A stretch of 64,000 nucleotides of DNA from Apoderus coryli (taxonomy: Eukaryota; Arthropoda; Insecta; Coleoptera; Attelabidae). Of the stretch, positions 1 through 64,000 are shown piece after piece; within the stretch, counting starts at the first letter, position 1, and each line of letters starts with the position of its first letter. The translations under genes and the position numbers were made by a program. The notes beneath the pieces were generated by a model. The model saw nothing but the letters and a program-made list of their open reading frames with translations. It had not been told where the DNA came from and ran no database searches. Location of the stretch: assembly GCA_911728435.2 (NCBI GenBank), contig OU452200.1:22335715-22399714 (forward strand), read 5' to 3'.

Positions 1-3000
1 AAACTTTTATTAACAAAACGCGCTAAATCGTTCTAAATTGCTTTTTTATGCTTAATCTAATTTCTTTTGACTAATAAAATTTACTTTTTAATTCTAAGTG
101 AGAAAACAGCTTTTTGGCAGCCACTTCGACGTTTAATTCTAAATAACAAAATTTTTATTAACAAAACGCGCAAAATCGGTCTAAATTGTTTTTTATGCTT
201 AATCTAATTTCTTTTGACTAATAAAATTTACTTTTAAATTCTAAGTGAGAAAAGAGCTTTTTGGCAGCCACGTCGACGTTTAATTCTGAATAACAAAATT
301 TTTATTAACAAAACACCCTAAATCGTTTTAATATGCTTTTTTATGCTTAATCTAATTTCTTTTGACAAATAAAATTGACTTTTATATTCTAAGTGAGAAA
401 ACAGCTTTTTGGCAGCCACTTCGACGTTTAATTCGAAATAACAAAACTTTTATTTTCAAAACGCGCTAAATCGTTCTAAATTGCTTTTTTATGCTTAATC
501 TAATTTCTTTTGACTAATAAAATTTACTTTTTAATTCTAAGTGAGAAAACAGCTTTTTGGCAGCCACTTCGACGTTTAATTCTAAATAACAAAATTTTTA
601 TTAACAAAACGTGCTAAATCGTTCTAATATGCTTTTTTATGCTTAATCTAATTTCTTTTCACTAATAAAATTTACTTTTAAATTCTAAGTGAGAGAACAG
701 TTTTTTGGCAGCCACTTCGACGTTTAATTCGAAATAACAAAACTTTTATTAACAAAACGCGCTAAATCGTTCTAAATTGCTTTTTTATGCTTAATCTAAT
801 TTCTTTTCACTAATAAAATTTGCTTTTAAATTCTATGTGAGAAAACAGCTTTTTGGCAACCACTTCGACGTTTAATTCTAAATAACAACATTTTTATTAA
901 CAAAACGCCCTAAATCGTTCTAATATGCTTTTTTATGCTTAATCTAATTTCTTTTGACAAATAAAATTGACTTTTAAATTCTAAGTGAGAAAACAGCTTT
1001 TTGGCAGCCACTTCGACGTTTAATTCGAAATAACAAAACTTTTATTTTCAAAACGCGCTAAATCGTTCTAAATTGCTTTTTTATGCTTAATCTAATTTCT
1101 TTTGACTAATAAAATTTACTTTTAAATTCTAAGTGAGAAAACAGCTTTTTGGCAGCCACTTCGACGTTTAATTCTAAATAACAAAACTTTTATTAACAAA
1201 ACGCCCTAAATCGTTTTAATATGCTTTTTTATGCTTAATCTAATTTCTTTTGACAAATAAAATTGACTTTTAAATTCTAAGTGAGAAAACAGCTTTTTGG
1301 CAGCCACTTCGACGTTTAATTCGAAATAACAAAACTTTTATTAACAAAACGCGCTAAATCGTTCTAAATTGCTTTTTTATGCTTAATCTAATTTCTTTTG
1401 ACTAATAAAATTTACTTTTTAATTCTAAGTGAGAAAACAGCTTTTTAGCAGCCACTTCGACGTTTAATTCTGAATAACAAAATTTTTATTAACAAAACGC
1501 CCTAATTCGTCCTAAAATGCTTTTTTATGCTTAATCTAATTTCTTTTCACTAATAAAATTTACTTTTAAATTCTAAGTGAGAAAAGAGCTTTTTGGCAGC
1601 CACGTCGACGTTTAATTCTGAATAACAAAATTTTTATTAACAAAACGCCCTAAATCGTTTTAATATTCTTTTTTATGCTTAATCTAATTTCTTTTGACTA
1701 ATAAAATTTGATTTTAAATTCTAAGTGAGAAAACAGCTTTTTGGCAGCCACTTCGACGTTTAATTCTAAATATCAACATTTTTATTAACAAAACGCGCTA
1801 AGTCGTTCTAAATTGCTTTTTTACGCTTAATCTAATTTCTTTTGACTAATAAAATTTACTTTTAAATTCTAAGTGAGAAAACAGCTTTTTGGCAGCCAAT
1901 TCGACGTTTAATTTTAAATATCAAAATTTTTATTAACAAAACGCGCTAAATCGTTCTAAATTGTTTTTTATGCTTAATCTAACTTTTATTGACTAATAAA
2001 ATTTACTTTTAAATTCTAAGTGAGAAAAGAGCTTTTTGGCAGCCACGTCGACGTTTAATTCTGAATAACAAAATTTTTATTAACAAAACGCCCTAAATCG
2101 TTTTAATATGCTTTTTTATGCTTAATCTAATTTCTTTTGACAAATAAAATTGACTTTTATATTCTAAGTGAGAAAACAGCTTTTTGGCAGCCACTTCGAC
2201 GTTTAATTCTAAATATCAACATTTTTATTAACAAAACGCGCTAAGTCGTTCTAAATTGCTTTTTTACGCTTAATCTAATTTCTTTTGACTAATAAAATTT
2301 ACTTTTTAATTCTAAGTGAGAAAACAGCTTTTTGGCAGCCACTTCGACGTTTAATTCTAAATAACAAAATTTTTATTAACAAAACGCGCAAAATCGGTCT
2401 AAATTGTTTTTTATGCTTAATCTAATTTCTTTTGACTAATAAAATTTACTTTTAAATTCTAAGTGAGAAAAGAGCTTTTTGGCAGCCACGTCGACGTTTA
2501 ATTCTGAATAACAAAATTTTTATTAACAAAACACCCTAAATCGTTTTAATATGCTTTTTTATGCTTAATCTAATTTCTTTTGACAAATAAAATTGACTTT
2601 TATATTCTAAGTGAGAAAACAGCTTTTTGGCAGCCACTTCGACGTTTAATTCGAAATAACAAAACTTTTATTATCAAAACGCGCTAAATCGTTCTAAATT
2701 GCTTTTTTATGCTTAATCTAATTTCTTTTGACTAATAAAATTTACTTTTTAATTCTAAGTGAGAAAACAGCTTTTTGGCAGCCACTTCGACGTTTAATTC
2801 TGAATAACAAAATTTTTATTAACAAAACGCCCTAATTCGTCCTAAAATGCTTTTTTATGCTTAATCTAATTTCTTTTCACTAATAAAATTTACTTTTAAA
2901 TTCTAAGTGAGAAAAGAGCTTTTTGGCAGCCACGTCGACGTTTAATTCTGAATAACAAAATTTTTATTAACAAAACGCCCTAAATCGTTTTAATATTCTT

Positions 3001-6000
3001 TTTTATGCTTAATCTAATTTCTTTTGACTAATAAAATTTACTTTTAAATTCTAAGTCAGAAAACAGCTTTTTGGCAGCCACTTCGACGTTTAATTCTAAA
3101 TATCAACATTTTTATTAACAAAACGCGCTAAGTCGTTCTAAATTGCTTTTTTACGCTTAATCTAATTTCTTTTGACTAATAAAATTTACTTTTAAATTCT
3201 AAGTGAGAAAACAGCTTTTTGGCAGCCATTTCGACGTTTAATTTTAAATATCAAAATTTTTATTAACAAAACGCGCTAAATCGTTCTAAATTGTTTTTTA
3301 TGCTTAATCTAATTTCTATTGACTAATAAAATTTACTTTTAAATTCTAAGTGAGAAAAGAGCTTTTTGGCAGCCACGTCGACGTTTAATTCTGAATAACA
3401 AAATTTTTATTAACAAAACGCCCTAAATCGTTTTAATATGCTTTTTTATGCTTAATCTAATTTCTTTTGACAAATAAAATTGACTTTTATATTCGAAGTG
3501 AGAAAACAGCTTTTTGGCAGCCACTTCGACGTTTAATTCGAAATAACAAAACTTTTATTAACAAAACGCGCTAAATCGTTCTAAATTGCTTTTTTATGCT
3601 TAATCTAATTTCTTTTGACTAATAAAATTTACTTTTTAATTCTAAGTGAGAAAGCAGCTTTTTGGCAGCCACTTCGACGTTTAATTCTAAATAACAAAAT
3701 TTTTATTAACAAAACGTGCTAAATTGTTCTAATATGCTTTTTTATGCTTAATCTAATTTCTTTTCACTAATAAAATTTACTTTTAAATTCTATGTGAGAA
3801 AACAGCTTTTTGGCAGCCACTTCGACGTTTAATTCAAATATCAAAATTTGTATTAACAAAACGCGCTAAATCGTTCTAAATTGCTTTTTTATGCTTAATC
3901 TACATTCTTTTGACTAATAAAATTTACTTTTAAATTCTAAGTGAGAAAACAGCTTTTTAGCAGCCACATCGACGTTTAATTCTGAATAACAAAATTTTTA
4001 TTAACAAAACGCCCTAAATCGTTTTAATATGCTTTTTTATGCTTAATCTAATTTCTTTTGACAAATAAAATTGACTTTTAAATTCTTAGTGAGAAAACAG
4101 CTTTTTGGCAGCCACTTCGACGTTTAATTCGAAATAACAAAACTTTTATTAACAAAACGCGCTAAATCGTTCTAAATTGCTTTTTTATGCTTAATCTAAT
4201 TTCTTTTGACTAATAAAATTTACTTTTTAATTCTAAGTGAGAAAACAGCTTTTTGGCAGCCACTTCGACGTTTAATTCTGAATAACAAAATTTTTATTAA
4301 CAAAACGCCCTAAATCGTTTTAATATGCTTTTTTATGCTTAATCTAATTTCTTTTCACTAATAAAATTTACTTTTAAATTCTATGTGAGAAAACAGCTTT
4401 TTGGCAACCACTTCGACGTTTAATTCTAAATAACAAAATTTTTATTAACAAAACGCGCTAAATCGTTCTAAATTGTTTTTTATGCTTAATCTAATTTCTA
4501 TTGACTAATAAAATTTACTTTTAAATTCTAAGTGAGAAAAGAGCTTTTTGGCAGCCACGTCGACGTTTAATTCTGAATAACAAAATTTTTATTAACAAAA
4601 CGCCCTAAATCGTTTTAATATGCTTTTTTATGCTTAATCTAATTTCTTTTGACAAATAAAATTGACTTTTATATTCGAAGTGAGAAAACAGCTTTTTGGC
4701 AGCCACTTCGACGTTTAATTCTAAATAACAAAATTTTTATTACCAAAATGTGCTAAATCGTTCTAATATGCTTTTTTATGCTTAATCTAATTTCTTTTCA
4801 CTAATAAAATTTACTTTTAAATTCTATGTGAGAAAACAGCTTTTTGGCAACCACTTCGACGTTTAATTCTAAATAACAAAATTTTTATTAACAAAACGCG
4901 ATAAATCGTTCTAAATTCCTTTTTTATGCTTAATCTAATTTCTTTTGACTAATAAAATTTACTTTTAAATTCTAAGAGAGAAAACAGCTTTTTGGCAGCC
5001 ACGTCGACGTTTAATTCTGAATAGCAAAATTTTTATTAACAAAACGCCCTAAATCGTTCTAATATGCTTTTTTATGCTTAATCTAATTTCTTTTGACTAA
5101 TAAAATTTACTTTTAAATTCTAAGTGAGAAAACAGCTTTTTGGCAGCCACTTCGACGTTTAATTCTAAATAACAAAACTTTTATTAACAAAACGCCCTAA
5201 ATCGTTTTAATATGCTTTTTTATGCTTAATCTAATTTCTTTTGACAAATAAAATTGACTTTTAAATTCTAAGTGAGAAAACAGCTTTTTGGCAGCCACTT
5301 CGACGTTTAATTCGAAATAACAAAACTTTTATTAACAAAACGCGCTAAATCGTTCTAAATTGCTTTTTTATGCTTAATCTAATTTCTTTTGACTAATAAA
5401 ATTTACTTTTTAATTCTAAGTGAGAAAACAGCTTTTTGGCAGCCACTTCGACGTTTAATTCGAAATAACAAAACTTTTATTAACAAAACGCGCTAAATCG
5501 TTCTAAATTGCTTTTTTATGCTTAATCTAATTTCTTTTCACTAATAAAATTTACTTTTAAATTCTATGTGAGAAAACAGCTTTTTGGCAACCACTTCGAC
5601 GTTTAATTCTAAATAACAAAATTTTTATTAACAAAACGCGATAAATCGTTCTAAATTCCTTTTTTATGCTTAATCTAATTTCTTTTGACTAATAAAATTT
5701 ACTTTTAAATTCTAAGAGAGAAAACAGCTTTTTGGCAGCCACGTCGACGTTTAATTCTGAATAGCAAAATTTTTATTAACAAAACGCCCTAAATCGTTCT
5801 AATATGCTTTTTTATGCTTAATCTAATTTCTTTTCACTAATAAAATTTACTTTTAAATTCTATGTGAGAAAACAGCTTTTTGGCAACCACTTCGACGTTT
5901 AATTCTAAATAACAAAATTTTTATTAACAAAACGCGATAAATCGTTCTAAATTCCTTTTTTATGCTTAATCTAATTTCTTTTGACTAATAAAATTTACTT

Positions 6001-9000
6001 TTAAATTCTAAGAGAGAAAACAGCTTTTTGGCAGCCACGTCGACGTTTAATTCTGAATAGCAAAATTTTTATTAACAAAACGCCCTAAATCGTTCTAATA
6101 TGCTTTTTTATGCTTAATCTAATTTCTTTTGACTAATAAAATTTACTTTTAAATTCTAAGTGAGAAAACAGCTTTTTGGCAGCCACTTCGACGTTTAATT
6201 CTAAATAACAAAACTTTTATTAACAAAACGCCCTAAATCGTTTTAATATGCTTTTTTATGCTTAATCTAATTTCTTTTGACAAATAAAATTTACTTTTAA
6301 ATTCTAAGTGAGAAAACAGCTTTTTGGCAGCCACTTCGACGTTTAATTCGAAATAACAAAACTTTTATTAACAAAACGCGCTAAATCGTTCTAAATTGCT
6401 TTTTTATGCTTAATCTAATTTCTTTTGACTAATAAAATTTACTTTTTAATTCTAAGTGAGAAAACAGCTTTTTGGCAGCCACTTCGACGTTTAATTCGAA
6501 ATAACAAAACTTTTATTAACAAAACGCGCTAAATCGTTCTAAATTGCTTTTTTATGCTTAATCTAATTTCTTTTGACTAATAAAATTTACTTTTTAATTC
6601 TAAGTGAGAAAACAGCTTTTTGGCAGCCACTTCGACGTTTAATTCTGAATAACAAAATTTTTATTAACAAAACGCCCTAAATCGTTTTAATATGCTTTTT
6701 TATGCTTAATCTAATTTCTTTTCACTAATAAAATTTACTTTTAAATTCTATGTGAGAAAACAGCTTTTTGGCAACCACTTCGACGTTTAATTCTAAATAA
6801 CAAAATTTTTATTAACAAAACGCGCTAAATCGTTCTAAATTGTTTTTTATGCTTAATCTAATTTCTTTTGACTAATAAAATTTACTTTTAAATTCTAAGT
6901 GAGAAAAGAGCTTTTTGGCAGCCACGTCGACGTTTAATTCTGAATAACAAAATTTTTATTAACAAAACGCCCTAAATCGTTTTAATATGCTTTTTTATGC
7001 TTAATCTAATTTCTTTTGACAAATAAAATTGACTTTTATATTCGAAGTGAGAAAACAGCTTTTTGGCAGCCACTTCGACGTTTAATTCTAAATAACAAAA
7101 TTTTTATTACCAAAATGTGCTAAATCGTTCTAATATGCTTTTTTATGCTTAATCTAATTTCTTTTCACTAATAAAATTTACTTTTAAATTCTATGTGAGA
7201 AAACAGCTTTTTGGCAACCACTTCGACGTTTAATTCTAAATAACAAAATTTTTATTAACAAAACGCGATAAATCGTTCTAAATTCCTTTTTTATGCTTAA
7301 TCTAATTTCTTTTGACTAATAAAATTTACTTTTAAATTCTAAGAGAGAAAACAGCTTTTTGGCAGCCACGTCGACGTTTAATTCTGAATAGCAAAATTTT
7401 TATTAACAAAACGCCCTAAATCGTTCTAATATGCTTTTTTATGCTTAATCTAATTTCTTTTGACTAATAAAATTTACTTTTAAATTCTAAGTGAGAAAAC
7501 AGCTTTTTGGCAGCCACTTCGACGTTTAATTCTAAATAACAAAACTTTTATTAACAAAACGCCCTAAATCGTTTTAATATGCTTTTTTATGCTTAATCTA
7601 ATTTCTTTTGACAAATAAAATTGACTTTTAAATTCTAAGTGAGAAAACAGCTTTTTGGCAGCCACTTCGACGTTTAATTCGAAATAACAAAACTTTTATT
7701 AACAAAACGCGCTAAATCGTTCTAAATTGCTTTTTTATGCTTAATCTAATTTCTTTTGACTAATAAAATTTACTTTTTAATTCTAAGTGAGAAAACAGCT
7801 TTTTGGCAGCCACTTCGACGTTTAATTCGAAATAACAAAACTTTTATTAACAAAACGCGCTAAATCGTTCTAAATTGCTTTTTTATGCTTAATCTAATTT
7901 CTTTTGACTAATAAAATTTACTTTTTAATTCTAAGTGAGAAAACAGCTTTTTGGCAGCCACTTCGACGTTTAATTCTGAATAACAAAATTTTTATTAACA
8001 AAACGCCCTAAATCGTTTTAATATGCTTTTTTATGCTTAATCTAATTTCTTTTCACTAATAAAATTTACTTTTAAATTCTATGTGAGAAAACAGCTTTTT
8101 GGCAACCACTTCGACGTTTAATTCTAAATAACAAAATTTTTATTAACAAAACGCGCTAAATCGTTCTAAATTGTTTTTTATGCTTAATCTAATTTCTATT
8201 GACTAATAAAATTTACTTTTAAATTCTAAGTGAGAAAAGAGCTTTTTGGCAGCCACGTCGACGTTTAATTCTGAATAACAAAATTTTTATTAACAAAACG
8301 CCCTAAATCGTTTTAATATGCTTTTTTATGCTTAATCTAATTTCTTTTGACAAATAAAATTGACTTTTATATTCGAAGTGAGAAAACAGCTTTTTGGCAG
8401 CCACTTCGACGTTTAATTCTAAATAACAAAATTTTTATTACCAAAATGTGCTAAATCGTTCTAATATGCTTTTTTATGCTTAATCTAATTTCTTTTCACT
8501 AATAAAATTTACTTTTAAATTCTATGTGAGAAAACAGCTTTTTGGCAACCACTTCGACGTTTAATTCTAAATAACAAAATTTTTATTAACAAAACGCGAT
8601 AAATCGTTCTAAATTCCTTTTTTATGCTTAATCTAATTTCTTTTGACTAATAAAATTTACTTTTAAATTCTAAGAGAGAAAACAGCTTTTTGGCAGCCAC
8701 GTCGACGTTTAATTCTGAATAGCAAAATTTTTATTAACAAAACGCCCTAAATCGTTCTAATATGCTTTTTTATGCTTAATCTAATTTCTTTTGACTAATA
8801 AAATTTACTTTTAAATTCTAAGTGAGAAAACAGCTTTTTGGCAGCCACTTCGACGTTTAATTCTAAATAACAAAACTTTTATTAACAAAACGCCCTAAAT
8901 CGTTTTAATATGCTTTTTTATGCTTAATCTAATTTCTTTTGACAAATAAAATTGACTTTTAAATTCTAAGTGAGAAAACAGCTTTTTGGCAGCCACTTCG

Positions 9001-12000
9001 ACGTTTAATTCGAAATAACAAAACTTTTATTAACAAAACGCGCTAAATCGTTCTAAATTGCTTTTTTATGCTTAATCTAATTTCTTTTGACTAATAAAAT
9101 TTACTTTTTAATTCTAAGTGAGAAAACAGCTTTTTGGCAGCCACTTCGACGTTTAATTCTGAATAACAAAATTTTTATTAACAAAACGCCCTAATTCGTC
9201 CTAAAATGCTTTTTTATGCTTAATCTAATTTCTTTTCACTAATAAAATTTACTTTTAAATTCTAAGTGAGAAAAGAGCTTTTTGGCAGCCACGTCGACGT
9301 TTAATTCTGAATAACAAAACTTTTATTAACAAAACGCGCTAAATCGTTCTAAATTGCTTTTTTATGCTTAATCTAATTTCTTTTGACTAATAAAATTTAC
9401 TTTTTAATTCTAAGTGAGAAAACAGCTTTTTGGCAGCCACTTCGACGTTTAATTCTGAATAACAAAATTTTTATTAACAAAACGCCCTAATTCGTCCTAA
9501 AATGCTTTTTTATGCTTAATCTAATTTCTTTTGACTAATAAAATTTACTTTTTAATTCTAAGTGAGAAAACAGCTTTTTGGCAGCCACTTCGACGTTTAA
9601 TTCTAAATAACAAAATTTTTATTAACAAAACGCGCAAAATCGGTCTAAATTGTTTTTTATGCTTAATCTAATTTCTTTTGACTAATAAAATTTACTTTTA
9701 AATTCTAAGTGAGAAAAGAGCTTTTTGGCAGCCACGTCGACGTTTAATTCTGAATAACAAAATTTTTATTAACAAAACACCCTAAATCGTTTTAATATGC
9801 TTTTTTATGCTTAATCTAATTTCTTTTGACAAATAAAATTGACTTTTATATTCTAAGTGAGAAAACAGCTTTTTGGCAGCCACTTCGACGTTTAATTCGA
9901 AATAACAAAACTTTTATTATCAAAACGCGCTAAATCGTTCTAAATTGCTTTTTTATGCTTAATCTAATTTCTTTTGACTAATAAAATTTACTTTTTAATT
10001 CTAAGTGAGAAAACAGCTTTTTGGCAGCCACTTCGACGTTTAATTCTAAATAACAAAATTTTTATTAACAAAACGTGCTAAATCGTTCTAATATGCTTTT
10101 TTATGCTTAATCTAATTTCTTTTCACTAATAAAATTTACTTTTAAATTCTAAGTGAGAGAACAGTTTTTTGGCAGCCACTTCGACGTTTAATTCTAAATA
10201 TCAAAATTTTTATTAACAAAACGCGCTAAATCGTTCTAAATTGTTTTTTTATGCTTTATCTAATTTCTTTTTACTAATAAAATTTACTGTTAAATTCTAA
10301 GTGAGAAAAGAGCTTTTTGGCAGCCACGTCGACGTTTAATTCTGAATAACAAAATTTTTATTAACAAAACGCCCTAAATCGTTTTAATATGCTTTTTTAT
10401 GCTTAATCTAATTTCTTTTCACTAATAAAATTTACTTTTAAATTCTAAGTGAGAAAACAGCTTTTTGGCAGCCACTTCGACGTTTAATTCTAAATATTAA
10501 AATTTTTATTAACAAAACGCGCTAAATCGTTCTAAATTGTTTTTTTATGCTTTATCTAATTTCTTTTTACTAATAAAATTTACTGTTAAATTCTAAGTGA
10601 GAAAAGAGCTTTTTGGCAGCCACGTCGACGTTTAATTCTGAATAACAAAATTTTTATTAACAAAACGCCCTAAATCGTTTTAATATGCTTTTTTATGCTT
10701 AATCTAATTTCTTTTCACTAATAAAATTTACTTTTAAATTCTATGTGAGAAAACAGCTTTTTGGCAGCCACTTCGACGATTAATTCAAATATCAAAATTT
10801 GTATTAACAAAACGCGCTAAATCGTTCTAAATTGCTTTTTTATGCTTAATCTACATTCTTTTGACTAATAAAATTTACTTTTAAATTCTAAGTGAGAAAA
10901 CAGCTTTTTCGCAGCCACATCGACGTTTAATTCTGAATAACAAAATTTTTATTAACAAAACGCCCTAAATCGTTTTAATATTCTTTTTTATGCTTAATCT
11001 AATTTCTTTTGACTAATAAAATTTACTTTTAAATTCTAAATGAGAAAACAGCTTTTTGGCAGCCACTTCGACGTTTAATTCTAAATATCAACATTTTTAT
11101 TAACAAAACGCGCTAAGTCGTTCTAAATTGCTTTTTTACGCTTAATCTAATTTCTTTTGACTAATAAAATTTACTTTTAAATTCTAAGTGAGAAAACAGC
11201 TTTTTGGCAGCCACTTCGACGTTTAATTCTAAATAACAAAATTTTTATTAACAAAACGCCCTAAATCGTTTTAATATGCTTTTTTATGCTTAATCTAATT
11301 TCTTTTGACAAATAAAATTGACTTTTAAATTCTAAGTGAGAAAACAGCTTTTTGGCAGCCACTTCGACGTTTAATTCGAAATAACAAAACTTTTATTAAC
11401 AAAACGCGCTAAATCGTTCTAAATTGCTTTTTTATGCTTAATCTAATTTCTTTTGACTAATAAAATTTACTTTTTAATTCTAAGTGAGAAAACAGCTTCT
11501 TGGCAGCCACTTCGACGTTTAATTCTGCATAACAAAATTTTTATTAACAAAACGCCCTAAATCGTTTTAATATGCTTTTTTATGCTTAATCTAATTTCTT
11601 TTCACTAATAAATTTTACTTTTAAATTCTATGTGAGAAAACAGCTTTTTGGCAGCCACTTCGACGTTTAATTCTAAATAACAAAATTTTTATTAACAAAA
11701 TGTGCTAAATCGTTCTAATATGCTTTTTTATGCTTAATCTAATTTCTTTTGACTAATAAAATTTACTTTTTAATTCTAAGTGAGAAAACAGCTTTTTGGC
11801 AGCCACGTCGACGTTTAATTCTGAATAGCAAAATTTTTATTAACAAAACGCCCTAAATCGTTCTAATATGCTTTTTTATGCTTAATCTAATTTCTTTTGA
11901 CTAATAAAATTTACTTTTAAATTCTAAGTGAGAAAAAAGCTTTTTGGCAGCCACTTCGACGTTTAATTCTAAATAACAAAACTTTTATTAACAAAACGCG

Positions 12001-12698
12001 CTAAATCGTTCTACATTGCTTTTTTATGCTTAATCTAATTTCTTTTGACTAATAAAATTTACTTTTAAATTCTAAGTGAGAAAACAGCTTTTTGGCAGCC
12101 ACTTCGACGTTTAATTCTGAATAACAAAATTTTTATTAACAAAACGTGCTAAATCGTTCTAATATGCTTTTTTATGCTTAATCTAATTTCTTTTCACTAA
12201 TAAAATTTACTTTTAAATTCTAAGTGAGAAAACAGCTTTTTGGCAGCCAATTCGACGTTTAATTCTAAATATCAAAATTTTTATTAACAAAACGCGCTAA
12301 ATCGTTCTAATATGCTTTTTTATGCTTAATCTAATTTCTTTTTACTAATAAAATTTACTTTTGAATTCTAAGTGAGAAAACAGCTTTTTGGCAGCCAATT
12401 CGACGTTTAATTCTAAATATAAAAATTTTTATTAACAAAACGCGGTAAATCGTTCTAAATTGCTTTTTTATGCTTAATCTAATTTCTTTTTACTAATAAA
12501 ATTTACTTTTAAATTCTAAGTGAGAAAACAGCTTTTTGGCAGCCACTTCGACGTTTAATTCTAAATAACAAAATTTTTATTAACAAAACGCGCTAAATCG
12601 TTCTAAATTGCTTTTTTATGCTTAATCTAATTTCTTTTGACTAATAAAATTTACTTTTAAATTCTAAGTGAGAAAACAGCTTTTTGGCAGCCACTTCT
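1..12698 (+). repeat. 148-bp satellite array A, forward block
   Basis: About 86 head-to-tail monomers of 147-148 bp; for example the word GGCAGCC recurs at 116, 263, 411 and 559. Each monomer runs through AACAAAACGCGCTAAATCGT, TGCTTAATCTAATTTCTTTT, TAATAAAATTTACTTTT, AATTCTAAGTGAGAAAACAG and CTTTTTGGCAGCCAC. The stretches around the CTAATTTC and GTGAGAAAACAG words hardly vary. Nearly all subtype differences sit in the CG(CG/CC/TG)CTAA(A/T)TCG block and in the C(A)C(TT/GT/AT)CGACG block. Monomers are arranged in higher-order units (see the separate entry). No reading frame of note exists. The array is open at the left window edge, so its true length is unknown. Confidence 0.97.
5800..9140 (+). 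repeat. Higher-order repeat of nine monomers (1331 bp) within array A
   Basis: Rare monomer variants recur at exactly 1331 bp. The variant CGCGATAAATCG occurs with its ATAAATCG at 5937, 7268 and 8599, and the variant TTACCAAAATGTG is at 7108 and 8439. Their neighbours recur in the same order. This gives about 2.5 copies of a nine-monomer unit. The same variants at 4901 and 5641 show a related seven-monomer spacing just upstream, so the unit length has changed by gain or loss of monomers. Such order points to unequal exchange of multi-monomer blocks. Confidence 0.85.
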
Positions 12699-14575
12699 GC
12701 TGTTTTCTCACTTAGAATTTAAAAGTAAATTTTATTAGTCAAAAGAAATTAGATTAAGCATAAAAAAGCAAATTAGAACGAATTAGAGCGATTTGTTAAT
12801 AAAAATTTTGTTATTTAGAATTAAACGTCGAAGTGGCTGCCAAAAAGCTGTTTTCTCACTTAGAATTAAAAAGTAAGTTTTATTAGTCAAAAGAAATTAG
12901 ATTAAGCATAAAAAAGCAATTTAGAACGATTTAGCGCGTTTTGTTAATAAAAGTTTTTTATTCAGAATTAAACGTCGACGTGGCTGCCAAAAAGCTCTTT
13001 TCTCACTTAGAATTTAAAAGTAAATTTTATTAGTGAAAAGAAATTAGATTAAGCATAAAAAAGCAATTTAGAACGAATTAGAGCGTTTTGTTAGTAAAAT
13101 TTGGTTATTTAGAATTAAACGTTCAAGTGGCTGCCAAAAAGCTGTTTTCTCACTTAGAATTTAAAAGTGAATGTTATAAGTGAAAAGAAATTAGATTAAG
13201 CGTAAATAAGCAATTTAGAACGAATTAGAGCGTTTTGTTAGTAAAATTTGGTTATTTAGAATTAAACGTTCAAGTGGCTGCCAAAAAGCTGTTTTCTCAC
13301 TTAGAATTTAAAAGTAAATTTTATTAGTGAAAAGAAATTAGATTAAGCTTAAAAAAGCATATTAGAAAGAATTAGAGCGTTTTGTTAGTAAAATTTGGTT
13401 AATTAGAATTAAACGTCGATGTGGCTGCCAAAAAGCTGTTTTCTCACTTAGAATTTAAAAGTGAATTTTATAAGTGAAAAGAAATTAGATTAAGCGGAAA
13501 TAAGCATTTTAGAAAGAATTAGAGCGTTTTGTTAGTAAAATTTTGTTATTTAGAATTAAACGTTCAAGTGGCTGCCAAAAAGCTGTTTTCTCACTTAGAA
13601 TTTAAAAGTGAATTTTATAAGTGAAAAGAAATTACAATAAGCGTAAATAAGCATTTTAGAAAGAATTAGAGCGTTTTGTTAGTAAAATTTGGTTATTTAG
13701 AATTAAACGTTCAAGTGGCTGCCAAAAAGCTGTTTTCTCGCTTAGAATTTAAAAGTGAATTTTATAAGTGAAAAGAAATTAGATTAAGCGTAAATAAGCA
13801 TTTTAGAAAGAATTAGAGCGTTTTGTTAGTAAAATTTGGTTATTTAGAATTAAACGTTCAAGTGGCTGCCAAAAAGCTGTTTTCTCACTTAGAATTTAAA
13901 AGTAAATTTTATTGGTGAAAAGAAATTAGAATAAGCATAAAAAAGCATTTTAGAACGATTTAGCGCGTTTTGTTAAAAAAATTTTGTTATTTAGAATTAA
14001 ACGTCGATGTGGCTGCCAAAAAGCAGTTTTCTCACTTAGAATTTAAAAGTAAATTTTATTAGTGAAAAGAAATTAGATTAAGCATAAAAAAGCATTTTAG
14101 AACGAATTAGAGCGTTTTGTTAATAAAATTTTGTTATTTAGAATTAAACGTCGATGTGGCTGCCAAAAAGCTGTTTTCTCACTTAGAATTTAAAAGTAAA
14201 TTTTATTAGTGAAAAGAAATTAGATTAAGCATAAAAAAGCATTTTAGAACGAATTGGAGCGTTTTGATAGTAAAATTTTGTTATTTAGAATTAAACGTTC
14301 AAGTGGCTGCCAAAAAGCTGTTTTCTCACTTAGAATTTAAAAGTAAATTTCCTTAGTGAAAAGAAGTTAGATTAAGCGTAAATAAGCAATTTAGAACGAT
14401 TTAACGCGTTTTGGTAATAAAATTTTGTTATTTAGAATTAAACGTCGATGTGGCTGCCAAAAAGCTGTTTTCTCACTTAGAATTTAAAAGTAGATTTTAT
14501 TAGTGAAAAGAAATTGGATTAAGCATAAAAAAGCATTTTAGAACGATTTAGCGCGTTTTGGTAATAAAATTTTGA
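12699..14575 (-). repeat. Inverted block of the 148-bp satellite
   Basis: The same satellite in reverse orientation, about 12.7 monomers. GTGGCTGCCAAAAAGC recurs about every 147 bp from 12833 on. The switch is abrupt: GAGAAAACAGC ends at 12680, followed by 18 bp, then its reverse complement starts at 12699. The monomer variants here (read on the minus strand as CGCTCTAATTCG with TTGAACG) are rare in the forward block but are the main type in the distal part of the right-hand array (60.8-64 kb). The block ends where TTTTGAGGGTTATA begins the duplicon. Confidence 0.93.
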
Positions 14576-14577
14576 GG

Positions 14578-14855
14578 GTTATAAAAAAAATGAAAAAAAA
14601 ATAAAAAAAAAAAATTCAAGGAAAAAGAAATGTGTCAAAAAAAAAAAAATTAAAGAAAAAAAAATTAAAAAAAAAAAAATTAAAAAAAAAAAAATGTTGA
14701 AAAAAAAATTAAAAACAAAAATTTAAAAAAAAAAATTTAAAAAAAAAAAATTCAAAAAAAAAATTAAAAAAAAAAAAAAATTTCGAAAAAAAAAATTTTC
14801 AAAAAAAAAAAAAATAAAAAAAAAAATTACAAAAAAATAATTAAAAAAAAAGTAT
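14578..14855. repeat. A-rich low-complexity tract
   Basis: Runs of 7-14 A separated by short T-containing words. An equivalent but shorter tract opens copy 2 (19573-19720) and copy 3 (24949-25105). Length differs freely between copies, as expected for slippage. Consensus quality in such a tract may be poor. Confidence 0.9.
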
Positions 14856-14904
14856 TGCCACAGCTGAAAATCTGAAAATGTTTCTATCTATTATTGAAAA
14901 TAAA

Positions 14905-15465
14905 TAGAAACATTTTTGAGTTACCCCGTAGAAAACCTCTAGGAGCATATAGTTTAACTTTCAAAGAAATCTTGAATTGAAACCAAAAGAAATCAAAAAA
15001 TTATTCAAAATATTACTATTTGACCTTAACAAAATAAAGAAATACATTTTTGATTCACCCTGTATATAAATTTGAGCTTATAGTTTAACTTTTAAAAAAA
15101 TCTTGATTTGAAATCTAAAGAAATCAAAAAATTTTTCAAAATATTACTATTTCACCTTAAAAAAATAAAGAAATACATTTTTGATTCACCCTGTATATAA
15201 ATTTGAGCTTATAGTTTAACTTTTAAAAAAATCTTGATTTGAAATCTAAAGAAATCAAAAAATTATTCAAAATATTACTATTTCACCTTAACAAAATAAA
15301 GAAATACATTTTTGATTCACCCTGTATACAAATTTGAGCTTATAGTTTAACTTTCACAGAAAACTTGAATTGAAATCTAAAGAAATCAAAAAATTCTTCA
15401 AAATATTACTTTTTTGTCCAAAATAATGAAATACATTTTTGACTCACCCCGTATATAAATCTAAA
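14905..15465 (+). repeat. 127-132-bp minisatellite, copy 1 array
   Basis: GATTCACCCTGTATATAA and related words start at 15052, 15183, 15314 and 15441, preceded by a degenerate unit at about 14918. Each unit also carries GAGCTTATAGTTTAACTTT and AAATCTAAAGAAATCAAAAA. The last unit of 127 bp carries TTTTTTGTCCAAAATAATG instead of TTTCACCTTAACAAAATAA. The same terminal variant ends the array in copies 2 and 3. Confidence 0.9.
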
Positions 15466-18400
15466 GCCTATGCTAAAAATTTCTCTTTGAAAGAAAATAT
15501 TACTTTTTTGTTATTGAAAAATTTTATACTAAATACCTACTATAAATATATTAGTTAGGTATTTTAAATCTGCTAGCCTAAATATGGCTGCCTATAATAT
15601 GATTATCATCATTTTATAAACCTACCACATCTGTCTATTTGAAAATCGTTGGTGTTAAATTAACGTTAATAGCGGCGGACGTTAATTTCAGGACTATCTG
15701 TCTATCTATTTTGGCTTCGTTGGTTTGTCATAATTTGGCAGAATTTTTTTCTGACGTTAGTGTCACTTATTTTTGTTTGGTTGACACTTCTAGTTTCACG
15801 TCATAAATAAATAGGTTATATTATGGGGATTGGAGGTTAAAAGTAAACAGTAGTAGTATGCATTGTAACTATATTTGATAAAAATAAACTGTGCTGGCTG
15901 TATCCTACTGAGAAAGGGCAAGAGGCCAATAATAGTTAGTACTCGCTTAGGCGGTAACTTAAAAAAAAAACGAAATAACTTGAAGCATTCAAAATATGGA
16001 CCTACAGGCAAGAGACAGAAATCAATTTGGAAATGGAAATTTGGTGGCCAACATCCGCTAATAATAATAATACGTGGTGTATAAAATAAAAAGTGTAGTT
16101 TAGTCTATATTGATTTGTTGTTTTTACGATTTATAATTTTTGTGTATGTAAATAAAAACATGATAAGTATATGCAGCTGGTTTTCTATCGAAAAATAAGT
16201 ATAGTAACTTAATTTTAGTTAGTTAACTACTTACTATTTACACAGAATATTACTTATTCTGTGCTATTTATATGAATATACATAATGGCTATACATACTT
16301 AAAGACTTAAACTTAACAAAATTACGTACCTATTTTGTTTCATTGAATGTTTTTGGTACATCCAGGATGTCTGTAATTACTTTTTGAACAAAAACAGACA
16401 TAAGTAGGTATTCGGCACCTAGTAATATGTGAAAGTAGGTACCTACAACCAATAGGTTCACCTGAAGTAACGTTTAATTTAGTTTCAAGCAAATCTAAAT
16501 AATAATAATAGGTAATAATAATAATGTACCTACCTACCGATGTTGCCCTCATAATAGAAAATTTAATTAGATAGCTTTTCCTCGGTACAGTAGGTATAAC
16601 TTGAAAAATGGATTCAAGTTTGCTCTAAAGTAAGAAATAAAACACTAAGATATTGTTATTGAAATAAATCTAATGTCCATTGAGTAAGAATAGTTTAAAG
16701 TCGATAGGTATTAAATTCTTGTTATGGTTCTTGTAAAGTTTTTATTGAGTATAGATGCTTTTCAGTGGTGGTTAGAGATTCAGACGTCTATCTGGTAGTT
16801 TGAGGAGTGCCTTCGTATGCTGAAAAGGTGTATATGGTAAGATTTAATTGTGATAATATGTTGTAAATATTTTACCTAGCATGTAGGTGAAAGATTCACG
16901 TCATTCGTTACTGGTAACACATGAACTAAAACCTCTCCTTTTATGAACCCAATGTTTGCATATATGTTGTAAAACTAATGTGGAAAATGAGCCATGTTAT
17001 TTATTTTTTTGTATATGTATATTGTAATATTTTTGGGAATTATTGTATTTACGTTGTTGTACTATAGACAGTTTAGTAGACCATAATTATAATGACAGAT
17101 GGATTTATGTTATAATTTGACACTATGGACATTCTCTACTTCTTTGGATTATGGATGTTTATGGTTATGATATGTTGTGCGGATTTTTGCAAAACTATTC
17201 AGGTAGGGTGACTGATGACGGAGTATAGCGGCGTTGCCATATTATTGCTACAGATTTTGTTCAATCTTCAATCGGTACCAAAAGACGTCATCCTATCATA
17301 GGTTACAACTCAGGCACATATTGTTCGACTCTAACTTCACACACTTTTTTGTTCTGTAAAAGGAACGTGCGTTTAAAATAGGTGAGTGAAAATTGCTACT
17401 CCTCGTTGTTGTGAAATGAGATTTAAAGATTAATACTTGTTCAATGCAATTTACGTTATTCTTTTTATAGGATTGTTACTAAAAATATACGAAATTGCAT
17501 GTCCCATATGCTTTTCTAAGAATATAGTCATGAAAATGGCTTTCAAAATAAATCGACAAATTCCAATATAGTTGCACCTCTAGTTTCACGTCATAATTTG
17601 GCAGAATTTTTTTCTGACGTTAGTGTCACTTATTTTTGTTTGGTTGACACTTCTAGGTCACGTCATAATTTGGTTTTATTTGTGTACATTAATAGCCTAA
17701 CAGTTTTCAATTCCTATCAACATGTTGTTAAGTTGTATTGTTAGAAAATGGTTATTAAAAGTATTTGTAGTAAATTTAGAAGCTGCCATTGTATATTTGA
17801 ATTAATTTTAGTGAGAATTTGTTAATACCTAACCCAAACTGACACTATCAACAAAATAGGCGTTCAAAATGTGGACATACAGCCGTTTGTCGACTATAAA
17901 GTGATCAACAACGAAGCTCTGCTCAGGCGACATAAACAAAATCATGATTTGGTGTTTACAAATTATGAAATTTCGTTCGGTTTATTATAATATTTTCAGT
18001 GTGTGTAGGTTATACCTATTAATATACCAATGTTTTTAAAATGTGTGTAATGATGTCGCCCGTAGCCCAAATTTAGTTTATTTATATAGTTAAATTACCT
18101 ATGCAACTAACACAAAACTGTGTTGTATTTGTAGTTTAAGGAATTTTAATTACTGTGTATTTTGAAATAAAAACATTCAGCAAGTAAGCGTAGTTATAGG
18201 TACGTGATTTTCTATGTATAAGATAAATAAGTAGCAGTTTCAATTTTACTATAGGTAGTTTTTTATTCCTTACTTCTATTTATAATGGATACCTATTATA
18301 GGTGTATATGGCTACTTATTTAATATCCGGTACAAAATCACATATCTATATTTAGTTTCATTGAAAGTTTTTAGTATACCTTCTACTTGAAATTTTTGTA

Positions 18401-19774
18401 ACAAAAACAGTAATGACAGAACTGAATCGGTACTTACTTTGTTGTTTAATATAACCTTCATTACGTATTTGAAGTAGGTAGGTAGCTACCATTTCTATTT
18501 TCACTTAATGGTAGTTACATTTATTAGGTATTCTACCTACCTCTGTGTTTGCAAAAGGTACGATTTCACTGTAATTAGATATTGTTGTTGTTTTGATCAT
18601 AATATAGGTAGGTAACAGCAACAACGAATGTATTACATTGTGTAGTAGTAGCACCGTAGATATAAAAATCGTAGTCGTAGTATATTTTCGATGGTAGTAG
18701 GTAGGTAGTTAGTAGCCTAAAATAAAGAATTTATGTACAATACTTAATGTGCAATGTTTACTCATAATTTGTGTTCATTGTTGTTGTTCTCTGCGGAAGT
18801 TTATGAGTGGCAGTTTAATTTTACTATAGGTAGTTTTTTATTCCTTACTTCTATTTATATGGATACCTATTATAGGTATATGGCTACTTATTTAATAATC
18901 ACATATCTATATTTAGTTTCATTGAAAGTTTTTGTAACAAATTAACAGTAATGACAGAACTGAATCGGTACCAAAAGACGTCAGGTTACAACAATACATA
19001 ACAATAACTTATGTCAGATTGATGGATGTACGAAGTTTCGAAGATTTTCCAACATTTTTAGTTTATAATTAAAAATGTAATAAAGGGCCGTACCATACCG
19101 TAAAAGTGCACTCCCGTGTTTAGAACAGTGCCTAGTATAAATCAAAATGCTTTTATTGTATGTGTGGATGTTGCAAAAAGGTAAATTTATTGATTTAGTA
19201 GTAGCATTTTTTGCAGTTTTGTGCTGTTGTTTTCTTGAATTTCCTCGTAGAAAAAGTTATTCGCCTCCTTCTCACACTTTAATTTCGTTTCTGCAGAGGT
19301 ATATAAATGATTAAAATACATAATTTTAATGCATTGAATCAGCTTTAATATATAATATAGCCTATACCAGTCTTAAAAAACTAAAGTTTCGATATAAATA
19401 TAGCTGGGGCCATGCCTTCGGCATGGCGAGATGCCAACTTGCACGCAAATCAGTCGTTTTTTTCCCAATTTTAGAAAGAAACGCGAACATCACGTTTTAT
19501 TATATATTAACAAGAAATCCCTTTGGGATTTCCCAGTCGTTGTGTGGTAGTTTTGTCTATGAAAAAAGTCATTGAGGGTTATAAAAAAAAAATGAAAAAA
19601 AAAATCAAGAAAAAAAATTTCAAGGAAAAAAATGTTTCTATTATTAAAAAAAAAAATTAAAAAAAAAAAATTAAAAAAAAAAAATTTAAAAAAAAAAATA
19701 ATTCAAAAATTAATTAAAAAAAAGTATTGTCAGAGCTGAAAATCTGAAAATGTTTCTATCTATTATTAAAAATA

Positions 19775-20725
19775 AATAGAAACATTTTTGAGTTACCCCG
19801 TAGAAAACCTCTAGGAGCATACAGTTTAACTTTCAAAGAAATCTTCAATTGAAACCCAAAGAAATCAAAAAATTATTCAAAATATTACTTTTTTGACCAT
19901 AACAAAATAAAGAAATACATTTTTGATTCACCCTGTATATATATTTGACCTTATAGTTTAACTTTCACAGAAAACTTGATTTGAAATCTAAACAAACCAA
20001 AAAATTATTCAAAATATTACTTTTTTGACCATAACAAAATAAAGACATACATTTTTGATTCACCCTGTATATAAATTTGAGCTTATAGTTTAACTTTCAC
20101 AGAAAACTTGATTTGAAATCTAAAGAAATCAAAATATTATGCAAAATATTACTTTTTTGACCTTAGCAAATTAAAGAAATACATTTTTGATTCACCCAGT
20201 ATATAAATTTGAGCTTATAGTTTAACTTTTAAAAAAATCTTCATTTTAAATCTAAAGAAATCAAAAAATTCTTCAAAATATTACTTTTTTGTCCAAAATA
20301 ATGAAATACATTTTTGATTCACCCTGTATATAAATTTGAGCTTATAGTTTAACTTTCAAAAAAATCTTGATTTGAAATCTAAAGAAATCAAAAAATTATT
20401 CAGAATATTACTATTTCACCTTAACAAAATAAAGAAATACATTTTTGATTCACCCTGTATATAAATTTGAGCTTATAGTTTAACTTTCAAAAAAATCTTG
20501 ATTTGAAATTTAAAGAAATCAAAAAATTATTCAAAATATTACTATTTGCCCTTAACAAAATAAAGAAATACATTTTTGATTCACCCCGTATATAAATTTG
20601 AGCTTATAGTTTAACTTTCACAGAAAACTTGAATTGAAATCTAAAGAAATCAAAAAATTCTTCAAAATATTACTTTTTTGTCCAAAATAATGAAATACAT
20701 TTTTGACTCACCCCGTATATAAATC
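19775..20725 (+). repeat. 127-132-bp minisatellite, copy 2 array
   Basis: Unit starts at 19925, 20057, 20189, 20316, 20447, 20578 and 20705, with a degenerate first unit at about 19794. About eight units, twice the number in copy 1. Confidence 0.9.
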
Positions 20726-22246
20726 TAAAGCCTATGCTAAAAATTTCTCTTTTAAAGAAAATATTACTTTTTTGTTATTGAAAAATTTTATACTAAATAC
20801 CTACTATAAATATATTAGTTAGGTATTTTAAATCTGCTAGCCTAAAAATGGCTGCTTATAATATGATTATCATCATTTTATAAACCTACCACATCTGTCT
20901 ATTTGAAAATCGTTGGTGTTAAATGAACGTTAACGTTAATAGCGGCGGACGTTAATTTTAGGACTATCTGTCTATCTATTTTGGCTTCGTTGGTTTGTCA
21001 TAGTTTGGCAGAATTTTTTTCTGACGTTAGTGTCACTTATTTTTGTTTGGTTGACACTTCTAGTTTCACGTCATAAATAAATAGGTTATATTATGGGGCT
21101 TGGAGGTTAAAAGTAAACAGTAGTAGTATGCATTGTAACTATATTTGATAAAAATAAACTGTGCTGGCTGTATCCTACTGAGAAAGGGCAAGAGGCCAAT
21201 AATAGTTAGTACTCGCTTAGGCGGTAACTTAAAAAAAAAAAACGAAATAACTTGAAGCATTCAAAATATGGACCTACAGGCAAGAGACAGAAATCAATTT
21301 GGAAATGGAAATTTGGTGGCCAACATCCGCTAATAATAATAATATGTGGTGTATAAAATAAAAAGTGTAGTTTAGTCTATATTGATTTGTTGTTTTTACG
21401 ATTTATAATTTTTGTGTATTTAAATAAAAACATGATAAGTACATGCAGCTGGTTTTCTATCGAAAAATAAGGATAGTAACTTAATTTTAGTTAGTTAACT
21501 ACTTACTATTTACACAGAATATTACTTATTCTGTGCTATGTATTACTTATTATTATTTACGTACCTATTTTGTTTCATTGAATGTTTTTGGTACATCCAG
21601 GATGTCTGTAATTACTTTTTGAACAAAAACAGACATAAGTAGGTATTCGGCACCTAGTAATATGTGAAAGTAGGTACCTACAACCAATAGGTTCACCTGA
21701 AGTAACGTTTAATTTAGTTTCAAGCAAATCTAAATAATAATAATAGGTAATAATAATAATGTACCTACCTACCGATGTTGCCCTCATAATAGAAAATTTA
21801 ATTAGATAGCTTTTCCTCGGTACAGTAGGTATAACTTGAAAAATGGATTCAAGTTTGCTCTAAAGTAAGAAATAAAACACTAAGATATTGTTATTGAAAT
21901 AAATCTAATGTCCATTGAGTAAGAATAGTTTAAAGTCGATAGGTATTAAATTCTTGTTATGGTTCTTGTAAAGTTTTTATTGAGTATAGATGCTTTTCAG
22001 TGGTGGTTAGAGATTCAGACGTCTATCTGGTAGTTTGAGGAGTGCCTTCGTATGCTGAAAAGGTGTATATGGTAAGATTTAATTGTGATAATATGTTGTA
22101 AATATTTTACCTAGCATGTAGGTGAAAGATTCACGTCATTCGTAACTGGTAACACATGAACTAAAACCTCTCCTTTTATGAACCCAATGTTTGCATATAT
22201 GTTGTAAAACTAATGTGGAAAATGAGCCATGTTATTTATTTTTTGT

Positions 22247-22421
22247 ATCCTCTCTCTTGGTATCGTATTTTGAGTTTTTCCTACAAATAATGGTAAGTTA
22301 AGTCGTTGCGGAATGTCAACAAATAATTTCATCAAAGTGTACGGTGATAACCCGATTTTATATAATTGTACACTTACCTGCCGGTATATATTCTTTTTCA
22401 ATTTCCATTCTGTCTTTTACA
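22247..22421. other. Segment of about 175 bp present only in duplicon copy 2
   Basis: Copy 1 reads from TTTATTTTTTTGTAT into TAATATTTTTGG almost directly (about 17010-17030). Copy 2 has about 175 bp between the same words, starting CCTCTCTCTTGG and ending CTTTTACAG. No terminal inverted repeat or clear target duplication was seen. It may be an insertion in copy 2 or a deletion in copy 1; the equivalent part of copy 3 is missing, so the direction is undecided. Confidence 0.6.
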
Positions 22422-24948
22422 GTAATATTTTTGGAAATTATTGTATTTACGTTGTTGTACTATAGACAGTTTAGTAGACCATAATTATAATGACAGATGG
22501 ATTTATGTTATAATTTGACATTATGGACATTCTCTACTTCTTTGGATTATGGATGTTTATGGTTATGATATGTTGTGCGGATTTTTGCAAAACTATTCAG
22601 GTCGGGTGACTGATGACGGAGTATAGCGGCGTTGCCATATTATTGCTCCAGATTTTGTTCAATCTTTAATCGGTACCAAAAGACGTCATCCTATCCATAG
22701 GTTACAACTCAGGCACATATTGTTCGACTCTAACTTCACACACTTTTTTGTTCTGTAAAAGGAACGTGCGTTTAAAATAGGTGAGTGAAAATTGCTACTC
22801 CTCGTTGTTGTGAAATGAGATTTAAAGATTAATACTTGTTCAATGCAATTTACGTTATTCTTTTTATAGGATTGTTACTAAAAATATACGAAATTGCATG
22901 TCCCATATGCTTTTCTAAGAATATAGTCATGAAAATGGCTTTCAAAATAAATCGACAAATTCCAATATAGTTGCACCTCTAGTTTCACGTCATAATTTGG
23001 CAGAATTTTTTTCTGACGTTAGTGTCACTTATTTTTGTTTGGTTGACACTTCTAGGTCACGTCATAATTTGGTTTTATTTGTGTACATTAATAGCCTAAC
23101 AGTTTTCAATTCCTATCAACATGTTGTTAAATTGTATTGTTATAAAATGGTTATTAAAAGTATTTGTAGTAAATTTAGAAGGTAGATTTTGAAGTAATTT
23201 TAGTGAGAAATTGTTAATACCTAACCCAAACTGACACTATCAACAAAATAGGCGTTCAAAATGTGGACATACAGCCGTTTGTTTAAATTATGTGGACTAT
23301 ACAGTGACCAACGAAGCTCTGCTCAGGCGACATAAACAAAATCATGATTGGGTGTTTAGAAATTATGAAATTTCGTTCGGTTTATTATAATATTTTCAGT
23401 GTGTGTAGGTTATACCTATTAATATACCAATGTTTTTAAAATGTGTGTGATGATGTCGCCCGTAGCTCAAATTTAGTTTATTTATATAGTTAAATTACCT
23501 ATGCACCTAACACAAAACTGTTTTGTATTTGTAGTTTAAGGAATTTTAATTATTGTGTATTTTGAAATAAAAACATTCAGCAAGTAAGCGTAGTTATAGG
23601 TACGTGATTTTCTAGGTATAAGATAAATAAGTAGCAGTTTAATTTTACTATAGGTAGTTTTTTATTCCTTACTTCTATTTATAATGGATACCTATTATAG
23701 GTGTATATGGCTACTTATTTAATTACGGTACAAAATCACATATCTATATTTAGTTTCATTGAAAGTTTTTAGTATACCTACTACTTGGAATTTTTCTAAG
23801 AAAAACAGTAATGACAGAACTGAATCGGTACTTACTTGCATTGATTGCAATAGGTATATTTCTGTTTCTATAACTTTGTTGTTTAATATAACCTTCATTA
23901 CGTATTTGAAGTAGGTACATTTATTAGGTATTCTACCTATGTCTGTGTTTGCAAAAAGTACGATTTCACTGTAATTAGATATTGTTGTTGTTTTGATCAT
24001 ACTATAGGTAGGTAACAGCAACAACGAATGTATTACATTGTGTAGTAGTAGCACCGTAGATATAAAAATCGTAGTCGTAGTATATTTTCGATGGTAGTAG
24101 GTAGGTAGTTAGTAGCCTAAAATATAAAATATTATGTAAAATAATTACTGTGCAATGTTTACTCATAATTTGTGTTCATTGTTGTTGTTGTTCTCTGCGG
24201 AAGTTTATGAGTGGCAGTTTAATTTTACTATAGGTAGTTTTTTATTCCTTACTTCTATTTATATGGATACCTATTATAGGTATATGGCTACTTATTTAAT
24301 ACGGTACAAAATCACATATCTATATTTAGTTTCATTGAAAGTTTTTGTAACAAATTAACAGTAATGACAGAACTGAATCGGTACCAAAAGACGTCAGGTT
24401 ACAACAATACATAACAATAAATTATGTCAGATTGATGGATGTACGAAGTTTCGAAGATTTTCCAACGTACCATGCCGTAAAAGTGCACTCCCGTGTTTAG
24501 AACAGTGCCTAGTATAAATCAAAAGGCTTTTATTGTATGTGTGGATGTTGCAAAAAGGTAAATTTATTGATTTAGTAGTAGCATTTTTTGCAGTTTTGTA
24601 CTGTTGTTTTCTTGAATTTCCTCGTAGAAAAAGTTATTCACTTCCTTCTCACACTTTAATTTCGTTTCTGCAGAGATATATATATATGATTAAAATACAT
24701 AATTTTAATGCATTCAATCAGCTTTGATATATAGCCTATACCAGTCTTAAAAAACTAAAGTTTCGATATAAATATAGCTGGGGCAACGCCTCCGGCGTGG
24801 CGAGATGCCAACTTGCACGCAAATCATGCGTTTTTTTCCCAATTTTAGAAAGAAACGCGAAACACACGTTTTATAAGTATTAACAAGAAATCCCTTTGGG
24901 ATTTCCCAGTCGTTGTGTGGTAGTTTTATCTATGAAAAAAGTCATTGA

Positions 24949-27900
24949 GGGTTATAAAAAACATGAAAAAAAAAATCAAGAAAAAAAATTTTAAGGAAAA
25001 AAATGTTTTTATTATTAAAAAAAAAATCAAAAAAAAAATTTAAAAAAAAAAATTAAAAAAAAAAAATTTTCAAAAAAAATAATTCAAAAATTAATTAAAA
25101 AAAAGTATTGCCAGAGCTGAAATTCTGAAAATGTTTCTATCTATTATTGAAAATAAATAGAAACATTTTTGAGTTACCCCGTAGATAACCTCTAGGAGCA
25201 TATAGTTTAACTTTCAAAGAAATCTTCAATTGAAACCCAAAGAAATCAAAAAATTATTCAAAATATTACTTTTTTGACCGTAACAAATTAAAGAAATACA
25301 TTTCTGATTCACCCCGTATATAAATTTGAGCTTATAGTTTAACTTTCACAGAAAACTTAATTTGAAATCTACAGAACTCAAAATATTATGCATAATATTA
25401 CTTTTTTGACCATAACAAAATAAAGACATACATTTTTGATTAACCCTGTATATATATTTGACCTTATAGTTTAACTTTTAAAAAAATCTTGATTTGAAAT
25501 CTAAAGAAATCAAAAAATTATTCAAAATATTACTATTTCACCTTAACAAAATAAAGAAATACATTTTTGATTCACCCTGTATATAAATTTGAGCTTATAG
25601 TTTAACTTTCAAAAAATCTTGATTTGAAATCTAAAGAAATCAAAAAATTATTCAAAATATTACTATTTCACCTTAACAAAATAAAGAAATACATTTTTGA
25701 TTCACCCTGTATATAAGTTTGAGCTAATAGTTTAACTTTCAAAAAATCTTGATTTGAAATCTAAAGAAATTAAAAAATTCTTCAAAATATTACTTTTTTG
25801 TCCAAAATAATAAAATACATTTTTGATTCACCCTGTATATAAATTTGAGCTTATAGTTTAACTTTTATAAAATCTTGATTTGAAATCTAAAGAAATCAAA
25901 AAATTATTCAAAATATTACTATTTCACCTTAACAAAATAAAGAAATACATTTTTGATTCACCCTGTATATAAATTTGAGCTTATAGTTTAACTTTTAAAA
26001 AAATCTTGATTTGAAATCTAAAGAAATCAAAAAATTATTCAAAATATTACTATTTCACCTTAACAAAATAAAGAAATACATTTTTGATTCACCCTGTATA
26101 TAAGTTTGAGCTTATAGTTTAACTTTCAAAAAATCTTGATTTGAAATCTAAAGAAATCAAAAAATTATTCAAAATATTACTATTTCACCTTAACAAAATA
26201 AAGAAATACATTTTTGATTCACCCTGTATATAAGTTTGAGCTAATAGTTTAACTTTCAAAAAATCTTGATTTGAAATCTAAAGAAATCAAAAAATTCTTC
26301 AAAATATTACTTTTTTGTCCAAAATAATGAAATACATTTTTGATTCACCCTTTATATAAATTTGAGCTTATAGTTTAACTTTTAAAAAATCTTGATTTGA
26401 AATCTAAAGATATCAAAAAATTATTCAAAATATTACTATTTCACCTTAACAAAATAAAGAAATACATTTTTGATTCACCCTGTATATAAATTTGAGCTTA
26501 TAGTTTAACTTTCAAAAAATCTTGATTTGAAATCTAAAGAAATCAAAAAATTATTCAAAATATTACTATTTCACCTTAACAAAGTAAAGAAATACATTTT
26601 TGATTCACCCTGTATATAAATTTGAGCTTATAGTTTAACTTTTAAAAAAATCTTGATTTGAAATCTAAAGAAATCAAAAAGTTATTCAAAATATTACTAT
26701 TTCACCTTAACAAAATAAAGAAGTACATTTTTGATTCACCCTGTATATAAATTTGAGCTTATAGTTTAACTTTTAAAAAAATCTTGATTTGAAATCTAAA
26801 GAAATCAAAAAATTATTCAAAATATTACTATTTCACCTTAACAAAATAAAGAAATACATTTTTGATTCACCCTGTATATAAATTTGAGCTTATAGTTTAC
26901 CTTTCAAAAAATCTTGATTTGAAATCTAAAGAAATCAAAAAATTATTCAAAATATTACTATTTCACCTTAACAAAATAAAGAAATACATTTTTGATTCAC
27001 CCTGTATATAAATTTGAGCTTATAGTTTAACTTTCAAAAAATCTTGATTTGAAATCTAAAGAAATCAAAAAATTATTCAAAATATTACTATTTCACCTTA
27101 ACAAAATAAAGAAATACATTTTTGATTCACCCTGTATATAAGTTTGAGCTAATAGTTTAACTTTCAAAAAATCTTGATTTGAAATCTAAAGAAATTAAAA
27201 AATTCTTCAAAATATTACTTTTTTGTCCAAAATAATGAAATACATTTTTGATTCACCCTGTATATAAATTTGAGCTTATAGTTTAACTTTTAAAAAATCT
27301 TGATTTGAAATCTAAAGAAATCAAAAAATTATTCAAAATATTACTATTTCACCTTAACAAAATAAAGAAATACATTTTTGATTCACCCTGTATATAAATT
27401 TGAGCTTATAGTTTAACTTTTAAAAAAATCTTGATTTGAAATCTAAAGAAATCAAAAAGTTATTCAAAATATTACTATTTCACCTTAACAAAATAAAGAA
27501 ATACATTTTTGATTCACCCTGTATATAAATTTGAGCTTATAGTTTAACTTTTAAAAAAATCTTGATTTGAAATCTAAAGAAATCAAAAAATTCTTCAAAA
27601 TATTACTTTTTTGTCCATAAAATTAAACAAATACATTTTTGACTCACTCCGTATTTAAATTTAAAGTGTATGCTAAAAATTTCTAATAATTTAAAAGTTT
27701 TTCAATTGCAATCTGAAAAAAAAGTTAAATGTGCACAATCAATAATACATTCAAAAATGAACTGGGATCACTTTGTGTATAACTACACTACGTAAAAAAA
27801 CACCCCTGTATATACTGAAACTCATAAAAAAATTAAATTTTTTACTTTAGACAAAATTAAAGAGCATCGAAAATTGTCTTATTCCATAGAAGAAGTTATG

Positions 27901-29895
27901 CAACCGTAAATACCATAATGATGTGTTTGAGGTTGCATAAGTATAACATATTTTTTCTGACGTTAGTGTCACTTATTTTTGTTTGGTTGACACTTTCACG
28001 TCATAATTTGGTTTTATTTGTGTACATTAATAGCCTAACAGTTTTCAATTCCTATCAACATGTTGTTAAATTGTATTGTTATAAAATGGTTATTAAAAGT
28101 ATTTGTAGTAAATTTAGAATATGCCATTGTATATTTGAATTAATTTTAGTGAGAAATTGTTAATACCTAACCCAAACTGACACTATCAACAAAATAGGCG
28201 TTCAAAATGTGGACATACAGCCGTTTGTCGACTATAAAGTGATCAACAACGAAGCTATGCTCAGGCGACATAAACAAAATCATGATTTGGTGTTTAGAAA
28301 TTATGAAATTTCGTTCGGTTTATTATAATATTTTCAGTGTGTGTAGGTTATACCTATTAATATACCAATGTTTTTAAAATGTGTGTGATGATGCCGCCCG
28401 TAGCCCAAATTTAGTTTATTTATATAGTTAAATTACCTATGCACCTAACACAAAACTTTATTGAATTTGTAGTTTAAGGAATTTTAATTATTGTGTATTT
28501 AGAAATAAAAACATTCAGCAAGTAAGCGTAGTTATAGGTACGTGATTTTCTAGGTATAAGATAAATAAGTAGCAGTTTCAATTTTACTATAGGTAGTTTT
28601 TTATTCCTTACTTCTATTTATAATGGATACCTATTATAGGTATATGGCTACTTATTTAATTACGGTACAAAATCACATATCTATATTTAGTTTCATTGAA
28701 AGTTTTTAGTATACCTACTACGTGAAATTTTTGTAACAAAAACAGTAATGACAGAACTGAATCGGTACTTACTTGCATAGGTATATTTCTGTTTCTATCA
28801 CTTTGTTGTTTAATATAACCTTCATTACGTATTTGAAGTAGGAAGGTAGCTACCATTTCTATTTTCACTTAATGGTAGTTACATTTATTAGGTATTCTAC
28901 CTATGTCTGTGTTTGCAAAAGGTACGATTTCCCTGTAATTAGATATTGTTGTTGTTTTGATCATAATATAGGTAGGTAACAGCAACAACGAATGTATTAC
29001 ATTGTGTAGTAGTAGCACCGTAGATATAAAAATCGTAGTCTTAGTATAATTTCGATGGTAGTAGGTAGGTATTTAGTAGCCTAAAATATAAAATATTATG
29101 TAAAATACTTACTGTGCAATGTTTACGAATGTTGTTTACCTCTGCGGAAGTTTATGAGTGGCAGTTTAATTTTACTATAGGTAGTTTTTTATTCCTTACT
29201 TCTATTTATATGGATACCTATTATAGGTATATGGCTACTTATTTAATACGGTACAAAATCACATATCTATATTTAGTTTCATTGAAAGGTTTTGTAATAA
29301 ATTAACAGTAATGACAGAACTGAATCGGTACCAAAAGATGTCAGGTTACAACAATACATAACAATAACTTATGTCAGATTGATGGATGTACGAAGTTTCG
29401 AAGATTTTCCAACATTTTTAGTTTACAATTAAAAATGTAATAAAGGGCCGTACCATACCGTAAAAGTGCACTATCGTGTTTAGAACAGTGCCTAGTATAA
29501 ATCAAAATGCTTTTATTGTATGTGTGGATGTTGCAAAAAGGTAAATTTATTGATTTAGTAGTAGCATTTTTTGCAGTTTTGTGCTGTTGTTTTCTTGAAT
29601 TTCCTCGTAGAAAAAGTTATTCACCTCCTTCTCACACTTTAATTTCGATTCTGCAGAGGTATATAAATGATTAAAATACATAATTTTAATGCATTGAATC
29701 AGCTTTGATATATAGCCTATACCAGTCTTAAAAAACTAAAGTTTCGATATAAATATAGCAAATCAGTCGTTTTTTTTTTCCAATTTTAGACAGAGACGGA
29801 CTGTACACGTTTTATAAGTATTAATAACAAGAAATCCCTTCGGGATTCCCCAGTCGTTGTTTGGTAGTTTTATCTATGAAAAAAGTCATTGAGGG
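24949..29895 (+). repeat. 5-kb duplicon, copy 3
   Basis: Third tandem copy. It lacks the part of the body equivalent to about 15.5-17.6 kb but carries the longest minisatellite. A stretch at about 27660-27950 is not found in copies 1 and 2. Homology resumes at TTTTTTCTGACGTTAGTG (27951) and runs to GTCATTGAGGGTT (29895). Near its end it lacks the GGCATGG hairpin segment and carries a variant, GACAGAGACGGACTG, shared with the inverted partial copy at 30.24 kb. Confidence 0.88.
25155..27660 (+). repeat. 130-bp minisatellite, expanded array of copy 3
   Basis: About 19 units of 127-132 bp with the words GATTCACCCTGTATATAA, GAGCTTATAGTTTAAC and TTATTCAAAATATTAC. A variant GTTTGAGCTAATAG recurs near 25718, 26233 and 27141, about four and seven units apart, so multi-unit blocks were duplicated inside the array. 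Confidence 0.93.
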
Positions 29896-30239
29896 TTGTT
29901 TACGATTTGATATTTATTTTATAATTCTTTTTCTGTACATCAAATAATGTGCGCTGTTTTGGTATCTGGGAATTATATTCAAATTTCACGTTTAACTAGT
30001 CATGCGCGTAATTCGTATTACATGAGAGTGCGCGTTGGTTGGACGGTACCTTTTAATTCGCTCGGAGACGACAGAAAACCGTTTTCGTATCGCTAGTTTG
30101 TTTTTCCTTACGCATTAATAATAAAAACAATTATAATAGTTGGTTATATTAGATATAGTTATTTGGTAGTTACACTTTGCTGATAAAGAACAGAGGTGTT
30201 GTGGCGCTTGACACGGAAGGAAAGAATATCAATAAAACC
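29896..30239. other. Unassigned unique stretch between duplicon copy 3 and the inverted copy
   Basis: About 340 bp, less AT-biased than its surroundings in part (30000-30080), with no ORF above 60 codons and no repeat found elsewhere in the window. AATATCAATAAAACC lies at its right end. I see no gene here; it could be a promoter or leader of an unrecognised element. Confidence 0.4.
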
Positions 30240-30306
30240 CGTACAGTCCGTCTCTGTCTAAAATTGGAAAAAAAACGCATGATTTGCGTGCAAGTTGGCA
30301 TGGCAT

Positions 30307-31049
30307 AAATATAATTAAGTTGCTCTGACGAAGCTGACAATATGCTGATGGAAACGTTTGGTAGTAGAAATTTGACGAGCTAACTATTGCTCATATTTAA
30401 TAAAAGATATAGGAATATTTGGAGGCCACAAATCACTATACAGCATTTCCAAGATAAGATGGGAAAAATTTAAACAGTTTTAATACCTACGTTTCATATG
30501 AACTTTTTTCAAATTTGATAATTTATACTATTATATTTCGAACTATTAATTAGTTATTAAGTTAGTAAAATATTTTTATTTCATTTATTTCAAAATTAAA
30601 TATATACTTTTTAGGTAAAACCATTATTAAATCCACCAGTAAAAACGCGGTACCAGCAGTTTATTTTAGATTTAAAAGAGACTCCGTACAGTTCCTATTG
30701 GTACCAGGAAGTTGGAAAAGTACGCGATCCGGTACCCGGGTTACCTGTGGGTACTGATAGGTATTCTTTTACTTGTGGTACTCAATCAATGAAAGGTAAG
30801 TTTTAACAAAAATAAAAGAAATTTTAAAAGTTTTAGTCTTAATGTGAATATTAGAAATTCGAGCCGCATGATATTACTATTCTAGTTTAAATACGACATA
30901 GGTAACGGTCAAAATTATTTTAATTCAACCAGCTATAAAAAGTATGGAACAGTTAAAAAATTTTTCCAGATATATTATATTCAAATGCACAAAAATTCGG
31001 CTGAATTTGTCTTAAATGACAATAAATAATTTCTTATGGAAACCATTAA
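30307..31049. mobile_element. 743-bp segment interrupting the inverted duplicon copy
   Basis: It is bordered by an 8-bp direct repeat, CATGGCAT, at 30299-30306 and 31050-31057. No terminal inverted repeat is visible. Its left end carries a hammerhead-like word pair: CTGACGA at 30325 and GAAAC at 30351. Further in is a splice-bounded open exon (30615-30795). The 8-bp repeat may be coincidental, because the uninterrupted site in other copies contains several GGCAT words. The alternative is that this is host DNA and the duplicon pieces are the insertions. Confidence 0.45.
30615..30795 (+). CDS. Candidate internal coding exon, unassigned
   Basis: Bounded by a good acceptor (CTTTTTAG, ending 30614) and a consensus donor (AAAG|GTAAGT at 30795/30796). 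The 181 bp are open in one frame for 60 codons and less AT-rich than the surroundings. The product is rich in Y, P and G, with the strings SSYWYQEVGKVRDP and PVPGLPVGTDRYSFTCGT. This resembles the short proline-glycine repeats of ciliary proteins such as the EFHB/CFAP21 family, but I cannot confirm that from memory. No partner exons were recognised nearby. It may be a captured or stranded exon of a host gene. Confidence 0.4.
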
Positions 31050-31558
31050 CATGGCATGGCCCCAGCTGTATTTATCTCGAAACTTTAGTTTTTTAAGACT
31101 GGTAGAGGCTATATATCAAAGCGGATTGGATGCATTAAAATTATGTATTTTAATCATTTATATATCTCTGCACAAACGGAATTAAAGTGTGAGAAGGAGG
31201 TGAATAACTTTTTGTACGAGAAAATTCAAGAAAACAACAACACAAAACTGCAAAAAATGCTACTACTAAATCAATAAATTTACCTTTTTGCAGCATCCAC
31301 AAATACAATAAAAGCATTTTGATTTATACTAGGCACTGTTCTAAATACGGGAGTGCACTTTTACGGTATGGTACGGCCCTTTATTACATTTTTAATTGTA
31401 AACTAAAAATGTTGGAAAATCTTCGAAACATCGTACATCCATCAATCTGACATAAGTTATTGTTATGTATTGTTGTAACCTGACGTCTTTTGGTACCCAT
31501 TCAGTTCTGTCATTACTGTTTTTGATTTCTGTCATTACTGTTTTTGTTACAAAAAAGG

Positions 31559-34500
31559 TCAGGTGACTGACTCAGTCGATTTATCAGACTCACTTAGTAA
31601 ATCTATACTAACATTATTCGAATCGGTATCCTCGTCATTATATAATACAGGCAAATATACATATTTTCCGTTATGCAACTGGTCATTATCACTAACATTA
31701 CTAGAACTAGAAGATGGGAGAGTGTTCATCATTTCTAAAGGTTTTTTATATAATTTAATAAATTATTCATTACGGATTAACACCCTTCCATCTTTAAACT
31801 TTACACTATACGCTCGAATACCCAGTTTTTCTAATATTACAGCCTCTCTCCAGCAGTCATTAGGATATTTTTTTACTAATACATCACAGCCCATATCAAA
31901 ATCAGGTCGTAATTTTACGCCTTTTTTGTCTTATCTTAGAGTTCTTAACATGATTATCAAATCTTGCTTTATTATACAATTTAGGTTCAAAATGAGATGC
32001 CTGAATTGGAATCAAGTCCTTAAGATTTCTATTGAATAAAATATTCGCTGGAGAGCTTTGTCCTTCTAAAGGAGAATTACGATAATTTAACAAACCTAAA
32101 TAAGGATCAGTATTGTCATCTTTACATTTCCTTAAAATTGATTTAATGGTCTGAACTGCTCTTTCCACAGCTCCGTTACTTTGAGGTTATCTCGGCGATG
32201 TTACAATGTGTTGAAATTCCCAATTTCTTAAAAATCAAACTCGAAAATTCAGGACCTCCATCCGAAACACACATGGTAGGTATCCCGTGACACGAAAAAA
32301 CAGGTTTCAAATTGACGATTACATTTTCACTAGTTAGATCCTAATTCAGATTCTTAATCTCAAAATACTTAGAATAATAATCAAGAACAACCAGAAATGC
32401 ACTATTATCAAAATGAAATATATCTACACCTACTTTGTACCAAGGAATATGTGGCACTTCATGAGATATCATAGGCCCCGGAGGATTAGATTTTTGATGT
32501 CGTTGACAGACGTCACAGGCCAAAACCATGTCGGATATAGACTTATTCATACCAGGCCAGTAAAAAGAATTATTAGCTTTATTACATATTTTATTTACTC
32601 CTAGGTGGCCCAGATGTAACTTTTCAAGAAACTCTCTTCTAAGAGCTAGCGGTACTATAAATTTTGTCCCCTTATACAAAAGATCATCAGCCTCCGTTAT
32701 TTCTGCTCTAAATCTAAAATAAAACCTTATATTTTCTGGTACGGCCGTAATGTTATTTGGCCAACCGACTTTAATTTGATTTTTTAAAACGGATAGTTCT
32801 GTATCTTTAGATGTTAGCATTTTAATCTGTTCTCTTTTTTCGTTAGTTACATTTAAAAACCCAGACACTAAGCAAACTTGTTCGTCTATCTCTAGATCAA
32901 TATTATCTTCAAATATTTTGTTTTCATAAGCGCGAGACAGAGTATCAGCAACTATAAGTTCTTTTCCAGGTCTGTAAACCAGATCAAAATCATATTTTCT
33001 AAGCTGAATAAGCATACGCTGTAGCCTAGCAGGACACGAATTAATAGGTTTCTTTATAATTGAAATTAAGGGCTTATGATCAGTCTCAACCACAAATCTC
33101 CTAGCGAAAACATATTGATGGAACTTAATGCAGCCAAAAAGTATACTATATAACTCCTTTTCAATTTGTGCATTTCTTTTTTGACACTCAGTGAATGCTC
33201 GACTTGCATAGGCAGAAGGAACGCCATCTTCAACAATTGCTGCCCCATACCATTCTGAGAAGCATCCACGGTGATGGTAACAGGCAGATTAGGGTCGAAA
33301 AATCTAAGTGCCGGGGTTTGACTGACAATATCCCTCAACATATCAAAACATTTTTGTTGTTCTGCAGCCCAAACGAAACACAAGTCCTTTTTTAGAAGAT
33401 TTCGCAATACTGACGTCTTCTCGGATAGATAAAATTTGATAAATCTACCTACATAGTTTACTAAACCTAGGAATTTCTGTACATCCTGCTTATTTTGAGG
33501 GGTCGGCATATTTTTTATTGCCTCTACTTTTGTATCATCGGGTGCTATACCTCCATCGGAAAAAACGTGACCCATATAGCTAACCTTACTCAAACCGAAT
33601 TTACACTTAGTCTTATTAAATCTGATATTATACTGTTTAGCCCTCTCAAAAATTGTTGACAAAGTTTTCAGGTGACAAAGCATGTCGCCAGAATAGACAA
33701 TTATGTCATCGATGTACACGTCACAACCCTCAATATTTCCAAAAGTTTCCGCAATACGTTCCTGAAACACCTCGGGTGCACTTGCCAATCCATACGGCAA
33801 CCTTAGAAAACGATATCGCCCCATGTGTGTTGCGAAAGTACATAGTTTCGAACTCTCATAATCAAGTTTAATTTGCATGAAACCCTGGGAAGCATCCAGA
33901 GTACTGAATACTTTACAACCCGCAAACTTGGAAGTTAATTCCTCAATTGTTGGGATATGGAAATAATGCCTTTTTATATACTTATTGAGAGCAAATGGAT
34001 CTAAACATATTCTAATTGTATTTGTGAAACGTTTATGGACCAGTACAATTGGATTAACCCACTCAGCACTACCTTCGTCCCTAACTATCATTCGATCCCT
34101 CTCTAACTGATTCAAACTCTCTCGCAATTTTTCCTGAACAGCAAAAGGTACTCTTCTAGGCAAGCAAGCCAACGGCTTTGCATCTGCTTTTAACTCAATG
34201 TGGTAGGGTTTCTTTAGACAGCCTACCCCACTAAATAGAAAATCGTATTTATTTATTAAACTACGAAAATCCGCAGCGGGAAAATGCCCGATTTTGTCCA
34301 CTGAATGTATATTTATCAACTGAAACTGCTGACACGCTTTGAGACCTAACAAGCAACAACTATCCAAATCAACAGCATAAAAATTTAAAGCTTTTTCGAT
34401 ATTATTATATGTACAATTTAAATAACATTCTCCGATTATCGGCAGAGGATCTCCAGTATAAGAGGCCAAAGACACACCAGTTTGTTTCAAATTATTAAAA

Positions 34501-34636
34501 TCAAAATCAATCTTACGTAATATTCCAACAGGTATAATATTAGCCATAGACCCCGTGTCAACTTTCATCCGTACTATAAAAGTTTTCAGACTTATTATTA
34601 TAATAAGTCCCTTTTATTGACGTTGCAGGAAGATGA
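31559..34636 (-). pseudogene. Ty3/gypsy pol remnant (protease, RT, RNase H, integrase)
   Basis: Domains follow in order on the minus strand. The protease motif DTGS is at codons 4-7 of the 500-codon frame 34568-33066. The RT has catalytic YIDD at residues 285-288, with LDASQGFMQIKL upstream. RNase H starts with VTITVDAS and is then frameshifted. The frame 33093-32341 resumes RNase H and carries the integrase zinc finger (H160, H163, C193, C196) and the first catalytic Asp (about residue 224). A stop codon at 32341-32343 follows, then the second catalytic Asp region, a frameshift near 32165, and the catalytic Glu region in 32168-31902. The C-terminal integrase region has another stop near 31760 and ends at the TGA 31559-31561. 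Similarity continues upstream of 34568 in shifted frame to about 34636. It is inactive as read. The family is Ty3/gypsy; the clade is not assigned. Confidence 0.93.
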
Positions 34637-35128
34637 TTTTTTTTTTTTTGTAAAATAATCCATTTCTTACGAGGAGTGTAGATGATATGAATAAAACACG
34701 TCTACTCCACAAAATTACGCATGTAATTCAAATACAAACAGCAATCACGATACATGTTTCGAGGTCATCAACCTCATCATCAGTGGTTTTTTACAGTTTA
34801 CAAACTATACAAATCGGACATTAATTGGCTGAGCAATTATAAATTAATACGTCTGAAAGGAATACGAAAATATTTTGGATGAATGTAACGTCGAGCATAA
34901 AAAGAATAGTTACTACATTGTGGAAAAAATAATTTTATGGATACAAATCAATTATTAAAAAATTTTTATGTTAGAAACACAAGATTATGTTTACTTGTGT
35001 TTTTTCCTTTTTCTTTTTCGCATAATATGCGATAGTTTCAACTGATTACTCAAAAATTACAAAAATTATTTTATATTGTTTGATACCATTATCATGTGGT
35101 TGAAATAATGATTTGCAATTTCTAATAA
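34637..35128 (-). mobile_element. Retroposon of about 490 bp inserted in the gypsy element
   Basis: On the minus strand it ends in a poly(A) run (T13 at 34637-34649 on the plus strand) exactly where gypsy pol similarity stops. Its 5' end lies near 35128, where the gag zinc-knuckle frame breaks off. It carries a hammerhead-like arrangement: CTGATGA (complement of 34777-34783), a GAGGT/ACCTC stem and GAAAC (complement of 34756-34760). No ORF is present. It fits a short non-autonomous retroposon or a Penelope/retrozyme-type relic. No target duplication could be recognised. Confidence 0.55.
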
Positions 35129-35223
35129 TATGAGAAGTGGTTCATACCACCACACTTGTTGCATTTTTGACCATAGGCTGGGCATTTACCATAACCATGA
35201 AGTCTGCTGCATCTCCTACACTT
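35129..35223 (-). pseudogene. Gypsy gag zinc-knuckle fragment
   Basis: The minus-strand frame encodes a nucleocapsid-type zinc finger, CRRC...H....C, followed by the start of a second one (CNKCGGMNH). It is cut off at both ends: upstream by the terminus of the 13.8-kb TIR element (35224) and downstream by the retroposon at 35128. The phase of this fragment agrees with the gag fragment ending at 49049 once one copy of the 2-bp target duplication is discounted. The two are therefore parts of one gag gene. Role in the intact family: binding and packaging of the genomic RNA. Confidence 0.85.
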
Positions 35224-35289
35224 CCCTGTTGAAAATGCCAGATAGAACCATATAAAAAAAAAAATTAATATGAATTAATACGGTTCATA

Positions 35290-37523
35290 GTGTGTATTTG
35301 AAACAGCAATTCCAAACTAAAAACATATTTGAAATAATTAGTATGAATCAGGAATACCCACAAGAATCCAATAAAATCTTAAATGGATTTAATATGGTTT
35401 TATAAGCAAATCCAAATGCAAAAGCTATTGGGATTAATTTGTAGTTATCAGTTTCTATCAGGATTGCCCAATAGAATCTGTTTACATTTAGAACGGATTT
35501 AATATGGTTTTATAAGTAAATCCAAATGCAAAAGTTATTGGGATTAATTTGTAGTTATCAGTTTCTATCAGGATTGCCCAATAGAACCTGTTTACATTTA
35601 GAACGGATTTAATATGGTTTTATAAGCAAATCCAAATGCAAAAGTTATTGGGATTAATTTGTAGTTATCAGTTTTTATCAGGATTGCCCAATAGAACCTG
35701 TTTACATTTAGAACGGATTTAATATGGTTTTATAAGCAGATCCAAATGCAAAAGCTATTGGGATTAATTTGTATTTATCAGATTCTATCAGGATTGCCCA
35801 ATAGAACCTGTTTACATTTAGAACGGATTTAATATGGTTTTATAAGCAAATCCAAATGCAAAAGCTATTGGGATTAATTTGTAGTTATCAGTTTCTATCA
35901 GGATTGCCCAATAGAACCTGTTTACATTTAGAACGGATTTAATATGGTTTTATAAGCAAATCCAAATGCAAAAGCTATTGGGATTAATTTGTAGTTATCA
36001 GTTTCTATCAGGATTACCCAATAGAACCTGTTTACATTTAGAACGGATTTAATATGGTTTTATAAGCAAAGCCAAATGCAAAAGCTATTGGGATTAATTT
36101 GTATTTATCAGATTCTATCAGGATTGCCCAATAGAACTTGTTTACATTTAGAACGGATTTAATATGGTTTTATAAGCAAATCCAAATGCAAAAGCTATTG
36201 GGATTAATTTGTAGTTATCAGTTTCTATCAGGATTGCCCAATAGAACCTGTTTACATTTAGAACGGATTTAATATGGTTTTATAAGCAAATCCAAATGCA
36301 AAAGCTATTGGGATTAATTTGTATGTATCAGATTCTATCAGGATTGCCCAATAGAACCTGTTTACTTTTAGAACGGATTTAATATGGTTTTATAAGCAAA
36401 TCCAAATGCAAAAGCTATTGGGATTAATTTGTATTTATCAGATTCTATCAGGATTGCCCAATAGAACCTGTTTACTTTTAGAACGGATTTAATATGGTTT
36501 TATAAGCAAATCCAAATGCAAAAGCTATTGGGATTAATTTGTAGTTATCAGTTTCTATCAGGATTGCCCAATAGAACCTGTTTACATTTAGAACGGATTT
36601 AATATGGTTTTATAAGCAAATCCAAATGCAAAAGCTATTGGGATTAATTTGTAGTTATCAGTTTCTATCAGGATTACCCAATAGAACCTGTTTACATTTA
36701 GAACGGATTTAATATGGTTTTATAAGCAAATCCAAATGCAAAAGCTATTGGGATTAATTTGTATTTATCAGATTCTATCAGGATTGCCAATAGAACTTGT
36801 TTACATTTAGAACGGATTTAATATGGTTTTATAAGCAAATCCAAATGCAAAAGCTATTGGGATTAATTTGTAGTTATCAGTTTCTATCAGGATTGCCCAA
36901 TAGAACCTGTTTACATTTAGAACGGATTTAATATGGTTTTATAAGCAAATCCAAATGCAAAAGCTATTGGGATTAATTTGTATGTATCAGCTTCTATCAG
37001 GATTGCCCAATAGAACCTGTTTACATTTAGAACGGATTTAATATGGTTTTATAAGCAAATCTAAATGCAAAAGCTATTGGGATTAATTTGTATTTATCAG
37101 ATTCTATCAGGATTGCCCAATAGAACCTGTTTACATTTAGAACGGATTTAATATGGTTTTATAAGCAAATCCAAATGCAAAAGCTATTGGGATTAATTTG
37201 TAGTTATCAGTTTCTATCAGGATTGCCCAATAGAACCTGTTTACATTTAGAACGGATTTAATATGGTTTTATAAGCAAATGCAAAAGCTATTGGGATTAA
37301 TTTGTATGTATCAGATTCTATCAGGATTGCCCAATAGAACCTGTTTACATTTAGAACGGATTTAATATGGTTTTATAAGCAAATCCAAATGCAAAAGCTA
37401 TTGGGATTAATTTGTAGTTATCAGTTTCTATCAGGATTGCCCAATAGAACCTGTTTACATTTAGAACGAATTTAATATTGTTTTATAAGCAAATCCAAAT
37501 GCAAAAGCTATTGGGATTAATTT
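35290..37523 (+). repeat. 110-bp tandem array, left part
   Basis: About 20 units. GCTATTGGGATTAATTTG recurs at exact 110-bp steps (ATTGGG at 35427, 35537, 35647 and on). Each unit contains CAGGATTGCCCAATAGAACC, GTTTACATTTAGAACGG and TTTAATATGGTTTTATAAGC. Two unit types (GTAGTTATCAGTTTC and GTATTTATCAGATTC) are mixed in short blocks. The array is cut at 37523 by the Penelope pair and continues beyond it. Confidence 0.95.
37510..37523 (+). other. Left 14-bp target duplication of the Penelope pair
   Basis: ATTGGGATTAATTT, part of the 110-bp unit, ends here. The same 14 bp begin the right part of the array at 41905-41918. The phase of the array continues across, as expected for an insertion with target duplication. 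Confidence 0.8.
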
Positions 37524-38057
37524 TTCTTATTTATTATTCTTGAACCTTGTTCTTCAATTTCTTTCTTTTTTTTTCCTTTTCTTGGGATGAGGTTCACAAA
37601 TTTAAAAAAATTATTTTTTTTTGAAACTATTTTTTTATTCGTTTCATGTCATTTTTTTTCCAACGTTTCGACTAGACTCGGCTAGTCTTTTTCAAGAAAT
37701 TCTGAAATTTCGTCTACAATCAGTAACATAAAACACTTAAAAATATAACAATACATGCAATTACATAGATGTATAAACCATTACGTTAACACAAACAAAT
37801 ACAAAAAATTCCATTACCTTTTTTTTTCAATTCACAAACATTTCTTTTTCCTTTTTTTTATTATTACATTTTTTTTTAAGTAGGTACGTATACACGACCT
37901 TGTTCTACAATCTGACAATAAATTTTTAGTAGGATCTGAACAAAATTTTAAATGGCAAAACTAAAGTGTGATAAAATGATTAAAATTTTTTTTTTTTTTT
38001 TTTGTTGATACATAGAAAACGAGGGGTGTTCAGCAATTTTTGTTATTATTTATAGTT

Positions 38058-39724
38058 TTATATGATGTTATTATAGATCTGACTTAGGAATTGAATGTCT
38101 GTTCTGTCATTGATACTATGTTCATTCTTTTTGATGTGAATCATCTCCAGCATTTCCCTCTTTTTGTTATTGGCCTCCTTTAATAAAATTGAAGTGGCAT
38201 CAAAATCAAATTCATGGTTATAAGATTCAATGTGTTTTTTAAGAGCTGTTTTACCGGTGTTGGGATTCCTATGATTTGCAAGACGCTTCTCGAGATATTG
38301 TTTTGTTTGGCCAATGTATACTCCTTCGCAACCCTTACAAGGTATTTCATACACAACATGGGTATTTTTAATTTTTGGAGTTTTTGATTTTAGTTTAGTG
38401 TATACTTTTGATTTTAGAGTATTATTATTTTTGTGGCAGACAGTGATGTTAGGTTTTTTTAATTTACTTTTTAAACTTTCTGATAATCCTTTAACATAAG
38501 GGAGCGACACATAATTATTATTACTGTTTGCAAATAGATTGCTATTGGGACTCTCGTTATAGAATTTGTGAATTCTTTTTTTGAAAATTTTTTGTATTAA
38601 ATTTTGTGGATAAGAATTTTTTATAAGTGCATTTTTTGCTTTAGTAATTGCCTCTTCTCGATATTCGGGATCTGTTAACTTGATTGCTCCGTCAGCAAGT
38701 CCAATAACAACACTTTTTTTATGGCTAAACGAATGGCAAGAGTTATAGTTTACATATCTTTGAGACCAAGTCGGTTTGGTGTACCACATCGTTCGAATTT
38801 TATTATTTGTTCTAATAAGAGTGGTATCGAGAAAATTTATTTGGTTGTTGTTTTCAACTTCTATTGTGAATTGCAATTTTGGATGATAGGAATTGAAAAC
38901 GTTTAGGGTGTTATTGATGTGTTGCTCGGGGATCAAAGCAATACAATCATCAACGTATCTGAAAAAGAATACCGGCCTGGAGTGGAGTGACTGGGTAACA
39001 GTGCTCTCTAAATCCTCCATCACAATTTGCGCTACAACGCTCGATATGGAAGCACCCATAGCAACACCATCAACCTGTTTGTAAAGTTCGTTTTCAAATT
39101 GAAAATAAGTGGTGGATAAGGTAAACTCTATTGCCTTTTTAAATTCAGGGAGAGGAATGTCTGTATGTTTTTTTATTTCATTCCATTTTTTCTCGATTAT
39201 TTGGAGAGCAAGGTCTATGGGGATATTTGTATATAAGGACACAACATCTAGCGATATGAGGACGTGTTGATCTGGTACGTTTATATCGTTTATTTTCTTT
39301 TTGAAATCCCACGAATCTTTTATGTAGTAATCATTGTCATTAATTATGTTTTGCAAAATATTTTTTAAGAAGTCTGCTAGTGGCTTTGTCGGAGCTTCTA
39401 TACACGATACGAGAGGTCTCAATTACACGCCGGCCTTGTGTAATTTTGGCAAGCCATACAACTTTGGTGGTAAGGAGTTGTGCGTTACTAATTTTTTTGC
39501 CAGAATCGGAGAGATGTAACCTTTTTCCTCCCAGTCTTTTATGAATTTATTTTGTTTTGTTTGGAAAGACTCCGTTGGATCGCGGTTAATTTTTTGATAT
39601 GTGGAATCATCGGTAAGTAAATTATTCATCTTTTGAATGTATTCAGTTTTTTCCATGATAACAGTTTTATTTGATTTATCTGGCAAGAGAATGACAATGT
39701 CAGGATTGTTCCTTAAGAATAGTT
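38058..39724 (-). pseudogene. Penelope-like RT/GIY-YIG ORF, copy A (5'-truncated, one internal stop)
   Basis: Frames 39686-39423 and 39422-38058 are the same frame, separated only by a TAA at 39423-39425 where copy B has a proline codon. RT features are GLPKLHKAG, the catalytic Asp in SLDVVSLYTN (residue 59 of the downstream part), MGASISSVV, and RYVDDC with YVDD at residues 156-159. The last 100 residues form a GIY-YIG nuclease: VYEIPCKGCEGVYIGQTK, EKRLANHR, and the Glu in REMLEMIHI. In this family the RT copies element RNA and the nuclease nicks the target. The N-terminal part is missing because the frame runs open into the dimer junction. Apart from truncation and the stop it is well preserved. 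Confidence 0.93.
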
Positions 39725-39741
39725 AAACATTAAAAAACCTA

Positions 39742-41407
39742 AACTATTCTTAAGAAACAATCCTGACATTGTCATTCTCTTGCCAGATAAATCAAATAAA
39801 ACTGTTATCATGGAAAAAACTGAATACATTCAAAAGATGAATAATTTACTTACCGATGATTCCACATATCAAAAATTTAACCGCGATCCAACGGGGTCTT
39901 TCCAAACAAAACAAAATAAATTCATAAAAGACTGGGAGGAAAAAGGTTACATCTCTCCGATTCTGGCAAAAAAATTAGTAACGCACAACTCCTTACCACC
40001 AAAGTTGTATGGCTTGCCAAAATTACACAAGGCCGGCGTGCCATTGAGACCTATCGTATCGTGTACACAAGCTCCGACAAAGCCACTAGCAGACTTCTTA
40101 AAAAATATTTTGCAAAATATAAATAATGACAATGATTACTACATAAATGATTCGTGGGATTTCAAAAAGAAAATAAACGATATAAACGTACCAGATCAAC
40201 ACGTCCTCAAATCGCTAGATGTTGTGTCCTTATATACAAATATCCCCATAGACCTTGCTCTCCAAATAATCGAGAAAAAATGGAATGGAATAAAAAAACA
40301 TACAGACATTCCTCTCCCTGAATTTAAAAAGGCAATAGAGTTTACCTTATCCACCACTTATTTTCAATTTGAAAACGAACTTTACAAACAGGTTGATGGT
40401 GTTGCTATGGGTGCTTCCATATCGAGCGTTGTAGCGCAAATTGTGATGGAGGATTTAGAGAGCACTGTTATCCAGTCACTCCACTCCAGGCCGGTATTCT
40501 TTTTCAGATACGTTGATGATTGTATTGCTTTGATCCCCGAGCAAGACATCAATAACACCCTAAACGTTTTCAATTCCTATCATCCAAAATTGCAATTTAC
40601 AATAGAAGTTGAAAACAACAACCAAATAAATTTTCTCGATACCACTCTTATTAGAACAAATAATAAAATTCGAACGATGTGGTACACCAAACCGACTTGG
40701 TCTCAAAGATATGTAAACTATAACTCTTGCCATTCGTTTAGCCATAAAAAAGTGTTGTTATTGGACTTGCTGACAGAGCAATCAAGTTAACAGATCCCGA
40801 ATATCGAGAAGAGGCAATTACTAAAGCAAAAAATGCACTTATAAAAAATTCTTATTCACAAAATTTAATACAAAAAATTTTCAAAAAAGAATTCACAAAT
40901 TCTATAACGAGAGTCCCAATAGCAATCTATTTGCAAACAGTAATAATAATTATATGTCGCTCCCTTATGTTATAAAGATTATCAGAAAGTTTAAAAAATA
41001 AATTAAAAAAACATAACCTCACTGTCTGCCACAAAAATAATAATACTCTAAAATCAAAAGTATACACTAAACTAAAATCAAAAACTCAAAAAATTAAAAA
41101 TACCCATGTTGTGTATAAAATACCTTGTAAGGGTTGCGAAGGAGTATACATTGGCCAAACAAAACAATATCTCGAGAAGCGTCTTGCAAATCATAGGAAT
41201 CCCAACACCGGTAAAACAGCTCTTAAAAAACACATTGAATCTTATAACCATGAATTTGATTTTGATGCCTCTTCAATTTTATTAAAGGAGGCCAATAACA
41301 AAAAGAGGGAAATGCTGGAGATGATTCACATAAAAAAGAATGAACATAGTATCAATGACAGAACAGACATTCAATTCCTAAGTCAGATCTATAATAACAT
41401 CATATAA
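39742..41407 (+). pseudogene. Penelope-like RT/GIY-YIG ORF, copy B (5'-truncated, frameshifted)
   Basis: The frame is open from the junction through 40790 and contains the RT, with DVVSLYTN, MGASISSVV and RYVDDCIALIP. It is lost at an A run at 40745-40751, where copy A has seven A and this copy six. Further small indels lie at about 40860-40980. The GIY-YIG nuclease frame reopens at 41111-41407 (GCEGVYIGQTK, EKRLANHR). Copy B lacks the stop of copy A, so the two copies decayed independently after or before dimer formation. Nucleotide identity to copy A is high, with only scattered changes. Confidence 0.92.
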
Positions 41408-41904
41408 AACTATAAATAATAACAAAAATTGCTGAACACCCCTCGTTTTCTATGTATCAACAAAAAAAATTTTTTTTAATCATTTTATCACACATTAGTT
41501 TTGCCATTTAAAATTTTGTTCAGATCCTACTAAAAATTTATTGTCAGATTATAGAACAAGGTCGTGTATACGTACCTATTTAAAAACAAAAATGTAATAA
41601 TAAATAAAAGGAAAAAGAAATGTTTGTGAATTGGAAAAAAAGGTAATGTAAATTTTTGTATTTGTTTGTGTTAACGTAATGGTTTATACATCTATGTAAT
41701 TGCATGTATTGTTATATTTTTAAGTGTTTTATGTTACTGATTGTAGACGAAATTTCAGAATTTTTTGAAAAAGACTAGCCGAGTCTAGTCGAAACGTTGG
41801 AAAAAAAAATGACATGAAACGATTAAAAAAATAGTTTCAAAAAAAAAATTATTTTTTTAAATTTGTGAACCTCATCCCAAGAAAAGGAAAAAAAAAAGAA
41901 AGAA

Positions 41905-43170
41905 ATTGGGATTAATTTGTAGTTATCAGTTCTATCAGGATTGCCCAATAGATCCTGTTTACATTTAGAACAGATTTAATATGGTTTTATAAGCAAATCC
42001 AAATGCAAAAGCTATTGGGATTAATTTGTAGTAATCAGTTTCTATCAGGATTGCCCAATAGAACCTGTTTACATTTAGAACGGATTTAATATGGTTTTAT
42101 AAGCAAATCCAAATGCAAAAGCTATTGGGATTAATGTGTATTTATCAGATTCTATCAGGATTGCCCAATAGAACCTGTTTACATTTGGAACGGATTTAAT
42201 ATGGTTTTATAAGCAAATCCAAATGCAAAAGCTATTGGGATTAATTTGTAGTTAGTTCTATCAGGATTGCCCAATAGATCCTGTTTACATTTAGAACAGA
42301 TTTAATATGGTTTTATAAGCAAATCCAAATGCAGAAGCTATTGGGATTAATTTGTAGTTATCAGTTTCTATCAGGATTGCCCAATAGAACCTTGTTTACA
42401 TTTAGAACGGATTTAATATGGTTTTATAAGCAAATCCAAATGCGCAAAAGCTATTGGGATTAATTTGTATTTATCAGATTCTATCAGGATTGCCCAATAG
42501 AACCTGTTTACATTTAGAACGGATTTAATATGGTTTTATAAGCAAATCCAAATGCAAAGCTATTGGGATTAATTTGTAGTTATCAGTTTCTATCAGGATT
42601 GCCCAATAGAACCTGTTTACATTTAGAACGGATTTAATATGGTTTTATAAGCAAATCCAAATGCAAAAGCTATTGGGATTAATTTGTGGTTATCAGTTCT
42701 ATCAGGATTGCCCAATAGAAGCTGTTTACATTTAGAATGGATTTAATATGGTTTTATAAGCAAATCCAAATGCAAAAGCTATTGGGATTAATTTGTAGTT
42801 ATCAGTTTCTATCAGGATTGCCCAATAGAACCTGTTTACATTTAGAACAGATTTAATATGGTTTTATAAGCAAATCCAAATGAAAAAACTATTGGGATTA
42901 ATTTGTAGTTATCAGTTTCTATCAGGATTGCCCAATAGAACCTGTTTACATTTAGAACGGATTTAATATGGTTTTATAAGCAAATCCAAATGCAAAAGCT
43001 ATTGGGATTAATTTGTGGTTATCAGTTCTATCAGGATTGCCCAATAGAAGCTGTTTACATTTAGAATGGATTTAATATGGTTTTATAAGCAAATCCAAAT
43101 GCAAAAGCTATTGGGATTAATTTGTAGTTATCAGTTTCTATCAGGATTGCCCAATAGAACCTGTTTACAT
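41905..43170 (+). repeat. 110-bp tandem array, right part
   Basis: About 11.5 further units of the 110-bp repeat in the same orientation as the left part, starting with the 14-bp duplication of the Penelope target. Some units carry small indels (41929, 42252, 42392, 42445) that are rare in the left part. The array ends in ACATTTACATGTAAATCC at about 43185. Confidence 0.93.
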
Positions 43171-46100
43171 TTACATGTAAATCCTTGTATATTATTTAAA
43201 ATAAATCAGAACTATTCAATTTTGTTGAAAAACGTTAAGGTTTATAGTATTATAGAATTACTTACCTCTTCGTCGAATTCATTTTCATTTATTATTATTA
43301 TTTGTTATATATGTCTAGAGTTATTATTTTAAAAAAACATAACTTTGGGATTTGTGGAAACAAAAAAAAGTCTGCACTCGGTTACATGTACTTTTTTTCT
43401 ATTTTAAAATTACATGTCAATATTTATCTCAATGTTCACCTAAAACCAAATATAAAATATTTTATATAGCAAAATATTAATAATACTTAATCGATGAGTA
43501 GAAACAAATAAAAGCACGTTTTATCACTTCACCAAACATAATTTTTTTAATGTATACGCGCGTTTTGGTAACAATGTTAGCATCTTCAAAAGAGAACTAA
43601 AATGCTTAGTCAACATCACTTGAAAATAAAAGGAATTTGAAATGAAGTGGTAACACGGTGCTTAATTGTCTAATAATTACAACTAATAAAATAGTTTATT
43701 CTCACAGTATAGTAGTAGTAGTATAGTAATAACACAAACAACGTCAGTTTTATCAAATGCCATAAAAACGGTAGCAAAACATGTTTCGTAAGTAGAAACT
43801 GTAATCCTTAACATTAGGTACATACGAAAACAAAGATATCAAAATCATAATTCAATTATGTTTTATTTAGAACATATTAATAGTTCTTCGAACTAACATA
43901 TATTTTTTGTCATACATATATTATGTAAAATGATGAATACTAAATTTTTACGCGAAATGAATAGTCATAATATACCTAATTATTTAATTTATATCAGGCA
44001 AGTGTCTGGTCTTTTAAAATCACCACACTGACGTAGGCGTAAAGAAGTTTAAAGACGTCTTGTCTTGGGTTTCAATACTAATCTGATTATGGAAATGTTT
44101 TAGAAGATAGATATTGTGAACTAAATAAGTAGCCATTTAAGTTTTAGGGTTCCATAATATATTGAGCGACGAAGTTTAATGAAAATTATTTTTGGAATGT
44201 TATCATAAATAAGTGTTTTAGGTCATTTTATAAGTAAATAAGTACTTGTTGAACCAAATTTGGTAAACCATACTACTGAACATTTCTAAGTTCTGAACTT
44301 TTGGCAAAATAAAAAAAAACAAAACTACCTAAAAATCTTACTAGGCTTGTCTGAAGACAGCAGATACACCACATAGCCACATAGTAAACTTGGTCTACAT
44401 ACTCGATATAAAATTAGTGCCTTAGAGAAACCCGTGAAAAGTGTATAAAACGGATAAAAAGTAAACCTAATATTTTTGTCGACTATAAAATAAAGATGTT
44501 AGGACTTTTTTTATAGAAAAAAGTATAACATAAAATTGTTATTGAATAATACTAACTTTCCCTTCCTCATGTCTTATTGTCTAAAATATCTTCACTCTCT
44601 ACGTTTCTTTCTTCAGAGGTTTCCGTATTGTCTTTTAAATTATTATTTTTCATCCCATCTAAAAAAAATTTCAAGTCATGACTAACTTTTTGTGGAAAAG
44701 TTAGACATTGGAATATTAACATATCAGTTATGAAAATACTGTTAAGCAGTTTATTACATAAACAATACTTTTATTTAATTGGTACTTACCACAGCTCTGC
44801 CGGGGCGCCCTATTAATATAGGATATCTTTATCCCAATCCAGGTATTTACTTTTGATAACTGGGTACGCATGGCGAATTCATCAGTCCCTTTTTTAATTA
44901 GATAAAATGTTGTAATATCTGAAAATGCAAAACGAATCAGTTCCATGTATTGGCTTCAAATATGCCCAGAAATAAAATTTGAATAAATAGGCCATTCTTA
45001 CAGCGAGCGGTGTGCAATTTTAATAGCAAAGTAAAAAGCAAATGTCAACACAAATATGTTTTATATTAACGCCTTTATAGAGACACGTTTCGAGAGTATA
45101 ATACACTCATCATTAGCCTGCAGCAACCAGTGCTGGAAAACCGAACAATTAAACATTCACATTTCAATGCAGAACCTGTACTGGGGAGCATTTAAGAGTT
45201 TCAATGGTAAAACGTAAGTATTTACAATACAAACATTGTAATCGACGGTATTTATATTGCTACAGACTGATGATGAGAGTGATATATCACGGAAACATGT
45301 TTATATAGTAATTCCGACTAATATCTGCATTGATAATTAAAGTATTATTAGAATCATGCTGCTAAGAAAATTGGAGATGTCCTCGGACAGGGTTCTTGTT
45401 AATTTCCCAGACTGAATAAGAGATATAATTATGGGGATGAGACAGAAATGTACTTCAAGATTAATATTGAAATATAGAAAGAATCTTCCACATGACAAAT
45501 TTGTCCACAAACAAAACCTTAAATTGCAGACGTATAAGAATCATAGAAAAACGGCAGACTTCTTATCGCACTGATTACAAAATTTGTTTAAAAACATTGC
45601 AAAGAATAATAAATTAAATTATTGGTGTGGAAATAAAATAAACTTCATGAATTGTTTTTTTAACTTTGTGTCATAAGGAAAATCTGCCTCATGATCATAA
45701 TGAAACCTATAAAACGGTAGCAAGTGAGAACCCAAAAGTTCTATTTTAGTCATGATATCAATGATACTTGAACGTTCAAAATTATACGGTTTTCAAAATA
45801 CCAAAGCTACCTTCTCCTTACCAAGAATACAGTTTCTACAAAAATAGCAAGCAAAATATGCGCCATAGCAATTAATATAATAATAGATAATAGGTATATA
45901 AATATACGCTATTATTGTTATAGATAGAGAATAGTAGGTATTAAATAAGCTACCCAAATTGAGTTATGACGACATACATGTTGTATTCACACACACTTCT
46001 GGATGTGATTGTATTAATATTCATGTCTTCACCAATTCTATAATAATTTTGAAATATACTATGATATAATTCTATACCATGTCAGAAGTCAGCTGCAATC

Positions 46101-47030
46101 GGCAACACTGAACTCTGAACTATTCCCAAGCGTCAAGCATAAACCACTATAATACCTACTTACTAGTTGCCAGATTTAGATCAAAATCCGCAGTTTTGTC
46201 GCGATTTTCTTAATAAAATATTCATATATATTTGATATATTTATTATAAACTAAAATATAAATAGGGATATATATTATAGGTTGTCCATTATTACAATTT
46301 TAGTTTTTTTCTTATTAATTATTTTTTTATTTATTTAGTTATCATGTCATAGGCAAAACCAGGAGCAAATGTATGTTCATGCCAACGCAATTGTGACTCG
46401 TTTGATATACTTTGCTATCTTTTCTTATGTAAAAAATGTAATTAAATTTTGAATACCTATCTGTGCGTTAGTAAAATTACTATGTATATAATTATGTATA
46501 TAAGTAGGTAATATCAAAGATAATTGTCTTTGGTAATAATGGAGGCTATACCTCGGCAACACTGAGTATTAGCATTGTCTTTAGAAGGAAAGACAATGGT
46601 ATTAGTAAATGGTCAGCGTTGCCGGTTGTAACATAATAATTATTATTACAATTTTGCACTTAACTAAATCTGGTACTAAATTTGTACTGTAAGATGAATT
46701 TAATGAATCTGTAGGATTTTTTATATACTAAATTGGCCAAAAATTGACCTTTTTTTCTTGCTGACGTAACATAATATGTTGTAAAATCTGAGCAGCTATA
46801 ACATTGTAATATTATGTTTAAGCATGTTATCGGCAACAGTGGATATGGTAAGTAAATCATAACTATTTTGGCAACACACAAAAAACAAAGTAGTAGTTGT
46901 CTTTATAAAGACAATGGCCTCACCTAGCTATATTATTAATGTTTAGGTATATATTTTATTTTAAAAACTTAAAACGCCGTGTTCTTTTATGCAATAATTT
47001 CTTAAAATAAAGAGCTCAAGAAATCTGCAT
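43171..47030. other. AT-rich interior of the 13.8-kb TIR element
   Basis: No transposase or other recognisable gene. Contents that can be named are hammerhead-like relics at 43557-43600, 45087-45116 and 45267-45301, and hairpins at 46554-46624 and 46897-46914. There is also a minus-strand stretch (44940-44580) with exon-like openness, a donor at 44777 (GTG|GTAAGT) and an acidic tail rich in E and N, but splice phases do not connect. ORFs of 72-88 codons here look like chance. TAGGTA-type short repeats are frequent at 45890-45950. Confidence 0.6.
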
Positions 47031-48775
47031 TATTTAGGATAACGGACATGAATGAAATTTTTTATTGAATCAGTATTGAAACCAATCGCATCGTGGAAAT
47101 TCTTATTCAGCAATTCTATATTAAACGAAATTGAAATCAGCAGTTTCGTGCCACATAAAAATTAATTCAAACTGATAAAACCAAATTAAATATTTGATTT
47201 GGAATACCTTATTGAAACCAATAAATTCCAAATAAAGAATTTCTTATTAATCCATATTGAAACCAATTCGTTTCATGGTAATTTTTATTCAGTACTTCCA
47301 TATTAAACGCAACTGAAATAAGCAGTTTTATGCCGCATAAAAACTAATTCAAACTGATAAAACCAAAATAAATATTTGATTTGAAATGGCGTATTGAAAC
47401 CCACAATTTCCAAATAAAGAATTTCCTATTAATCCCAATTAAAACCAATTCGTTTCATGGCAGTTTTTATTCAGTACTTTCATATTAAACGCAATTGAAA
47501 TAAGCAGTTTTATGCCGCATAAAAACTAATTCAAACTGATAAAACCAAATTAAACATTTGATTTAGAATGCCTTATTGAAACCAACAATTCCCAAATAAA
47601 GAATTTCTTATTAATCCATATTGAAACCAATTCGATTTATGGCAATTTTTATTCAGTAATTCCATATTAAACGCAATTGAAATAAGCAGTTTTATGCCGC
47701 ATAAAAACTAATTCAAACTGATAAAACCAAATTAAACATTTGATTTGGAATACCTTATTGAAACCAATAAATTCCAAATAAAGAATTTCCTATTAATCCC
47801 AATTAAAACCAATTCGTTTCATGGTAGTTTTTATTCAGTACTTCCATATTAAACGCAATTGAAATAAGCAGTTTTATGCCGCATAAAAACTAATTCAAAC
47901 TGATAAAACCAAATTAAACATTTGATTTGGAATACCTTATTGATACCAATAAATTCCAAATAAAGAATTTCCTATTAATCCCAAATAAAACCAATTCGTT
48001 TCATGGTGGTTTTTATTCAGTACTTCCGTATTAAACGCAATTGAAATAAGCAGTTTTATGCCGCATAAAAACTAATTCAAACTGATAAAACCAAATTAAA
48101 CATTTGATTTGGAATACCTTATTGAAACCAATAAATTCCAAATAAAGAATTTCCTATTAATCCCAATTAAAACCAATTCGTTCCACGGTAGTTTTTATTC
48201 AGTACTTCCATATTAAACGCAATTGAAATAAGCAGTTTTATGCCGCATAAAAACTAATTCAAACTGATAAAACCAAATTAAACATTTGCTTTGGAATACC
48301 TTATTGAAACCAATAAATTCCAAATAAAGAATTTCTTATTAATCCATATTGAAACCAATTCGATTTATCGCAATTTTTATTCAGTAATTCCATATTAAAC
48401 GCAATTGAAATAAGCAGTTTTATGCCGCATAAAAACTAATTCAAACTGATAAAACCAAATTAAACATTTGATTTGGAATACCTTATTGAAACCAATAAAT
48501 TCCAAATAAAGAATTTCCTATTAATCCCAATTAAAACTAATTCGTTCCATGGTAGTTTTTATTCAGTACTTCCATATTAAACGCAATTGAAATAAGTAGT
48601 TTTATGCCACAGAACAACTAATTCAAACTGATAAAACCAAATTAAACATTTGATTTGGAATGCCTTATTGAAATCAACAATTCCCAAATAAAGAATCTCT
48701 TATTATTCCATATTGAAACCAATTCGTTTTATGGCAATTTTTATTCAGTAATTCCATATTAAACACTATTCATTT
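47031..48775 (+). repeat. 182-bp tandem array near the right end of the TIR element
   Basis: Nine full units at an exact 182-bp step: TGCC(G/A)CATAAAAA at 47149, 47331, 47513, 47695, 47877, 48059, 48241, 48423 and 48605. Each unit contains ATTGAAACCAAT twice, CAAATAAAGAATTTC, AATTGAAATAAGCAGTTTT and TCAAACTGATAAAACC. It is unrelated in length to the 110-bp array at the other end, but shares the word TTAATCCCAAT, the complement of ATTGGGATTAA, in opposite orientation. Confidence 0.95.
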
Positions 48776-49048
48776 TAACCTATTAAATCCGTATAAAACC
48801 CACTTTGTTTTGAATCTGTAATGGCATATTAGATCTAATCATATTTAAAACTTATAGGGACCAATACAATTCCATTGATGTGTTTTATATGTATATCCAA
48901 ATAAACCCAAACCATATTGAATCATATAAGATTACTATTAAAATAACATACAGCTTTTCAAAGCCAAATTAAAAACTATATTCACTTATAGATACTTATA
49001 GATCCAGATCAAGTTTTAATATGATTCTATACGGTATTTTCAACAGGG
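48776..49048. other. Right subterminal region of the TIR element
   Basis: Non-repetitive 270 bp between the 182-bp array and the inverted terminus. It contains degenerate relatives of array words (TAAATCCGTATAAAACCCA, CCAAACCATATTGAATC) and ends in the TIR at about 49015-49048. No gene seen. Confidence 0.7.
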
Positions 49049-49668
49049 TTACGTTCTTCGGGATTTCTGTACTTGCGTTTCTGTGGTTGGTTTCTCGTTA
49101 CCGCATCAATACACACTTCATTTGCTCCATATCCATTAGTGATTACTTTGGTGCACTCTTTCATAGCTTCCACACTTATGCACACCCTGATAACATCATC
49201 CAACGAATTGTGGTCACCATGTAATAATTTCTCTCTTGTAACCTCATTTCGCAGGCCACAAATAAGAAGCTCTTTGATCAAACTGTCCTTTAAATCACCT
49301 AGTTCACAGCTTAAGGCCATATTCTTCAGTTCTGTAATATATTGTTCTACAGTTTCACCATCGTGCTGCTTACGTGTGAGAAGTTTGTGCCTCATATACG
49401 TCAGATTCTTCTTTGGCATGAAATACTGCTCAAATTTGTTTAGCAATACTTGAATTTTGTCTACTTCAGCATGCTCAAAAACAAATGTATTGTAAATACG
49501 AATACCTTCTACACCAATTAATGTGAGAAGCTGTGCACATTGCGTGGATTCTTCTTTCTTACATATCTCTGTTGCTTTTAAATATGTTACAAATCGTTGT
49601 TTCCAAAACGACCAATTTTCTGACAAATTCCCAGAAAATCTCATGGGAGGTATTCCTCTAAAATCCAT
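49049..49668 (-). pseudogene. Gypsy gag, N-terminal part
   Basis: From ATG 49668 the frame is open for 206 codons up to the TIR insertion, and by chance 7 codons into it, stopping at 49027. The product has the retrotransposon gag (capsid) pattern: MRFSGNLSENWSFWKQRF near the start, RHKLLTRKQHDGETVEQYI in the middle, and a helix-rich segment ending LKDSLIKELLICGLR. A basic, Q/K/R-rich linker precedes the lost zinc knuckles, which are found 13.8 kb away at 35129-35223. Its position 64 bp downstream of the LTR with a primer-binding-like site between supports the start. The capsid assembles the particle for reverse transcription. It is broken only by the insertion as far as seen. Confidence 0.9.
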
Positions 49669-49713
49669 TATTGCAGTCTAATTTGTCGATGATTATAATT
49701 ACAAGCGATTAGT

Positions 49714-49731
49714 TCGGATTCGTCTGCGCCA
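49714..49731 (-). promoter_or_regulatory. Putative tRNA primer-binding site of the gypsy element
   Basis: Directly after the LTR end, the minus strand reads TGGCGCAGACGAATCC. It begins TGG, as expected for pairing to a tRNA 3' CCA end. The tRNA is not assigned. Confidence 0.6.
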
Positions 49732-49891
49732 TGTGTTATATTATATATTATTATATTGATATAGGAACATGGAGGATGGAGGTTATAAATAATACAACCG
49801 TCTTTGTATGTAGTCGAATAACAAGTGATTTATTAATAATGACATTAACAATTAGCAATTGACAGAAGGCAATGTTGCCAACCATGCTACA
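49732..49891 (-). repeat. 5' LTR of the gypsy element (160 bp)
   Basis: On the minus strand it begins TGTAGCATGG and ends ATAACACA (TG...CA). It lies between THAP-type exon sequence (49892 on) and the primer-binding-like site. It contains AATAAA (complement of 49829-49834). No 3' LTR is present at the other end: pol stops at 31559 and is fused to the inverted duplicon. The outer boundary is set by exact resumption of exon sequence that also occurs intact at 52229. Confidence 0.82.
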
Positions 49892-51161
49892 GTCGAAAGC
49901 AAATTCGACCAGACGCTGAACCTCAATTATCATTTCTTTTTAATGAGCCTCTGGCGTACAGGTAATTATATATATATGCTTAATAAAATGTGTCTATATA
50001 AAATTTAAGGTATAATGTTCAATAATATTGTAATAAACATAATATGGTGTATTTACCACACATCTAGATTCTAGATCTGTGGTATTTAACTATTGTATTT
50101 ATGTAAAAGGATGTGTTTGGCGACATCTACTTTTCGTTGATAGTACGCCGAGTGAACAACAGTTCCTATATCGGGGTGTATTTATATTTCTTTTTCTTTT
50201 CAGCTCAGATTCAACTGTAGCCGAATCCTCTCCCAGCAAATCTAGTAGGTAAGTAGATATTGAATATTTAGACCATCAGATGTTGATCAACCAAGGACCT
50301 ATGTGATCCACAAACTGTAGCAATGCGATCTTATTAAAATTAACTTTCCTTTAGCTACTAAATTAGAATGGTACCACTCACTGAAATACTAAGCTAAAGC
50401 ATTTTATTTAAATTTTTTAGAACTTCAGATGTTCATGAAGCAGGGATCTGTGATCCAGAAACTTTAGAAATGCTAGTTGCGGAGGAAGCAGTTGCTGGCC
50501 CCTCAAATGGCCCATCTAATTTGTAAGTAGGTATATAGCTTTAAATTACAACATATAAATAACTAAGATTGTGGAATTAGTAATAGTAACACATTAATTC
50601 AAGAGAAACCTTTTTTTTTCTATCTATAACCGGTTATAGGCTGTTGGTAGGGTTCCAAATATAATGTCAGTATACTTTATTTTAGATTAATGCAGAAAAT
50701 TGAACAAGAGGGTGTTTTTAGAGTTACGCCATTGTCACCAATAACGGAAACAACAGACACAGCATCTGAAACTGAACCAAATACAGTGGGGTATTTTTTT
50801 TTAATTTATAAAACAAATATCTTCAGAATTGCATCCATTATGTGTTAATAAAATACGTTTTTTAATAGCTTAATAAATGAGACTGTCAGTTCTAAATACT
50901 AAAAACTGTAAAATAATAAACGACCGTTTCAAATATACATTAACACTAGTAGTAACAATTATCTACTTATATTCAATCAATTATTTATTTATTTTTTTTG
51001 TTTGTTTTATATTTCAAAGTGTGAGGTCCTCTTCTTCCGGGTTATCTGGAATTTTAGCGTTGGAAAATGTACAACAACCAAAAGGCAAACAAAGCAATAA
51101 AAAAAGACCAAAGATATTATTTATTGGCACGTCTCGTCTGAGTGTAAATAGGATTATTTAA
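49892..51161 (+). pseudogene. THAP-type gene, 3' exons, copy X (truncated by gypsy LTR)
   Basis: Five exons with consensus splice sites and consistent phases: 49892-49961 (5' end cut by the LTR), 50204-50248, 50421-50522, 50686-50790 and 51020-51161 (stop TAA 51159-51161). The product is an acidic, S/T/E-rich linker (SSDSTVAESSP, EMLVAEEAVAGPS, ITETTDTASETEPN) followed by a basic tail (KGKQSNKKRPK). The first three exons and their introns are duplicated at 52229-52830, where the upstream part encodes a THAP-like zinc finger. This copy preserves the last two exons, which are not seen after copy Y. The gypsy insertion removed its 5' part. Product function unknown; THAP proteins bind DNA. Confidence 0.8.
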
Positions 51162-51180
51162 GTATTTTTTAGGTAGTATA

Positions 51181-51232
51181 GTTTAACCATAGTCTAATAA
51201 ATAATATATTATTTATGAGACTATGGTTTAAC
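51181..51232. repeat. 52-bp near-perfect palindrome 20 bp downstream of the copy X stop codon
   Basis: Arms of 26 bp centred in ATAATATATTAT with 24 of 26 pairs matching, ending GTTTAACCATAGTCT / AGACTATGGTTTAAC. It could be a short fold-back element, or could form a stable hairpin in a transcript 3' end. Confidence 0.85.
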
Positions 51233-51811
51233 AGCCGTTCAATCCTGATCATATAAAAAAATGTATATATTTTATTTAAATTAATTATATTAAATTTAAA
51301 AGTTATTTGATGATGTGTTTCAATCACAGATCTAGAAAAGGGGGAGATAAAACTGTTTACATTTCCAAGCGATCAAACATCATTATTTGCAGATATCGAT
51401 AATGCCAAACTTCCGCTGTCATTCGCGCATTGTTTTAAAATACACTATTTTGATACGGCATTTTTTACCGTTTTAAAGCAAAATATAACTTAGGTGATGA
51501 TACTAATTTTTGTGTATAATAAAACGATATACCCAAGATATTTTTTAGTTACTTTTTTATGAATTTTAACATATTCAAGACTTATTTCACCAAATCATAA
51601 TTTATTTATGAAATACACGTGGCAACTCTGTAAAGCAGAGCAACTTGAATAGTACGCGAAGAATTTACGATTTCATTCATTCTTGTAATCAGCCGGTAGT
51701 TTGAGCTCTGTTGCCAAATATCCTTTGCTCTGGTTTTTATTTGCTTTTGGTTGGTGATTTTGAGGAATTTTGAGGGTTTTTTGTGCAAAAGCTATAAAAA
51801 AACAATTAACA
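51233..51811. other. Upstream region of THAP-type gene copy Y
   Basis: AT-rich intergenic stretch without ORF. GGCAACTCTGT (51622) and CTCTGTTGCC (51706) form a loose inverted repeat. It presumably holds the promoter of copy Y, but no defined element can be named. Confidence 0.5.
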
Positions 51812-52782
51812 ATGGTGCGTCAGTGTATAATTTGTAAAAATAATGAAAATTCCAACCCAAATTTGATATTTCGGAGGTAAGTAAGGTTACGACTTGTTAT
51901 TGTTTATCAGTAGTGTAGTTTGCTTGCTCTACAAATTAAAAATAAATTGCTGTAAATAAATGCGTAATGTAATTGTTGATTTTTGTGATGTTATAGAGAT
52001 GCTAGGTTCATCTTACAGTATTTAAATCAAGGTTTAATTATAAACTAAGATAACACGTCGTTAGATAACTAAATATATTAATACTGAATAGGTAAGTTCC
52101 AAAAGAATTAAAAAATTTCATATTGTGACTACAGCTTTTGGGTCTGGAAAATCAGTATGTCCCCAAGTATGCACAAATATGCTCAAACGATTTTGATGTG
52201 AGCGACATTAAGATAACTGAGATTACTGGTCGAAAGCAAATTCGACCAGACGTTGAACCTCAATTATCATTTACTTTTAATGAGCCTCTGTCGTACAGGT
52301 AATTATATAGCTTAATAAAATGTGTCTATATAAAGGTATATTGTTCAATAATATTGTAATAAACATATGGTGTATTTACCACACATCTAGATTCTAGATC
52401 TGTGGTATTTACTATTGTATTTATATTTATTTTTATTTTCAGCTCAGATTCAACTGTAGCCGAATCCTCTCCAAGCAAACCTAGTAGGTAAGTAGATATT
52501 GAATATTTAGACCATCAGATGTTGATCAACCAAGGACCTATGTGATCCACAAACTGTAGCAATGCGATCTTATTAAAATTAACTTCCTGGCTTATCTATA
52601 ACTATAGTTTGTAAATATAGCTACTAAATTAGAATGGTACCACTCACTGAAATACTAAGCTAAAACATTTTAGTTTTTAGAACTTCAGATGTTCATGAAG
52701 CAGGGATCTGTGATCCAGAAAATTTTGAAATGCTAGTTGCTGAGGAAGCAGTTGCTGGCCCCTCGACTGGCCCATCTAATTT
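51812..52782 (+). CDS. THAP-domain gene, 5' exons, copy Y (partial)
   Basis: ATG 51812 opens an exon to 51876 encoding the C-x2-C start of a THAP zinc finger (MVRQCIICKNN, then NPNLIFR). A middle exon is tentative at about 51998-52031 (RDARFILQYLNQ). Exon 52135-52298 supplies the second metal-binding half (YAQICSNDF, matching the CS.HF-type motif with Asn-Asp in place of the usual pair). 52443-52487 and 52681-52782 follow with good splice sites. The last two introns and exons, and the 3' part of exon 52135-52298, are near-identical to copy X. The middle exon as I set it does not join in phase with 52135, so the gene may be broken or my model wrong. Exons corresponding to the last two of copy X are absent after 52830. 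Likely a DNA-binding protein or a P-element-type relic. Confidence 0.65.
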
Positions 52783-52830
52783 GTAAGTATATAGCGTTAA
52801 ATTACAACATATAACTAATATTGTGGAATT

Positions 52831-53996
52831 ATGTGCTCTAAATATAATGTTATCAACGATTTATATTTTGTAATTATAAATTTTTCTTGTTAATTTTTTA
52901 TTGTATTACATTTATTTATCACATTAAACATTACATTTGGAAATTATTTTTGGGGCACCAAGTATTTGGGTACACACTGTATAATATACTAGTTTCCCAG
53001 ATAATATATAGTATACCTATCTCCTATATAATCCTATAACCATCATAGTCTAAAGTTATTTAGAATTAGATACGGTAATAATAATAATAAGATAATAGTA
53101 TATTGTGCAACGAACATGAAATGACATATATTTCCTACGAGTATGATCATACGAGTAGGAAATGGTCATTTCATGTGAGTTTCACACTATACTTTTTCTA
53201 CGACTGATTTAATACTTTTGAATAAATTTAACATAATTTTTAGGCAAATATTTGTTTTTCGAAACTTACCCTTGTTAGCATATAAGCCTAAATACGATAA
53301 ATTAGAAGTCTTAAATTGACTAGGTGGTGTTAAACTATATTCACTATCACTGTTTATGTGTTTTGAAATTAGCGAAATACTTAATTATAATTATTATTAA
53401 TTATAAGTACCAAAACTGTCAATTTGGTGTTTGTATTTTCGGCGTTGCTATGGGGATTTTTCATGCCCGCCGCTACTTTTATCATTACAATTGATTACAC
53501 AATGAAATTTTATTACGCACGGATAAATGATAAACAGCATTACAATGTACTACATTGTCAAAACATGATTGAACATATAATAAAGGCATTTAAAGACAGT
53601 CGTAGAAAAAATATATTTTTATCATAAACCAAAAAAAAATAACGTTATTTTAAAAACCTACAATTTATCATTGCTTTATATCACTTTAGTGAACATCAAC
53701 CGCCTAATTAAAATATAAAGAATGCCTTTAAAACCGTACGCCACTGGTACATAAAACGAAATCGAATCGACGAACCAGGTACAACGTTGCCATTTTTACT
53801 ATCTGTCCTTTTCTATCTTATATATCAACTGCCAACTTATGTCTGATTGTAAACAAATGTGAATTATGAATGAAATTTCAAATAATGTTATATCTCTCGA
53901 GTTGCTAGATCTGTGGTTTCAATGTTATTTATTTATGAAAATACTCGCGAACCAGCAGATACACACCAACCCATGAGCATTGTCTTTATAAACATA
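52831..53996. other. Intergenic AT-rich stretch
   Basis: Similarity to copy X ends near 52830. A near-palindrome lies at 53115-53178. TTTTTCTACGACTG at 53200 and its complement CAGTCGTAGAAAAA at 53597 suggest a degraded fold-back element of about 410 bp. The 67-codon ORF at 53424-53627 lies inside it and has a hydrophobic start but no recognisable domain. Confidence 0.5.
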
Positions 53997-56184
53997 GTCT
54001 GTCAGCGCTTGATTAGTACCTGTCTGAAAAAACCAGACGGCGTTGTCGGAAAATGTCGTTCATTCATTAATTTGGGTTTATAGTAAATGTATAGAAACTT
54101 TGGTGGAAAAGTGGGGGAGCCATGTTTTTAGACCAATCAGGTCGTGATTTGAAACATACGGACATTTATAATAAGTTCGCGTATTTTTCTTTCGCTTCCA
54201 GCCATAGACAATGATGCCAGCCGTCACATAATTATCAGATGCTACCTTATTTTTCATTTTATAAATGGTTCCAACATTATTTTTTTTGTGACGAATAATT
54301 CAAAAATATAATTAAATGTTATTTGGCTTGATCTGAGTTTTCCACATTTATTAACTTAGTTTTAACGATATCTATTATAAAAAAGTTTCTTTGACTTCAT
54401 TATTTAGGCGATCACATAATATTCAGTCGTCATAGTCGCAACACTGTATCTATTAATAATAAAATAAGAAATAAATATCTACCTATATACGATATAAGGT
54501 AGGTCCTACTCGTACATAAAAAAATATACGAAGTTTTATACCTAACAGACATAGCTATATATATATATTATCATTATTATTTATCCTTTTTCTCTATAAA
54601 ATAATATTTAACGTGATTTTAAATTTTAAACTTAAAAAATATTTTTTAGTGGAAATTTAAATTCAGTGTTACTTATTGTAAGAGTAAAAACAATAGTGCT
54701 AATTTTTTGTGTTGATTATAGGTAATTTCCATTTACGAGATACAAAGCCGAAAGGTAAGTTCTGATCCATTTTTTTATAAAAGTAGTAGTTATGTTGGAA
54801 ATTTGTTTCACACTACCATGTTTTTACCAGACGGGCCGTTTCGTTGATCCACAACTCATCAGTGGTGATCGGCAGGCAGTGTGACGCAAATTTCCAACGC
54901 TAGATATCGCCGAAAACAACTCTTTGTCACTATATTTTTTTTCTGTTATAGAATTTTGTTAAGTTGTGGGAAATAGGGCTACTGGCGAACCACCCACTGA
55001 AAAAAGGTAACGCGCCATTAGCAATACTTCATGAGTGGTGTGGAAATTTGTTTTCAATAATTATAGTGCTCTATGGTTGGAGATTATGAATGGTAGGAAA
55101 TGGAAAAGAAAAGTCGCTGAAAGATTTTGTAATGCGCTCCATTAAAATATATTAGCTGATGCACATTACTTGTTATTTATACCTCTATTCTTGTATGTTT
55201 TCTAACATCCTCATTAATTTCTACTGTTTATGGAATAAACAATGTTCTTTAGTAATTACAAAGTTGATTGTTTTGTTAAAACCGATACTTAATAAAACAA
55301 TGAATAAATGTTAAAAAACTGACCCTCTTGAGAAAAGAATAACTCTCCATGTAAATATAGATATTTTTGTTTTTTTGCCCTTTTTACTGCCTTATAAATG
55401 TGCACTACATTAATTTTATATCGTAGATATTTTAGACCAAACTCAAAGCGAAAATTTGTTTTTAAAAAGTATTCCATACTTGGTCTACAAAATCTGCTAT
55501 AAAAAGTTAATGTGCATCATAACGCTTAGTGTCAGAGAAATAATTAAAGTCATTTGTACAAGGGACAACAAAAATGCAAATTCTAGGCATTATCAAAAGA
55601 TCACATTTTCGTCAAAACACATCAATTATAGTAGTAAATCTTAATTCCAAAATTAAATCGATGGAAATCGATAAAGGCGTTTAGAAATTATTCAGAAAAA
55701 ACGATATTAATTTGAGAATTTTAGCGCCCTGTAGAGGCACATCGAAGCAACATGACATGTCTATTTGCCTCGATTGGCTTATTTTTAGTTGAGGAATTTG
55801 TGGTTAAGCGTTGTAGTCATTTCATGAACACCCTGTACCTATATCTACATCTACTTAAATAAATACTATTTTTCACTACCCATTTTTTACAGTAACCCCG
55901 TTATTATGCTTATGTTTTTGTTTGTCCTACCTCAAAATTGTATGGTCTGGCAACCTTAGTTGTAGAGAAACATCTACATAAAATTTTCTGGTCTGGCAAC
56001 CCTAGTTCGAGTGAAATAAACTAACAGAGGGGAACTTTTCAGTGTTTGAAGAAGTCGTTCACCCGCGCCTGCTCCCCTCTACCAAACTATGTGAAAGAGG
56101 AGAATTTTGATTTTCATTCATAAATCGTACTTCAAAGTTTGGCCACTAGAGTCCAGCACCTGCCGGTACATAGCGCTGACAGAC
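53997..56184. mobile_element. 2.2-kb element with short inverted ends (putative TA-target type)
   Basis: ATAGTCTGTCAGCGCT at 53994-54009 and its complement AGCGCTGACAGACTAT at 56172-56187 face each other. If TA is the duplicated target, the element starts GTCTGTCAGCGCT at 53997 and ends at 56184. No transposase ORF was seen. Inside are the hammerhead at 54794-54898 and two copies of TGGTCTGGCAACC(T/C)TAG 47 bp apart (55942 and 55989). The 148-bp satellite begins right after it. The inverted ends are only 16 bp, so this is a moderate call. Confidence 0.5.
54794..54898 (-). ncRNA. Type I hammerhead ribozyme
   Basis: Minus-strand order: outer stem GTTGGAAATTTG paired to CAAATTTCCAAC (54887-54898 with 54794-54805); then CACACTGCC paired to GGTAGTGTG with one G-U; an internal loop; ACCA (54863-54866) paired to TGGT (54826-54829) next to the core. 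The core is CTGATGA (54856-54862), stem II GTTG/CAAC with a five-base loop, GAAA (from 54842), and stem III of A-U, C-G and G-C closed by GCC. The cleavage triplet GTC ends at 54830. Every conserved core base is present, and stem I has the internal loop typical of natural fast-cleaving forms. Predicted self-cleavage lies between 54830 and 54829. Such motifs are known from Penelope-like elements and animal retrozymes. Activity is inferred. Confidence 0.85.
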
Positions 56185-56187
56185 TAT

Positions 56188-59100
56188 CCTTTTGACTAAT
56201 AAAATTTACTTTTTATTTCTAAGTGAGAAAGCAGCTTTTTGGCAGCCACGTCGACGTTTAATTCTAAATAACAAAATTTTTATTAACAAAACGTTCTAAA
56301 TCGTTCTAATATGCTTTTTTATGCTTAATCTAATTTCTTTTGACAAATAAAATTGACTTTTAAATTCTAAGTGAGAAAACAGCTTTTTGGCAGCCACTTC
56401 AACGTTTAATTCGAAATAACAAAACTTTTATTAACAAAACGCGCTAAATCGTTCTAAATTGCTTTTTTATGCTTAATCTAATTTCTTTTGACTAATAAAA
56501 TTTACTTTTTAATTCTAAGTGAGAAAACAGCTTTTTGGCAGCCACTTCGACGTTTAATTCTGAATAACAAAATTTTTATTAACAAAACGCCCTAATTCGT
56601 CCTAAAATGCTTTTTTATGCTTAATCTAATTTCTTTTCACTAATAAAATTTACTTTTAAATTCTAAGTGAGAAAAGAGCTTTTTGGCAGCCACGTCGACG
56701 TTTAATTCTGAATAACAAAACTTTTATTAACAAGACGCGCTAAATCGTTCTAAATTGCTTTTTTATGCTTAATCTAATTTCTTTTGACTAATAAAATTTA
56801 CTTTTTAATATTAAGTGAGAAAACAGCTTTTTGGCAGCCACTTCGACGTTTAATTCTAAATAACAAAATTTTTATTAACAAAACGCGCAAAATCGGTCTA
56901 AATTGTTTTTTATGCTTAATCTAATTTCTTTTGACTAATAAAATTTACTTTTAAATTCTAAGTGAGAAAAGAGCTTTTTGGCAGCCACGTCGACGTTTAA
57001 TTCTGAATAACAAAATTTTTATTAACAAAACACCCTAAATCGTTTTAATATGCTTTTTTATGCTTAATCTAATTTCTTTTGACAAATAAAATTGACTTTT
57101 ATATTCTAAGTGAGAAAACAGCTTTTTGGCAGCCACTTCGACGTTTAATTCGAAATAACAAAACTTTTATTATCAAAACGCGCTAAATCGTTCTAAATTG
57201 CTTTTTTATGCTTAATCTAATTTCTTTTGACTAATAAAATTTACTTTTTAATTCTAAGTGAGAAAACAGCTTTTTGGCAGCCACTTCGAAGTTTAATTCT
57301 GAATAACAAAATTTTTATTAACAAAACGCCCTAATTCGTCCTAAAATGCTTTTTTATGCTTAATCTAATTTCTTTTCACTAATAAAATTTACTTTTAAAT
57401 TCTAAGTGAGAAAAGAGCTTTTTGGCAGCCACGTCGACGTTTAATTCTGAATAACAAAATTTTTATTAACAAAACGCCCTAAATCGTTTTAATATTCTTT
57501 TTTATGCTTATTCTAATTTCTTTTGACTAATAAAATTTACTTTTAAATTCTAAGTCAGAAAACAGCTTTTTGGCAGCCACTTCGACGTTTAATTCTAAAT
57601 ATCAACATTTTTATTAACAAAACGCTTTAAGTCGTTCTAAATTGCTTTTTTACGCTTAATCTAATTTCTTTTGACTAATAAAATTTACTTTTAAATTTTA
57701 AGTGAGAAAACAGCTTTTTGGCAGCCATTTGAACGTTTAATATTAAATAACAAAATTTTAGTAACAAAACGCGCTAAATCGTTCTAATTTGCTTTTTTGT
57801 GCTTAATCTAATTTCTGTTGACTAATAAAATTTACTTTTAAATTCTTAGTGAGAAAACAGCTTTTTGGAAGCCATTTGAACGTTTAATTCTAAATATCAA
57901 AATTTGACAAACAAAACGCTCTAGTTCGTTCTAAATTGCTTATTTACGCTTAATCTAACTCATTTTGACTAATAAAATTTACTTTTAAATTCAAAGTGAG
58001 AAAACAGCTTTTTGGGAGCCATTTCAACTTTTAATTCTAAATAACAAAATTTGACTAACAAAACGCTCTAGTTCGTTCTAAATTGCTTATTTACGCTTAA
58101 TCTAACTTATTTTCACTAATAAAATTTACTTTTAAATTCTAAGTGAGAAAACAGCTTTTTGGCAGCCATTTGAACGTTTAATATTAAATAACAAAATTTT
58201 AGTAACAAAACGCGCTAAATCGTTCTAATTTGCTTTTTTGTGCTTAATCTAATTTCTTTTGATTAATAAAATTTACTTTTAAATTCTAAGTGAGAAAATC
58301 AGCTTTTTGGCAGCCATTTGAACGTTTAATTCTAAATAACAAAATTTTAGTAACAACACGCGCTAAATCGTTCTAATTCGCTTTTTTATGCTTAATCTAG
58401 TTTCTTTTGACTAATAAAATTTACTTTTAAATTCTAAGTGAGAAAACAGCTTTTTGGGAGCCATTTCAACTTTTAATTCTAAATAACAAAATTTGACTAA
58501 CAAAACGCTCTAGTTCGTTCTAAATTGCTTATTTACGCTTAATCTAACTTATTTTCACTAATAAAATTTACTTTTAAATTCTAAGTGAGAAAACAGCTTT
58601 TTGGCAGCCATTTGAACGTTTAATTCTAAATAACAAAATATTAGTAACAAAACGCGCTAAATCGTTCTAATTCGCTTTTTTAGGCTTAATCTAGTTTCTT
58701 TTGACTAATAAAATTTACTTTTAAATTCTAAGTGAGAAAACTGCTTTTTGGGAGGCATTTGAACGTTTAATTCAAATATCAAAATATTAGTAACAAAACG
58801 CGCTAAATCGTTCTAATTTGCTTTTTTATGCTTAATCTAATTTCTTTTGACTAATAAAATTTACTTTTAAATTCTAAGTGGGAAAGAGCTTTTTGGGAGG
58901 CATTTGAACGTTTAATACTAAATAACAAAATTTGACTAACAAAACGCTCTAGTTCGTTCTAAATTACTTATTTACGCTTAATCTAACTTATTTTCACTAA
59001 TAAAATTTACTTTTAAATTCTAAATGAGAAAACAGCTTTTTCGCAGCCATTTGAACGTTTAATTCTAAATAACAAAATTTTAGTAACAAAACGTACTAAA

Positions 59101-62100
59101 TCGTTCTAATTTGCTTTTTTATGCTTAATCAAATTTCTTTTAACTAATAAAATTTACTTTTCAATTCTAAGTGAGATAACAGCTTTTTGGCAGCCATTTG
59201 AACGTTTAATTCTAAATAACAAAATTCGACTAACAAAACGCTCTAGTTCGTTCTAAATTGCTTATTTACGCTTAATCTAACTTATTTTCACCAATAAAAT
59301 TTACTTTTAAATTCTAAGTGAGAAAACAGCTTTTTGGCAGGCATTTGAACGTTTAATTCTAAATAACAAAATTTTAGTAACAAAACGCGCTAAATCGTTC
59401 TAATTTGCTTTTTTGTGCTTAATCTAATTTCTTTTGACTAATAAAATTTACTATTAAATTCTAAGTGAGAAAATCAGCTTTTTGGCAGCCATTTGAACGT
59501 TTAATTCTAAATAACAAAATTTTAGTAACAACACGCGCTAAATCGTTCTAATTCGCTTTTTTAGGCTTAATCTAGTTTCTTTTGACTAATAAAATTTACT
59601 TTTAAATTCAAAGTGAGAAAACAGCTTTTTGGGAGCCATTTCAACTTTTAATTCTAAATAACAAAATTTGACTAACAAAACGCTCTAGTTCGTTCTAAAT
59701 TGCTTATTTACGCTTAATCTAACTTATTTTCACTAATAAAATTTACTTTTAAATTCTAAGTGAGAAAACAGCTTTTTGGCAGCCATTTGAACGTTTAATA
59801 TTAAATAACAAAATTTTAGTAACAAAACGCGCTAAATCGTTCTAATTTGCTTTTTTGTGCTTAATCTAATTTCTTTTGATTAATAAAATTTACTTTTAAA
59901 TTCTAAGTGAGAAAATCAGCATTTTGGCAGCCATTTGAACGTTTAATTCTAAATAACAAAATTTTAGTAACAACAGGCGCTAAATCGTTCTAATTCGCTT
60001 ATTTAGGCTTAATCTAGTTTCTTTTGACTAATAAAATTTACTTTTAAATTCTAAGTGAGAAAACAGCTTTTTGGGAGCCATTTCAACTTTTAATTCTAAA
60101 TAACAAAATTTGACTAACAAAACGCTCTAGTTCGTTCTAAATTGCTTATTTACGCTTAATCTAACTTATTTTCACTAATAAAATTTACTTTTAAATTCTA
60201 AGTGAGAAAACAGCTTTTTGGCAGCCATTTGAACGTTTAATTCTAAATAACAAAATATTAGTAACAAAACGGGCTAAATCGTTCTAATTCGCTTTTTTAG
60301 GCTTAATCTAATTTCTGTTGACTAATAAAATTTACTTTTAAATTCTAAGTGAGAAAACAGCTTTTTGGCAGCCACTTCGACGTTTAATTCTAAATAACAA
60401 AACTTTTATTAACAAAACGCTCTAGTTCGTTCTAAATTGATTATTTACGCTTAATCTAACTTATTTTCACTAATAAAATTTACTTTTAAATTCTAAGTGA
60501 GAAAACAGCTTTTTGGCAGCCATTTGAACGTTTAATAATAAATAACAAAATTTTAGTAACAAAACGCGCTAAATCGTTCTAATTTGCTTTTTTGTGCTTA
60601 ATCTAATTTCTGTTGACTAATAAAATTTACTTTTAAATTCTAAGTGAGAAAACAGCTTTTTGGAAGCCATTTGAACGTTTAATTCTAAATATAATTTGAC
60701 AAACAAAACGCTCTAGTTCGTTCTAAATTGCTTATTTACGCTTAATCTAACTCATTTTCACTAAAAAAATTTACTTTTAAATTCTAAGTGAGAAAACAGC
60801 TGTTTGGCAGCCACTTGAACGTTTAATTCTAAATAACCAAATTTTACTAACAAAACGCTCTAATTCGTTCTAAAATGCTTTTTTATGCTTAATCTAATTT
60901 CTTTACACTAATAAAATTTACTTTTAAATTCTAAGTGAGAAAACAGCTTTTTGGCAGCCACATCGACGTTTAATTCTAAATAACAAAATTTTATTAACAA
61001 AACGCTCTAATTCGTTCTAAAATGCTTTTTTATGCTTAATCTAATTTCTTTTCACTAATAAAATTTACTTTTAAATTCTAAGTGAGAAAACAGCTGTTTG
61101 GCAGCCACTTGAACGTTTAATTCTAAATAACCAAATTTTACTAACAAAACGCTCTAATTCGTTCTAAAATGCTTTTTTATGCTTAATCTAATTTCTTTAC
61201 ACTAATAAAATTTACTTTTAAATTATAAGTGAGAAAACAGCTGTTTGGCAGCCACATCGACGTTTAATTCTAAATAACAAAATTTTATTACCAAAACGCG
61301 CTAAATCGTTCTAAATTGCTTTTTTATCCTTAATATAATTTCTTTTGACTAATAAAATTTACTTTTAAATTCTAAGTGAGAAAACAGCTTTTTGGCAGCC
61401 ACATCGAAGTTTAATTCTGAATAACAAAATTTGTATTAACAAAACGCCCTAAATCGTTTTAATATGCTTTTTTATGCTTAATCTAATTTCTTTTGACAAA
61501 TAAAATTGACTTTTAAATTCTAAGTGAGAAAACAGCTTTTTGGCAGCCACTTCGACGTTTAATTCGAAATAACAAAACTTTTATTAACAAAACGCGCTAA
61601 ATCGTTCTAAATTGCTTTTTTATGCTTAATCTAATTTCTTTTGACTAATAAAATTTACTTTTTAATTCTAAGTGAGAAAACAGCTTTTTGGCAGCCACTT
61701 CGACGTTTAATTCTGAATAACAAAACTTTTATTAACAAAACGCGCTAAATCGTTCTAAATTGCTTTTTTATGCTTAATCTAATTTCTTTTGACTAATAAA
61801 ATTTACTTTTTAATTCTAAGTGAGAAAACAGCTTTTTGGCAGCCACTTCGACGTTTAATTCTAAATAACAAAATTTTTATTAACAAAACGTGCTAAATCG
61901 TTCTAATATGCTTTTTTATGCTTAATCTAATTTATTTTCACTAATAAAATTTACTTTTAAATTCTAAGTGAGAAAACAGCTTTTTGGCAGCCACTTCGAC
62001 GTTTAATTCTAAATATCAAAATTTGTATTAACAAAACGCGCAAAATCGTTCTAAATTGTTTTTTATGCTTAATCTAATTTCTTTACACTAATAAAATTTA

Positions 62101-64000
62101 CTTTTAAATTCTAAGTGAGAAAACAGCTTTTTGGCAGCCACGGCGACGTTTAACTCTGAATAGCAAAATTTTTATTAACAAAACGCCCTAAATCGTTCTA
62201 ATATGCTTTTTTATGCTTAATCTAATTTCTTTTCACTAATAAAATTTACTTTTAAATTCTAAGTGAGAAAACAGCTGTTTGGCAGCCACATCGACGTTAA
62301 ATTCTAAATAACAAAATTTTTATTAACAAAACGCGCAAAATCGTTCTAAATTCCTTTTCTATGCTTAATCTAATTTCTTTTGACTAATAAAATTTACTTT
62401 TAAATTCTAAGTGAGAAAACAGCTTTTTGGCAGCCACGTCGACGTTTAATTCTGAATAGCAAAATTTTTATTAACAAAGCGCCCTAAATCGTTCTAATAT
62501 GCTTTTTTATGCTTAATCTAATTTCTTTTCACTAATAAAATTTACTTTTAAATTCTAAGTGAGAAAACAGCTGTTTGGCAGCCACTTGAACGTTTAATTC
62601 TAAATAACCAAATTTTACTAACAAAACGCTCTAATTCGTTTTAAAATGCTTTTTTATGCTTAATCTAATTTCTTTACACTAATAAAATTTACTTTTAAAT
62701 TCTAAGTGAGAAAACAGCTTTTTGGCAGCCACATCGACGTTTAATTCTAAATAACAAAATATAATTAACAAAACGCTCTAATTCATTCTAAAATGCTTTT
62801 TTATGCTTAATCTAATTTCTTTACACTAATAAAATTTGCTTTTAAATTCTAAGTGAGAAAACAGCTGTTTGGCAGCCACATCGACGTTTAATACTAAATA
62901 ACAAAATTTTATTAACAAAACGCGGTAAATCGATCTAAAATGCTTTTTTATGCTTACTCCAATTTCTTTTCACTAATAAAATTTACTTTTAAATTCTAAG
63001 TGAGAAAACTGCTTTTTGGCAGCCACATCGACGTTTAATTCTAAATAGCAAAATTTTTATTAACAAAACGCCCTAAATCGTTCTAATATGCTTTTTTATG
63101 CTTAATCTAATTTCTTTTCACTAATAAAATTTACTTTTAAATTCTAAGTGAGAAAACAGCTTTTTGGCAGCCACTTGAACGTTTAATTCTAAATAACCAA
63201 ATTTTACTAACAAAACGCTATAATTCGTTCTAAAATGCTTTTTTATGCTTATTCTAATTTCTTTTCACTAATAAAATTTACTTTTAAATTATAAGTGAGA
63301 AAACAGCTGTTTGGCAGCCACATAGACGTTTAATTCTAAATAACAAAATTTTATTAACAAAACGCGCTAAATCGTTCTAAAATGCTTTTTTATGCTTAAT
63401 CTAATTTCTTTTCACTAATAAAATTTACTTTTAAATGCTACGTGAGAAAACAGCTTTTTGGCAGCCACTTGAACGTTTAATTCTAAATAACAAAATTTTA
63501 CTAACAAAAAGCTCCAATTCGTTCTAAAATGCTTTTTTATGCTTAATCTAATTTCCTTTCACTAATAAAATTTACTTTTAAATTCTAAGTGAGAAACCAG
63601 CTTTTTGGCAGCCACATCGACGTTTAATTCTAAATAACAAAATTTTATTAACAAAACGCTCCAATTCGTTCGAAAATGCTTTTTTATGCTTAATCTAATT
63701 TCTTTTCACTAATAAAATTTAATTTTAAAATCTAAATAACAAAATTTTACTAACAAAACGCTCCAATTCGTTCTAAATTGCTTATTTACGCTTAATCTAA
63801 CTTCGTTTCACTAAGAAAATTTACTTTTAAATTCTAAGTGAGAAAACAGCTTTTTGGCAGCCACATGGACGTTTAATTCTAAATAATAAAATTTTATTAA
63901 CAAAACGCCCTAAATCGTTCTAAAATGCTTTTTTAGTCTTAATCTAATTTCTTTTCACTAATAAAATTTACTTTTAAATTCTAAGTGAGAAAACAGCTTT
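56188..64000 (+). repeat. 148-bp satellite array B
   Basis: About 53 monomers of the same satellite and orientation as 1-12698, open at the right edge. Three zones are visible. 56188-57720 has monomers like array A. 57720-60800 has a subfamily with TTGAACG and either CGCGCTAAATCGTTCTAATT or CTCTAGTTCGTTCTAAATTG plus TTATTTACGC. 60800-64000 is a mix rich in CTCTAATTCG with TTGAACG or ATCGACG. The start is abrupt at the inverted end of the neighbouring element. Confidence 0.96.
57870..60600 (+). repeat. Three-monomer higher-order repeat (442 bp) in array B
   Basis: The variant GGGAGCCATTTCAACTTTT recurs with ATTTCAACTT at 58021, 58463, 59638 and 60080 (442, 1175, 442 bp). The variant TTTTTTGTGCTTAATC recurs at about 57797, 58239, 59413, 59855 and 60592. 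Steps are 442 bp or larger multiples of one monomer. Confidence 0.8.

Follow-up and report, generated by a model that had tools for sequence, protein, structure and literature searches.

What is a complete hammerhead ribozyme (HHR) doing inside an element that resembles a DNA transposon, and how did it get there? The question arises from a 64,000-nucleotide stretch of the Apoderus coryli genome, hereafter the window, whose numbering is used throughout. On its minus strand, the unit at 54794 to 54898 is bounded by a 12-bp closing stem (54898-54887/54805-54794), inside which lie a 10-bp middle stem, an internal loop of 8/8 nt, and a proximal stem I of 4 bp; stem II (4 bp) is capped by a UGGAU loop and stem III has 3 bp. 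Reading of the fold places the catalytic core at CTGATGA (54856 to 54862, minus strand) and GAAA (54839 to 54842, minus strand, its first base being 54842), and the type I features CUGANGA, GAAA, a UH cleavage site, a three-helix junction, and an open stem I are all present. The cleavage triplet is GUC, with cleavage predicted 3' of C17 (54830, minus strand). An initial annotation of this DNA had put the cut between 54830 and 54829, in agreement with the position predicted here from the fold, and its coordinates, strand, complete core, stems, stem I internal loop, and 12-bp closing stem were all correct. Elsewhere in the window, 147-148-bp satellite arrays occupy both ends (1 to 14574 and 56189 to 64000), a 130-132-bp tandem repeat forms three arrays (25150 to 27662, 19815 to 20724, and 14943 to 15460), a 182-bp repeat lies at 47075 to 48764, and Gypsy-like pol reading frames, named by eye from their translation, are found at 32341 to 34613 on the minus strand.

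A long hairpin might resemble a hammerhead by chance, and two results would suit that reading. The Rfam type I model (RF00163) scored the unit at 30.0 bits (E 7e-6 in a search of 201 bases), under its cut-off of 34; the HHR was reported neither at the gathering threshold across the whole window nor in an E-value scan over 10 kb, so the covariance search that the initial annotation proposed gave a type I match below the gathering score. Four Rfam HHR matches were obtained elsewhere in the genome, two above the cut-off (L001, 37.4; L002, 34.4) and two below it (L003, 32.7; L004, 32.0). In addition, the fold of lowest free energy (-43.9 kcal/mol, z -6.3) is not the hammerhead (-36.3 kcal/mol); it retains the outer stems with the core re-paired. 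Against chance stands a held-out covariance model, R2, which excludes the window unit and was built from just four units, all of a second family whose stems differ in sequence. Within the 64 kb, the HHR was its sole match with E up to 10, at 73.4 bits (E 9e-17), a score to which the core sequence common to both families contributes. The closing stem reads CGAGAGTTTG/CAAACTCTCG in the family of the model and GTTGGAAATTTG/CAAATTTCCAAC in that of the window, such that the closing stem is kept in both with different letters. Homologs with full cores also occur in tandem arrays. A further model, R1, gave 106.8 bits, which prove little because it includes the window unit; its further 31.8 bits on the other strand are due to the stems being palindromic.

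Pair covariation was assessed in eight related units, three from the transposon and five from elsewhere. Bases paired in 96.3% of cells, compared with 33-44% when the partners were slid, and 9 of 35 pairs had changed on both sides, compared with 0-1 when slid; independent covariation events are few, because the eight rows represent two families whose variation is mostly one contrast. When the 3' letters were shuffled 500 times, neither the paired percentage nor the covariation score was reached (0/500 each), while the number of two-sided pairs was reached 16 times and that of further pair types in all 500. A strict CTGANGA..GAAAC pattern matched four times in the window and R2 recovered one of these, the unit at 54794 to 54898, in line with the initial annotation, which had called the other hammerhead-like sites of the window eroded. 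On the held-out model a chance fold was rejected, a reading to which we assign a practically negligible probability. By fold and covariation, the minus strand from 54898 to 54794 is a complete type I hammerhead.

The carrier was traced in the 428-Mb genome (129 contigs). Copies of the HHR stretch yielded 1594 first-look candidates, of which 40 were scored; where they matched the HHR stretch, the identity of these 40 was 94-100%. In the window, the carrier extends from 53978 to 56193 with the HHR on its minus strand, as delimited by its ends, by 7-bp duplications, and by a near-identical intact copy. The transposon ends are 32-bp inverted repeats, CATTGTCTTTAAAAGGATAGTCTGTCAGCGCT and, reversed, CATTGTCTTTATAAACATAGTCTGTCAGCGCT; the repeat at the 3' end of the element occupies 53978 to 54009 (plus strand; end-pattern match C7:22389692-22389723), and a residual part of the other, recognized by comparison of copy ends, occupies 56172 to 56193 (minus strand). 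Searching the genome with the end pattern returned 118 + 125 = 243 sites, and the reversed-pattern control none. From 100 end places listed, on three contigs, 38 facing pairs (L039-L076) were picked. Identical 7-bp target duplications (7/7) flank 33 of these 38 end-to-end copies, and in the remaining five the flanking seven bases agree at 6, 5, 5, 4, and 1 positions. The 33 perfect duplications follow NYNNNRN, with a pyrimidine at position 2 in 33/33 and a purine at position 6 in 32/33.

Most copies (27/38) are 2.7-3.13 kb long. That of the window is missing its outermost ~10 bp toward 56193, the end adjoined and cut by an array of the 147-bp satellite (from 56189), as well as ~0.45-1.1 kb present after the HHR in most copies with which it was compared. 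A near-identical intact copy (L005/L073) lies 64 kb away, 99.97% identical over 2914 bp and complete with both ends and the 7-bp duplication CTCATGG. No transposase was seen among the 38 copies, in which a single stop-to-stop frame, of 569 aa in L048, reached 120 aa or more. This frame belongs to a nested element at positions 2268 to 4681 of L048, which has its own ends (CACAGGCCAACA..TGTTGGCCTGTG) and only a subthreshold zf-AD match. The candidate relationship in which L048 is an autonomous copy and L043 its deletion product was rejected because the frame is part of this insert, which is bounded by inverted ends separate from those of the transposon. Classed by its ends and fixed-length duplication, the carrier is a non-autonomous TIR DNA transposon. 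The initial annotation had described short inverted repeats resembling DNA-transposon ends and had held that the carrier was no recognizable Penelope element. Both the likeness to a DNA transposon and the exclusion of Penelope are borne out by the true 32-bp inverted ends with their 7-bp duplications; the short repeats noted are the inner parts of the 32-bp repeats.

Hammerhead units also occur in short tandem repeats in this genome. At L077 a 332-bp monomer is repeated in tandem 4.2 times (99% identity), and at L078 a 336-bp monomer forms arrays (99-100%), with one HHR unit per monomer in both. Tandem monomers of ~150-450 bp with a type I HHR, which characterize retrozymes, are thus found at L077 and L078, and the window holds a single truncated unit. 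For the 336-bp family, 13 loci were examined, namely L001 and twelve more (L078-L089), from 40 scored of 1052 candidates. Two arms are arranged head-to-head as inverted copies in nine of the 13, with 5' ends inward and outer termini near monomer positions 302 and 146, a fraction biased upward because the search query, from L001, is itself palindromic. The two arms of L078 comprise about four monomers and about three and a third, and at L086 and L087 the entire array is only about 480 bp. Perfect A/T-rich duplications of 12-13 bp flank eight of the nine canonical loci, where 0-4 of 300 shuffles per locus reached the same; the ninth, L086, has a 7-base duplication that 59/300 shuffles reached. 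The target duplication of more than 4 bp expected of retrozymes is accordingly present, at 12-13 bp, in 8 of 13 loci. At the other four (L001, L081, L083, and L088), one end or both are non-canonical, and duplications of 7 bp or longer were not found. One terminus of each kind is present at all nine canonical loci, an outcome expected about once in 500 if the ends were chosen independently and with equal odds. Inverted arms were also seen in the 332-bp family, at L037 and at L036, where a 13-bp duplication was read by eye as AATTAGATTTATG; L038 and L077 are not inverted.

This insertion signature recurs within the transposon. The 336-bp monomer (RZ336) matches, over positions 1 to 110, the window at 54898 to 54788 (91.9% over 111 bp, E 2e-40), and its positions 269 to 301 match in reverse beside the HHR (81.8% over 33 bp, E 0.001), with a two-base overlap at the start of the HHR unit. 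On these matches, 54786 to 54929 (minus strand) would be the remnant of a 336-bp retrozyme insertion in the transposon, in which 54897 to 54929 (plus strand) represents an inverted stub of the left retrozyme arm with its terminus near monomer position 302. More of the left side is kept in the transposon copy L051, as stretches of 46 and 49 bp at 85-86%. Across the transposon copies, the retrozyme stretch stops near 302 on the left and near 146 on the right and is flanked by AAAAATAATATAG, so the captured insertion matches the canonical retrozyme loci in its two termini and likewise has a duplication, of 13 bp. In the window, 54930 to 54942 (minus strand) is a probable eroded left copy of this duplication, as judged from AAAAATAATATAG in related copies. 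Exact AAAAATAATATAG is found on the left in 11/38 copies, all of them without the HHR, and on the right in 17/38, all of them with it; the left duplication has a shorter form in eleven of the 38, and both duplications are exact within one transposon copy in none (0/38). An exact-pattern search for the empty site gave 0 matches, and no uninserted ancestor was found by it. The duplication is split over two sub-families, and because the terminus and duplication of each side are seen in a different sub-family, it is most likely that one retrozyme inserted before the sub-families split and that different internal deletions followed.

These sequence comparisons make it very probable that the window HHR is a captured, shrunken retrozyme insertion that the DNA transposon has spread. 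Under this scenario, a non-LTR retrozyme with 336-bp monomers would have inserted, head-to-head inverted, into an ancestral transposon with a 13-bp A/T-rich duplication, internal deletions would have shrunk it, and the cut-and-paste mobility of the transposon would have carried the HHR along as a passenger. Retrozymes with intact cores would in turn be transcribed, cleave themselves, and form circular RNA. The initial annotation had called a DNA transposon an unusual carrier: the carrier stands, and its oddity would be explained by capture, the HHR and its flanks being a degraded tandem-repeat retrozyme inserted into the transposon. A second, eroded retrozyme remnant lies at 50101 to 50173 of the window, where positions 224 to 297 of the 332-bp monomer match at 89% without the HHR.

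Could the HHR instead belong natively to the transposon and serve it, either in the processing of its transcripts or as the source of a small RNA that promotes transposition? The HHR sequence is present in 24 of the 38 end-defined copies, 23 of which span the whole unit (L054 has only its first part), and the core and stems of the window copy are intact, all of which would fit such a role. Set against this, 14/38 copies lack the HHR, and retrozyme-insertion flanks surround it where present. Small indels or an insert affect 11 of the 23 spanning units, and in L039 and L058 a 34-bp hairpin-like insertion lies inside stem I. Among the 23 units, counted on copies chosen by their transposon ends, the core reads CTGATGA in 8 and carries A6G in 15, three of which also have A9G. 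The A6 position is one that we take to be part of the invariant hammerhead core, with A6G presumably impairing cleavage. The initial annotation had named core mutations in genome copies as evidence against its ribozyme, and such mutations are found in most units, while the core of the window copy is free of them.

The history of this mutation was followed on a tree built without the HHR columns from 20 copies, the three of the 23 that exceed 3.5 kb being excluded. A6G maps to a single change (support 100/99) that covers 13 of the 20 rows. Since A6 is present in all ten aligned retrozyme units, A6G is the derived state, and its lineage kept amplifying. Among the 20 copies, the HHR has a mean pairwise difference of 0.029, compared with 0.083 for the stretch directly after it, a contrast that would favor a native function; the value is 0.033 in all the rest and 0.021 in the preceding 500 bp, so the HHR lies near the remainder and above the preceding stretch, and no clear extra constraint is visible. 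On account of the amplified, core-mutated group, the HHR as a native transposon part was rejected, and we regard it as highly improbable. Given that the transposon amplified after the core mutation, the HHR looks like a passenger, and the ribozyme seems dispensable to its carrier, even though the core of the window copy is intact.

How the retrozymes themselves are inserted is a separate question, and the mobilizing enzyme of animal retrozymes is given as open in PMC7229834. The same paper presents Penelope as a strong candidate, citing its common HHRs, tandem copies, and co-occurrence. In rotifers, inverted Penelope insertions are mostly head-to-head with an optional tail on one repeat, and target duplications are 8-10 bp with some insertions lacking any, according to PMC3846280. 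A Penelope-like signature of this type, inverted arms with an extension of one arm, is present in 9/13 retrozyme loci here. Mechanistically, a Penelope-type enzyme dimer would nick both strands of an A/T-rich target, and reverse transcription of circular or multimeric retrozyme RNA would start at two fixed internal sites, one per strand, giving palindromic arrays whose two termini differ in kind. The inverted arms, termini, and duplications support Penelope as the retrozyme mobilizer without proving it.

Inverted arms with 12-13-bp A/T-rich duplications also fit L1-like target-primed reverse transcription. Palindromic arrays could thus stem from LINE-type twin priming, or from self-priming of the template, with no Penelope enzyme involved; self-priming has been proposed for the palindromes of Penelope itself (PMC3846280). 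We consider this origin possible but doubtful, given that the combination of a terminus near 146 with another near 302, at 9/9 loci with both canonical ends, points to fixed internal start sites, and that internal starts and both-strand extension at A/T-rich sites are described for a Penelope protein, the latter not for R2 or L1 (PMC11167929). The fit to Penelope is itself imperfect. The duplications are 12-13 bp rather than the 8-10 bp of rotifer Penelope, the tail-like offset is about 156 nt rather than 30-40, and each of the nine insertions uses both kinds of terminus, whereas the in vitro study saw no strand difference in start sites, and its HHR mutants inserted normally (PMC11167929). 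Overall, and by analogy, we see an even chance that a Penelope-type dimer with two fixed start sites inserts animal retrozymes and that one such insertion was then spread by the DNA transposon. The window also holds a Penelope with RT and GIY-YIG frames, a 4.35-kb palindrome (37555 to 41908, 97.2%) bordered outside by 110-bp tandem arrays (35385 to 37523 and 41905 to 43173); in this one copy, no duplication of at least 8 bp was found at the ends of the repeat arrays.

The HHR and the retrozyme described here belong to already known kinds. A DNA transposon as HHR carrier, and inverted retrozyme arrays, were found described nowhere in the part of the open-access literature searched, which is weak evidence of absence; as far as that coverage shows, inverted retrozyme insertion with two termini is a new variation on these kinds, and so is the carriage of an HHR by a DNA transposon. 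If the capture is true, the DNA transposon would be a second vehicle for hammerhead ribozymes. It would also show that a mobile element can harbor a hammerhead without making use of it, which calls for care in surveys where the role of an HHR is deduced from its carrier. For the retrozymes, two fixed termini, inverted arms, and 12-13-bp duplications together provide a scar against which candidate mobilizers can be tested.

The tandem repeats of metazoan non-LTR retrozymes, 150-450 bp in length, contain type I HHRs (Cervera and de la Pena 2020, PMC7229834). The loci reported here resemble them in their type I HHR, short tandem repeats (332-336 bp), A/T-richness, and target duplications of more than 4 bp. 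They differ in that 9/13 are head-to-head inverted with two fixed termini, and in that stem I is closed by an additional stem of 10-12 bp; the word "inverted" is absent from the main text of that paper. The Dolichopoda pDo500 hammerhead satellite is alike by description, as an insect satellite-like repeat with an HHR (PMC2837043). With Penelope-like elements (PMC11167929 and PMC3846280), the retrozyme loci share head-to-head inverted arms, the extension of one arm, A/T-rich targets, and the association with type I HHRs. In contrast to these elements, no reverse transcriptase was seen in the retrozyme monomer, the offset and duplication lengths differ, and the HHR, with its stem III and extended stem I, departs from the minimal form reported for Penelope. 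Finally, the carrier shares with non-autonomous TIR DNA transposons its inverted ends of 32 bp, a duplication of fixed length, many copies, and no transposase in the copies seen, and is set apart from them by the 7-bp NYNNNRN duplication and the retrozyme passenger that it carries.
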